64,000 nucleotides of DNA, taken from the NCBI GenBank assembly GCA_030248295.1, contig JASANH010001202.1:124001-188000 (forward strand), given 5' to 3'. The notes beneath the pieces are model-generated. The model did no database searches, was not told the DNA's origin, and saw only the letters and a list, made by a program, of their open reading frames with translations. Positions within the stretch are counted from its first letter, which is position 1; every line of letters begins with the position of its first letter. The position numbers and the translations under genes were made by a program. This document shows, in pieces, positions 1 through 64,000 of the stretch. This stretch comes from Mesodorylaimus sp. YZB2_4 (Eukaryota > Nematoda > Enoplea > Dorylaimida > Dorylaimidae).

Positions 1-1012
1 GTTACCAATGTTATATCGATGCAATTTCAATCTCGACATGCTCGTTGGTTCGCCGCCAGCCGTCGTTTCTCTCAAGACGCTATTGTCATTATTAGAAGAC
101 GAGAGTGACGCCGCATTAATGGCCCCGCCGCCACCCTGATGTTGATTTCCCATGATGAGCCTGGGCCCTCCGCAACGTGCACTCTCGTTCTGCTGACCAT
201 CTGTCGAACATTCTTGACTAATTATTTTACTCGACGCCACGCCGTGTCGTTGCTCGTCGATCATAACAATCCGACCATCTGATCTCGTCGATGTGATTTT
301 CTTGCTAGCCGTAAATTGGCAATGATACTGTTGCTGCTGAGGAAGAACCAGGAGTCGTTGTCCGAGCGCCGCACGGTTGCCAGCTGATACGGCGTTGCTC
401 AGAACAGAGCCGCTCGAAGCTGAAGAATGGAATCGATTCAATGCGATACGACCGCGGCCACCGCTCCGACGACGCTGACCATCGGCTACGACTAAACGAA
501 GATTTTCAAATTTCTTCTCTAATCTATACTTTCTGTACGCGCGTTGAATGACGATAGCTGCGCGCCGAGCTCGTATTCGTCCTCCGTATTTCCTCTCCAA
601 CATTTCCACATGTTTTTGTTGAAAATCAGTTGATAATTCATAAGTTTCCATTAATGATGAATCGCCCGTGTCGCTTTTTCTCGTGCCCGAACCGATGTAA
701 CTGTCGTCACAAGCTACTAATGGCTGATGACCTTGCGTCGTATAGGAAGAAGCGGGGGAATAAACAAGCCCATTCCCATTTCCACTACCCACGCAACCGG
801 ACACTCCGTTTTGTTTGCCATAATTATTACTGTAATAACGAGGCAGTGATCGATGAGCGCAAGTCGCTTGATGTCTCGGCGTTGCCATCGTTGTCTCGAC
901 TAAAGATCGAGTCAAATTCGACGAATCTTCATCAGCGAATGTCCTCAACTTTGATTTTTCTTTGTCACTAACCAAAAGCTTTTCTTGATCATTCGAATCA
1001 TTAGTACCATAA
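1..1012 (-). CDS. IQSEC: IQSEC/BRAG (Schizo/Loner) Arf guanine-nucleotide exchange factor, IQ-motif exon, partial
   Basis: The reverse strand is open from position 1012 to the window edge, about 337 codons. A T-rich acceptor (TTTTTAG) precedes 1012, so this is an internal exon. Around 640-500 it encodes a block with QKHVEMLERKYGGR, then RARRAAIVIQRAYRKYR and KKFENLR. This is the IQ calmodulin-binding motif and its flanks as found in IQSEC1-3 and fly Schizo/Loner. The remainder is low-complexity Ser/Gly/Asn/Gln-rich sequence, typical of the linker before the Sec7 domain. The Sec7 and PH domains would lie beyond the left edge and are not seen. In the family these proteins activate Arf6 at membranes and postsynaptic sites under Ca2+/calmodulin control. 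The upstream first exon was not located. Identification rests on the IQ block, which is distinctive. Confidence 0.8.
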
Positions 1013-4000
1013 CTAAAAATTAATGCAAATTATAGATTTTGGATGAAAAATTTTAAAAAAGCAAAGCAATTTCGAAAAGTTTTTGAAAACTGTATTTCAG
1101 GCGACTCGCGCACACAAGTAGACCCCACCTTGTTTTTCCACCTGCGTATCACAAAAAGCGCTAACTTTAAATTTTATACACGACAATAAAAAAAGCTAGA
1201 GTAGTTTTCGTGACTGAGTCGTTTAGAATGTTATCCCAAAACAAACTATTTCTCAATCCCGGCCTTCATCCATTCTAACAAGAGGCTCGAGTCATAAATT
1301 CCAGACTTCTGTTCGCATAGCTAAACAAACAAGGTCTAACGAGGCCCAACCAATTGTTCCCTCTGACACATTGTTCTCGCCTCGTCGAGTCAAAAGGCGA
1401 AAAGCTTTCTCAAGCACATCACGCACGAGCCAACACAGCGCATCGAGCAAGCAAATGAAAACAAATACAGCTGGGAACAGTAAGAAAAATGTGGCCGGGA
1501 TAAACTCGCCTCTCTTATCTCCTTGGACAAGTGCAGTGCACAAATCTTAATTTCCCACACAACAATATCCTAAGCCGGAAGTCACTAGATAAGACCGAGA
1601 TGAGAAAATATGCCTGCCATTTTTTGCTTCATCGGTTCTCAAAGAGTCGGCGAGTACAAAAAAGGGAAGGCGACCTCGCTCGGGCCCCAACCCAGTAGGG
1701 ACACTGAGGCAGTGTTTTCCCACCAAACTTGATCCTCGTCATTATCCAGAAAAGCTCGGGTATTTATGCAAGCTAAATGCGAGATTACGTACACAAAAAA
1801 GGCGGCTTTCTATTTTTAGCTTACTAGGTAAATAGCACGAATAAAAACAGGCATCTATTCGTCGAGGGAGGGCGAGGAGCGGAGGGAGTGCTTGTGAGAA
1901 AAAGCAACGCCTTCAATTCGAAACGGTCATCCGAAACCAAGCAACCAAAGCGTCCGGCCTCCATTAGGAAGGCGCGATTCTATTGGCGTGCTTTTCGGAC
2001 ACTAGCATTTTCAATAAGCTGACCCGAGGCGGTCATGGACGACAGGGCTTTCATTGATTCGGGACAATGCATAATAACCGAGTCTTGGTCGACCACTCGA
2101 AACCCAAACCTCGCGCCCCACAACCACTGGGCCTTTCTAAAAGCCCTATTGTATTACTATTGACCAAAACAGTTGTGGCCAGAGAAATCCATAAATGGAA
2201 ACTGGGCATACTTCTCGTCTCATCCCTGCAACCTACTGCCTAATCTCCAAATTCAAAAATGTCTTCTCGCTGTTGAATCAGAGACTAAACCAAGCAGAAA
2301 TGTCTCCTCGGGGACTCACACACACCTTTCGCCTTCATTTCGAAAATAGCCACTTTATCAAATTCTATCGGCCCTATATAGACTCGGCCGGAAAATATGC
2401 ATGCATGCACGAATTGACACTATGGAAATAAGACCAGTACTAAAACTGGACACATCTCAATGGCCTTATAATCAAACCCGGATGTCCAACCAACCGACTG
2501 CTCTGCTGGACAGCACCTATCAAAATTAGAGACCTTGTGCAAAATAGTCCATAGAATAGTGAGTTCGGGACATGGCCAAAATATATGTTACGTATGCAAT
2601 GACAGGGAAAACAAGGACTGGTCTGGCACAAAAAAGAGGAAAAACGACTTTGTTCCAGGAAGTCGCGCAAAAATTGCACCCGATAGAAATTTTATAAAAA
2701 AAAGGGGAACAAATTTTGATGAAAGCTAGAATCTTTTGAGACACATATCTCGAAAATATGTAGGAGTTCAGGAGGCAAATTTGTTTCTTGTCAAGTGGTC
2801 CAAATCCTGAGGGGAGCCCTGTCACTTTGCCTCTCGTTCAGACAGGAACCCGTCGGCCCTTAGTCCGAGGAACTCGTCTCTCCTTGCCTCTTCGGTGACG
2901 CATGTCAGTCTTTTATTCCCTAGTCCTCTGTTATCCGATAAAGAACTCCCTTTCCGTCCCTTCTTCTACTAGAACCCTGTCCAAATAAGGAACTGTGACA
3001 TCTCAATTGAAATCTTTCGGAACCTTACTCCCACGAATCTTTACTTGCACTAATCTTCCAGTCGACTTGTTTGAAATCACCCCAATTTCACCGAAAAAGT
3101 TTCTAGAAATCTTTAAATTCTCTCTTGACCAAATTCTTTTCCCTTATTGCTTGAAAATTTTTAATCAAAATACACTATAGAAGGGAGCAAAGACCAAACT
3201 CGCCCAGTTCGAACCTTTCGGCATCAGAGCATTGAAAAATGTTCATTGCGAGGCGACAGATGCGAATACAGGCCTCGGCCAAAACACCATATGCGTCAGT
3301 CATCCGACCATGTCCATATAGGGATGTGATGACTAGAATAGCAACAGCCGTCTCCTTCGTCCCCTCGACATCGAGACAGCCAATTTAAAATTCCGGTTTT
3401 TGCCTTTTATTTATAAAAATCTCTCCAACTATTCCCACTGGCCAGTTTGGAAATATGACAGGAGAAGGGCGAGACTAGTTTGCATATCCCAATCAGGGCA
3501 ATCAGCTGATTCCACGTCGAGATAACACCAATCTGGTGACTATATTTGGTCAAAACAGGCGAACGGGTGGAGTGGCAAGGTGGCATATGGCCAGATATAC
3601 GGAGGGGATAGACCGAGCGTGGTTCGTATCCGTGTCCAGTTTAGAACGGACAAACAAGACCGGCTCCGTAAGGAATTGAATATTCGAATTGGAAAATTTC
3701 TGACTCGTAGCTAATGCGATGAAGAACACCTCGTAAACAACTACCACTCAACAACGGTCCCGATGTCTAAACAACATTCTTACGCCGAGTCCACTCCTAA
3801 CTTGACCCACTGGACCGCATTAGCCCACTTACAAATGGAACCTGGTCAAATTATTGCTCGTTACAAATATGGCAGAATGACCCAGTCCGAACCATTTCCT
3901 AATAATCACCCTCCCATCCCCCAAATGACACGTATTCGCATAGCGGTACAACTCGGACTAAAGTCCGTTTTCGACTAGTTCTTGTAACGAACCAAGCCCA

Positions 4001-7000
4001 CTCTTATTTCGGACCAACTCGAGCGAGTCTTTGAAAAGAACCATGACGAGTATGTGCTCGTCTTGTGACCTAGCTTCACTTTTCGACGCTCGTCATCAAC
4101 CAGTCCTTCTCTACAAGCCAGCCAGTGCCCAAACAACTGGCACCAGTGTCAGCCAAGGTTGAACACTACCTGCGCCTCGTCCTTCCACGAACACTCATCG
4201 CCGGTCCTCAATATTGAACGAATAGAAAAAGTACGTTTTTCGCAAAGACTAGGTTACGGCATCAACTACACTCAGCCCCCCGTGCCTACTCGTAAAAGCT
4301 ATACGCTAGGCCAGTCAAATGGGCCATTTCGTACCTGCGCACACTGTCCATATAAGGAGACACAGCAGGCACAATAGGCTCGGAAACGAGTGTACATACG
4401 AGAAAGGACGCAAGGACGGAATAACAGCCCGACGCACCAACTGGCGCCCAACCAACCGACTGGCAAAGACGAAGAAAGATCTCAGACATTGAAAATCCGT
4501 TTCATGTCACCCGACTGCCACCTGACACGCAAAGAACGATCGAGCGTCATTTACAGTTTTATTGCACGCCATCGTCCTCCAGCTCGCAAGGACGTCAACA
4601 CCTTACCTGCCCCCCCCCCTCTGCCAATCATCATCCATTTCCCACCAACCAAATTGACTCGATAGTCCAAATTCAATCCATAATCTATTTCCAGTCTGCT
4701 GCCCCAAAATTCACACTCTTCAATCTCCCTCGATGCCAAAACACGCAATGCAATATTAACAAAGAATCTATGTTGGCTCGATATTATTGCTCGGGCTTCC
4801 GTATAAGCCAGCCAGCTTACACAACTAGCAGCCCTTCCTAGGCAGCAGCTGCATAAGAGAGGAAGGTAGGAATAGAAGCGGGTCTAATGACGAATGACTT
4901 GGCCAACGGCTGTTCTCCTTCGCTCGACCGACACCTAATCCCGTTTCGCCTCCTCCGCTCACTAGCACCTTGGCCAAACGAGAAAACGCTGGTCAATAAG
5001 CAACAGCACGCAATCCCATAAAGCTGGCATTAAGACCCTCGTTCTGTCCGTCAATTCAGGACCAACCAACTAGCTAAACTGCCCCCGCCCGGACGACGAA
5101 TGCTTGTTTCTCTTAACCAAACGTCACCAAAACAGGTGTGCATACTAGTCGGCTAACTTGTACGAAATTTATGTACGTACACATGTACGATCCCTTGATT
5201 GAAAACTCATCACCACTAGTCCCCTTCCCGCTGTGTGCCCGGCACGAAGTGTAGTAGGAACAGCTCTCGAAGATGCCCCTTTGGACTAGGATGATGAGGC
5301 AAATGAATCGGGTGCAAAGATAAAAGTTTGTTCAACGGAATGCACTCCTAGCGAATGGATGATATCGATACCCTGGGCGCAGGCACAGAACAGGGCGGAT
5401 GCAAATGCAACGCTCAGAGTCGAGTTTCAAGTGTTCGTCATTTGGTCAAGTTCAAAGAAACACGATTGGAGCAAACAGAAAATACATTTGGGGTCCATCG
5501 AATTCAGCACAACTTTGTAGGGCGAGAAGAGGGGGAATTTTTAGAATTGGGCAAGGGAATAAATTGACCTTGATTTACTCGACCATCTACTTCTCTCAAA
5601 TTCCAACCACTCCACACATCGCTCAAAACTAGTGACTGTTTCCACTTGGGGGTTAAGCGCGAGGACGGATCATTTTATGGCCATAAATCCCAAAATTATT
5701 CAAGCCACTCAAAAATTCTCAAATTATTCCCAAAACGAGCCATCTTCACAATTTTTTAAAGGAAGGACAAAACATTAAAAAATTCCTCACCTCTTTGACT
5801 GATCCGATTTGGTCAGTCGACATGAGAAATGTCTTTTCAATCGTGTCTCGTCCGATTTCTTGGCCGATGCTCGATCGGACGTATTACGTGCGAATAACAA
5901 GACCATATTTGATATAGAATGTTGGTGGGTAACTTGTTTCCTTAAATCACTCCCCAGTCGCCAAGGCCGTCCCGACTACTCGGATCGGATAGTGAGTACA
6001 GGGAGGAGTAGGCAGACACGACTGTCCGAAAGGTCACTCGGCATTGGAGCGAGGTCGAGCGAATCGTCCTGAGTGAGTGCTCGAAAACACGGCACCATCT
6101 GCCTCCTTATTTCTATTGACCTTGCCGCCCCCCTCGGCCATCCGAAATGCCAATGGCTGACGAGTCAGAGTCGGAACTCCGGCGAGGGCAGGTGCCCAAC
6201 AGACGACGATAGGCCATTATAAGCGTATTAAACGTCCCGTTATTGCTTTCGGGCCAGAATAGGAAGACAGGTGGCGTGCAGACATTCCTTCGCTAAACTG
6301 ACTATCAATCCTCCATCCAACACGCTTTACTCCTATTCACGGCCTGTCCACTCGTAGCTCCGGCTAAATCGCGAACCATCTGTCGTCTACTCGGCTTGGC
6401 TCTTTTTCAATCTTGCACACAAGAAAAAGTATTCTTTCCTATCGAACGAGGGGAACATAAAACACGCCTTATTAGGTCAAACTGCTTGTAAGGAGGCGTT
6501 GGTGCGAAAGTTCAAAGAGGTCTTTGTCCAGTCCAAGGGAGGGGGTACATGCGACAACGTGTTCGGAATCTTCGAGATGAAGTGTGAATGTCCTAACGTG
6601 CTAAGCGGCCATGGGGCCGTGCAATGGGGTAGTCTGAAGACTGAATACTGATACGCGTTACCATCCTTTGCATGCGATTTGTGGCCAAGGTGAGGAGGAA
6701 GACACCATCCTACTGCAAAGGAGGCGAATTGGAACCATCGACGCCAGAAGAGATCGATATGGCGGAGAAGTTATGGTTCCATATAGCACTTACTTTCACC
6801 TTCAAAGAAAGCTCACCATGTGAGAAATCCTTCTGATCAGGAGGCAGGAAGTGCACGTGAGAATCCCTGTTGTCGGACAAGAACGTACAAAACCAAAAAA
6901 AAAAGGTTAGAAGCTCGACATTTCCATCGAAGACTGCACCGAGCTGGCCTTGCGCGTAGGCGATCACAAGTCATGATCCGCCTCCACGGCACACACAACC

Positions 7001-9025
7001 TATTATCGACTCGAAGCCAGTGCATCTACTCAAATTCGACACTAGACCAGTCATATTCCCACCTTCCATTCCCCCATTGGAAGCCATTTCATAAGACCCC
7101 ATACTCAAGAGCCATCCTCAAACCTGAGCACCTCGTCCACAAACACCATTCATCATATGTACAAGAATTTTCTCCGCGTCCAGCCCATAATTTTAGACCA
7201 GAGCAAGGAAGACAAACCAGAGAAACCTCTCGGCATTCATCTGAGATTTCTACACTTTCCAATGCCTGTTCTCCCTCGAAACTAGGCCATAAGCTCGATT
7301 CAGCAAACTTCTTAATTCTTCTCTCACAACACAAGTCTTGGATTTGTTTTCACATACTCTTTCACTCCACACTTAAAAACTTTTTCTTGCACTGTCAACA
7401 TTCGACGCCACCTGCCTGACTCGAACCGGCTTGAAGCCAAAGGGCGGCCGACTCTCGCCCAGAGCACACAGGGTTTGAGAAAAGTTCAAAACAATGACAG
7501 AAAAACTTTCAATCACGATTCACTCGCTGACCTCGAACCGCCCTATTGTCGTTTCCGTTTTCATTTCTCAGACATTTAGACAGGCTCCAATGCAAAGTAG
7601 TTTGTAAACAAAGTCAATCATCGACATTTGTTTGGCCAGTGTGCCTGTCGGACGTGTTTTGACAGACACCTTGGCTTTGGTCAATATTGACCTACAGACT
7701 GTAAATGGTGGCGGCTCGGTGGTCAAGCCGCAAAGACCACCCGGGCTGTTGACCACTGTCCGCATACATGGTGTGGTGTCTTGCGCACCATTGATGGTTA
7801 TAGCTGTCTGGACACGCTTGACCAGGCCCTTGACCGTTTATACAGGAACGTTATGCACTGCGTGGTCATGACCATGCATCGGCCCTGGCCAGTCATTTTA
7901 TGGATACCGACCCTGACGGAGAAAGCGGCAGTCTCTTCGCCAGTCAGAAATGACGGCATACTGTAGAGTTTCGTAGTCAAATATCCAATAGCGGCCATCA
8001 CAGAAATCATACTAGAATCAGATCATCATAGTAGAAACGGCCCACAGAGGATTATGATTTAGGAACCTGAACAGTTTATGCCCTGAGTACAACACGTAAG
8101 AACAGCAAGCGGCAGGAGAATTATCCAGTGAAAAGCCACGTAGGCACGCACGGCGACCAGCACTTGCGGTCCTTTCAATTAAATAAGACCAAGTGTCTTA
8201 CTTACGTAATAAGCATGGACTATGCATTGACGATTCTCTGGCCTATTGATGCACTGGTTCAGGGAATGGTCTGCCTCTTCTAAGTCGGAGCTGGCACGAG
8301 ACCGAGAGCGAGATCGAGTGTCCGATTTGATTTGCAGGCATCGGTAGAGAACTGGTCTTGAGTCTGAACTGCTCTGTGAGCACTTAAGGCTCAGGTCAGT
8401 CAGAACCCCTATGACGGCCAGCACGTGTGGCTGCCCCAATCCCTGAATTGTGAGTCTACACGGCCCTTGTGGTGTGATGGCTAGTAAACTATAACACTGC
8501 GCGGGGTCTGTGGACTGCGTGGGGTGACTCCTCTAGCTTGAGCCATCCTGGTCAGCCCTGGATAGCCCTATGGCCAGCCACGGATTTCACTTATAATAAA
8601 GATTTTTACTATGCTATGCTATTTACTCTCTTGCCAAACACTTATCAGCCGCTCCGCATGAGAGCAAGCATAAGAGTGACGAGATACCAAAGGCAGGCTA
8701 ACAGCGCAACTATCAGGAACAAACACAGCCATCCCACTCCTTGTCCTGATACAGAGGTGGCTTTGATTTAGAAAGAGGCCCCATGGGAACGATTCTCGGG
8801 CACAAAAAAAACGTTAGCTTAAACGGAAGTCGAAGCCGCATCTCTGGACTTTTAGTCCCCAGATGCACCATTGCCACGAGGAGAACCCTGCTTGCAACAT
8901 ACCGCATGCCCACATTCATGACATGTATGCAGATTGACTGGCTGTGACCGGAAATTTGATTATGACAAACCAGTGTCTGCGCATTCATTTTAGGCCTTCT
9001 TTCTGGCTATGATTTGCCGAACCGT
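1013..9025. other. Gene-poor stretch, probably intronic or intergenic to IQSEC
   Basis: About 8 kb without a convincing coding exon. The open frames here are short, have no recognisable domain and often lack a true ATG. It may be the first intron of the IQSEC gene, whose upstream exon must lie at higher coordinates on the minus strand. A stretch near 6725-6835 reads as a plausible short exon on the plus strand (residues ELEPSTPEEIDMAEKLW) but matches no family I know. A dispersed repeat shared with 39.7 kb begins near 8275. Confidence 0.5.
8278..8592 (+). repeat. Dispersed repeat, copy 1 (about 315 bp; second copy near 39.65-39.98 kb)
   Basis: This segment aligns along its length with 39661-39977. 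Shared anchors in order are GCAGGCATCGGTAGAGAAC, a GAGCACTT...GGCTCAG block, CAGAACCCCT, GTCTACACGGCC, GAGC(C/T)ATCCT...GGTCAGCCCT and GGATTTCAC. Divergence is moderate, so both are old copies of one interspersed element. No open reading frame or RNA polymerase III box is obvious, so the class is unknown. Confidence 0.7.
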
Positions 9026-9029
9026 GATT

Positions 9030-9190
9030 GCAGCCTTGACACGGCGGTTAAGGCGTCTACCTCTCACGCTGGGTGCGCACTTAAAGGGGAGGGTTCGACT
9101 CCCACCTCGGTTCAAATTGATTGTCAATTATGTGTTCCTTAGACCTCGAGTGCGCCTCTTGGTGCTTGGCTATGGATAAAGTATGGCATG
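9030..9190 (+). mobile_element. tRNA-derived SINE, family 1 (Ser/Leu-tRNA-like head)
   Basis: The head carries a tRNA-like A box (GGCGGTTAAGGCGTCTACC) and a B box (GGTTCGACTCC), with a long variable-arm-like spacer containing CACGCTGGGTGCGCAC, as in Ser or Leu tRNAs. It is followed by a non-tRNA body ending CTTGGTGCTTGGCTATGGATAAAGTATG. The same body occurs inverted at 10081-10262. It is not a functional tRNA: the acceptor ends do not pair and it is fused to the body. Confidence 0.8.
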
Positions 9191-10080
9191 ATGACAGCTG
9201 TCTATCTCAAAAAGTGACCTAAGAAAGGTAATCAACCAAGAACAAGCACTTTTCTCTCCCGTCGTCAGCAAACGTGCCCGCCAATCAAGCTGCTGGAAGG
9301 AGTATTCCGCCCCATTTTGCATGACTCTGCATTTGACATCAATTAGAGTGATCAGCACGGTGGTCCTCAGCCTTGGTTACGATAATATGCACTGGCCTGC
9401 AAGCTGGCAAGTGAGACACACCAAATCACAAAAATACGTTCTGTATATACTGTGTCTGCTGCATTGTCTGTGATAAGGGTGGGTGATAAATCACCCGATG
9501 AATTGAAAAACGAAAAAGTGTGACATGCGCGTCCACACAACCCAAGAAAGCGGGCACAAGATTCAGGCACGCACACTCCTTGGACTTTGCTTCCACATTC
9601 TATCTTGTAAGACCTCACTGTTTTTAGGCCCTTACTAACACCCTTGGTACGAGGCCGAGGCCGCCCGTATCAGACCTTTTGAGGCTGATTCTGTAAGCCC
9701 ATGAATTGTAGTTGATAGAAACACAAAAGGCGATGATACATTGAAGCCTTTCGGGAAAAATGTATCGTCATCTTCAAACAGCGGAGAAATCTGAATTCTT
9801 GGAGGAATATCGATATTGAATATTGATCATACTACGGTTAGCAGTGCAGAAAGTCGACGGTTTATGCATCATCAGTACGGTATTTGAAAACTTTTACGTC
9901 TCTCTCATCGTCAGGTCAAAGACTCCGCTTGCTTTTAGCACAAGACTAGACGCCTTGTATTTTATCCCAAGGCTTGCAGCGGGTTGGGTCTGGTTATAAA
10001 TACTCGCATACAAGTGCTTGCGTGCTAGTCGCCAACCCCAAAAATCCAAGATCGGCACAGCAATAACGCGCACCCTGGGA
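9191..10080. other. Intergenic stretch between two SINE copies
   Basis: No coding exon, RNA gene or recognisable repeat was found between the two SINE copies. Confidence 0.4.
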
Positions 10081-10262
10081 TCATGTCATGTCATGTCATG
10101 TCATACTTTATCCATAGCCAAGCACCATAAGGCGCACTCGAGGGCTAAGGAACACATAATTGACAATCACTTTGTACCGAGGCGGGAGTCGACCCCTCCC
10201 CTGTAAGTGCGCACCCAGCGTGAGAGGCAGACGCCTTAACCCGCTAGGCCACGACCCCGGAT
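10081..10262 (-). mobile_element. tRNA-derived SINE, family 1, inverted copy with (TCATG)n tail
   Basis: Reverse-complement copy of the SINE at 9030. Read on the minus strand it has a clean tRNA-like head (GTCGTGGCCTAGCGGGTTAAGG), then CACGCTGGGTGCGCAC, a B box, and the same body ending GGCTATGGATAAAGTATG. It terminates in almost five copies of the pentamer CATGA (TCATG on the plus strand, 10081-10104). A simple-repeat 3' tail is typical of LINE-mobilised SINEs. This is the best-preserved copy of the family in the window. Confidence 0.85.
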
Positions 10263-10895
10263 CTACTGTAATATTTGCCCCATTGGTGATCCCTCCTGTA
10301 AATGATATTTTATTAGGCATTATCACCATTATGTTACACGTCACCAACTTGAGAGAGAGGGTAATGTCCTGAAAAGTCCTTACTAACTGCCGCGGAGCAC
10401 CTTTACGAATGGAATGTCGTTGGAATAGAAGGCTCTCATTTACCTTAGTTATAGCACACATTTAGCTCACACCTCCGTCCTTGAAGATGTGAACAGGATG
10501 AGAAGACATTTTTTCTGCTATTAACAGGATATGATGCCGTAATTCGCTGATTATGCCAGTGACTAGGACGCAGGAACAAAGGTTAAAATATATGAATATC
10601 TTTGTATGGACATGTCACGCGCATCGATCCCAAAATCGAAGAGCCCACCCTGGCCAATTAGCTAAAACATGACACAGTGGCTAAATGCTGACCTGCGCCC
10701 CCACTATCTACTATCTCTTGGTTGCTTAGAGATAGTCAGCCTAACATCTAAGCTGGTGTCATGAGCTCTTTTGTGTTCAGGAACTAAAAGGAATTAAGGG
10801 TACGACTTTGTAACTTGCCTCTGTGGTGGCTCTGACTTCTGACTTCTGCCTCGGTGTACGAGGCGAAAGAGGTACTGCGTGTTACTGTAGAAAAG
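10263..10895. other. Intergenic; upstream region of the first Cys-loop gene
   Basis: No exon or RNA gene was recognised. It probably contains the promoter of the gene starting at 10896, but no clear TATA or initiator was found. Confidence 0.4.
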
Positions 10896-12392
10896 ATGAC
10901 TACACAAAAATTGTTGTTATTGTGGACATTTTTCGGGGCATGGCTTTACTGTTTGGCAACAGGTGGGCGCAATCAGATTTTGATTACACACAATGATTCT
11001 TTTCCCTTTCCCTGCAGACTCGGCCATCAACAGCACGGCTGATCCTGAACAGCGTCTCTAAGACTTTTTATTCACCAATTCTGGTTATAATAAGAACATA
11101 AGGCCTGGCGGAATCAAAGATGGTGTGAAGCAAATGTTGGAGATTAATGTGTCATTTGCGCCCTATAGAATCGTGGACATAGTAAGTACCTGCAGAACAG
11201 AACACTCTGCGTCGCATGCTTATATATAGTTCCATTTCACCCGTCAGGATGAACAATTGGAGACTATGTCAGCCCTGGTCATAATCGTGCAAACCTGGCA
11301 GGACAAGCGCCTTGTTTGGAACCCAGCCGAGTACGCGAATAAATCAGCGCTCATGGTTCCAGCGGACACTTTGTGGATTTCCGAGCCCCATTTTCCCAAC
11401 CTGTACGCCATACTTTTGTAGATCCTTTCTGTAAGAGGTTGACCATACATTTTTTCAGCTTTATTTTAAACCCGACGACAAATCTGCGGCATCCAGTGTC
11501 AGGATTTCAATGGACGAAGGGAGTGAGCGAGCAGCCAAAGTTTCAACCTTAAATTTAGTTCTTCTACCAGAGCGCTGCACGTTCGAAATGCTGTATTTCC
11601 CATTCGACAGGCAGAAATGTAAGATATGCATCAATGCACTGCAATATTGGGCAGACGAAGTGTCTTCCAAAAGTGAACTGTCAATTGCCAGTTCACTTTT
11701 GAGTAAAATAATTGATGGTGGAGAATGGGATCTCGAGAATGCGACTGTTTTTAACCCGCATCCTCAAACATTCGCCTGCTCCTGTGTGGAAATAACTGCT
11801 CGACGCCGATCCCTGTACTACGTCGTCAACTTATTCTTCCCAACCATCATCATCTGCGTCTTGAACACCATCAGCCTATTTGCGAGTATTGAGGCTGATC
11901 AGAGCGAGTTGGACTTTGCCTCATTGGGTCAAACAACTCTCTTGTCTCTTGGAGTACTAATGCTGCCGGTGGCCGACCAAACACCCAAGGGGTCAGGTCA
12001 GGTGTCACTGCTTGGTAAGCTCTAAACAATTATACAGTTCAAGTAGGTTTTTGATGGAGGTTAGGCTAGGCGAGGAACCAGATCGTGAATGCTGGCTTCA
12101 TATTAGCTAGCAGACCCTGACATTTTGGCATTTAGGCATTTTCTTCTTGGCAATGATCTGCCAAACTTTGCTGGCAGCCTTGACTGCAGTTTATTTGAAA
12201 AAGTGGCAGAAGCAAAGTGACCAACCAAATAAACCACGATTTTCGCCCATAGTCAAAATCACCGACAATCGTTCAAACTACCAGAGAAAACATGTTGTGA
12301 AATTTTGCATGGTCTCGCACTTGCTACTGATATCCTTGATCAGCACTGCCGTCTTTATTCTTGGATACAAGAACAAGTCTGGCAGGGGCTGA
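10896..12392 (+). pseudogene. Cys-loop ligand-gated cation channel, probable pseudogene (member A)
   Basis: Five exons follow the family plan: 10896-10962 (signal peptide), 11018-11181, 11248-11402, 11459-12014 and 12136-12392 (M3, short loop, M4). Exon 4 has the 13-residue Cys-loop (C-TFEMLYFPFDRQK-C), the DGGEWDLEN block, M1 and an M2 with ASLGQTTLLSLGVLML. Two lesions break it. In exon 2 a TAA (about 11063) replaces the Ser codon of the paralog at 56.3 kb. At the start of exon 4 one base is missing in ACCCGACGAC relative to the paralogs; the exon is 556 nt, where the other members are 2 modulo 3. M1-M4 are otherwise well preserved, so inactivation is recent, or the lesions are assembly errors. 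It is tandem with the gene at 13951. Confidence 0.7.
11668..11701. repeat. Perfect 13-bp inverted repeat inside exon 4 of member A
   Basis: Arms CAAAAGTGAACTG and its exact complement are separated by an 8-nt loop. They encode the SKSELSIASSLLSK stretch, which has no close counterpart in the paralogs. It may be a local templated insertion. Confidence 0.7.
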
Positions 12393-13189
12393 AATTGCAG
12401 GGTAGAATTCAAAATGGAAGGGTTTTATTAAGATATACATACCTATTGTGCATACGTCTGGAACGAAGTTCGCATTGGCGCCACCTTGTGTGCGTGTGCA
12501 GGGACTTGGGTTTTATATTTGTGTAAAGAGCAAAGCGGTCGTTAACGTGTATTTGTGCGTTAGGGCTGATACATGGCTATACTATATGTGATTTATCACA
12601 TATAGTATAGCCATGGGCTGATAACTGTGTTCTTTTCGGGTTTTAGCTGGCTTTGGGAACGGTCGGCTGTGTAAGTGATTGTAAGAATAGAAAATGGTCT
12701 AGCAGCGTAGTATATATTACGATACGTCTCTAACAAGAGCGTAGCTCAAGTCCTCATATTTGTGTTAGTGAAGTCAAGCCTTTACGCGATCGTAACGAAG
12801 GCGTATTCGCTACAATTCAGTATGCAGTATCCTGTACAAATACAGACTTTCGACTCAAGCTAAAATGTCATGGCTTTAGGAGTTAATAGCCACACTATCC
12901 TGCCCTACACAGAAAGTTATTGATGAAGCCCCGTCGACAGCATGAGTGTGAATGTGTTCACCTCTAAAGTATAAGCATCGCAAAGTTAGTCGACGTGGGA
13001 AATACACTTTTTTCCGACAGCAATCGTAGTATTCTTATGTCGTAGGTACCCCGTATACTGTACTCTCAGAAAGCAAGGGCATACATATACGTAGCTGGGG
13101 CTGTTTGGGCAAGGGCTGGAGAAACGGTCGCAAAGTGAGAGCCTTCAAACTCATCGGAGACGACCTGTGTGTCGTGTATATTCGCAGAT
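12393..13189. other. Intergenic between Cys-loop member A and the LINE relic
   Basis: Contains a perfect hairpin (12572-12615). No exon was recognised. TACTGTA-type heptamers recur. Confidence 0.4.
12563..12623. repeat. Perfect 20-bp hairpin bounded by 9-bp direct repeats
   Basis: Arms CATGGCTATACTATATGTGA (12572-12591) and the exact complement (12596-12615) flank the loop TTTA. The hairpin is bracketed by GGGCTGATA at 12563-12571 and again at 12615-12623, sharing one G with the right arm. This looks like a tiny palindromic insertion with a target-site duplication, or a fold-back mutation. It lies about 180 nt past the stop of member A. Confidence 0.8.
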
Positions 13190-13690
13190 CGCAGAAGGAG
13201 CTGGCGGCATCGACAGCGAGAACTTCCCCCTTTGACTGCCTTAAATACACAGCCTCTGGACGGACAGAACAGTGAAAGGCATCGATGTGTTTGGGCAACA
13301 ACTAAAACTGAACAACTATGCAGACGACACAAATTTTTTGCTTGCAGACTCAAAGTCTGTAAAACGTGTGTTTAAGGTATGCAATTTGTACAAGCAGGCT
13401 TCTGGGGCAACATGAAAAAGAGCCAAAACGAAGAGATTCTGTTGCTGGGTAAGATGAAAAAGGACTGCTTGGAAACTGATCTGCAGGACCTCGTTGTGAG
13501 TCAAGTGAAAGTATATGGTTTCTTAATTAAAAACGAGGGGATGGAGATAACAGAAAATTGGGAAGCAGTGCGAAGACACATAGGCACGCTGGGAGATAAG
13601 ATTCCTCACATTGAGGTGTCCTATTTTGGTAGGGTATACGTGGCCAATACTTTTTGTTGTGTTGATGACCAGGTGGTTATGCTGTGTTGA
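13190..13690 (+). mobile_element. Degenerate non-LTR retrotransposon (LINE) reverse transcriptase fragment
   Basis: Three shifted frames together read as one reverse transcriptase core. First PPLTALNTQPLDG is the usual region after the RQG-PLS motif. Next KGIDVFGQQLKLNNYADD carries the catalytic YADD box, at about 13281-13332. Last EENWEAVRRHIG and SYFGRVYVAN form the thumb-like C-terminal motifs, ending at 13690. At least two frameshifts separate these pieces, so the element is dead. There is no endonuclease domain and no 3' tail. The clade is not assignable by eye; the NWE...GRVLVAN-type end is shared by several LINE clades. It sits between two tandem Cys-loop genes. Confidence 0.75.
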
Positions 13691-13950
13691 TTGCCTCTAT
13701 TCTGTTCCTAATGCATTCCATTTCATGAATTGGAAAGAAGCTCTGTTATTTATTAAAAGTTAGGCCTTGAAATAAAATAGAATTTCAGTCTGCGCCAACG
13801 GTCACAAGCTTTCACCTATTAATGAGTTTGACTAGGGGAGTTTTTCAACAGAGCTAAAGATTTTCAAGTAAGGTACCTGATTACATCCGTAGGAGTCGAT
13901 TGGTGCTGGCGTAACCAGACACTCTTCCAGACGCGGAAGCATACAACACA

Positions 13951-15482
13951 ATGAGCAGACGGGCATTGGCTCTTATCTGCATTCTGGGCTATGCATGGGT
14001 CGACAATGTTTTGGGTAAGCTGTTTGTGAGCTCAGCCGAACTGGCTACGAGAGTTGACTTCTGTCGGGCAGAAATCCCCTATTCCTGCCCGTCATCGGCA
14101 ATGGGTGATGACTGCTGATGGCTACCATTTTTAGGTTCTAAGGAAATCATCGTCGATAGTGAGAAGCTTCTAATCGACCATCTTCTGAACAGCTCCTTTT
14201 ACGACAAGAACACGAGGCCTGGCATGATGAAAAATGGGGTCAAATCACCACTGACAGTATCCGTGGCATTCGCTCCACATCGAATGATTGATGTCGTATG
14301 AAGTTCTCCTGTTTTCTACCACTCCAGGACCATTGACAGTGACTTTTTAGGACGACCAACTGCAAACCATGTCATTGCTAACATTTATTCGGCAGCAGTG
14401 GGACGAGGATCGGCTCTACTGGAAGCCAGAAGATTTTGGAAACAAGACGAAAATCCCAACAGCGGCGGACAATTTGTGGATTTCACGCCTATATCTACCA
14501 AACATGTGAGTCATTTAAGACCCGCCTGTGAAGTAAATGCCCCACTCTTTTTAGATTTATTTTTAATCCGGAAGATAAGTCAGCCACATTTGATCCTTAC
14601 ATCTTCTTGGAAAATGAGAACATAGCAGAAGCCAAGATCTCCCTTCTAACTTACGCCTACTTGCAAGAACGGTGCAAATTCGACATGGCATATTTCCCAT
14701 TCGATTTGCAAACCTGCGCCATCTGCGTTTTCGCTGGACAATATGGTGCAGATGAGGTGATCTTGGATGCCGCAATGTTACCATACAACGTGTTCGTCGA
14801 TGGTGGAGAGTGGGATCTCGTCGAAGCAAGTGCTTTCAACAGCCTGCTTCTTGCTGCGTATTCTGGGGCTTGTCTCAAGATCACCATCCAGCGTCGATCT
14901 ATTTATTACATCATCAACCTGTTCCTACCGACCATCATTATTTGTGTCTTGAATGCGGTCAGCCTATTTGCAAGCATTAACGCTGATCAAAGCGAGCTGG
15001 ACTACGCGTCATTGGGTCAAACAACGTTGCTATCATTGGGGGTTCTGCTGTTAACCGTGGCTGACCAGACACCCAGGGGAGAAAGCAGTGTGCCGTTGAT
15101 TAGTAAGTCAAATGATTGAAACAGCTTTCTCATTCCAGAAACCTGCACATCCGCTTGCTTAGGAGTAGAGTCCCCATTGGCATCGGCTTCACGATGCATA
15201 TGGAAAACGTCTATGCTTTTTAGGCATCTTCTTTCTTGCCATGATCTTTCAAACATTGCTCGCGGCGGTGACAGCTGTGTACCTGAAAAATGGCACAAAG
15301 CCGGCGCGTCAACAACTTCTGCTTTCTCACCAATCGTCAAAGTCAATGTCCGACAATTAAAGTTGAAGAAGCACTGTGTCAACATATGCATGGCACTGCA
15401 TCTAGTACTGATAGCGCTGATTAGCGGAGTCACGATAGCCATCGGAAATGCCAATAAGCGTCCTGTGATAACTGCTGAGTGA
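13951..15482 (+). CDS. Cys-loop ligand-gated cation channel (member C), single-base frameshift before M4
   Basis: Exons are 13951-14014 (signal peptide, MSRRALALICILGYAW), 14135-14295, 14351-14505, 14555-15102 and 15224-15482. The joins keep frame through the extracellular domain, the Cys-loop (C-KFDMAYFPFDLQT-C followed by AIC), DGGEWDLVE, M1, M2 (ASLGQTTLLSLGVLLL) and M3. At about 15286-15290 a run of five A replaces the six expected from paralogs (LKKW...). As written, translation stops at 15358-15360 and M4 is lost. The downstream frame still encodes an intact loop (AFSPIVKV) and M4 (ICMALHLVLIALISGV) to the TGA at 15480-15482. Because everything else is intact, a homopolymer sequencing error is as likely as a young pseudogene. 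Confidence 0.7.
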
Positions 15483-16679
15483 GCTTATGAAACGGCCCAG
15501 AGGATATCCGGATATTCCTTTCTGATTGACGCGCACGTGACAGACGATACGCCTGGGCGGACCTGATTCTGATCGTGAGTTGGGCTTATTGGTTATTTTG
15601 CTTGATTGTCTAGATAAATAATTTTTGCTATACTACTAGACGTACAGTGCGTAATTTGGAAAATAATCGTACACATACAGTATGAGCAGATAAAACTGTT
15701 TTGAAAGAGGCCTGTCCGCGTTATCGCTTTTGGTTGTTCCAAGTGCACCACCATCGAAAGAGATCGAACTTAGGTCTGCGAAGAGGCACGAACGATGCAC
15801 GCAAAGGCGATGGGCCAGCACTATGCCGAGTTTTTGTTGCATTCATAGTCAGCTTGGCGGTAGAAAATGCAGTTGCCGCGACGCTGGGACTCTAATTCAT
15901 CAGTCGAAGTCACTAATTGGTCTGATGAGTGACTTTGACTGAAAAAATGTTGAATGTGATCAATGCAGTTGTGTTAGTGGTGGACACGGTTGGAAAACGT
16001 GTCTGCGAAGCGAGGCGAGGATACCTTGAAGCAAGAATTGAATACCAAACAATGGAAAAGACAACAAATCGATATATCAGATCGATCGACAATCAGATCT
16101 CGGATGTTTGCGAGAAGTTGCCGAATGGACTCGGCGCTGACGAGTGTGATTTACCCGATGGCCAAAGGCCTGTGACAACGACTGGTGCAAAATTCTGAAT
16201 GGGGACCGATGAACGATGAAGCTACTGGCTCAAAGCAGCCCCGACAGATTCAGACTAATTTCAAAATATTCTTTTCACTCTTCCACATTACTTTTTCTGC
16301 TGAAAGCGCGTTGCAGACGGTTTCGACTCACATGGACAATGGCAGGCTATTCTATGGCCGATTTCATAACCGTTCGGTGGAATACTTTTCAATATTGAAA
16401 GAGCTCGTCAGCGACAGTGATGGTGGCCAATAGGAGGCGTAGTAAATTTTGTGGAGGTAAGGCCTGGAGTTTCCTCAGGGATTGGAAAAGTGTGCCGTCG
16501 AAAGAAAAATTGTCTTTCTAAGGAACAGAAATGACAAGTTTGAATGCGCACATTTCAAAGAAATTGAAAGGAAGACGAAATAAAGCAAGCCTGCGGTGAT
16601 AAGTCTTGGATTAAGGTCGTACATAGTTTTTGATTTATTTTTGCGGGCCGAAGCCCGTTTTGCTTTACCAGCCAGCAGT
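15483..16679. other. Intergenic, no supported gene
   Basis: Open frames of up to 89 codons occur near 15.9-16.4 kb, but none has a recognisable domain, a good start or splice sites. Confidence 0.35.
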
Positions 16680-16885
16680 CAAACCTTAACTATAAGCACG
16701 GATACCGCACATGTTTGATTCCATTTCGGGTGCAGAACTGCTTGAATTCATCCGATGTGAATTAAGGGCCGTTGTCGGATACGATCAAATGAGGTAATCC
16801 CAACCTTGCGAACGTGTCCCGCAGCAGTTTGATCGTCTTCTTGGAGCTGGTGTCCACTGTTGGTAGTATCTCGAGCCAGGTTTAT
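16640..16885 (-). mobile_element. Ty3/gypsy-type integrase relic
   Basis: On the minus strand the segment reads TSSKKTIKLLRDTFARLG, then LPHLIVSDNGP, an in-frame TAA where Gln is expected, then FTSDEFKQFC and RNGIKHVRYPCL. This is the integrase catalytic core around the second catalytic Asp (SDNGPQFTS), the classic Ty3/gypsy signature. It ends abruptly at a SINE copy near 16.9 kb, and no reverse transcriptase, protease or gag is adjacent. A related non-coding tail (CCAGCCAGCAGTCAAACCTTA) also appears near 52.57 kb. Confidence 0.75.
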
Positions 16886-16892
16886 TCTTCCC

Positions 16893-17020
16893 GAGATAGC
16901 CCCCTAACAGGTGAGTCACCCACGGCCTGGCGTGCAAGGTCAGCGAGGGTTTATGGTTCGAAAACCGACCTCCATCACCGGGGATCGAACCCGGGACGAG
17001 CCCACCCACCCGCTCCAAAG
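16893..17020 (-). mobile_element. tRNA-derived SINE, family 2 (partial)
   Basis: Minus-strand B box CCCGGGTTCGATCCCCGG is followed by GATGGAGGTCGGTTTTCG and AACCATAAACCCTCGCTGACC. Shared with copies at 32.5, 52.6 and 58.0 kb. It abuts the gypsy integrase relic. Confidence 0.7.
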
Positions 17021-18114
17021 CAATACAGAGTGTACTGTAGTATACGTGCAGTATTTTGCTCAAAAAAAGAAAAGGGAACACTCAAGGTTTGTTCGTTCCA
17101 GCCCGAAGCCAGACAGCCTCGAAGAGAGCAGCATAGAAGGCATCTGCTCCGAGAGTCCTGGTGCCCAAATCTAGTCCAGTGTATGGGTCTTCCCATAACT
17201 CTCCAATACAGAACTCCCTCCGGTACATAAAGTACAACCGTTTATACTGATGTGACCGTTGCCGCTTCGGGGCCCCTGGAATTCTTGGGGGCGTGGGCAG
17301 TTGGCTCGGTGGGGAGGAGCCGGGGGCGGTATAAGAGCAGGCCGCCGGGAGAGATCGGGGCTCTCCATTACTTGTTTTCACTCGATTCGATTCCATCTGT
17401 TTTGTTCTGAATTTGTGGGGAGCCACCCTTTCGTATTGTCCACCCCATTGGCGGAACCGTGGGGCAGGCGAGGCGCCCGCCAGGGACTTCGATTAGCATA
17501 CTCTCAATGGGCCTCTGCGGTCGTCGTTTCCTTTGTTTCATACTGAAAGAGTCCAGGAGTTGACTCCAGGGCAGGAAATTGGTTTGTCTGAGGATTTGTC
17601 TGTGGGTGAGATCTAGGACCGTTGAGACATCGTCGTGCTTTGTGGTGCTTCGTAAAGGATCCTCTGGAGTTGACAGAAGTCTTTACTGCGCCATCGACAG
17701 TGGAACTGTTCGCCAGCGTAGGCATCTTAGGACCGGGTGCATTCGTCCAGCAGCCAGGCTAGTGTATCATTGCACAGAGCAGTTGCAGGCACCCTTAGGA
17801 GGCGCGGCATATACGCCGGTGCGAGCGCGAAGAAGATCTGTCACGTTTGCTCGAGCAGCAACATTACCTCAACACATCAATAGATTACAATTGTAACCCC
17901 TACCGGACAGGCCATGGCGAGTGGTAGAGAGTAATCGATACTCTCCCCAGGCTGGCACGTCAACCCATAGGGTTGATGTTTCTAGGTCAGGTATAGTCGC
18001 GAGACCTGCCCGCCCACAGCCGGAGTTTTTGCCCCGCCGACTTCGGTCTCACTCTCAGGCCGCACTCTCTCCCACGCCTGTCTGTACAGGTTGCGCAATT
18101 CCCAGCCGGGGCTC
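17021..18114. other. GC-rich stretch, unassigned (possible LTR remnant)
   Basis: Clearly more GC-rich than its surroundings and next to the gypsy integrase relic. A TATA-like box with spacing compatible with a promoter occurs at 17329 (GGTATAAGAGCAGG). This could be LTR-derived, but no paired LTR was found. Confidence 0.25.
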
Positions 18115-18205
18115 ACCTCTGCATAAACTAATATACTGCGGATTGGTCCCGCATAGCTTGGGTCAGCATTCCCTTCTTAGGGGGCCGCACCTGACACTCA
18201 CCCTC
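18115..18205 (+). mobile_element. SINE-like repeat, family 3
   Basis: The core TTGGTCCCGCATAGCTTGGG plus TCAGCATTCCC and GGGGGCCGCA is shared with 22.54-22.61 kb. The tRNA-like character is weaker than in families 1 and 2. Confidence 0.45.
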
Positions 18206-19267
18206 TTATCGCAACCCAGGAAGACTATCAGCCAGCCAGCTGACCAATTAAGCTAAGATTCCCAGAAAAATTCAATCAATTTACTTAATTAGCTCACAAT
18301 TTTCTCACATAGTAATAACGGGAAAAGGAACAAGAACGAACATTCTACAGTACAGGTCAGGCCTACACATGTCACACTAACTATACAGAAAGCCAATGAT
18401 CAACATTACACGTATTTTGAGTGAGCAAACAAAGCAAAATGATCAGTCACGTACGTAAGACAATTGGAAAGAAATGATTGAATACGAGCAAGAGACAGTC
18501 ATTGAATTTTACAATAAAGCATACCTTAGATCTCGGTTGAACAAATATGAATTCTGAATTCGAAACTCGATTTGATCGAAAAAAACAGAAACACAACTGA
18601 ACAAAAAGAAAAGAGCTGCCTTTATTTTGATGCAGATGTTCAATATCGAAAGCTAGTAGGCGATTGTCCCGTGTACCAATGCCCCACAGGCGTGCTCGTG
18701 GGGAGTCTCCTCCCTGAGTGATTCCAGTCCACTCGGTTGACGTGGAGGGCGACAATTCGCTTTCTCCATACCCGCTACTTTGCGATTCTCTGCCGTGCAA
18801 TGCTTGCCGTTGAAATGTGGCTAGAATGCGCTGTCATTCCCGTGCTCCATGCGGATACTCGGGGACACTAATAAGAAGTGCGATGGCCACTGCGCATTCG
18901 GTCAGCAAGAAACGAAGATTTCTCGATGCCCTTGCGTCAAGTTGAAGGCGGTGCAGGTTTACTCGGAATAAACCCTGGGGGGCCTCGCATCTGGTCAGTC
19001 CAGGAGAGCCTAAGGAAGTGAACTAAAGCTTAATGACGGATTCCTATTCCTTGCTGACTTATAGATTCCTGTTCGGTTTTTGATTGCCTTCTTGTTTGAG
19101 CTTGAAAGTGTGATTACTGATTTTTGAGTGGACAGGCCCGTTTGGCTCATTCGAGCGAATTTCCTTCCAGTAAGAACAAGCTTATCGATACAATATGTCC
19201 AGTCAAAGGCAAGTATGTAGAGCAGAAAGACAGCAAACACGGGATCATCGCATCTTCGAGGAGTTCG
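18206..19267. other. Intergenic, no supported gene
   Basis: No exon, RNA gene or repeat recognised. A 117-codon minus-strand open frame near 18.4-18.8 kb has no domain and unconvincing composition. Confidence 0.35.
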
Positions 19268-19930
19268 CTACAGGTCGCTTCGGATGCTGGCGCTCGCTGT
19301 GGCTCCTCCTTTCTGCTCTGGAACTAGAGCCGGGGCTGGAGCTGCTTTTCCAGACTTCGGAGCCGGAGCCAGAGCTACTTTTCCGGATTTTGGTGCTGGA
19401 GCGGGAGCCGATTTTCCAGACTTCGGAGCGGGAACTGGAGCTGATTTTCCAGACTGAGGCGCTGGAGCGGGAGGTGCAGCAGCTTTAGTCGATGGTGTTG
19501 GAGTGCCCTTGGCAGATTTCAGGGCACCTTTACTAGAGAGTGAGCCCTTGAGCGAGGATCGTTGCGAATGGCTGGTGTCCAACCTCGGATCGAGGTCGCG
19601 TTTGCGCTTTGGATCGAGGCCACCTTTCTTGTCCTTTTCCTCGTCCTCGTTGATCACCTTTGTCAAATTTGGGAAACGACCTTCAGCCATGTTTTGTTGG
19701 CGTTGAAAGTCCTGTCCTGAATCCGGCCTTGCGTAGAAACGTTTTCGACGTCGAGGACGATCGAAGAGCATTTGTTGGGCCAAGGCGAGCAGGGCGACCC
19801 CGATCAGGCACAGGGTGATCATCATGAAAATAAAATCGACGTGTCGACGAAAACAGCAGTTGTCCGCGTTGCAATCAAATATAGCCAATTTGAACTTGTT
19901 CTTGTCGCATTCTTTCGGATGAGGCTCCAT
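19268..19930 (-). CDS. Single-pass membrane protein with basic Ala/Pro/Lys/Ser-rich repeat tail
   Basis: From the first ATG (19930) this encodes about 220 residues. A short Cys-rich segment (KECDKNKFKL, FDCNADNCC) precedes one membrane helix (FIFMMITLCLIGVALLALA). A basic stretch (RPRRRKRF), an acidic patch (NEDEEKDKK) and a low-complexity tail with about five repeats of the type APAPKSGKSAP follow. The frame stays open upstream to about 20071 without an ATG, adding ICSGVCATIA; a plausible acceptor (TCTGCAG) lies at 19953, so an upstream exon may supply the true N-terminus. No family was recognised. Topology is likely N-out/C-in by the positive-inside rule, with the repeat tail cytoplasmic. 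Confidence 0.6.
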   Translation of the reverse strand: MEPHPKECDKNKFKLAIFDCNADNCCFRRHVDFIFMMITLCLIGVALLALAQQMLFDRPRRRKRFYARPDSGQDFQRQQNMAEGRFPNLTKVINEDEEKDKKGGLDPKRKRDLDPRLDTSHSQRSSLKGSLSSKGALKSAKGTPTPSTKAAAPPAPAPQSGKSAPVPAPKSGKSAPAPAPKSGKVALAPAPKSGKAAPAPALVPEQKGGATASASIRSDL

Positions 19931-20071
19931 GGCAATCGTGGCACACACACCACTGCAGATTTGACCAATGACGAGATTGTGACGGGTTGAGTGCGGAGGC
20001 CTGGAGTGTAAAGCGACGATTGACTTATTGTAAGACCCACTGGTCACGTGACTATAAGACCAGAGATCCAA

Positions 20072-21140
20072 TCAAAGGCGAGGATGTCAATGTCGAGCCA
20101 AATCCGTCACGTTTGTAAGGTAGATGAACATCTTTCCGAGTCATCCGTCGATGTTGGAAAGAGGACCCATGAAATGGCGTTTGGAGAGGGCGACCGACTG
20201 TAAGATTCCGTGCCAAGTTTTCTCGACGAGGTCAGCAATAAAAAAGTAGAGTGTATGTGTATGTAAAGCCAAGCCTCGACTCGTAATCGTTCTCTGATCG
20301 ATTCATAATCGAGGATCAAGGATCAGAAAAAGCAGTGCTTTCAATCGCTCAATGAATGTTTCGTTTTTAGCCTATGTAATAACATCGGTTATACTCTGCT
20401 GTAAAACGAAGAGAAATTGCTGCACGCAAAACAAATGGGACTTCCGACCCATGTTGCCATGCAGTAAGGGACAGCTGTCATGGCATGACGCGAGGTCTTG
20501 CGGGGCCCAGCTCACATGGAAGCTTTCTTTGGACTTGAGCACCTCCACCGAGTGCGAGATTCAGCCTCCCAGGCCAGAAGGACCCCGAATGGCGTTCGAG
20601 GCCGATGAAGGCGGTGAGTCAACTGCGGTCTTCCTCCCAGCCCTCGGCCAAGTTACGACCACGGATATGGCTGCGCCCGCCTGGTCAAACGAGTCCCTGG
20701 CATGCGGGGTCAGTGAGGGTTTGAATAAAAACAATGAGCTTTTCTATCATTCCTAATGTTTTCTAGGCACACATTGTAATACGACTGGGTCTGTATTATT
20801 GGAGCGAGTGACCAGTGGAGCCTTTGCAGCACAAAATGAAAATATTGCGTCAATAAACCATTGCAGTTTATTCCGCGGGCTCAGCCTGAAACCTGGTCGT
20901 TTATGGAGTGACCTTCTGAACAATGTTAAATTTTGGGAAATTTGAAACCCCAATCCTGAGCCACCCCAAAACTGCGACACAATAATTAGGTTGACTCTGA
21001 TCGATACATTACATCAAATCAAGACACCAGTCAGGAAAACTACAAAATTTTCGCTTATGCACATGCAGTGTGCCTGTAAAGTTATCATTTTATCATTCCT
21101 TGACCCTCCGTCCTTCGTTCACCCATCTGCAGTTCTCCAT
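20072..21140. other. Intergenic with repeat fragments
   Basis: A motif at about 20775-20807 (TGTAATACGACTGGGTCTGT...) recurs inside a Vasa intron at about 29211-29243, so part of this stretch is interspersed repeat. No gene supported. Confidence 0.35.
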
Positions 21141-22217
21141 CTACGGCTTGAAGCGGATCAACAGGTCGATCAGTTTGCGCACGATGCCGGGGCGGGTCGA
21201 TGGCAGAGATTGCGTTTCTTCTTTGATTTGGTCGACATTGGTCGCGGGCTCGTCGACTTCGTCGCAAGGAGCCACTTCCGAGATCTCCACGTCCAGATCG
21301 CCCTCCGATCCTTCGAGCATGGCTGTCACTGGCTTGAGCACGTTTTGCGTGGCGATCACTCGTCGATCCTCGTAGCTCATAACCTTGATCGGGCGTCGCT
21401 TGGTCGGCTCGTCGTCTTTGCTCTCAACCGAACCGTCTTCGGACGAAACGAGTGCCGTCGAGTGGGCCGTGTCCGCGTTGTTGCCCTGAAACGAACTATT
21501 CTTTCCGGGACGGTTTTGAACACGGATACACTTACCTCCTGGCTGGTCGCCATCGTCCCCTCGACGACGCTTTGCAGTCGATACGGCTCGTAAGTTTTCT
21601 TGTTGCCGTATTTCGTGGATACAACGGTCAATGGCGCTTGACGGCCATCGCCGTCCAAATTCGGACTCGATGAATGCAGAGATGGACTTTCTTGCTCGGC
21701 GCTCCTTTCGTCGACGTTCGAGCCAACTTTTTCCATGGTCGGTCCTCCATTTTCGCTCACCTCGTTAATAGCGCTCTCTTCTAAATTTTTGATCAGACGA
21801 TACCAGTCTTTGACAAATTTTTTCAGATGAACCTCTAAAAAAAGATTAGTTTTCTTGCGTGGCTACGTGAACTACTGTATATTACTAGACTCCTTTGCCA
21901 TTACAGTTCCCACTGAACGCTGAAGCTCCCTCAGACCCTGGAATAATCAGCCGTGTACTTAAAACTATGCTCGCTATGAAGCAAATTTTGGCCCAAAAAA
22001 GGTCAGCTAGTTTTGGTCTCTTTGCTATCTCATGGTCTAAAACCTGGTCTGATCATAAACATCATCACTTACTTGCTTTTTTGCGCTCGGCGCTCTTCGG
22101 ACCGATAGCATGATTGAGTAGAAATTTGAGCACTCGCAAGTCGCCTAATACGGACGAACTGCTCAAGGGGACATCACGGCTTTCGTTCGACTTTACTCGG
22201 CGTTCAGACTCGGCCAT
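21141..22217 (-). CDS. Unknown acidic/basic protein, three exons, about 262 aa
   Basis: Exons on the minus strand are 22217-22073 (starts MAESERRVKS), 21834-21536 and 21485-21141. All introns are GT-AG and joins keep frame (145, 299 and 345 nt; 263 codons with the stop). The N-terminal part (LGDLRVLKFLLNHAIG ... HLKKFVKDWYRLIKNLEE) is a compact helical block. Its spacing and closing W-x-x-L loosely recall the TFIIS N-terminal (LW) fold, but I cannot establish that. The rest is charged and probably disordered, with TYEPYRLQSVV and a C-terminal helical segment (IVRKLIDLLIRF). There is no signal peptide or membrane helix; nuclear or cytoplasmic location is likely. Function unknown. Confidence 0.7.
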
Positions 22218-23389
22218 GATTTCAGGCATTGATCAGATAGAAATTGTTGGATACTGACTGGTAACCTCGAACACGCTCGTCGAAATGAGTGACAGAGCAC
22301 GGAAGGCATGCTGAGTTACCTTTACACTTCCTTGCATTCAACATTGCGTTGCCTGATTATCATTGTGATCACGCTTGGAAAACCCTCAGAGCACACGCCA
22401 TAAGCAAAATAGTGCTGCTCTCCCCATCATCTCGCCGACATTCCCCCTTTTATTTTTACTCTAGGAGACAAAAACTTACAAGGACACTACAAGACGGATA
22501 CATATCGTAGCATGTGTGGGTCCATACTGGTGAGCAATGGAAGTTGGTCAGTTGGTAAGACGTTGGTCCCGCATTGCTAGGGCCAGCAATCCTGACCTGG
22601 GAGGCCGCAGTTCTGTTCCGGCTGAGCACGGCAGTTTAGTACGAGAGGGAAGACATCGATTAGTAAGTTCGTCGCTGGCCTTGCACACCTGGCTTTAGGC
22701 GACTAGCCAGTAACGTCATGTGTGGACACCAAACGAGTAGGGAATCAGGAAACTGGTTTTTTAAACACCAGTCGGGGAGATGCTTCCCTTCTCATCCAGT
22801 ATCATCTGGGGACACTGGTGCTGTCACAGGATGCCCTCGTGTGCCACGGCCTCGCTTATTATATCATCACTGCTGGCTAGCTATACATCAGGAAAAACGG
22901 GTTTGAAGTCCCAAGGGGAGAGCTGGGGCGGCACGGGGCCCAACCCACAATTTTTTCAATCGGGTAACCCTGACGATCTCTACACAGCTCGCTCAGCAAA
23001 AGCAGCTCCTTCAGGTCCTGCCTCCAATATCATTGCCCGAAATTCATACCAGTATTCTTCACGCAGTCAACAGGATACGTGATTTTGTAACCCCGCTGTG
23101 GCAAAACTTTCTTTCATTTTAAAGACTTATTTAGAAAAGGTCAAGTACATTGTGGGCAATCCATCACACCACCACAAACTGAGCATACGACACACGTTAA
23201 AACACAAATTGCATAAATACAGGCACTCTTACGTGTCAAACGTTGAACCATAACACTGATTCGGGTACGACTACACTTTTGCCACTCCAAGTCTTGATTC
23301 CTCTCCAAACTACAATAACTTATGTATAAATAACTAGATCTCTAAAACATGATTGCACTGTCGCATACAAGCTGCCAACCACCGCGTAT
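22218..23389. other. Intergenic, contains a family 3 SINE-like repeat
   Basis: Repeat core GTTGGTCCCGCATTGCTAGG at about 22561-22580 matches 18.14 kb. No gene supported. Confidence 0.35.
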
Positions 23390-25893
23390 TCATCGCCTCG
23401 AGATTCTTGTCCGATCGAACCGTTCGCAAGTGCTTCCTTTTTCATCATCGTCGTCAGAGTCTGTCAACTTGCTGTCCGCACGGGAAACGTCATCAGCTGC
23501 CTTGCGATTGTTGACAGTTCTGCTTTTGACGGCCACAGAATCAAACGATTTCACTTCCGCTTGCTGACGAGTCCACGATTCAGCATCGTCATCCTCATCG
23601 TCGTCAAAAGCAATATCATCATATCGCTCTTCAAGGTACTTGAGAACGGTTTCTGGATCACTGACTGTTGCTTCCTAGAAAAATCAAATATGCGATAGAT
23701 GGTCGAAAAAAGGCATACAGTCCACGCCTACTTACCGCATTGAACACGTGGGACTCGTCTCTACAATGCGCCGTTTTAGTCGCATAATCGCCACGGATCA
23801 ATTTTCGACATGCCTGACAATAATATCCATTGATATAGACAAGCGTGTCTGAAACATAAACTTTCCATCAGGCCCGACACCAGCGCAGTCTGGCATTTAA
23901 TTGTGATTCTCTGTAATACAACTGTTGTAGAATGCCCCTTGCTAGACGACTGCTAAGAGCATCGCAGCGCAACGACTCCAGCTACAGCAGTACGCCTAGG
24001 ATGAGATTCAACATCGCTGACTGGGTATCCAAGGTAGTGTAGACCCCCCAAAAAAATGTTTGAAAAATTTTGTAAAGGGGGGACCCTTCTCATTTTTTAG
24101 ACCCCCTGTCCCGCCCGGCAAGGGTGTGCAGGTCACGCAGTCTGTGCCCTCCACCTTTACTGTGTTTGACCGCCCACTTTTTTTGGCAGAAGAAAATTTT
24201 TTTACATAGCGAAGACCCCCTTCAAAGTTTTTAAAAAATTTTGTAAAGGGGGGACCCTTCTCATTTTTTCCACCCCCCCCCCCCCCCTGTCCCGCCGAGG
24301 TTGTGCAGGTGCTTTTGCTATTTTTGACCCCACCCCCAAAAGAAAAATTTCATTTTTTCATATCTAGTAAAAAAGACCCCACGTTTTGCCTTGGAAGGCC
24401 CAAACTAACTAATTTTCGCGGGAAAAGTTTAAATTTAAAAAATTCAATTTTTACAAGCAACCAAAATGGGCCGCCAAGTCGCCGACCCCGACCCCCCCCC
24501 CCCCCCCCCCCCGAAGATCAGACCCCCCTCCCCGCAGACGAAGTCAGCGATGTTGATGAGATTACTGTGCGCTAAGAAGTCCAAATGGCACAGTAGCTAT
24601 CATATAATAGTCCCGACTAGACAAGGCTAGCATGCACTCAATCTCAACCGTTGCAGGGAATGTCAAATTTTGAGCTGTCTGAGCTCTTGCCTACGCATCA
24701 GCTATGAATATTGGACCATTCGCAGGCTTCCAGCAACGGCGATAAAGTCTATTCAGCCGGCCGTATATGATCATGGGTCTGCCTCCCAACCCAGCCCAGC
24801 CCAGCATACCTTTCTTATCTCCATTGGCACAAGCACGATCTTGCAACTCGGATATTCTTTTATCAATTAAAGATCGCTGTTGATGGAGCCATGCTAAATC
24901 GATCTGGCTGCTAATATCGATTGTTGCTGCTGATCTGCCATCTGTCATTGTCGCCTTACTGATTTTCCGTTTCAGATCGATCTCCGAATTCGCAGTTTCG
25001 GCATTTGCATCGCTGCTCAAATAATCGAAAAGACGATTCGATTGCTTCGAATCTTTCTGAATGGCTTTCTCTCGCGCCATAGCAGTTGGTACAATAATGG
25101 AAGGCGCAAGAGCTGTATTATCGAATTGTGTTGAGCGAACAGGAGATGCAGAAGCTGTGGTCGAAGTCTTTGCTGATTTATCATCGGCTGACGAAAATGA
25201 AAGTAAGACACGTCGGTGACTAGAAGGCGTCGAATTGACTGACGGTTTGTGCGAGTTAGTCGAAGCAGTCGAAGAAGACGATGGTCTCGGCACAGAATTA
25301 TCTGAGAATTTGCGTTTAAATTGACTTTTTGATGACTGCGCAACGTTTCGAATCGGAATCTAAAACAAATTTTAAGAGTTTACTGAAGCTTTTGCTCAAA
25401 AGTTTGCAAAATTTTTAAAATTTAAAATCCTTTTACGCATTTAAAAACTGCGGAATAGAAAATCCCAAGACTTTACCCCCAAGAACTAAATTTCGTTTTA
25501 CCTGAGCAGAAGCAGCTGGCAATAATGTTGGTCGCTTTCTCCTCTCAAAATCTGGCGCGGGAGCGCATTCTACTGGCGGTGTCAATTGAACCTAAAATTA
25601 CAAAATTTCTGCAAAATTATATTGGCTCTTAATCTTGTAACCTAAAAGATCAAAGCTAAGGAGCACTGATATATACTCGCCTTGGCTTGCATCGCAGTTT
25701 CCGGTGTCGATAATAAGCCTTTTCTTCGTTTTGCTGCCACTTCGACAATTTGTCGATCACAAGGCAAATTATTAATCAAAACTGTGTCATCATTTGACGA
25801 TAAGAGGGTTCGACGTTGTTGATAAGGCCGCTGATAAGGATTCCCGAGCAAAGCGCTTCGACGTCGTTCCACTTTTTCGTCCATCGTAATCAT
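23390..25893 (-). CDS. Nuclear protein with matrin-type (MH3-like) zinc finger, five exons, about 416 aa
   Basis: Exons on the minus strand are 25893-25681, 25591-25502, 25359-24810, 23848-23736 and 23674-23390. Phases agree throughout (213, 90, 550, 113 and 285 nt; 417 codons with the stop). The first intron must use a GC donor (AAG|GCGAGT) to keep frame. The N-terminal two thirds is basic and Ser-rich with KRRK-type patches, ending in a helix (LAWLHQQRSLIDKRISELQD). Exon 4 encodes GYYCQACRKLIRGDYATKTA, then HCRDESH, giving the spacing C-x2-C-x13-H-x5-H. That matches the matrin/U1-type finger of Matrin-3, CIZ1 and RBM20. The tail is strongly acidic (DDDEDDDAES, SDDDDEKGS). An RNA- or chromatin-associated nuclear role is inferred. 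Intron 4 holds poly-C repeats. Confidence 0.75.
24040..24395. repeat. Imperfect tandem repeat (unit about 165-170 bp) with poly-C tracts
   Basis: The block AAATTTTGTAAAGGGGGGAC then CCTTCTCATTTTTT, CCCCCTGTCCCGCC and GTGTGCAGGT occurs at about 24065 and again at about 24237. A third, decayed partial copy follows (TTTTGACCCCACCCCC). A 15-C run lies at 24273-24287, and a 21-C run at 24492-24512 just outside. All lie within intron 4 of the zinc-finger gene. Confidence 0.7.
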
Positions 25894-27073
25894 TGTTCGA
25901 AGCCGGAAAACAGATGCCTTTATTCAAGCAGAATTTCACAAAAATTATGTAAAAGGTAAATCTATATTCTACATTTTAAATAAATGTTTAAAACTTTTTT
26001 CATTCTTTTGAATGAGTATAGCCATGGATAGAATAAGAAACCTAGACTTCTTAGCAGCCCCAGATTGTATCCCGTAGATTTTTTTTTTTAGATTGCTGTA
26101 GTCATGCATGACGCACAGCTTTGATGCTCAGGTTTAATTTTTCGAATCAAAGTTACTTTGTGATAAGTTGCACGTTTCTCGTCCTGCTGGCGGTTCGTTC
26201 TCCTGACTTCCCATTCTTGGTTATTCTTCGCCCGCTCGAAGGTTTGTCCGCGCCTTGGTTCTGTGTTTCAGTGGCACCACTGTTGGAATGCTTACCCGCG
26301 GCATTGGTGGCGTGGGGCGGGGGTAAGTAATCATCCTTCCTAGTGCACCTGGCCGTAAAATAGGGTAAAGTAAGTCGGCTACATACCATATTGACTTTTT
26401 CCATAACTTCAGAGAGGGGGAACGTGAAGAAACTTTGGGGTGTGTAAGCAGATTGCAACTATTGGTCATTTTTTCCCATGCAATAGGAAGGGAGGATGAA
26501 GAGGCAGGCAGTTGCGGACGGAAGAAAGTGGTCACTCGGTTGTGTCGGCCCACCCAGCTATGCAGGCGATAAATCGTCTTAAAATGCAGTGTGAAGCTTT
26601 TCTATAGCGTTAAAGCAGACCATTAGAACATGTTTCCTGGGGGGGGGGGGGCAGCTTGATCGGCTTGGACTAGCTCTCCAAAGACAGTCGAAAAATCGTC
26701 ATATATTTAAACGATTATGACTTTCTGACCTTGAGGCATCGGTTAGAAAAAGACTGTAATGGTTTGCTTTTTGTGGCTGTTTCTCATTTTGAGTTCACAG
26801 TGTTTCTAGGCTATCCGGGAAAAATTTCAGGTGGGCGAATTTTGTAGGGTGACTTCAGGGTATACTTTAGTGGTTTTCACATGAGTTTTGACCCTTTGAG
26901 CCGAGACTGTCTCGTCCATATGCATAGCTCGGTATCATGGCTTATTAAGGTGCACTAGGCACTAGACTACGCTAATGTAGAGCTGTAAGCAAAACTACTG
27001 TATACGCCTCTTGCAACTCTACCTCTCTGGAATTCTGGCCCCCACAATGAGTTACGGTGCAAAATTGTTTCAG
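25894..27073. other. Intergenic between divergent zinc-finger and Vasa genes; holds unresolved 5' end of Vasa
   Basis: The zinc-finger gene reads leftward and Vasa rightward, so both promoters should lie here. A 13-G tract sits at 26639-26651. An ATG at about 27048 (ATGAGTTACGGT) is close to the first supported Vasa exon, but its frame does not join it without an impossibly short intron. The start codon is therefore unresolved. Confidence 0.4.
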
Positions 27074-30000
27074 GGTTCCCGTCAATCCTGCCCCAGTAGC
27101 TGCGCCTGGTGCATTCGCCGCCTCATCTGGTCGAGCGAATACAAGCGCTACCGTCGGTTTTGGTAACGCTGGTGCTACGATAGGATCTGGCAACCGTGGA
27201 AACATGACTAATCGAGATGTAAGTACTTGCTCTATAATAACTATTTATCAACCTTGTGCTTTTAGAATGCTTGCCGAAAGTGCAATGAGGAAGGCCATTT
27301 TGCTCGTGATTGCCCCAATAGTGATCGACGTTCACGTACTGTAAGCGTGCTGATCGTTGTTTATTTCCGAGCCATGTATTGGCCGATTTCAGTGCAATAA
27401 ATGCGGCAAAGAAGGTCACATAACTCGTGATTGTGCGACATCCAACCAAGGAGGCGGAGCGGTAAGAAAAGCTGTCTTTTTTCAGTCATTTTTCGTGTTC
27501 GTACTGTTTGTTCCGTATTCAGGACTTTGACGCTTTCGGCAATTCCACTGGTTTTGGAGGAGGCGGTGATCAAAGCCAACAAAGAAGTAATGCATGCAGA
27601 AACTGTGGCGAGGACGGTCATTTCACTCGGGACTGCCCAAATGGACGAAAGGTGTGTCATGAGAAACAGCCTTATGTTTACCAATTTCAGTTTTTCTTCA
27701 GTGTATTAAGTGCAGCCAAGAGGGGCACTTCGCCAAAGATTGTCCAAAGGGTGGAACATCGTGTTACAACTGCCACAAAGAAGGTCATTTGTCGAAGGAC
27801 TGTCTTGAACCTCGTAAATACAGACTGTTTATAACGTGTATCCCCTGTTTGATAGCGTCTTTTCACATTTTTCAGGTAAAGAAAGCAGAAAATGCTATCG
27901 CTGTGGTCAAGAAGGTCACATCTCGACTAACTGCGCGTTGCCGCCGCGTAAGACAGTTACTTCTGATTCTGTTTAGAAATACATCGGCTTCTTTGAATTT
28001 AGCTGAAAAATCCAAAAGTGATCTGAATGTCCCATCGACGCATGTGCCGAGCGAGACTCCAATCGACGAACTCTTGCAGCAAGGTATTCCCGCTGGTAAG
28101 AATTTCTATTCGTTCTTTGACATCGAAGTGGAAAAAACTGGGCACAACATTGGCGACGTCAAGGAAATTGAGTAAGTTCATGTCTACCCGTTAAAGAAAT
28201 CTGTTTCATCATTTTGCTTTAGTTCGTTTGATCCAATTCTATTTCCTGAACCGCTACGGGGAAATATCAAGGGTGCTGGATATCGTAAACCGACGCCGAT
28301 ACAAAGTCATGCAATTCCGTTCATACTCAAAGGTCGAGACGTCTCGGGATGCGCGTTTACTGGTTCAGGGAAAACGGTAGGGTGCTGGCTGTGAATAATA
28401 TCAAAAATTCTAACCAGGTTTTGCTTTAGGGAGCTTATCTGTTGCCAATATTGGCCAATATTCTTCAAGAGAATGTTGCTGTGCCGTTGGGTAGCGAACA
28501 GATCACACCGATTGCTCTGATCATTGTGCCAACTCGTGAGTTGGCCTTGCAAATCAAAGATGATGCGCGCAAGTTTGCAAACGGTAAGTTAAATACTCTA
28601 GTTTGTGTTTGTGATTGTGAATGAATTTTTCCTTTTTGCAGGTACTTTGGCCAAAGTGGCGGCTGCGTATGGCGGGACGTCCGTAAGCGAAATGAAAGAG
28701 CAATTGAAGGGACGCTGTCACGTGTTGGTCGCTACGCCTGGTCGTTTAGTCGATTGGGTGGACCAATGTGTTATCAGTTTGGCTCATTGCAAATATCTGG
28801 TACTGGACGAGGCTGATCGAATGTTGGATTTGGGATTCGAGCCAGAGGTATAAATAGTAAAGGTAGCAGGATAGTGGTTCGTCTTTTCTATACCACTGTT
28901 TTTCAGATACGTCATTTGGTTGAAACTTCTGATCTGCCACCGAAAAGTGAACGCCAAACGTTAATGTTCTCTGCCACATTCCCGTACGATATTCAAGCAC
29001 TGGCTTGCGAGTTCCTGAACGATCACGTGTTCATTACGATTGGAAAGATCGGATCAGCTAATCGTGATATTGTGCAAAAAATAATTAAAGTTGGCAGGTT
29101 CGATAAGAAAGACAAATTGATGGAATTGCTCACTGAGGATATAAAATCCGCCAAGGATAAAAGTGCGTTTTGTTTTTCTGTTTTTTAGTAGACTGCCAAA
29201 ATCATGCTTGTAATACGACTGGCTCTGTATCACTGGAGGGAGCTTTTTTTGCCACGCTAAAAACCCAGGGCAACCAACCAACCATGGCTGAAACATCACC
29301 CCGACAGGTGACACTCCCAGCTGCCGGCTCCGTGCCGAGTGTCGATTGCCAGTCCAGCCTATACGTACTGTATTTTGTTGTTGCAGATGGAAAATGGTGC
29401 AAGAAAGTGCTAATATTCGCTGAACGCAAGCGGAACGTTGATTGTCTGGCTACGTACATATCTCAAACGTTGGTGATGGCGACTAGTATTCATGGGTATG
29501 ATCGTGGTATTCTTTCCTCTAGCTCCACTGAATCGGGTTTTTCTAGTGATCGCTTGCAGAAGGAGCGTGAAGAAGCGTTTATGCAGTTCCGAACTGGCCT
29601 GTGTCCGATTCTAGTTGCCACGGCTGTCGCTGCTCGCGGATTGGATATCAAGGATGTTGATCACGTAATCAACTACGATTTGCCGCATACCATCGACGAA
29701 TATGTGCATCGCATTGGGCGCACTGGGCGTATTGGTAATCAGGGTCGCGCCACATCGTTCTACGATCCCGAGACAGATAAACCACTGGCCAAATACCTCA
29801 AACATGTAAGTCGAACATCATAGAGCCTAGGCTGCGCAGATGGAAGTCGTTCCTTACCAAGCGGCTAGGCTCGTCCCGGGCTCAATTCCCAGCCATGGAA
29901 CTCGGCTTGGAAAAGCCATATGGCATTTTCAGACCTCGCGAGTCAGGCGTTGGCGACTAGTCGGGGCGTCAATGCGGGGCGTGCGGGACAAGTGCGCAGT

Positions 30001-30538
30001 ACAGTAGGGGCGACAGCCAGTGAGCAGACTAGACAGAGGCTGTCGAACGTCGATAAGCCCAACCCGATATTTTGTGAGGAAACCATTGCTCTGTCGAATC
30101 CATGGTGCCTCTCATGTACAGGTGCTCCTAGACAGAGGTGCCCAGATGGCCTTACTTACTGTATAGGGTTTGACTGCTGAGTGGAGAAAAGGAAAACCGC
30201 TGCAGCTTGAGTGGTCGGGGCCTACAAAAATTTTAAAACAGAAGATGGACAAGGCTCTAATTCAAATCAAGAAACAGAGACACAGTGAAAAGTATGAGCC
30301 CCGAGTGGAAGTCAAAGGGACATTGTCAAAATACTACTGCTCTGGGCTCATGTTTTTCAATGTTTATGTTTCTAGATTCAATTTTTGGCTCGTTCTTCTA
30401 TCTAAAAATAGACGAGACTACAAGCCTCTTTTTTTATAGATACTCGTGGGGGCCATGAAAGAAGTGCCCGCCTGGTTATTGGAAGAATTGACTGTGGGCT
30501 CGGGCGTTGCGGCTGCTGTTACAGATGAAGAATGGTGA
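27074..30538 (+). CDS. vasa: Vasa/DDX4 (GLH-like) DEAD-box RNA helicase with six CCHC zinc knuckles; 5' end unresolved
   Basis: Fourteen exons join in frame: 27074-27218, 27266-27340, 27393-27461, 27523-27651, 27702-27813, 27876-27947, 28003-28171, 28223-28376, 28430-28583, 28642-28847, 28907-29162, 29387-29495, 29547-29805 and 30440-30538 (about 668 codons). An FG/Gly-rich start leads into six C-x2-C-x4-H-x4-C knuckles, the first [14 protein letters not shown]. The helicase core follows: Q motif (GYRKPTPIQ), I (FTGSGKT), Ia (PTRELALQI), TPGR, II (DEAD), III (SAT), V ([18 protein letters not shown]), VI (HRIGRTGR). The C-terminus ends DEEW, as in Vasa. Family members act in germ granules and piRNA pathways. 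Oddity: motif I has Phe where DDX4 proteins usually have Gln (AQTGSGKT). The last intron (634 nt) contains a SINE. Confidence 0.92.
29163..29386. repeat. Interspersed repeat fragment within a Vasa intron
   Basis: About 29211-29243 matches 20775-20807 (TGTAATACGACTGG, CTGTAT, TGGAG), within a 224-nt intron between the helicase exons. Confidence 0.5.
29830..30175 (+). mobile_element. tRNA-derived SINE-like insertion in the last Vasa intron
   Basis: The head includes CTGCGCAGATGGAAGTCG and a B-box-like CGGGCTCAATTCCCAGCC. A non-coding body follows, with CGACAGCCAGTGAG, TGGTGCCTCTCATGTACAGG and a hallmark GGTTTGACTGCTGAG. The other Vasa introns are 45-60 nt, apart from the 224-nt one. This insertion explains the 634-nt length here. 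Confidence 0.55.
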
Positions 30539-30826
30539 GCAGGAATGAACAAACTGTGCAAGGCTGGAGATGTTGGGTGTAACAAGTATTTTACATGGAA
30601 TTTTCATGTCGAGTTTTCAGGTTTTCATACTTGCAGTTTTCGCGTTCTAGACGTTTCGATAAAATAGTTTTCTACCGAACCTATTTCCTTCACTAACAGC
30701 ACCAATATTCGCAAAGAGCACCGTACATTTAAAACAGGGCAGGTGAAGCACTGCAACAGGACAACATACTGTATTCTAGCATGCAGTTTGGCAGCTGTGT
30801 GGTGAGCTAGCGATCGAAATTGTCAG

Positions 30827-31456
30827 CTAATCCGATCGCCTGGCCAGACTATCAATGTAGCGCAGATAATCGTGGCCGATCGATAGAAAACACACGCTGG
30901 TCAGGATTCCAAAAGCGGCTCGTATCAAACACGGTTTCGGGAGCACTTTGCCCACTGCACTCCAAAAAAGGACACTGCCGAAGTTGAACAATACGGTCGT
31001 CCAAATTGTGTAGATCATGCCTGCAGAGAAAAGGTGGACGTGGTGAGGCCCTGGTGGGGGGGGATGGTCAGTATGCTTGACTGAATGGGGTTCACAGTCA
31101 CTAAAGGAAAGGTGATAGGGTTCGAATCCCAGTGAGGGTAAGTCTTTAGTCCGTACGTGATCCGTCTTTGACGCGTCGCAAATGTGCTCTGCGATAGTAA
31201 TAAATACCGAGTCCCAAATGCGCGTTACACCAAACTCCCATAGCGAGGGGATACCAATAATTTGGATAGATCCTGCAATGAGGGATAAGTGAGTTTGGGA
31301 GACGGGGTCGATCGGGACATACCGCGCAAGTTGATTGGGATTGAGTAGATGGGTCGAAAATGCGCTATAACTGGCCGCCCCGACCAAAGGCAGGTAATGA
31401 CCAATAAGAGAATCCTGAGCCAATGGGGGAAAATATTTGCTCATAGTCGCAGGCAT
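30827..31456 (-). CDS. Small multipass membrane protein, unknown family
   Basis: The minus-strand frame starts at ATG 31456 (MPATMSKYFPPLAQDSLIGH) and ends at 30827 with DYLRYIDSLARRSD. The C-terminal part (GMIYTIWTTVLFNFGSVLFW, RAAFGILTSVCFLSIG) is clearly membrane-spanning and follows a good acceptor (TTCTCTGCAG) at about 31022. The middle is ambiguous. A 50-nt GT-AG intron (GGTATGTCC...ATTGCAG, about 31269-31318) would change frame to RIYPNYWYPLAMGVWC. The in-frame donor near 31229 would then restore it into the last exon. Retaining the segment gives SIQIIGIPSLWEFG instead. The sequence at 31069-31140 is a tRNA-like SINE and is most likely intronic. Three to four membrane helices are expected. 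No family was recognised. Confidence 0.55.
   Translation of the reverse strand: MPATMSKYFPPLAQDSLIGHYLPLVGAASYSAFSTHLLNPNQLARYVPIDPVSQTHLSLIAGSIQIIGIPSLWEFGVTRIWDSVFITIAEHICDASKTDHVRTKDLPSLGFEPYHLSFSDCEPHSVKHTDHPPPPGPHHVHLFSAGMIYTIWTTVLFNFGSVLFWSAVGKVLPKPCLIRAAFGILTSVCFLSIGHDYLRYIDSLARRSD
31056..31145 (+). mobile_element. tRNA-like SINE fragment inside an intron
   Basis: An 8-G run, then GGTCAGTATGCTTGACTGAA and a B box GGGTTCGAATCCCAG. It lies antisense within the likely intron of the membrane-protein gene. Confidence 0.5.
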
Positions 31457-32543
31457 TATTGCAAGGCTTTTTCGCAAGTTTTGTTTTCTAAATAGCAGAA
31501 TCCCGTTCTACGCGCCCGACGACTGACAGTAGGGCAGCAGACAATTCTTCATTGCGTCATTGAAGTAGTGTCTTCTTCAACTTTCCTTATAACACGTTGA
31601 AAAGTTCGAGCGGGCTGTCGTTCGTACACGCTGTCTCGTATATCGTAGGCGAGAGCAACGGAGGTGCTGGTGTAGTGGTGGTCTAATAGTGAGTGACGTG
31701 AAGAGCAAGGGCTGCGAGCTGGTCGATAAGGTAAAGAGACATTCGTCGGCTAACACTAAAAATGTAGCTGCTGTTTTGGTCTCGTATTGATCCTTGCGTG
31801 TGTCTAAAATGGCTGACGGTGAGTTACATCATGTACGAGTATAGTGGCTGAGAAGCAATGAATGCGGGGCCTTGTGTCTCTGCTGTGGCTAATGACCAAT
31901 CCATAATATGGAATGGAGATTGACTGGACGCCATCACCTGGCGCTGGGACTGGCAGGGAAGGGGGAATGACTGGTGGAGCATTTACGTGGCATCAAAACT
32001 CACCCTCCAACCAGGCCTTCCAGCCTAACTGGTTCCAGCTGTGCCTCTGTTCACAGAATCAATTACCAGGCGGCCTAGGCATGACTTTATTGTATGCTGT
32101 GCCCATCCATTCCTTGTGCTCTACGAGATAATTAGTCTTGCTGGAATTCTTTTCGATCAACCACTGTGAGGTCACGAATTACGAGCTCATTCCATGACAG
32201 CATTTTAAATCCTCACTTGAATCCCCTCTCTTCGAAATCGTAAGCCCTTTACTTCTATCTGAAGTCCATGGCTCGTCCGGGGACAAACCAGGCTTGCGAG
32301 AGGAAGCTTCAAGCCACTTGGAGCGACCAGAGAGGCATAACTGTTCGTGAAATATGGGTAAAACCGTACCTTCATCATGAGCTCTCACTTTTTAAATTTT
32401 TTGCTAATTTCGCCTTCCCTTATCAATTTTATCTCTGTCACTAACATGAGACTATTGTACTACTAGATCTTACATGGAATGGAGACCCAGTAATGGGTGC
32501 TACTTTTGTACTCGAACATATACAGTATGTACATAGGCCAAAC
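31457..32543. other. Intergenic; one candidate orphan first exon
   Basis: At 31809 the plus strand reads AAAATGGCTGACG|GTGAGT: a good start context, three codons and a consensus 5' splice site. No matching downstream exon was found. Otherwise no gene is supported. Confidence 0.3.
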
Positions 32544-32925
32544 CTGCTTGAAGCGGCCACGGTGGTGCAGCGGTTCGGCATTCGTCTCTCCGTATTGCTT
32601 GGGAGCGAGTGGCTGGACTCGATCCCCGGTGATGGAGGTCAGTTTACGAACTGTACACCTTCACTGACCCTTAACGCCAGGCCGTAGTTTGCTCACCCGG
32701 AACCGTTGGGGTGCTTCGAGTGGAGAGACAGAAGCCAAACGAGTGGACAATCTCGGCTGTCAAACTCTGACAGGGTTCAGAGGCACATCACAGAACCATT
32801 GTCCGAGGAAGTCAGTGCCCAGTCTAGGATGCCTCCGTGCGGAAGTGCTCCTAGTGGAGACAAGCAGAGGGACGCTGCTGTGAGTGCTGGTCCCTGTGCA
32901 GACTTGCTCATACGGTTTGCCTGAC
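32544..32925 (+). mobile_element. tRNA-derived SINE, family 2, long copy
   Basis: The head GGCCACGGTGGTGCAGCGG with TTCGGCATTCGTCTCTCCG and a B-box-like GGACTCGATCCCCGG is followed by GATGGAGGTCAGTTTACG and a long body. The body holds GCTTCGAGTGGAGAGACAG, AGCCAAACGAGTGGACAATC, GATGCCTC and AGTGCTCCTAGTGGAGACAA. It matches, inverted, the copy at 52600-52905 over most of its length. At about 380 bp this is the most complete family 2 copy. Confidence 0.75.
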
Positions 32926-34086
32926 CCATTTTGGAACGAGCGATGGCTCCCCTACATTTCTCATTTTTCATTAGGTAAAAGATAGTTGCGTTCGCGCTGA
33001 TAACAGCGATGCCCTTTTATTGCCGCCCTACTTTCGGGAATAATGCCAAACATTGCCAAACGCTTGCTATGGTCACTTCGGAAATTACGCTCACTGCAAG
33101 TTGTCAATTCTTTTCACTTCGATCGCCATCAAGAGGTTTACTGGGTGACCATCGAAGCAGAACTTTGGACCCGACTCCTTTGACTTTTGCTGGGTTTTGT
33201 ATCGACACAGCTTTTTGCTCGGCTAGACTGCGACGTTGCTAGAAACGAACTCTAGCCTTTCTGAAATCGAAGTCCCATATTTTTAGATTGCCAGTCCTGG
33301 TGGTTTTTTCAAATCTCCAAGCCTTTTATTCTTTAAATTTAGTTGATATTCGATAGCTTTAACAAAACACTATAAAAATTGACTGTTGCGTTAAATGGGC
33401 AAGCAAATTGTATTGGTCCCTAGTTTATAATGTAAGCTGTGTCAGCTGTCCTTTTGAAATTGTGATCGTACACTCTACAAATGTAATCAGAGGACTCAGG
33501 AAGACGAACGTTCGAACGTGGCAGAGATCACGCGTCGATCACGCTGAGTCCGAACGAACGTTCGGATCAGAGCTTTACTCGAACACTGCACCCATGCTCA
33601 TAAGTTCGCACCATTAAAAGTACACCAGACGGGCATGCTATTCCAACCTAGTCCAAACAAACATCCTCTCACACCATCCTGATCTTTTCTACGCAAGGCA
33701 CATTCCAGCTCTTTCACGTAATATTTCGTGCTACACAAATGCGATAGCCATATCCTCTGGTGGCTGGGTGTTAGCCTATCATTCTTTCAGTAACTTTGGC
33801 TCACGTTCTTCTCAGCTTTTATGCATTCTTACCTGACCGTCTAATCAGCTGACTCCATTATAAAAGGCTGCAAAGGGTCTTCAAAACTAAGGCTTATTAC
33901 TTGCTCAACTCGGTAACAACCATGTTCATGTATTAATTTATTCATGAAATGCTAGTAAACCTGCGTCAGATAATGCAGACCAAGAATTCCATTTCACTCA
34001 CGATCAGTACCCGCAACTAAGAGTGACATACACTCTGGCGATAAGCATACAGTATCATGCCCAAAACAAACCACAACAAACAAAAC
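32926..34086. other. Intergenic, no supported gene
   Basis: No exon found. Palindromic GAACGTTC-type sequence occurs at 33508-33558, of unknown meaning. Confidence 0.35.
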
Positions 34087-34775
34087 TCAAGAAACAGCGC
34101 TCACTCGCGTCCTTATTTTGCTAGATTCATCATTGTAGGACAAAGGCGCATTGTTCGTCGACCGATCGAACAAGCATAAGCTACATCGAACAAGTGCTGA
34201 ATAGGTGGAAAGTTCGGCCTGTTTCAAATGCTTTAGTCGAATCAAACTCTCCGGGTCCGCCTCAAAACCTGATAGCGATCCCCAAAAGCTGATTCCTGAC
34301 CTCTCAGGAGCGAACTTTTTTGACTTGACCAAAAACATACTCTCACCATATTGATTATTAACGAAATCCTTCGAAGATCTTATTAGCGCATTGATGGGCG
34401 ACATCCTTGCAATCGTCTCCTTAGTCTCGCGCGCTGACCTCACCAGATTCCAAACCATGATCGAGAATTGGTCGAGTAGAGCTCGTGTTTGGCAGTCGAT
34501 CCTCTGACGGAGCTGGCAGCTGAGAGGGCCGAACTCCGTCGAGTAAGTAAGATAGGGACCCAGACGTATTACAGTAGGCATAAATGCTTCTTTCAGACCA
34601 CTCACGCGAATATAGCTAGCTTGGCAATTCGTATCTGGCCACAGCGGCGGGTATTCGGGAGTTGATGGGCCGACGCTGCATGTCAACGTTTCGAATACCG
34701 CTCGCGTTTCATTGTCAGCAACGAAGAATACTGGAGAGTCGTAGTCAAATGCGAGCAGGCCATTTTAATACTGTG
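34087..34775 (-). CDS. Possible exon of an uncharacterised protein
   Basis: The minus strand is open for about 229 codons without stops. It contains LLAFDYDSPVFFVADNET, PPLWPDTNCQASYIRVSG, RQRIDCQTRALLDQFSIM and RLKHLKQAELSTYSALVRCS, ending at 34087. Codon use is unlike random sequence, but there is no ATG before residue 66 and no clean acceptor at the 5' end. It could be an internal or terminal exon, or an old relic. No domain was recognised. Confidence 0.35.
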
Positions 34776-35317
34776 CAATATTTACCATATTTTAGCGCCG
34801 CTAAACCACGAGATCTATTGCGAAGGGACCAACTCTGATGAAAATATGATCGATGGCGAAATTACGACGATCGCTAATTCATCTCGATCGCCAATTCTTT
34901 AAAAGCCGCGGCGGCATCGCTAACATTGCATTGATCGGAGACGATCAAGAATCGCTGTTGTCGAATATCTGAAATGGTAGGAGGCTATGAAAAGTCGTAG
35001 CGCGAAGACATTTCAAAAGAGAAACTTCGCAATGATCTTTAGCGGTAATCGACTCGGGCATGCATGCGAGGAACATTAGCAGGGAAGCACGAAGTAGCCG
35101 AACTCTAAACAATTACCTCTGACACCGCTCCCCCCCCCCCCCCTCACAGTCGCTCGCAAGTCTGAAGCCTCAACTGTAATCCCCCAAAAAACAACCAGCA
35201 CCCACCAATGTTATCCGCGCCTTGGATCGATCAGTCATGCCGTAGACATCGCGTTCTTCTTGTTAAAATGAGATTTTCAAGGCGAATGCGTTGGGATAGT
35301 CGCGATCGCCGTTCGGC

Positions 35318-36590
35318 ACCATATACCACTGACGTTTTTCGTGTTTTTGTGGTATCGCATTGTTTTTTAATTTGAATCTTTCGTCAAGGCCACTTTGCAG
35401 GGATTGCAAAGATTGCCATTTGTGACCATATACCACTGACGCACAGGGGATCGCCACGATCTCCATTTGGAACCATATACCACTGACGCACAGGGGATCG
35501 CCACGATCTCCATTTGGAACCATATACCACTGACGCACAGGGGATCGTCACGATCTCCATTTGGAACCATATACCACTGACGCACAGGGGATCGCCACGA
35601 TCTCCATTTGGAACCATATACCACTGACGCACAGGGCATCGCCACGATCTCCATTTGGAACCATATACCACTGACGCACAGGGGATCGCCACGATCTCCA
35701 TTTGGAACCATAAACCACTGACGCACAGGGGATCGTCACGATCTCCATTTGGAATCCGTTTGGAACCATATACCACTGACGCACAGGGGATCGCCACGAT
35801 CTCCATTTGGAACCATATACCACTGACGCACAGGGGATCGCCACGATCTCCATTTGGAACCATATACCACTGACGCACAGGGCATCGCCACGATCTCCAT
35901 TTGGAACCATATACCACTGACGCACAGGGGATCGCCACGATCTCCATTTGGAACCATATACCACTGACGCACAGGGCATCGCCACGATCTCCATTTGGAA
36001 CCATATACCACTGACGCACAGGGGATCGTCACGATCTCCATTTGGAACCATATACCACTGACGCACAGGGGATCGCCACGATCTCCGTTTGGAACCATAT
36101 ACCACTGACGCACAGGGGATCGCCACGATCTCCATTTGGAACCATATACCACTGACGCACAGGGGATCGCCACGATCTCCATTTGGAACCATATACCACT
36201 GACGCACAGGGGATCGCCACGATCTCCGTTTGGAACCATATACCACTGACGCACAGGGGATCGCCACGATCTCCGTTTGGAACCATATACCACTGACGCA
36301 CAGGGGATCGCCACGATCTCCATTTGGAACCATATGCCACTGACGCACAGGGCATCGCCACGATCTCCATTTGGAACCATATACCACTGACGCACAGGGG
36401 ATCGCCACGATCTCCATTTGGAACCATATACCACTGACGCACAGGGGATCGCCACGATCTCCATTTGGAACCATATACCACTGACGCACAGGGGATCGCC
36501 ACGATCTCCATTTGGAACCATATACCACTGACGCACAGGGGATCGCCACGATCTCCATTTGGAACCATATACCACTGACGTTTTTCGTCC
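35318..36590. repeat. 47-bp minisatellite, 24 full units plus partial
   Basis: Units begin with ACCATATACCACTGACGCAC and continue AGGGGATCGCCACGATCTCC, ATTTGGA. They start at 35425 and every 47 bp after, with one 58-bp unit at 35707 (an 11-bp insertion). The last, partial unit starts at 36564. Both boundaries carry ACCATATACCACTGACG then TTTTTCGT, the left one at 35318-35342, which suggests the ancestral unit. Variants recur (GGGG/GGGC, GCC/GTC, CATTTGG/CGTTTGG). Each unit contains the inverted repeat GATCG-CCA-CGATC. Minus-strand frames of up to 348 codons arise only because the unit has no stop in any frame on that strand. No promoter, unique sequence or splice sites support a protein. Confidence 0.95.
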
Positions 36591-37748
36591 CCACTATTTT
36601 CTTTCTTTATTGGTCTTTTTATCTGTAATTAAGTTCACCTATACCTATATGAATCCACGGCTTTTGTGCACTTCACGGCAGGGGCAAAAGAAATAGTTGT
36701 TGTAAACTGAACTCAGTGAAGACCTACTCGTCGGCGATGTTGGTTGACGCCTGGAGACAGGTCTCCTAAATGCAACGTAAATCACAACGTTCTGCTCGGC
36801 AGCTAACTCAACTGCTTACATTACAAGTATGCCACACTAAAATGACCTCACCATACATCCTCGCTTCTTCCATTTTCCGAGCGCCATCCATCTCACGATC
36901 AGATCACCCGCCTCAATTATTGCCTTTCCGTTCGGTATCGATGGCTGCTTTTTTTCGAATCGAATTTCGGCGAATTTTCACAGGCGAATAGAAAGGCGAT
37001 GCAATGCGGTGGTACCTATCGATGTTTCTTCGACGCCAATTCGATTCAAGCGAACTTCGGATTCGATTTCGATAAAAGCGAACCTCGGAGCTGGAGCAAA
37101 GAGACGACCAAGTTGCCATTTCCGATGGTGATCGACAGCTGGCAATTAAATATCAAACGCGATTTTGCGCCTTCGCCTTTATTTGGGCAATTTTCTTGAA
37201 ACTTTTAGCGATAAGGTCGGTTCACGATGCTTTTGCGGAGAAAAAATGTGCTCTATCAACTGCACGTCTTTGGTTTGCTTTTAGGCCTATTAGACTTGAA
37301 ACAAATTTTTGTCCGTTTGCATCGCAAAAATATGCAAAAACTTTTCAAAACGAAACTAAAAACAAAAAATTTAAAATTCAATCAGCTCGATCGAAAGAGC
37401 ACATTTTTCCGACAAAATTGTTACATTAACTATTATTATACATTGTCACAACTTTCGCGAAAACCTGCGCAACAACGCGCTCTAATAAAAGTAAGATTCA
37501 GATTGATACGCAGCCGAAACTGAAACCGAACCGATTGCTGGCTAGCAAAAATTGCCGCTGATGGCGTGTTGATGGCACACATGGCGGTCGAGACAAAGAC
37601 CTCGTTTTTTTGATGACGCTCATCCCCGATGCAAGAAATAACTAATGAGGTGGACACAGCATCCGCTAATATAAAATAAGGAGCAGGTCAAGGAAAGAAA
37701 CGTAACTGCATAGCGAATACCTGCATTTGCAGTGACGAGAAATCCTTA
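36591..37748. other. Unassigned stretch with weak coding signal
   Basis: At 36984-37200 the plus strand reads AMQCGGTYRCFFDANSIQAN, FGFDFDKSEP and LPFPMVIDSWQLNIKRDF with coding-like codon use, after a possible TTTTCACAG acceptor. No partner exon or family was found. A 98-codon frame at 37227 is lysine-rich and unconvincing. Confidence 0.25.
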
Positions 37749-38166
37749 TCCGTTGCAACTCACGGCTGGATCGGATCGGATATGCGATCGAGTCGGATAT
37801 CCGATCCGATCTGATCAAAAAAATCGAGATCCGAAAATTCGGATCTCGGATCATCCGATCCGAATCTTTAATTTTGCCCAACATGCAATACAAAATGCAA
37901 TAGCTCCTTTCCCAGCCCCCGCCTGTTGATGATCCCAATCAGCAGGAGTTTGCTCTACTCATTTCAGTGTTGCACCTGACACGTTTATACATATCGTAGA
38001 CTTGCAAAATTCGTTTTATCGATTTAGAACATCCAGTCAGCAAGTAAGTGTCATGTGCGCAATCGCCAAGTTTTCTTTCGCGTTCTAGGTAAAGTGCACA
38101 AATTACAAGTATTTCACATGATCCGATCCGACAAACCCCCATCCGATCCGGTCGTGAGTTGCAACC
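37749..38166. mobile_element. Inverted-repeat (MITE-like) element rich in GATCCGAT
   Basis: The ends match in inverted orientation: left GTTGCAACTCACGGCTGGAT at 37751 and, on the other strand, GTTGCAACTCACGACCGGAT ending at about 38166. The left interior holds a perfect 15-bp stem (GATCGGATCGGATAT) at about 37770-37813 and a second hairpin (GATCCGAA-AA-TTCGGATC). There is no transposase frame, and a target-site duplication was not identified. It is best read as a non-autonomous fold-back or MITE element. Confidence 0.55.
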
Positions 38167-39640
38167 ACTAAACACAAGGGGCGACTAGCTTGATCAAATC
38201 AGCAACCAGCTCAGCGATTCACCCTAATACCCGTATTTCAGGTGGGTGTAAAATCTGAGATCGCAAAGAAATCGCTAGAGGCCACACTGACTCGTTCTCC
38301 AAAGGCAGGACGAAAAAGAAAGAAAATTTTTAAACATTCACGTTTTTCTTGTGCCAGTTGCAGTCGCTGAGTGGCTTCTGGACCCGCTTTTGATCATACA
38401 GCACTCAATTGTGTCCTTGTCTTGCTTGCTCTTCCAACGTGAAACTGGCACCACAATCCATAACTGAATACTGTGCACTGTAGTAGTCCTCGGATAGCGG
38501 GGGGTTGGCTGGGAATACGGATAGTCATACTGACAAGGGTCTGGTTCCACGTGAACCGCGGTTTGGTGAACCAACTTTGACATCGTAGGCGCACCCAGCA
38601 GATCGCCGCGGTGATCACTAGCATTGAAGCTCTTCAAAAACTAATATCCCTTGGATTCCGCACCCACAAATTGGCGAATGAAGTCAGGTCGTCATCCTCG
38701 AACCCATATGCGTCCTCGCCTGCTCTTTCCTCTCGTACAAGGAGAAAGTACCTTCTGCGTCATTCCCTCGTGCAAGACTCAGCGTGATCGATTTGCTTCT
38801 GGAGCATGTTTCCAGTAAGTTGATGTATCACCAAACGTCAGCTCAATCATAATTGGATTTGCTATTGAAATCCTTGGTTCGCCCTTGGGCTGTCTAGAGC
38901 TGACCAGAGGATGGCTCGAGCCACAGGAACAATCCCACGCAGTACACGGACACCTCGTGATATGGTTTATTAGTCGCCACACCACAAGGGCCGCGCAGAA
39001 TCACAATTCGGGGAGCAGCCACACGTGCCGGCCGTCAAAGGGATCCGACGACGAACCTGAGCCCGGAGTGCTCACAGAGCAAGAGGGGTGCTCACGGACC
39101 AGCCTGTAAACCAAACTGGACACTCATCCTCGATCTCGCTCTGGGTCTCGTGCTGCTCTGACTCAGGAGAGGCAGACCGGCTCCCTGAACCAGTGCACAA
39201 ATAGGCCAAAGAGCACGCGGGGCAGAGTCCATGCCCATTACACGATGCCAGGCTCTCAAATACACAGTACTTCTTGGGAGACGAGCATTACAACGGGACG
39301 CAACTGCTAACGCACCCGCGCTTTTGGTAAAGTTAACGTGCATGCCCCTGATTGAATGTGATCCCACCATACTAATTAGTACAGCATGAGTTCACGATGA
39401 CCGCACCAGTAAACCCAGGATCTGCCGAACCAAAAATTTACGTTCTGCGCTTTGCAGGCTTTGCAAGGCTTTGCCTATCAAGCTCGACGTCGATCCGCTC
39501 GCCATCGTCAGTTGAATCCATGAACATTGATTGGTTCTGGCGTCTGGCATTTACTGAGCTACATATTCGTAGCATGCGCTCAAGGCATGTTTTCTGCCCC
39601 CTTTCCGTGAGAATCTCATGAATCCCGACACCCAATTGCT
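38167..39640. other. Intergenic, no supported gene
   Basis: Only shadow frames were seen here; no domain, RNA gene or clear repeat. Confidence 0.35.
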
Positions 39641-39650
39641 GCACTTTGAT

Positions 39651-39977
39651 GGGGGGGGGGGGGGGAGAGCGAGGTCGAGGTCGAGTGACTGGTCTGGTTG
39701 CAGGCATCGGTAGAGAACTACCGATGCCTGCAACCTCTAAAAATCCTGGTCTGAACTTGCTCTATGAGCACTTCGGGCTCAGGGCTGTCAGAACCCCTTC
39801 CGACGACCGGCACGTGCGGCTGCTCCGCCGAATTGTGGGTCTACACGGCCTTGTTGGGGTGGGATAGCAAACTATGTCAAGTAGTGTCCGTGTACTGCGT
39901 GAGTTGGTTCCTGTGGCTTGAGCTATCCTCTGGTCAGCCCTAGTCTGTCCTAGGGCGAGCCAAGGATTTCACCTGCC
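39651..39977 (+). repeat. Dispersed repeat, copy 2, with 15-G tract and acquired hairpin
   Basis: Homologous to 8278-8592. It begins after a 15-G run (39651-39665). Relative to copy 1 it has a duplicated inverted segment, so 39696-39735 forms a perfect 18-bp stem (GGTTGCAGGCATCGGTAG) with loop AGAA. Confidence 0.75.
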
Positions 39978-40607
39978 AGGATACAACGAACGACTGTACA
40001 GTACATGGCCAATCCTTCTTTTCAAACGCACACTTATTTTGAGTGGCTTGTTCCCTCAGACAGGACATGATGTTTCCAAAACAACACTGTAGCTCCAACA
40101 CCCATCGGACAGTGCAAGCAGTCCAGAGAATTATTATTTCACATTTTTTGCGTAAATGAGGCTTCATCACCAAGTCGTTGTGGACACCCTTTGCAGTTTA
40201 TTGGATTCCTTAAAGGAGGTAGTTTCTTTTTTATAAATACTGTTTTTTTATAAATACAGGGGCAAGCCATATACTGGGTCTAGAGAAATCGAATTATGCA
40301 CATGGCTCTACAATGACAAATGAAGCAGCTAGTGGCATGCGGTCTAGCTGTTTCCAAGGAAAATACGTAGCTGCATCATGGGGTTGCAATAGATTAGCCT
40401 TGCTTAATTCAGGCTAATCAATGCTCTCGACCCTGTGCACAAACTTGGAAACTCCCTGAGGCTACAAACTGCGAAACTCCCTGTGGTCTTCATCTCAAAC
40501 AGCATGTCGTCATTCTGCCTGCGACCTTCATTAGAGAATTGACGTGTATGTTTCGGGCAGCTCATCGGAAAGCTTACACACTCCTTGGCTGGCAGCCAAA
40601 CGTTAGC
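39978..40607. other. Intergenic upstream of the glutamate-receptor relic
   Basis: No exon or RNA gene recognised. Confidence 0.35.
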
Positions 40608-41562
40608 ATGGCTAACGTTATGAACATAAAAGTTGGGGTAGTAGGTACAGAGCTTAGAGGTAAGAACGCCGAAGCTATGCTCTCCGTTTGTAAATAATCG
40701 TCGTTGAATTGCAGTCTCTTCTTTCAAGACAGCTTTGATTTTGGAGATGGTCTCGAGAACGGAACAGGAACAGGGTTTATCGGACTTGTGCAGCGTGGAA
40801 TCGTCGACACATTCGAGCCCATATTTACTGCCACCTACAACAGATATCGTGCCATCGATTTCAGTGACCCTTACTTCTATGCCAATGTCTACATGGTTAC
40901 TAGAGCGCCGGCAAAATTAATCACGCCATTCAACCTGAGCAATGTCTTTTCCCTCAGCCGGTCAGCGGGGTGCGCTTGTCACTGTTTTTCTTCTAAATTC
41001 TGCTTTTATCACCCTGTCTACGAGATGGATTCTCCACTACGACTCGCACTAGCTGCCCCGTGCACTCTCTCATTGTTCCGCCTTGATCACACATAAGCAT
41101 CAAAATCGTTTCCTTATTTGGCACTTTTCTCGTCCGGTGGTGGATTGCTAGTCCTTGTTTATGATAGTCATAGCCAGCTCGAACACCGCCGTCATATTTT
41201 CGAAGAAAATGAAGACAACTGATGCATTGCCTTATAGGAACTTTGAGGAATTCGTTGTATGCTTTGAAAGAGGCGCGTGCCGAACGACGATACCCTCCTT
41301 GTCCATGAGTTTCATGCAGGTCCTGACTGCCCGCGAATACTCGCTAGGACAACGTATTCAGACTGCCTTCGCAAAAAGGCCACCCTATGTCAAGTCCATT
41401 AGAGAAATCAGAAATGATATCCTGCAAGAAAAAGACGTATTCTTGGCTGGGTTCGGTGCGAAGAGCTCGTTCGATACATATTTTGGAGACAACCATAACT
41501 GCACTTTTTTCGTGACTGAAACGCCTTATCAGGAATCATCTCATCTTTATATTGGGTTATAA
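40608..41562 (+). pseudogene. Ionotropic glutamate receptor remnant (short, nematode-like type)
   Basis: A first exon from ATG 40608 reads MANVMNIKVGVVGTELR, the usual start of the S1 ligand-binding lobe. Splicing to an acceptor at 40728 keeps frame into FIGLVQRGIVD and the hallmark RYRAIDFSDPYFYANVYMV. The M1 region is broken. A frame shift then leads to LFGTFLVRWWIAS (end of M2/start of M3), another shift to MIVIASSNTAVIFSKKM (M3, in place of SYTANLAAFLT), and then S2 to the stop at 41560-41562. The middle of S1 and all of M4 are missing. With at least two frame breaks this is most likely a decayed gene. S2 is the best preserved part. Confidence 0.65.
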
Positions 41563-41752
41563 GTACAGTATTTTGCGGACTCATGGCGGGAATTTCAAAT
41601 GAGACATTTTGCATCTAGGGAAACTATCCCCGCGTCTGCTCAAAGCGTTGTAAACTTTACACTGTGGTCAATTCACACCCATGGAGCGTCAAGCGATCAG
41701 AACCTTGTTCGACGCCTTCGCCCGTTCTTCCTCTCCAGCGTAGCTTCCAATC

Positions 41753-42277
41753 ATGCCACCAACCTTGGTCAGTGTGGAGCCAATCGAGTTAGTGTTCGAT
41801 GTGCAAGATGGTCGCTTGGACGAAGTCAACTTGACAGTGAATAATTTGACTAATCAACGTGTCGGCTACAAGCTATTCACCGATCAGAGCGACTTGTATC
41901 TCTTTCAACCCAAAAGCGGGTTTATAAAGAAATCGAGCCAAGTCGAAGTGGTGGTCAAACTGCTCAAGATACCCGAAAATCTGACAGCCATCGACCACAA
42001 GACGGTTATTAAGGCACGTGTGGCACGCGACGACGAGTTAGATCGCGAGAAGGAATGGCGTACAATGATGCCGGCCGACGAACCCAATATTCAGGTAGTC
42101 CATTTGAAAAGTCGATTTCGTACAGCCAAAGAGAGGGACATCGACGTTCTCGACATCCTACGACGAATCGAGAGAAAAGTGGACGAAGGGTTCACATCCG
42201 TCTTGCGCATGGCTCGGTTCCTTGCTTTCTTGCTGATCCTCGTCTTTGTCACCTTAGTGATTAATCTGGCGGAATGA
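41753..42277 (+). CDS. MSP-domain tail-anchored membrane protein (VAP/MOSPD-like), 174 aa
   Basis: A single uninterrupted frame encodes an N-terminal major sperm protein domain, about residues 4-95. It opens VSVEPIELVFDVQDG and contains VNNLTNQRVGYKLFTD and FQPKSGFIKKSSQVEVVV, as in VAPA/VAPB. A charged linker follows, with a predicted coiled segment (VLDILRRIERKVDEG), and a C-terminal membrane anchor (FLAFLLILVFVTLVINLAE). VAP-family proteins sit in the ER membrane and tether partners carrying FFAT motifs. The KTT element that contacts FFAT in VAPA is FTD here (YKLFTD), so classical binding may be weak or absent. The lack of introns, unlike its neighbours, could mean retroposition. Confidence 0.8.
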   Translation: MPPTLVSVEPIELVFDVQDGRLDEVNLTVNNLTNQRVGYKLFTDQSDLYLFQPKSGFIKKSSQVEVVVKLLKIPENLTAIDHKTVIKARVARDDELDREKEWRTMMPADEPNIQVVHLKSRFRTAKERDIDVLDILRRIERKVDEGFTSVLRMARFLAFLLILVFVTLVINLAE

Positions 42278-44958
42278 TCGAAGGTGTGATTTACTTGATT
42301 CACGTGATCCTTTTCTAGTCCCATAGTTTCGCGATGTCTATATTCGTTTACTTCTTCGGAATGCGTGCGTAAGCTTATAATACTGTGTAGTTTATACGTA
42401 CGTAATAATCAGCTGCCTCAGAACCGCAGTATGTATTCGCCCCTTACGGTCAATTCATTCTCTGTTATGCATCCAGCTGAGTGTCCAAACCCTGAATGAA
42501 TCAGACACATAGCATGCCACCCACCCTTACATACCCCTTACGGCTCTGCAAGGAAAATGAGGATCTAGTTGCATCTATTATGCAAATATGTGCGACCTCG
42601 TCTGATGTCACGCCTGCCTGGTGATATCGAGTGATTGATATGTGAGGAACTGGTCTTTCCTGTCTTCCTTGTCTTGTTTGTTTTGTGCCAGTGCATCATT
42701 GCTCAGGGTTGGTGCCTTTGGACTAATCAGTCTCATGCCTGTGCGCCCTCACGATCAGTGCGGTTGAGTAATAAACCCTATCTACAAGACGCGAGGTCTC
42801 ATAGTTCTCTATTATGCATCCAGCTGTGTCTCTGTACAGTAAATTCTTCTCAAATCCACGATTTTTTTCTGAGTACATCTGACCGCCTGTCATACTGTAA
42901 CAAAGATCAATACCAGAGCCAAATCCTCTTGTCTTATACTCCAAGCTTATTCCTTCTCTCGCCCCTAAACCGATCGAATTACCCAATCTGCAATTCAGGC
43001 AGCCAGTCGTCCTTTCACGCTCGCATCGACCTCATAATCCGATTGCGCAGGCAAAAAACGCACAGTCAAAAATGGCATAGAAAAGAGCATAGCGAATTGT
43101 CAAGCGGCGAGTACAATTGGGGCAGTTATTAGCTAATGCACTAATTAGATACGATGCATTGGTCCATCGGGGCTATTTTCGCAATTCGGCTCGCCCGATC
43201 TTGGCCATCTGTCGATTCGTTTCGGATTATGGGTGGGAACGGCTTTGATTGGTTTTTATGAGTATATGGCTGACATTTGCAGTTTGACGGGGTAAAGGAA
43301 ACATGGGAGAACCATAGGTGCTTGCATCTTGCATTCAAATGGATCTATACGTGATAGGCTGCTTATGCACTGAACACTTTGGCCCTGAAGTTTTCATAGA
43401 GCTTTCCTCACACTGGACATGCTGTGCATATACTGCGATTTGCTGGAAGTGGTCATATTTACAGTACCAAATATGGTAAGCACACGAAGATTGAGTTTGC
43501 TTTTTCTGTCAGCCCGCACTGGTATTTCCCAGTGTCTAAGTTTGTCAATCAACACCTGGCAGCAGTAGAAATGGAAGTAAATTTGGTAACTACGGGTACA
43601 GTTTATTATGCAGTAACACTCACACGTTTGCTCTCGGTTAGCTTCAAACAGTAAAAATTGCGACCTGCACGGTCAACAGGAGAACACAACAAATAAAAAT
43701 TTTTGCATTTCCGTTTTATCAGTAAGCATGCTGCCCAGTACAAGAGTCAAAACAGACCAAAATACAGCAGATGTCGGCGCCTCAGCATAAGATTTTGGTG
43801 CGATTAATCGTCATATCTCGAAAGCAGAGTGGATGCAAGAGCCTCAAAAAATAACGCGGATAAGATATTCGTAGTCTGGCTTGCCTGCCACCAGGCTAGT
43901 TTACTCAAGGGCGGTGGGGTGGCTGGCTGGTGCTCGATCTTTCTTGTTTCAGTAAGTGATGCGCTGCTGTTTCGAGTTATAAGCACTCACTAAAGTCCAC
44001 TCTGACTCTGATTCAACCTGCAAAGTGTCAAAAAGTCTTGCCCGACGTATGATAATTTTAATTTCTTGCAAAACATCAAATGCCACCCTACTGTACACTT
44101 TACACTGCATGTACATATTCACCCGTATTTCGTATGCCCTCTTCATACTAAATCCAGGCACAAAAAAATTCGCATCTTCCTATTTATTGCTCCTGTTTTC
44201 ACCTTTTCCTAATCCCTTGCACTGGATCCGAATCCGCAAGAGTGGACAAATCTCAAAAGCTCTTGCCACTAGCCTTCAATCCAAAAGCGCAAACCCGTAA
44301 ATCTTAGTTTTTTGGCTTCCTTATTTCGCCTAGATTGTCAATTTCACGCATGGTAATACGCGTGTACTCACTGCAAGCGTGGATACGATCTTGCACGTAT
44401 TCAAGCATTTAGTCGTTATATCGCCGTTCTGGCTGTGGACAACAGATGTTGGAGAGCAAAACGCGACAAATAATAAGATCCTCTTCCCTAATCCCCACGT
44501 CCCGTTGATCAAAGGAACCGTTCGAGCGTTGGCTGATGGGCGTTGTCCTCGCACCGGCGCCAATCGCCCTTTGCTCAACTCAATGAATGGGGCAATCCGG
44601 TGTGGAATGAGGAGATTCTTTGGAAAACATGTACCAAACCAATACTGGACCACTTAGGGCTTAGTCCAACTTGCACCTGCCTTTTTATTGAATCAAGACG
44701 CCGACCTCCCTCTCGCATTATTCTAGGATTATCTTCTCGTGGCCGAGAGGTCAAAGAGAGATGAAGAGCGCAGTTAAAAGACGACCCTACACTTGGGCCT
44801 AGATACCAATTATCTGATCGGTGGCATCCAACAACCACACGACACCAAAAATACCATTGTCCGTGACCCGCATGGATTAGTGCCCGAGCGAGAGAGATAT
44901 TTACACTCTATGCATACAGTATTCGGGTTACGCCCATTGAACCGCCATACGATCGGTT
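42278..44958. other. Intergenic, no supported gene
   Basis: A 165-codon frame at 42635 starts with a signal-like stretch (VFLVLFVLCQCIIAQG) but has no ATG. It becomes low-quality sequence afterwards, so it is not called. No RNA genes seen. Confidence 0.35.
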
Positions 44959-45291
44959 ATGTCATCAAATGGCTCGTCTCCTCAAGATTTGTCAGCCAAC
45001 GCCCTCCACAAAACAATGACCACCGAAGAACATTGCTGCGTTCACCTTCCCGTCCTGCGTACGGTAGCATTTTTCGTTCCGCTCTGTGCCCAGCGTTCCA
45101 TCAACGACCTGCTCGCTTATCCCGTCCATCACACAATAGCAAGTGAGAAACACACTTTTAGGCTGTGCTACAGGAAATATCACCTCGACTCGATGCGCCA
45201 GAGAGTTTTGACGACATTTTTCTTTTCACCCTTTTCCATAATAGGCCTTTGCCAAATTGCCCGTCAAGTGGTGCCATTAATGGCCATTTAA
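44959..45291 (+). CDS. Possible small protein, uncharacterised
   Basis: An ATG-initiated frame of 110 codons (MSSNGSSPQDLSANALHKTM, then EEHCCVHLPVLRTVAFFVPL and QRSINDLLAYPVHH) ends in QIARQVVPLMAI. A 105-nt segment in the middle could be an in-frame intron (A|GTGAGAAAC to ATAATAG), giving a 75-residue product. Codon composition is coding-like. No family or paralog recognised. Confidence 0.3.
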   Translation: MSSNGSSPQDLSANALHKTMTTEEHCCVHLPVLRTVAFFVPLCAQRSINDLLAYPVHHTIASEKHTFRLCYRKYHLDSMRQRVLTTFFFSPFSIIGLCQIARQVVPLMAI

Positions 45292-46860
45292 GAAAATAGC
45301 GCCGCACGACCTCATCCGCCAAAACACCGAGACCGAGACCAGGCTCGTTTTTTGTATTTATTCTCTTTTTATGGCCTGCACGTGCGTCCTTATTCTTGTC
45401 GAAGCGCGCATAATGAATGAGGCGTGTAAAGGTATACTAAGCGCGCAAGGTCGATTGCCTCGTCTTGGAATAAGGGAAACCATGAAAACTCCCATTCGAG
45501 CACCACCTGCCACCTGCCGCTCTGGGTTCGGGAATCGTGAGAAAATTTCGTTCCCATCGCATCCACACACAACCATTCAAGGACATAGAGTAAGGGATTG
45601 AGACACGTTGGGAAATCACCTGTCACTCAGCCTCGGCTACAGTTTACCTAATGCATAATAATTACATCTTTTCGTGTACCGCCTCCCATCGGACAGAACG
45701 AGTATGCCCAGTCAGTAAGAATGATTATCTTCACCGCCCAAAGTCCAATTTTTTCGTCAGGCGGCTACTTTTCCTTTCAACGTTCATTTGTCCTTCTGGC
45801 GCTGGCGTCGCGTCAGGTCGAGACGGCACCTTTGATAGGGCGCGGGTACGGTAAGGCCACACTTCCAACACCTGACGCCCGTTTACGGAATCAAAGGAGC
45901 CGCCGCCTGTCTCGGGACGCCGCGTTCTGACGCTCCGCTCCTCTTCGCACATTCATTGATGACTAAAAGCGTACCTGCCACCTAAATAGGGTATGAGTAG
46001 GACCGACTCTATCTTTGCCTTGATCAGTCTCTCTGCTGCTCTGGTCGAGCGAGGTTGGCCATTGCATTTCGGTGTGTCCCACGTTTCCAAGTCTCCGAAT
46101 TTCTGAAGATTCCCTGTTTGAGGAGGTATGCAGTTTCGATTGACTTGCATAATATTGCCATGCAATGGTGCTACACAGGGGTCTTGTCCTCGGCGAATAC
46201 GTTGCTGGTGTTTTCTTTGCTCGAGCGATGCCCACTCAACTAATCTCTTTTCGGGTTAGACTAGGTTTGACTCTGGCCCCCTCCTACCGTCTTTATCACG
46301 GGCCAGTGTTTATGTGTCTTCTGCCAACAATTCCCACGACAAAAGCTGCTTAGCTCGCCCGAAATCTTTTCTCAAATACACCAAATCGATCTTCTCGAAA
46401 AGCCGATTCGACCGGTCTCCCTTCGGAGCCTTTCTCGTCACGGCTTAGCCATAAGCGATTTTTCTTTGCCCTATAAGCTGTTCTTATTAGTGGAGGGGGT
46501 TGTTGTCGAACATGGTCACTAATCACGGGTCTTCGAGGGAGGCCGCCTCGCCCTCCAAAACTGCACCCCATCCACAGTACAATGGCATTGGAGTGTAGTA
46601 GCGTGTAAAAACGATACGACTACGAATCCCATTCCGTCCTTTCCCACGCGCACGGACCCGCTCGCCAGCTGTTCAGTCCGTGTACGTAGGATTAGTGGAC
46701 GAGCACAAAGATGGGAGAAATGCGTCGATTGGTGGCTCGCCGATTGTTTAACCAATTCATTGTCTGATTAATGTTCGACAGCAACCCCGTCGAGGCCTGT
46801 CCATATACGGTACACTGACACGTACTAGTAGTTCCACCGCTTCTTTCCCACGCCGAATCT
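45292..46860. other. Intergenic upstream of the LRR receptor gene
   Basis: No supported gene or repeat. Confidence 0.35.
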
Positions 46861-46880
46861 AACCATTCCCTTCCTCCCCC

Positions 46881-46915
46881 TATATAAGGCCAATCGGGCG
46901 CCGACCCGGGCCAGT
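46881..46915 (+). promoter_or_regulatory. TATA-box promoter of the LRR-Ig-FN3 gene
   Basis: TATATAA at 46881-46887 in a C-rich context (CCCCCTATATAAGG), with an initiator-like CCAGTCCC about 30 nt downstream. It is about 550 nt before the start codon at 47433, leaving room for a 5' untranslated exon and intron. Confidence 0.55.
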
Positions 46916-47432
46916 CCCAATCCTAGGTCTCGTTTCGCTCACTCGCTCTCCGACTTTTTCACAGTTCGGTTGCGAAGGCAAACTGTTTTCTCTCGGCTGT
47001 ACCCAGCCTCGCTATACGTCGTCGGTACTCTTTCGAGTTTACACGTCTCCTTTTGATTCCGTATGAGGTACGAAATGAGACTGGGCGTTTTTGCAAGGAG
47101 GCGCTTTCCTTACAAGGGAAATCCTTAGTCACTTCTCTTTATCCAACCAGATTGTTTATGGCCCCAAAGGAATTGATGATTTATCCACCCTCCAGCGGAA
47201 ATGCAACAGCGCACTCCCACTTCCTATTTTGATGGCTGATAAAGGGGGACCCTGGCAAGATTTATGTATTTGTCAATACCTCTTTCTTAGATGAAAAGCC
47301 AAAGCCAGTTTGCTTTCTTTGCTTGCATTTCCTACTCGCCCTCCCGCCCTTCCTATGCTGTGCTGTGAGTGCATAGCATTTTCCATACTCACCAACTCAA
47401 AATTTTCTGTTTTCTTTTTAGATTCATTCCAA

Positions 47433-49715
47433 ATGGCTATCAAATCAATTTCGCCATTCTGCGTTTTCGCAATTTTCGCATTCGCCCTTGCGGAAAACGG
47501 AAGTTTGCCCAATTTGGTCTTCCAGGACCACCAACAACAACAACAGCAACAGCAACAGCAAGAATGGGTTAACGTGGCCTGTCCACAGTACTGTCAGTGC
47601 TCGTATCGTTATTCGGACCGTTTCCAATCGCAATTGCGCACGGTCGATTGTTCCAATTCCGGTCTGGCCTCGTTCCCCGACCAAGTGCCCGTTGACACAC
47701 AATCACTGATCCTACGTCGCAATCGTATTCGTCGTCCTTTCGACACTCAAATCTGGCTTCCCGAGCTTTTGCACTTGGACATTTCCCACAACCACATCAC
47801 ATCGTTCGGTGGCCACGATCAAAGCAGTCGGATGTTGGCCGAGCTACCGAGGAAGACCTTGTTCGATGGTGTCTACAATTTGCGAGTTCTCGATCTCAGT
47901 CGCAATCAATTGACCAATTTGGAAAATGGCGTTTTCGAAGGCTTGTTCAATTTGGAGGAACTAAATTTGGCTGACAATCGGATCGCTAGAATTGGTGACG
48001 ATGCATTCCGTGGTTTGTTCAAATTGGAAACGCTCAAATTGAGTTCAAATCGTTTGGCCTACGTTCAGTCAAATTGGTGGCACCATGTGCGCACATTGTA
48101 CGACTTGGCCTTGGATGGCAATTACATCAACGTCATTCAAGCCGAAAATTTTGATGTACTTTCAAATTTGCTCACTTTAAATTTGGCCCGTAACAAACTG
48201 TTCCGTATCACCGACACTGCTTTTGTTGGGCTGCAGCGATTGGAAAATCTATATCTGCAAAACAACGCTTTGACCGCGTTGAATCGCGAAGCCTTGCGCC
48301 GTATTCGTTCAACATTGAAATCGTTGAATGTAGGCCGTAATCCGATCTCGGCCATTTCGTCCGACGATTTCGCCAATTTGACGCAATTGAAGGACATGAG
48401 TTTGAATGGTTTGCCTCGACTGCGTATCATCGAACGTGGCGCCTTCAAGAATTTGCCAGAGTTGTTGATCGTCGAACTGCACGACAACCCGTGTTTGGCC
48501 TATGTAGACGCAGCCGCCTTCGTCAACACTCCTCAAGTCACACATTTGCTTCTGCACAACAACAACCTGACCGTATTGGAACAAGAAGTGGTCGATTCAT
48601 TGCCCGCTTTGGAAGAAATGAGTTTCTACGGCAATCCGTTGTCGTGCGATTGCAACGCCCATTGGTTGCACGATTTGGTCAAGTCCAATGTTCAAGGTCG
48701 CCGCATCAACTTGCCGGAATTCGATCGATTAGTGTGCGATTCGCCAGCCGAACATCGATTCAAGCTGTTCAATGGCTTGCGATCGGTTGATTTCGGTGAC
48801 AAGTGTATTCGCATGTTGGACAACTTGTTCGAACCTGAAACGGAGCGCAAGATCGGTGATGACATCACGTTTCGATGCCGAGCTATTGGTCTCCCCAAAC
48901 CGAAATTGTTTTGGACAGCACCATCGCAAGATCAACACCCAATCGATGCTGGTGCGTATCATCCTCGACGAGTGTTGTACAACGGGAATACGTTGGTCGT
49001 CAGTCGTATCAAGCCCGAAGACGCTGGTCCCTATGTGTGTGTGGCCGAAAACGAAGCCGGAAGTGTGGTTGCGGCGACACGTCTCAATGTGGCCGATATT
49101 AAAATCCAATTGCACGCATTGCGGATCGGTTCAACAACAGCCACTTTAAGTTGGAATGGTACTGATCGTGAGAACCACGTTTTCCAAATCCTCTTCCGTC
49201 GTTCGGCCCAATATCAACGGCAATACGCAGCGACGGTGACACCGATCATGAAGACGTACACAGTCTATAACCTCCAACCCAACACCGACTACGAGGCTTG
49301 TATCACTTTGGTCGATGGCGACGAAGTAGTGGTCAACATTTCGTGCACTCGTTTCAAGACTGGTCAATTGGAATCGGCCTTTCGTCGTATCGAGCGCACA
49401 GGCAACGTGGCTGTGGGCGCGGCATTGGGCATCGTGTCGTGCATGCTGATCGTGGTGTGCTTGGCAGCAGTCGCTTTCAAACGATCCCGCACAATCGTGG
49501 ACGTGCAAGGCTCGAATTTTGATCGGATGGAGTCTGGTTGCATGCATCGATCACTGGACAATGTCTCTAGTATCACTTTTTCTTCCGTTGACAATCTTTA
49601 TCATCCGCTTTTATCCAATTCCAAAACGATGGCGCTTGACAAATCCGAATTTGAAAAGCGATATGTTGTCAATTCATCTTGGAACACTTTGATCAAAATC
49701 GATCAAGAAGAATGA
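47433..49715 (+). CDS. LRR-Ig-FN3 single-pass receptor (LRRN/NLRR-like), 760 aa
   Basis: The coding region is one exon. The ATG at 47433 follows an acceptor (TTTCTTTTTAG, 47421), so a 5' UTR intron or trans-splice site precedes it. Order: signal peptide (MAIKSISPFCVFAIFAFALA); a poly-Gln run; a Cys-rich LRR N-cap (CPQYCQCSY); about twelve leucine-rich repeats (for example LRVLDLSRNQLTNLENGVF); LRR C-cap (NPLSCDCNAHWLHDL); an Ig domain (FRCRAIGLPKPKLFW to DAGPYVCVAENEAG); an FN3 domain (TTATLSWNG, YNLQPNTDYEACI); one membrane helix (GAALGIVSCMLIVVCLAAVAF); and a short cytoplasmic tail of about 70 residues. This order matches vertebrate LRRN1-3, neuronal adhesion/signalling proteins. Related LRR-Ig families such as Kekkon or LINGO lack the FN3 domain. 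Confidence 0.88.
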   Translation: MAIKSISPFCVFAIFAFALAENGSLPNLVFQDHQQQQQQQQQQEWVNVACPQYCQCSYRYSDRFQSQLRTVDCSNSGLASFPDQVPVDTQSLILRRNRIRRPFDTQIWLPELLHLDISHNHITSFGGHDQSSRMLAELPRKTLFDGVYNLRVLDLSRNQLTNLENGVFEGLFNLEELNLADNRIARIGDDAFRGLFKLETLKLSSNRLAYVQSNWWHHVRTLYDLALDGNYINVIQAENFDVLSNLLTLNLARNKLFRITDTAFVGLQRLENLYLQNNALTALNREALRRIRSTLKSLNVGRNPISAISSDDFANLTQLKDMSLNGLPRLRIIERGAFKNLPELLIVELHDNPCLAYVDAAAFVNTPQVTHLLLHNNNLTVLEQEVVDSLPALEEMSFYGNPLSCDCNAHWLHDLVKSNVQGRRINLPEFDRLVCDSPAEHRFKLFNGLRSVDFGDKCIRMLDNLFEPETERKIGDDITFRCRAIGLPKPKLFWTAPSQDQHPIDAGAYHPRRVLYNGNTLVVSRIKPEDAGPYVCVAENEAGSVVAATRLNVADIKIQLHALRIGSTTATLSWNGTDRENHVFQILFRRSAQYQRQYAATVTPIMKTYTVYNLQPNTDYEACITLVDGDEVVVNISCTRFKTGQLESAFRRIERTGNVAVGAALGIVSCMLIVVCLAAVAFKRSRTIVDVQGSNFDRMESGCMHRSLDNVSSITFSSVDNLYHPLLSNSKTMALDKSEFEKRYVVNSSWNTLIKIDQEE

Positions 49716-50747
49716 GCGTTTTTCGTCATTAGGCTTTTATATTTATCTAGAACTGTTTTATCCCACGCCGAGTGCATTGTCTCCATTCCAAAGATCTCCC
49801 TGTTCTAACTTTCGTGTTCTGTGCGGGTGTATCATGATGAGTTCGTGTGGCCATGCTTGTACATTGTGCTGTACATGGTTCTCTGTCTGACTAAATAATA
49901 GAAGAAATCTCGAAAGGCTTGTGGACTAATCTAACGATAAGTGAGGCAATTAAGTACTGTAGGGAACACGGCGGATACAATTAGTGTGCTTTGAGATTCG
50001 GATACCGTAGGGGTCAAAACTGTAGGAAATGGTGTTGGGGGGGGCACAGCGGCTAGTGTAAAGGATCATGTAAGGCTGGCAAACGCTCTTACCTACAGTA
50101 GTCTCGGCTGAGTGGCAATGAGAGAAGAGTGCACCCTTAACTCACCCGAGGCCAAAGTCACCGTGTAATTACAGTGAGGGACTAGGAAATACAGAGCGCG
50201 CTACAGCATACCATCCTGCCATGGCAAGATCATCGTCATTTCCCCAGAATTTAGTGCCCCTTAAGGCAGATCCGCTTTTCTGCATTTTTCCTCCATTTTC
50301 TCTGATCCTATTGTGGCTCGCAGATTCACTTTACTTTCTTCATGTCTTCTCCGAGAGTATCCAGCCATTGTTTCTTTGATCTGCCGGCTGGTCGTTTCTC
50401 TTTGGGATTTGATTCCATCGCTGTTCTGAATCTGGGCCTCTACAGTACTCGTCACATGTCCGTACCATCTCATTCGCGATTCCCTCATCTGATCGTTTAT
50501 AGGTTCGATCCCCAGTACCTTCCGTGGTCATTTGTCAAGCTGATGATAAGCGATTGATAACCATGGCAAGATAGACGGTCAAACTTCTTTTTTCTTAGTT
50601 TTGAGAAAGGTCAGGGATATTTTATTGAAGGGACATTAAATTGTAGTGTACATGGGTTTTTTGTAAAGGTATGACACCGCAACAAATTCCAAAATACTGT
50701 ATTGCAAACCACACAGTTCAGTAGGTGCCATACATGAGCTTGATTTA
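49716..50747. other. Intergenic between the LRR receptor and Cys-loop member E
   Basis: 3' sides of two convergent genes. An 8-G tract lies at 50037-50044. No gene supported. Confidence 0.35.
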
Positions 50748-53711
50748 TCAATGGGCGCGTAAATTAAGCTTGTTATTATACCCGACTGCGAACACGACTG
50801 TAGTGGCCACTGCTATGAGCGACAACTGGAAAATCATAGTCACTTTCACAGCATGCCTTCTCCAGAAACTTGACCGAGCATTTGCCGTGGTAACAGAAGA
50901 GGTTTCTCTTTTCTCGTTGCGTTTATGACATTTTTTCAAGTAGATTGCCATCAAGGTTGCTTCCAGTGTTTGGAGAATCATGAATAGGAAGAAACTACCT
51001 GAAAAACAGCGATGTACAGCAGGTACCCTAAATCAATAGATCAGTGAGCTGGCTGTCCTGCAAAGACACTGCTTTATGAATATTTGACTCCAAGCGAGGA
51101 CCCCATACTGTATATCAGATAAAAAAGCACAATGAGATCCCGCATGAATAAATATATCCGTTTTTTTCAAGGCGAAAACGAGCCATACTCACTTAGCATT
51201 GAAATTTGTCGTGCGCCTTTGGGCGCTTGATCAGCGACTGTCAATAAGAGCACACTAAGCGCCAGCAAAGTGGTCTGACCCAATGAAGCAAAGTCAAGCT
51301 CGCCATGATCGGCATCAATACTGACGAACAGACTGATGGTATTCAGCATGCAGATGATTATTGTGGGTATGAACAAGTTGAAGAAATAATAGAGGGATCG
51401 ACGTTGCGCTGTGATTTCCAGGCAAGCCCAGCCAAAGTCAGTTACTGATTGGTTGTAAACTGTGACGTTCTCTAGCGTCCACTCGCCCCCTTCTCGGAAT
51501 GGGTTGTTGTTCATATACTGGACATTGAGGATTAGCTCTTCGCTTGTATACTGAGTCGTACTGATGCACAAAACACACGTTTGCCGGTCAAACGGGAAAT
51601 AGGTCATATCGAATGTGCAACGATCTTGAAATATAGCATATGTAAACGTGCTGACTGTGGCCGCTTGCGTTTTCCCATTTTCCATGTAAACTTCTGCGTT
51701 AAATGTGTCTGCTTTATCATCCACGTTCATAATAAACCTAAAAAAGATGACGTACTGTAGAAAACAGCTTAGCTTTTAAAGTAGATGGGTTAAAATACTT
51801 TGGAGTGATTACAGTGTCTACTGCAACGCCTTCCTGTTCCTACCATACCTACATTTTGACAAATATTGAAGCATTATTTGCCAGCTTACAGCGCGCAGAG
51901 GTCCCTCCGCAGGTAAAGACAGGCGGCTAGGAGCAGACTTGTATGCTTCCGGCATGGACCCCATGGCGTAACGTTTCTACGTCAGGTCAACGTTTAAAAT
52001 TTCTGCATGGCATTTTCCTCTTGTTTCCTTTTTCTACAATATATCCTCAAGGATCTTCTCAAGGACAAAAGTTACAGGTACATAAAATTGTTGTCTGATT
52101 TTAAACTCATAATGTCAAGTCAGAAAACCAATAGGAGCGTACATGTTTGGTATGAAGGGTCGAGGTGTCCAAATATTAGATGGCGGTGTTAGAAACGACG
52201 TCTTGTTCCAAAATTCAACCGGATTCCAAGCAAGTCGCTCGTCCTTCCAAACGTGTTTGATAAATACGACCAGGGACATCGTCTCAAAGTTTTCATTCTA
52301 CACGGGGAAAACTGGTTTGAATAGGGCGCCTGAGACTGCTTATTGGGTGTCTATGGTCATTGGCTAGTTGCTATCCCATTTCCAGATGACTACAGCCTAC
52401 AGACTACAGTCCTAGTTCCAGGTATTCAGCCCGTGGTGTGGGTGACTGGGTAAGGCGTCTGTTTCTCACGCTTAGCGCAGTTACTGGCGAATGTTCGACT
52501 TGCGGCCGTAAATCATTTTCCGTTTTTTCGCTTCCTTTTTCGAGCTAAAGCCTGGTTTGTCTATGCCGGCCAGCAATCAAACCTTATAAGCAAGCTGTGA
52601 GGGACCAGCGCACACAGTAGCGTCCCCTTGCGTGTCTCCCCTAGGAGCACCTCCACACAGGGGCATCCTGGACCAGACATCGGCTACATCGGAAGATGGC
52701 GGGCGGGCTTCGAACGTCGGTGATCGACTCTCGAGACTGTCTCCTAGTTTGGCTTCCGCCTCTCCACTCGGAGCACCTTGAGAGTACCTGTGTAGTTATG
52801 GTTCGCAAACCGACCTCTATCTCCGGGGTTCGAACCCGGGACGAGCCCAGCAATACGGGCAGACGAATGCCGAGCCGCCTCACCGCCGCGACCATACGTG
52901 TGTGATGTGTTTCTTCACGAGTGCGGCTTTGGTGGTGTAGTAAAACATAAACATAATTAACAAACCGAATCTTGCGCATCTGTTATTGCCACGTCGCCTG
53001 TGATTCTGCTACGCCAAAGATCGAATTTACCTCAATGCATACATTTGCCAGCCACAGAAATCTTATTGCATGCGCGCATTATAGTCGGGTTGCTAGCGTC
53101 TACAATAAGACCAGCTCTTGTGGTATGGCTCGTGCCCTGGTGACCTACAGGGCCGGGGGCCTGGGGACCTGCAGGCGTCCGCCTCTTAATCCAGCTGCGC
53201 AGTTACCCTTTCACCCTCGAGTGCATTTGTGCTTGGTGATGTGGTGCGTAATGAACATGATGCGGATTTAGCGCCATCACTTACGACTTCAATTATTCGA
53301 AACAGTCCAAAGGCAACTGTAACTTCGAGCGGTAATTTTACGCCGTTTTTGAAGATACCAGGTCGAATATCTTTGTCATAGGATGAACTTTTTAGTAAAA
53401 AGTCAATAAGTTTCTTTTCTGGATCCGCAGTACTGTTACTGACTCCTAAAATGCTAAGCCACTGTACCAATATCTTACACATAATAATGAAGCCATCGAA
53501 TATGTTGCCGGCATATGCCTCCAATGGGCATGTTTGTGGATTCACGACAACTCTCAACATAAAGTCATATAAGTGATACCATTCTACTGAACAGTATATG
53601 ATGGACTGAGATCAAAGCGGAAAAGAAACTGTTACCTTTAGTCCCATTGCAAATGCTGATAAAAACCAGAATTTTAAAGATCAACTTCAAATTTAACTGT
53701 TGCACAGCCAT
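50748..53711 (-). CDS. Cys-loop ligand-gated cation channel (member E), intact, 395 aa
   Basis: Exons on the minus strand are 53711-53636 (signal peptide MAVQQLNLKLIFKILVFIS), 53445-53285, 52297-52143, 51737-51193 and 50998-50748; all phases agree. The ligand-binding domain holds SSSYDKDIRPG, ENFETMSLVVF, WKDERLAWNP and the Cys-loop (C-TFDMTYFPFDRQT-C then VLC). It ends with GGEWTLENVTVY and WACLEITAQRR. M1, M2 (ASLGQTTLLALSVLLL), M3, a short M3-M4 loop and M4 (MIFQLSLIAVATTVVFAVG) follow. The Asp at -1' and lack of a Pro insertion suggest cation selectivity. No vicinal Cys pair, so it is not a classical alpha subunit. Intron 2 (987 nt) has taken up two SINEs. Confidence 0.88.
52431..52535 (+). 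mobile_element. tRNA-derived SINE, family 1, in intron 2 of member E
   Basis: GACTGGGTAAGGCGTCTG, then CTCACGC...GCGCAGTTAC, a B-box-like TGTTCGACTTGC and GTAAATCATTT. It matches the copy at 55.84-55.95 kb read on the other strand. Confidence 0.65.
52600..52905 (-). mobile_element. tRNA-derived SINE, family 2, in intron 2 of member E
   Basis: Inverted relative to 32544-32925. On the minus strand it has GGCATTCGTCTGCCCGTATT, B box CCCGGGTTCGAACCCCGG, AGATAGAGGTCGGTTTGCG, GTGGAGAGGCGGAAGCC and GCTCCTAGGGGAGACA. It is in the same transcriptional orientation as member E. Confidence 0.75.
53120..53260 (+). mobile_element. Degenerate SINE, family 1 tail
   Basis: CTGCGCAGTTAC, then CCTCGAGTGCATTTGTGCTT and GGTGATGTGG match the family 1 body. 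The tRNA-like head is badly decayed. Confidence 0.4.
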
Positions 53712-55167
53712 CTCGTCATATTTGGAGAATAAACAAGAGTCTAATCTTCATGAAGCTTTCCTGATAACCTGGTATCTCGATCGAAAAAGACAGACTTCTA
53801 CTCAGAAATCCATGCTTATACTATAGCTACTGTAGATTACAATAGGCACAATGATTACCAGGCTTAGGTGAAAAGTTGACAGCTAATATCATAGCAGCAA
53901 TTCATCAGTGCCCAATGAGGGAGCGCTTGATAAGTCTCTATCTGCTGTAGCAAACTCGACTGTATCCTGCCCCCTTCCCAGCCTTGTAGTACGGTAGGAG
54001 TTGACAGCGAGAAGAAAATATACCATTGGGTCTTTTCCATTCGATCACGCAAGAACAAAGGACGATGAAAGCAAGAATATTCCGAGCAAAGACTAGAATA
54101 TACCCTTCCTGGTGTCAGAAGAGAAACAATCAATGTTAGCTCCTGGCGACAGCATGTTTGACCTAAAGACCCCCGCCTACCTCAATTCGTCCTAGTAAGC
54201 CAGGCTACCGCAGACATTTATGATTCATGAAGTCAAGAGAACTGACGTACATAGCAGAGGAGCCAACAAACAGGAAGTCGATTCCGAATGAGGGATAAAA
54301 TAATCACGTCTTCTAGACCCCGTAGTCACCATTTAAGATCACAAAGTCAGTCTTCTAGAAAACCAAGATAATGAGTTTTCTCGGGACACTCCAGTGACAC
54401 AAAAGGATAGCTTTGACGACCGACAGCACATTATTTTCTTCGCATAGTAAATGTGACATTTTCAGAAGATTTGTACACGTCGGATATCAAGAGGAGTTCA
54501 AATACTGTAGCAAAATCGAGGAGCAAGTCGGAAACCAGTGCGGGTAGATTTGGCCGAATCAACAGCCCTAAACCATTTTAGCTTGTCTAAAAATCCTGTC
54601 AGCAGACTTTTTTTGAGGTAAAAGTTATATTACAGCAGTAGTGGTTTTATGACGAGCCAATATGTCGTGATGCTTTAGATGGGGAGCAGAAAATACGTGC
54701 TCTTTGGCTGTTTTGCATGTTCCATCAGCATACTCGTGATTTGGGACACACTCGCAGTCCTTTCTCAGAACATGTAACTCAAAAAGGTTTGAATCGTTTC
54801 GAATGTCCCGCCCTCAATGAAATAGATTCTCAGCCTTGGACCTGTTTGAAGTTGTGTCCCGCTGTATGAGTTGGTCTATGACAATCTTTCAGCTTCTAGG
54901 ATTGCCTAGATCCCAGTATTTTCATCCTGATTCCGCTATAGTTCCAATGCGGTAGTGTACCACGTTCCTACGTACCGCGTAGAAACCACTGATTATAGGA
55001 GAGAGGGCAATACGATAAAAGTCCTATACAGTCAGTTGGTCACTCAGGGTTGCTGCGGTGACAAATCAGCCATACTCTTTCGCTTCAGTGCTAATTTTAC
55101 TGTAATTAAGAAATGGGCGCAGTAATGACGAGACCTTTGATGCGGGACGGCGGATTCCACGGATGCC
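53712..55167. other. Intergenic between head-to-head Cys-loop genes E and F
   Basis: Members E (minus) and F (plus) are divergently arranged, so both promoters should lie here. No TATA box stood out. The end of this stretch (about 55113-55160) shares GGGCGCAGTAATG and a GGCGGATT block with 55507-55560, a short local duplication. Confidence 0.4.
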
Positions 55168-57624
55168 ATGAAAATGCTATTGAAATCTCTGTTTTTCTGG
55201 CTCGTCGTATACCTTATTCCTTGCTGTTCAGCTTCAGGTACAGTAAGTGATGCTCTTATGAAAATAAGCTTTGACTACATGCAGTACAGCTGCTGCCTCT
55301 ACAGACAGCCGTCTCTTAGACAAATCGTCAGGATGACACACCAGGTCACTTTTTGCATGTTGAACGAGCCATCATGGTAGCATAGCTAGAAAACCAGAAA
55401 ATTTTTTAATCAACGGAGTGTTTCTTCAAGGACACAACATCACGTGGGCATGTGCCTGTGATGTTTCCTCCTTGAAACGATACCAGAGGGCGCACTGTTA
55501 TTCATAAATGGGCGCAGTAATGGCAGGATCTTTGACGCGTGATGGCGGATTTGGCCTGATGCTCTTCAGCAAATGCCAGGGAGAAAAGATGCTGTAGTCT
55601 CTCTCGCATGACTGCCTTTTCAAAACCGCAATCGCCACCAAATGCTCTGAGCAGGTCATCCGAGAACCCATGACCGTGATTCTCAAACTCACCCAACAAC
55701 TGACACACAAAAACTTACTTCTAAACCATGATCTGCATTGACGATATATTTTACTGCACAGTGTACATGCCATGTCATGAACAATGTTCATGTTCATGTT
55801 TTACCAAACGCTTATGCGCACTCGGGGGTGAAGGGACACATTTTACACGAAATGATTTACCGGCCCGCGAGTCGAACACTCGCCCGTAACTGCGCACCTG
55901 GCGTGAGAGGCAGACACCTAACCCACCAGGCCAATCCAAACACCAAGCATCCCTGAAATTCATGCAAGATCTAAATTAGTCCCGCACGTTTAATTGTACC
56001 TCGCATATTGCCAGTTGCATGACTGCCTTGGATCACTGAAACATAAACAATTTTTTGTTTAGAAATTTATAAGCAGTGCTTGACAGAGTTTTTAAAAACC
56101 AGCCACGTAATTGGTTTTCTTCCATGAAAACCTTGCTGAAAGTTTTCGTCTATTTGTGTTCGAGTACTGCTCGAGGAGTCACACTTGTCACTGTGGGAAA
56201 TAGAATTCACCGATGATGATGCACTGGGCTAATGATACTTTGACCATATTTGACCGAAACACTTAGCCTGGGTGGTGGTGCATCAAAGGTGAGTCCGTCG
56301 ATTCTGAAGTCAATATTTTAGGTACTGCGAATACAAGCATTGCTGATCCAGAAAAGCGCCTCTCTGACTTCTTATTCAGCGGATCCGACTACGACAAGAA
56401 TATCCGCCCAGGTTTTGTCAAGGATGGTAAAAAAGAGCAGCTTCGGATATCTGTAGTATTTGCACTTCATCGAATTGTGGATGTAGTGAGTATACTACCA
56501 ATCGTTTCTCTGCCAGGCAATGCTTGACGCACTCGATATTTCCCCTTATATAGGACGAACAACTAGAAACCATGTCTATTTTGGTCTTCATCAATCAAGA
56601 CTGGCTTGATGATCGTCTCGTATGGGATACGAGAGACTTCGGCGGCATCATGGAATTTATGACTCCCGCAGATAACATATGGATTCCACGTTCCTATTTG
56701 CCGAACATGTGCCTGTTCTTGGCTGCGGAGTCGTTGTCCTCATTCTTTAATGATTTTTTTTAGCTTCACTCTGAATGTCGATGATAAGAGAGAACACTAC
56801 AACCCAGTGATCGCCATGGACAACATGAGTGTACCAGCAGCCACAGTCAGCCTGACTCAATACGCCTTCCTGCAAGAACGCTGTCAATTCGACATGACCT
56901 ATTTCCCTTTTGATCGACAGCGCTGTCAGTTTTGCATTCTCGGAGTCCAGTACCCCGCTACAGATGTGATCTACGAGGCAAAATACACAGCCGCAGACGC
57001 GTTTATCGATGGTGGAGAATGGGAACTTGAAAAGGCAACGGCTAAAGATGTCGAATGGGCCGCAACTACCGCGGCATGCCTCACCGTATATGTCCAACGT
57101 CGCCCTGTCTACTACATCGTCAATCTGTTCGTCCCCACAATCACTATCTGCGTCCTGAATACAATCAGTTTGTTCGCAAGCATCGACGCTGATCAGAGCG
57201 AGTTGGACTATGCATCGTTGGGCCAAACAACGCTCCTGTCGTTGGGCGTCCTCATGCTGACTGTAGCCGACCAGACACCCAAAGGATCTGGTCAAGTTTC
57301 CTTACTCGGTGAGCGCTGTACTTGTCACTTTCAGCGGGAAGTAACAGGCATCTCCTTGCAGGCATCTTCTTTCTTACCATGATTTTCCAAACACTCCTGG
57401 CGGCTTTGACGGCAGTCTATTTGAAGAAGCACCATAAACATAGTCAGCAAGTGCATACATCACCGTTCTCTCCCATCGTCACTATCAAACCCGCCCCTGC
57501 AAACTGGTGGAAGAAAAACATTGTAAAGCTTTGCATGGGCCTTCACTTGACCATGATATCACTGATCACTGCGATTGTGTTTGCTGTCGGGTATGCGAGC
57601 AGGCGCAAGACCATTGCCAGCTGA
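55168..57624 (+). CDS. Cys-loop ligand-gated cation channel (member F), intact, 398 aa
   Basis: Exons are 55168-55237 (signal peptide MKMLLKSLFFWLVVYLIP), 56322-56485, 56554-56708, 56764-57308 and 57362-57624 (399 codons with the stop). The first exon is the least certain. The ligand-binding domain has SDYDKNIRPGFVKDG, DEQLETMSILVFINQDW, IWIPRSYLPN and the Cys-loop (C-QFDMTYFPFDRQR-C then QFC). It ends with DGGEWELEKAT and ACLTVYVQRR. M1 (YYIVNLFVPTITICVLNTI), M2 (ASLGQTTLLSLGVLML), M3 (GIFFLTMIFQTLLAALTAVY), a loop of about 35 residues and M4 (HLTMISLITAIVFAVGY) complete a full-length channel. Its last exon is nearly identical to the gene at the right window edge. Confidence 0.88.
55840..55948 (-). 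mobile_element. tRNA-derived SINE, family 1, in intron 1 of member F
   Basis: On the minus strand it reads GGCCTGGTGGGTTAGGTGTC, CTCACGCCAGGTGCGCAGTT, then a B box GTGTTCGACTCGC and GGTAAATCATTTCG. Antisense to the host gene. Confidence 0.75.
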
Positions 57625-57977
57625 AGGGCTGTGGTATAAGGCATAGACCAATAGTAATTGCCATCAGAATCTGTCGATGCGGATAAAAAGTATAATGCTA
57701 TTGCTACAGTATACTTCCCAGCATGGAAACTCCAAGGGGCCCCACCGTAAAGAATGGTATTAAGATTGGTTGATAGTGGTTCATCAGACTACTTGCTCCA
57801 GCATAATCAAATTTGTATATGTGTTTTTGGACGCCAATTTTCATCATGGGCATCTTTCTTTCTAAGGTTTATGTACAATCATGATCTCCTCAGAACGTGC
57901 ACACGTATGTCTGGTACTGTCTAATACTAGTACATTTTCTTTGTCGGCACGTCGACGCGCTGGCTAGAATTATGCAC
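57625..57977. other. Intergenic, 3' of member F
   Basis: No feature recognised. Confidence 0.35.
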
Positions 57978-58110
57978 AGACTGCAGTGACAGGTCGGCGA
58001 TTTATGGTTTTTACAAACTGACGTCCGTGGATGGGAATTGAACCCTCGTTGAGCCCAGTCGTTGCCCATCAAGGAGTAGCGGAATGGCGCAACATTTTCG
58101 GCTTTGCAGC
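57978..58110 (-). mobile_element. tRNA-derived SINE, family 2 (partial)
   Basis: On the minus strand, GGGTTCAATTCCCATCCACG, GACGTCAGTTTGTAAAAACC and ATAAATCGCCGACC parallel the family 2 B-box and body. Confidence 0.6.
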
Positions 58111-58306
58111 CAGTAACCTGTAGTATCTGCATTCTTATAGCTTTATTTTCTACGAGACTAAGTGGAGTAAGACTGTTAGGCGAAATTACAAATCGACGGC
58201 ACATTATCACTTATCTTAGAGATTGATCCAAGGATTCTTTTAAGCCCCTGAATCTTTAGAGTGTCACAGCGATGTGGTGCTTGACCTTTCCAGGACATCT
58301 GACCTT

Positions 58307-60145
58307 TCAGCTAGCTGGCGCCTTACGCTTATTTTCATACCCGACTGCGAGCACTACCATGCTGGCCACTGCTATCGCTGCTAACAATAAGTGCAAGGTC
58401 ATGATCATTTTCACAGCATGTTTTTTCCAAAAACTTTCACGAATATTGATATCTTCACGATATTGACGCCAGAGTTTGGAAAATCATGAACAGAAAGAAA
58501 ATGCCTGAAATATAGACTGGTGCCATTGAGCATCTGCTGAAGTAGCCTAAAATCTGCCTGGCCATGCCTGCGTGAGGCTTACCAAGCAACAAAACGTGCC
58601 AAGCGCCTTCAAATGTCTGGTCGGCCACCGTCAACATCAGCACACCCAACGACAACAATGTAGTCTGACCCAACGAGGAGAAGTCCAGCTCGCCATTATC
58701 GGAACAGACTGAACGTGTTCAGGACGCAGATGGTAACAGTGGGAATGAAGAGGTTGACGACGTAGTAGAGAGAGCGACGTTGCGCTGAGATATTAAGACC
58801 AGCCTAACTCAAACCATGGTATGGTATATTGTTGTGGGAGAGGGAAGACCGTCGTCTGCTCCAGTGTCCACTCTCCTCCTTCAATACACGAGCTCGAGTC
58901 ATGGCATTCCGCATCGTCTCCAGTTGTTCGTCCTACAGAAAGGTAGAATTTGTTGAAGAGACTTTCCCTTCTCAGCACATTGCACGATTGTGAAGCACCT
59001 ATCTGGCGAGCACCATGTGTCGAGCTCGATAACCTCTTCAGACGCGACACTGTTACCGCAGGGCGTTTCGAAAGGCCCTTTGCGACTTACAGGTTTCCCT
59101 GATCTGACACGTATTAGTGCGAGAGACCCTCCCCACGTCATATCGACATATGTATACTATCATCTGTATACAGCATGTTTCATGTGTGCACGCTTTGCCA
59201 TTTTCCTTTCAAAGGTGACTGCGCGGCCGCGAACACGTCCATTCACAGTATTTGTGCATTAGTTTCGGGAGAGTATGTACTATGTAAAATTTAAAAAGAT
59301 ACAGAAGTGATCACCTCCGTGTCTTCTAGCATGTCTGCAGGCTGTGGGTTCATCCTGCAATTGCGCAATACCCAAAAATGTCTGATAAGCATAGTCTTGA
59401 AAAGACAAACAACCAATTTTTGTCACCACTTCTTTCCTACCTCTCAAAAGTGAATTTTGGTCTTTTCTGTTCATCTTACTTTCTTTTGCTAAGCGAAGGA
59501 AAGTCGGGCTGTAACGGGACAAAATCTTGGCTGCCCTAGAGCTACGTCATTGTGAAACTTGAGGTCACACATTCCTGGCCTGCTGTGAGAGCCTGCGTAC
59601 GCACAAGGTGCATCGGAGGACGCAATAGATGTGAGCTTGGCAGGACTATTCTGCATGCACCATAAAGCATCCGCACTTTTTGGTACAGTATTCTTACATT
59701 CATGGAATCAGGGTAGCAGTATCCAACTCGTAATAAGTGTTAATGAGACGTCAAACCGACGGGTTGCTCCCGCTATGCCTCCAACTGTAGTGCGTACCTG
59801 TGCAGGGTTTTGTCATCTGGGCCTGCCTTGCACCTACTGTGTCCACTGGTTATACCAGTTATCAAAGGTTAGTTGGGCTGATAGATAAAAGTGTGCCCTT
59901 GGTCAGGGTCGGGCTGTACTTCTTCCAGGTGCAGTGCGAATAAAGACTGTGTACACCGCCGCCTAACATGTGTGCTCTTGGCACGCAACTTTACCTGCCA
60001 CGCCAACAATTCGAAACAGTGCGAATGAAACTGTAACATGTAAGAGTAGTGTCTCGCCGTGTTTTATGAAGCCCGGTCGTATTGTTTTGTCGTAGGATGA
60101 ATCCTTTACAGTTAAACCACAGGCAAAGTTGGTAAACCTTTAACC
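58307..60145 (-). pseudogene. Cys-loop channel pseudogene (member G)
   Basis: Recognisable minus-strand pieces, in order, are: an exon 2 relic at about 60145-59998 (KDSSYDKTIRPGFIKHG, VSFALFRIVGV); the start of exon 3 at 58932 (DEQLETM), which runs straight into mid exon 4 (IEGGEWTLEQTTVF); M1 (YYVVNLFIPTVTICVLNTF); a deletion that removes the M1-M2 linker and shifts frame; M2 (MGQTTLLSLGVLMLTVADQT); and M3 cut after IFFLFMIFQTLA. After another deletion come M4 (HLLLAAIAVASMVVLAVGY) and a TGA at 58307. The whole Cys-loop is missing. The family's extra Cys before QRR is also lost (GLNISAQRR). Several independent deletions make this a clear pseudogene. Confidence 0.8.
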
Positions 60146-60886
60146 TTCAATTGGGCACGACTCCGTGAACTGCCGTGAGATGCAAACACTTACCCGCTAA
60201 ATATACTGTATGCTGCAACAAGTCCAAAAATGAAACAGGACAACCGAAAAGTAACACCTTCGTCCTTTCATCTCGCCAGCTACAGAACGCTGCAAAAAGC
60301 CAAACTGCAATTTTCTTTTCTGATCTACAGGCAGAATACTGACAAGCCATCATCATATTGGGTCAAAGCCCGAATATGATGAAGATTGAAAAGGCTTCGA
60401 AGCATATGCAGTATTTGTGCAATGGAACTGACATAAATTAGCAAATCAGCAATGAGCATTTAGCAATGAGCTTTTGAAGAAATTGGACAGTTGTTGGAGC
60501 CAATATTGTTATTGAGTTAGTTATTGGCAATATGCAAAATTAGCAATATAAAAGGACTGTGGGTATTCATGCATGAAAGAAGATCTTTGCGGGCAGCCAG
60601 GGTTTGTAAATTGGTAAATGCGCTGTATTTACAAGAGTAACTTGTGGGGGCTTATCCGAGGAAGAAATATTTGAGAAGCGTGGTCTTACATTGATCATGT
60701 AAAACACAGTGATTTCGTGATTGCAGTGTTAGTAAGCAAACTGTTTTCAAACCACGAGCCTACTGTATTTGCCGCGCATCGCACTAACGTAGATACTGGT
60801 AATAAATATTAGATCAATGAATGATCATAGGATCATGAGGATTATGGAGCTCATGAGAGCATGGTCTCGCCAAAAGAGCGAAGTTG
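60146..60886. other. Intergenic, no supported gene
   Basis: The stretch between the pseudogene G relic and the 3' end of member H. AT-rich; nothing recognised. Confidence 0.35.
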
Positions 60887-62784
60887 TTATTGCAAATCAG
60901 GCTTATGCTTCCCTGCAAAAACCCCATTGCCGTATCCCACAGCGAATATGACTGCACTGGCCAGCAAAATCAGCATTAAGTGCAATACCATGTTCATCTT
61001 CGCAGCATATTTTTGCCAGAACCTTGATCGGCGATTGGAATTGAGATGAGCACCGTCTGATGGCATTTTGCGTTTGAGCCATTTTTTCAAATAAACTGCT
61101 GTCAATGCTGCCAAAACGGTTTGAAAAATCATGACCAGAAAGAAATTGCCTAGAAAGCAAATTAATGACGTGACATTGTCTTATTGTGCCAGCCAAGTCA
61201 ATTTTTATATCTGCATTCCACGTCCCCACCAAGGGCCAAGTAACCCGCGACTTACCTAGCAGAGACACCTGACCAGCTCCTTTAGGTGTTTGGTCAGCCA
61301 CAGTCAACATGAGGACTCCTAACGAAAGCAGCGTTGTCTGTCCCAGAGAGGCAAAATCCAACTCGCTCTGATCAGCGTCGACGCTGGCGAATAAACTGAT
61401 CGTGTTCAAGACGCAGATGGTGATGGTGGGGATGAAGAGGTTGATGACATAGTACAGTGGTCGTCGAAGAACTGTTATTTCTAAACAAATTCTACCAAAA
61501 TTGTGCGGGTCATGTGGCCTGTATGCAGTTGAGATGTTCTCCAATTTCCACGCTCCGCCGTCGATAAAACGAGTTAGGTTTACAGTGCCGCTAACAAAGA
61601 CAAAGTCTCGTGCAGTGTATTGCCTAGCAGTAATGCACATCCGGCAGCGTTGCCGATCAAATGGAAAATATGCCATGTCGAACGCGCAACGGTCTTGTAG
61701 GAAAGCATAAGTGAGAGTGGTGACGAGCGACCCCTCGTCCTTTCCATGCTCCATTGAAACTGTTGCATGAAACGTGTCTGCTTTGTCCTCCGCGTTAAAA
61801 ATGAATCTGAAACACTAGTCAATGAACAGATGCTTTCATTGCTTTCATGCTCTAGTGCCTCTCAGCACCCATAGCGTAAGTATTTACTTGGGAGCAAAGT
61901 ACATAAGTTAGTGATATGAGATATGCGATATGAGAAGTAAAGCAAGCAAAAAAACTTACATGTTTGGCCAATAGGGCTTTGGCGTCCATATGCGATCTGA
62001 CTCCGTCAGGAAAAACGTCATGTTTCCGTAATCATCTGGATTCCACACAAGTCTATCGTCCCGCCATGTTTGCTCTATGTTCACTACCATTGACAGAGTC
62101 TCTAGCTGTTCATCCTGCCAAAGTGAAAACTATTGGCCTCTATATTGTACCTCACTGTCTTCGTAACTTAGGGCGCTTCTGATTCAAAATTGTTGCAGCC
62201 TGACTGCTCAATATGTACACTGGCGGTATTGTGGCGGAAATACTCGATCCTCGTCTGGCAATCGATCCTCACGATTGCCAGACGAGCTCTACAGTACAGT
62301 ATGGAAGATTTCGAAGGGTTCGACCCCATGGGGACATAGTTATAGAAGAGGGATACGAGTGAGATTTACAGTGCCCTACCTAGTGTAGTACAATGCAATA
62401 GGCGTGGACTAGCTCCCACGCCTATCACACTCTGACCAGAATTGTGGCCTATTCTGTATTGCCACAACTTGATGTCAATGCACAAGGTATCTGATACGCG
62501 GGCTCAGTAGTCGAACTGTACTTACCACGTCAACAATTCGATAAGGGGAAAGGGCAACTGACACGACCAGTGGCAGCTTTATCCCATCCTTCACCTGACC
62601 TGGTCGTACGCCTTTATCGTAGGTCGAATTTTTAAACAAATAGTCGAGAAGTCTTTTTTCGGGATCGCTTGTGCCTGAATGATACCATGACGCGTATGTC
62701 TTTAGGCCCAACAGGAAAAACTCGCTTACCTATCATACCAAAGGGAAAAAAATTTATCAAAATGAAAATGATCAAATTATGCAT
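60887..62784 (-). CDS. Cys-loop ligand-gated cation channel (member H), intact, 390 aa
   Basis: Exons on the minus strand are 62784-62730 (signal peptide MHNLIIFILINFFPFG), 62674-62526, 62114-61960, 61806-61256 and 61149-60887 (391 codons with the stop). The ligand-binding domain has NSTYDKGVRPGQVKDG, DEQLETLSMVVNIEQTW and the Cys-loop (C-AFDMAYFPFDRQR-C then RMC). It ends with FIDGGAWKLENIS, where Ala replaces the family Glu, and ICLEITVLRR. M1, M2 (ASLGQTTLLSLGVLML), M3, a short loop and M4 (HLMLILLASAVIFAVGY) follow. The intron positions match the other members. It is transcribed leftward, toward pseudogene G. Confidence 0.88.
62250..62286. repeat. Perfect 15-bp hairpin in intron 2 of member H
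   Basis: Arms CTCGTCTGGCAATCG and the exact complement with a 7-nt loop (ATCCTCA). Confidence 0.75.
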
Positions 62785-63766
62785 TTTTCAGCCTTCAACA
62801 AATCTTTGGCGTGGCGTTGAAAATACACATAGTACCATGCCCGCTGGTCACGCTACCCTGAAGACGTACATATTTGAATGCGCGATTTTCTCTTTCACCA
62901 AATGGCCAAAGGGCAGCTCATAATTCGAATGCTATGTACTATCACTGAAGTTCTATTCACGATCAGGTGCCGGTGCATTGAGTGAAAACAATAATGAGTT
63001 CATCATGGGATGCATTTCAAATAAAGATAAGCTTGGTTAAACAAATTTTGTTAATGGACCTCTATATCGATCGTAGTTATCATTTCAGCAAGAACGATTA
63101 CCCTCGGACACATTGCAACCAAAAGAGGATGACAGTTTAGTGCGGCAGACTGCTAGTAATTCTCGTGATATCGGTCCTTTTCTGCTTACCAATCGAAGCC
63201 CACCAGGTCAGTCCAGCACAGAAGTGAGTGAACTGTTGTGCCTCTCACAAGGGGTCATCGCCAAACGTTAGATCGAAATTGACAAAACCTATTTATTCCT
63301 AGTGCGATAGAAAGCTGTGGAAAATATTGGATCTATCTTGCAAGCTGATGAGCAGCTACTAGCGCCTACATCCACTCGATTTTCGACTTTTTGTGTTTTT
63401 ATTGTGGACTTTTTGTGGGTGAGCTCGAGTGTTAACGGTCGGCGACATATAGCCTTTTGCAAGGCGAAATTTGGCCTTCCTTTTCTAATAAATACAGGAA
63501 AACAGTAAATCAGCGCGAGTGTGAAGAGGAAATCTTGACTGTGGCTTGCACCCAGTTCAAAGAGCTCTTTTTTACTGCTGTGAAATCGCATGTTAACAGT
63601 TTCTCTCGCGATCCATTAGCATGCCGTCTGATAATCCGTAATCTTAGCTCTTACGTCCTTGGAGTATTTGCTCGGATATGAGATGTAGCAATAGCAACTA
63701 CTTTTACTTTTTATCCGCGTCGACACATTCTGATGGCAAGTAACTATGCACTCTTATATCTGCACT
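62785..63766. other. Intergenic between Cys-loop members H and I
   Basis: No exon recognised. It should contain the promoter of H and the 3' flank of I. Confidence 0.35.
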
Positions 63767-64000
63767 TCAGCTTGCACTGGTCTTGTGCCTGCTCGCATAC
63801 CCTTCAGCGAACACAATCGCAGTGATCAGTGATATCAAGGTCAAGTGAAGGCCCATGCAAAGCTTCACAATGTTTTTCTTCCACCAGTTCACAGGAGCGG
63901 GTTTGATGGTGACGATGGGCGAGAACGGTGATGTATGCACTTGCTGACTACGTTTATGATGCTTCTTCAAATAGACTGCCGTCAAAGCCGCCAGGAGTGT
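63767..64000 (-). CDS. Cys-loop cation channel (member I), last exon, cut by the window edge
   Basis: The minus strand encodes the end of M3 (TLLAALTAVYLKKHHK), the loop (SPFSPIVTIKPAPVNWWKK), M4 (GLHLTLISLITAIVFAEGY) and the stop at 63767. It differs from the last exon of member F by only a handful of bases, so the two are a recent duplicate pair in inverted orientation. One change puts Glu in M4 (VFAEGY for VFAVGY), which is unusual inside a membrane helix. The rest of the gene lies beyond 64000. Confidence 0.85.
   Translation of the reverse strand, partial: TLLAALTAVYLKKHHKRSQQVHTSPFSPIVTIKPAPVNWWKKNIVKLCMGLHLTLISLITAIVFAEGYASRHKTSAS

Follow-up and report, generated by a model that had tools for sequence, protein, structure and literature searches.

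The receptors of the DEG-3 group, which include the monepantel target ACR-23, are nematode-specific according to the available text of two reports (PMC2936538, PMC11377560). In ACR-23, the substitutions Y116A, W178A and Y222A almost eliminate betaine currents, as the accessible part of the second report describes. In EAT-2, loss of the vicinal cysteines alone does not abolish gating by acetylcholine; this subunit retains three aromatic-box residues, Trp149, Tyr197 and Trp54 (PMC7173930, in the part available). Two expansions of related genes have been described outside this group. The cephalopod chemotactile receptors are nicotinic-derived channels that have lost acetylcholine binding and have expanded in octopus (PMC11526382, available text), and the expanded molluscan nAChR genes lie in tandem arrays and are mostly non-alpha, with 33 of 132 being alpha-type in oyster (PMC6896357, available text).

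The family presented here lies mainly on one contig of the nematode Mesodorylaimus sp. YZB2_4 (JASANH010001202.1), of which a 64,000-nucleotide stretch, positions 124,001 to 188,000, was analysed (the window). Three genes have models without an internal stop and were confirmed as intact Cys-loop genes. Gene E (50748-53711, minus strand) has a candidate exon 1 at 53636-53711, exon 2 at 53285-53445 (or 53442), exon 3 at 52143-52297, exon 4 at 51193-51737 and exon 5 at 50748-50998. Gene F (55168-57624, plus strand) has a candidate exon 1, encoding the signal peptide, at approximately 55168-55237, followed by exons at 56322-56485, 56554-56708, 56764-57308 and 57362-57624; the donor of its exon 1 is a guess, as none of the listed candidates has the right phase. 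Gene H (60887-62784, minus strand) consists of a candidate exon 1 at 62730-62784 and exons 2 to 5 at 62526-62674, 61960-62114, 61256-61806 and 60887-61149. Each of the three genes thereby has a candidate first exon for a signal peptide. No SL1 leader was seen when up to one mismatch was allowed.

The remaining members in the window are broken or truncated. Gene G (58310-60106, minus strand) is dead, as had been stated: stops and frame changes interrupt its exon 4 and 5 pieces at 58310-58875, and a piece resembling exon 2, at 59999-60106, may belong to it. Gene I (63767-64000, minus strand) is represented by the end of exon 5 and is indeed cut by the edge of the window, but the contig beyond completes exons 2-5 (C88:187767-189097 in contig numbering), and the gene is intact. 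The two disrupted members reported at 11-15 kb were also found: gene A (10896-12395, plus strand, outer ends approximate) has a stop in exon 2, and gene B (13951-15476, plus strand) a frame change in exon 5. A third, fragment C (8997-9386, plus strand), is a broken copy of exon 5 only and had been overlooked. Counting copies across the 145 Mb genome, as the initial annotation had proposed, yielded at least 21 members, 15 of them inside 76 kb of the same contig and 6 elsewhere. Ten are open as far as they were read and 11 are broken. The earlier description is supported in that the family is real and expanded, its subunits are compact Cys-loop proteins with predicted cation selectivity, and inverted and dead copies are numerous among its genes.

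The exon plan is common to genes E, F and H, as had been claimed. Exon 3 is 155 nt in each, exon 4 is 545, 545 and 551 nt, and exon 5 is 251, 263 and 263 nt, respectively; exon 2 is 164 nt in F, 149 nt in H and 158 or 161 nt in E, where two acceptors are possible and the second was picked by eye. The plan was rejected as a signature of the family, since it is also present in DEG-3-like paralogues of the same genome. A 155-nt exon 3 flanked by AG and GT occurs in 9 of 14 such loci (it was not seen in L035, L037, L041, L053 and L054), and the exon 4/5 donor is at the same place in 13 of the 14, the exception being L040. Judged from these gene structures, the 155-nt exon is an inheritance from the DEG-3 group. 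The molluscan genes tend to be intronless and retroposed (PMC6896357, available text), unlike this family, which retains the introns of its DEG-3-like relatives.

The family had been thought to match no named receptor class, a view that we reject. In a search of the PDB, C. elegans DEG-3 (E 5.4e-39) and DES-2 (2.5e-35) ranked first and second among 323 distinct sequences and are the best solved relatives, and the exon-4 region of gene I scored 70.9 bits to DEG-3 against 43.5 to alpha-4. In a tree with 41 rows, all 15 rows of the family fall into a single clade (100/100). Its stem is long (1.56), its sister is the own-genome sequence L034 (98/89), and it is nested in a 24-row group with own-genome DEG-3-like genes (99/95). 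A grouping of all DEG-3-like rows without the family was rejected (p-AU 0.016), this group having been defined with the tree already in view. Relative to the canonical receptors, the DEG-3 group is only weakly monophyletic (88/72), and a reduced tree gave no clear branching at this point. The phylogenetic placement suggested by the initial annotation was obtained beside the DEG-3-like genes of the animal's own genome. Together, the PDB search, the tree and the exon plan point to a long branch that lies next to or inside the DEG-3 group of nematodes (DEG-3, DES-2, ACR-23).

The Cys-loop and the pore of the channel are intact. In the two proteins scanned, Neur_chan_LBD is matched at 111.4 bits (F) and 108.0 bits (H), against a curated cut-off of 26; for Neur_chan_memb, with a cut-off of 28.1, F lies above at 29.8 bits and H slightly below at 27.1. 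Both cysteines of the Cys-loop (C-x13-C) are present in 15 of 15 rows. The pore looks cation-selective and, like the DEG-3 group, has an acidic -1' residue and the motif LGxTTLL...DQxP. Of the three residues on which this prediction had been based, Leu at 9' and Asp at 20' hold in all ten intact members (in member Q with one residue inserted before 20'), whereas -1' is Asp in eight and Glu in two. The M3-M4 loop is short compared with the DEG-3 group, and somewhat shorter than the roughly 35-50 residues first given: 28-34 residues in nine of the ten intact members and 47 in Q, with limits set by us.

The ligand-binding domain is the unusual part. It was aligned for 15 of the 21 members, with loops A and D read in the ten intact models. 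The loop B tryptophan (Trp178 of ACR-23) is replaced, and the vicinal cysteines of loop C (Cys224/225, YxCC) are absent, in all 15 rows; the loop A tyrosine and loop D tryptophan of DEG-3 and DES-2 are replaced in all ten intact models, the former mostly by Pro and the latter mostly by Phe (Phe in seven, Tyr in one). An aromatic residue is kept at the position of Tyr229 in 10 of 15 rows. The features of an alpha-type nicotinic subunit are missing, YxCC being absent and the aromatic box broken at loops A, B and D. Like EAT-2, the members are nicotinic-type cation subunits without vicinal cysteines; unlike EAT-2, compared here from its published description, they also lack the counterparts of Trp149 and Trp54. 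Loop C itself is shortened by 4-6 residues, the W-to-P span around it being 29-31 residues against 35 in DEG-3, DES-2, ACR-23 and human alpha-4. This shortening is not unique to the family, as the nicotinic-like sequence L046 of the same genome has a span of 27 and no vicinal cysteines.

Two new cysteines, one in beta 7 (Thr174 of ACR-23) and one in beta 10, are both found in 15 of 15 family rows, and in none of the 22 and 26 other rows that cover the respective sites. The dead gene G, as it reads, lacks the beta 10 cysteine. From their co-conservation we infer that the two are bonded, joining beta 7 to beta 10; exon 4 modelled with AlphaFold reached a mean pLDDT of 49, too low for a cysteine distance or a fold search. 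The pair lies at the beta 7-beta 10 contact, represented in muscle alpha-1 by Lys145-Asp200, which probably links the binding of agonist to gating, and because of this location it would provide a direct test of the loop C motion required by a Cys-loop receptor. Relative to the initial annotation, what is new in the sequences is the loss of the cage together with this conserved cysteine pair. No description of this family was found among the papers that the literature searches listed, which included few subscription papers.

The arrangement of the copies indicates local duplication with frequent loss. Gene I is an inverted paralogue of F (79.5% alike over 1494 aligned columns), A is an inverted copy of K, which is also broken (in exon 4), B is an inverted copy of the intact J, and fragment C is an inverted copy of M. 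An origin of these copies as haplotigs was rejected: similarity between the pieces is 67.5-87.1%, all of them are on a single contig, and dS is about 0.15 in both A/K and B/J. The values of dS are 0.157 for A/K, 0.147 for B/J and 0.462 for F/I; dN/dS was usable for these three pairs only, dS being above 2 or undefined in the others. None of them fits the 'freshly duplicated' copies that had been proposed. Birth and death of genes is borne out by the local duplication and the many dead copies, but not its 'rapid' pace, the youngest of the three pairs measured having dS of about 0.15. For F/I, dN is 0.099 and dN/dS 0.21, with 0.10 in the membrane part and 0.25 in the ligand-binding domain.

With the residues that normally bind acetylcholine lost and a new cysteine pair in place, the channels probably respond to a signal other than acetylcholine. 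We consider it fairly probable that the cluster encodes predicted cation-channel subunits from the DEG-3 group that have lost the agonist cage and either have a ligand that is neither acetylcholine nor choline nor betaine, or enter heteromers. The ancestor would have been a nematode DEG-3-group acetylcholine/betaine receptor whose canonical cage was then lost, with a beta 7-beta 10 disulfide replacing the flexible loop C and its vicinal cysteines, and the other ligand acting at the remodelled interface; alternatively, the members may assemble with DEG-3-like subunits of the same genome in which the vicinal cysteines are preserved. The pore would still be excitatory and cation-conducting, in presumably pentameric channels. 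Against this reading stand the acetylcholine gating of EAT-2 despite its missing vicinal cysteines, the aromatic residues kept at the Tyr229 and loop D positions, the short loop C of L046 and the weak monophyly of the DEG-3 group. Such a branch, with the cage dropped and the pore kept, would show that the DEG-3 group can be re-aimed at other ligands, like the cephalopod nicotinic receptors.

It is rather unlikely, in our estimate, that the members are chemoreceptors derived from a neurotransmitter receptor, in parallel to the cephalopod chemotactile receptors. The lost cage, the local expansion and the 11 dead copies among 21 would agree with such a role, as would the faster change of loops B-F and C in F/I (dN 0.31 and 0.38, against 0.015 in TM1-3). 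Faster extracellular change is, however, common in the Cys-loop superfamily and counts against it, and in this one gene pair dN/dS exceeds 1 in no region, with a maximum of 0.72 over 22 codons around loop C. The cephalopod receptors belong to another phylum and are likened here by description only, the sensory role being theirs. That a DEG-3-type receptor turned, independently of cephalopods, into an expanding ionotropic chemoreceptor family, its site rebuilt around the short loop C and the putative disulfide, appears quite unlikely.

The members might instead be non-alpha partner subunits, without agonist binding on the principal face, which assemble with vicinal-cysteine DEG-3-like subunits and tune conductance or placement. 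At least ten own-genome DEG-3-like sequences have YxCC (L033, L034, L035, L037, L040, L041, L050, L051, L053 and L054; in L034 and L035 the loop B tryptophan is missing), and C. elegans DES-2 alone gives no functional channel in heterologous expression (PMC4258610, available text). The complementary-face tryptophan is nevertheless replaced too, in all ten intact models, and many copies with many losses would be unlike an obligate partner, leaving this proposal doubtful. That the family is mostly decaying, with little function remaining, is very improbable: although broken members number 11 among the 21 found, the exons that were read in the other ten are open and the introns checked there have GT-AG ends, the dN/dS of F/I is low, and 13 aligned exon-4 sequences, broken genes included, show no variation in the Cys-loop, the new cysteines or much of the pore.

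Hand splicing in the genome assembly (145.1 Mb, 1067 contigs) gave intact family genes E, F and H within the window, which spans positions 124001–188000 of contig C88; four more, I, J, M and Q, proved intact in the 24 kb next to it. Together with loci L024, L026 and L017 from elsewhere in the genome, these provide ten gene models, none of which has an internal stop. The 155-nt third exon, which the initial annotation had claimed for the family, is present in all ten. GT-AG boundaries were found at all exon 2–5 introns checked, three in each of nine models and two in L017, which was read from exon 3 on. First exons were judged by hydrophobicity and splice sites alone. Candidates encoding a signal peptide were found in E, H, I and M, in F with an uncertain donor, and in J via alignment with B; those of A, B, K and Q are weaker.

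Querying the entire genome with a 106-residue part of F exon 4 returned 45 matches, and 17 of these are almost full-length, with identity of at least 53%. Combined with an exon-level search of C88, this puts the genome-wide copy count, a check proposed by the initial annotation, at 21 members or more, a lower bound because fragments elsewhere that lack the queried part of exon 4 would escape. Fifteen members lie on C88 (A, B, C, E, F, G, H, I, J, K, M, N, O, P and Q), and the others (L017, L018, L023, L024, L026 and L027) are spread over five further contigs. Ten of the 21 are open as far as read; the other 11 (A, B, C, G, K, N, O, P, L018, L023 and L027) are broken or fragmentary, single lesions being possible sequencing errors. 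The most divergent member is Q, which shares 39–45% identity with the remaining full models.

Both the Cys-loop superfamily and its DEG-3 group are already known. F matches PF02931 at 111 bits, and the top two of 323 sequences under threshold in a PDB search are DEG-3 and DES-2 of C. elegans, followed by vertebrate nAChR chains with ACR-23 in their midst. A tree of 41 rows was built from the Cys-loop-to-M3 region, with 15 of the 21 members as rows; C, G, K, N, P and L023 were omitted as fragmentary or out of frame. The 15 rows form a single, fully supported clade, sister to locus L034 and nested among DEG-3-like genes of the same genome. The wider group including DEG-3, DES-2 and ACR-23 has support of only 88/72. 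A topology keeping the family out of the DEG-3-like group was rejected (p 0.016), the group having been named post hoc from the tree and long branches being involved. In a reduced tree, from which Q, L027, L030, L032, L036 and L046 were removed, the family still groups with L034, L035, L037, L033, L038 and L054 (92/99), with no resolution of the whole DEG-3 group versus canonical receptors. The 155-nt exon is shared by 9 of 14 DEG-3-like loci of this genome, and the exon 4/5 junction by 13 of 14. DEG-3-like sequence is abundant in this genome, a DEG-3 query giving 81 exon-level matches, family and more distant receptors included. The transthyretin-like TTR-52 family, a nematode marker, has 27 matches, which make a nematode the most likely source, and the SL1 leader was not found in the genome with up to one mismatch.

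In the pore, position -1' is Asp in eight and Glu in two of the ten models; Leu 9' and Asp 20' are present in all, Q carrying one inserted residue. Pro-Ala at -2'/-1', a mark of anion channels, occurs in none of the ten aligned pores. These features together permit a sound prediction, by homology, of cation selectivity.

Work on ACR-23 describes betaine as held by Tyr116, Trp178, Tyr222, Tyr229 and Trp78, plus Cys224; almost no current remains when residue 116, 178 or 222 is changed to alanine, and about half is left in the Trp78 mutant (PMC11377560). Our numbering of the ACR-23 segment recovers Trp178, Tyr222, Cys224, Cys225 and Tyr229. Most of this cage is missing from the family. In the 15 rows the Trp178 place holds Thr, Val, Arg, Ala, Gly, Leu or Met, both vicinal cysteines (Cys224/225) are absent throughout, and the loop C hairpin is 4–6 residues shorter than in four references. 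The Tyr222 place is non-Tyr in 14 rows (Phe in two), with uncertain alignment on the gap side, and Phe or Tyr is kept at the Tyr229 place in ten. The loop D Trp is replaced in the ten intact models by Phe (7), Tyr (1), Asn (1) or Leu (1). Since the sister L034 has Asn at the Trp178 place and retains the vicinal cysteines, the cage was probably lost stepwise. The vicinal cysteines were also lost, on another long branch, in a DEG-3-like trio on contig C178 (L030, L032 and L036; L036, the one queried, has DES-2 as its best PDB match), and are missing from nicotinic-like L046 and L055 and DEG-3-like L038; this kind of loss is thus nothing unusual among the receptors of this genome.

The family has gained two other cysteines. 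All 15 rows carry one in beta 7, three residues past the Cys-loop (Thr174 of ACR-23, a position we take to be Lys145 of muscle alpha-1), and one in beta 10 (His233 of ACR-23). Cysteine is found at the beta 7 site in none of the 22 non-family rows covering it, and at the beta 10 site in none of 26. Among the six members omitted from the tree, inspection by eye finds both cysteines in fragments of K and P and the beta 10 one in L023; the latter is missing from the dead gene G as read. A disulfide linking beta 7 and beta 10 would be the natural reading of the pair; an AlphaFold model of exon 4 was too weak to judge it. The branch combining double cysteines, a short loop C and no cage is new as far as literature listings show, and is known here from one genome.

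The safest statement is that these genes encode predicted cation-channel subunits mostly stripped of the acetylcholine/betaine cage. They may form homomers gated by another ligand. They may also be chemoreceptors, a shift that cephalopod chemotactile receptors show to be possible (PMC11526382, PMC10338036), or they may serve as partner subunits. EAT-2 also lacks the vicinal cysteines but retains most of the aromatic box (PMC7173930), unlike the family; their absence alone is thus insufficient as an argument against acetylcholine gating.

The order C-A-B on the plus strand of the window recurs as M-K-J on the minus strand of the contig. A matches K at 84.1% across an alignment of 1569 columns (dS 0.157), B matches J at 87.1% across 1736 (dS 0.147), and C matches M at 79.3% and 67.5% in two pieces. 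From the two dS values, the arrangement probably arose by inverted duplication of a single block, with later partial decay of both arms: the window arm has broken copies of A, B and C, whereas in the other arm K is broken and both J and M remain intact. F and I form an older inverted pair (79.5% alike, dS 0.46).

Only F/I, B/J and A/K are informative, other pairs being saturated or undefined at synonymous sites. Overall, F/I has dN 0.099 and dS 0.462. Its dN rises from 0.015 in TM1–3 (dN/dS 0.05) to 0.312 between loops B and F (0.35) and 0.383 around loop C (0.72), with dN/dS above 1 in no region. Amino-acid differences affect 53 of 217 codons in the ligand-binding domain and 9 of 158 in the remainder. 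The dS of the membrane part is 0.26 versus 0.62 in the ligand-binding part, which may be a sign of gene conversion.

On the 488-kb contig C73, loci L009 and L011 contain a COX1 copy that reads open with the invertebrate mitochondrial code, with further COX1 matches nearby on the opposite strand; either mitochondrial DNA has been inserted into nuclear sequence or the contig is misjoined. Within the window, at 27663–29185 (+), CCHC zinc knuckles identified by Pfam (PF00098) are followed by a frame without a Pfam match whose letters SATFP suggest a Vasa/GLH-like helicase. Pfam also identified a Major sperm protein domain at 41744–42274 (+; E 9.6e-9), and leucine-rich repeats with an Ig I-set domain in a single 806-residue open frame at 47295–49712 (+). 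A tandem array at 35416–36580 comprises 24.6 copies of a 47-bp unit with 95% matches, and long minus-strand open frames run through it.
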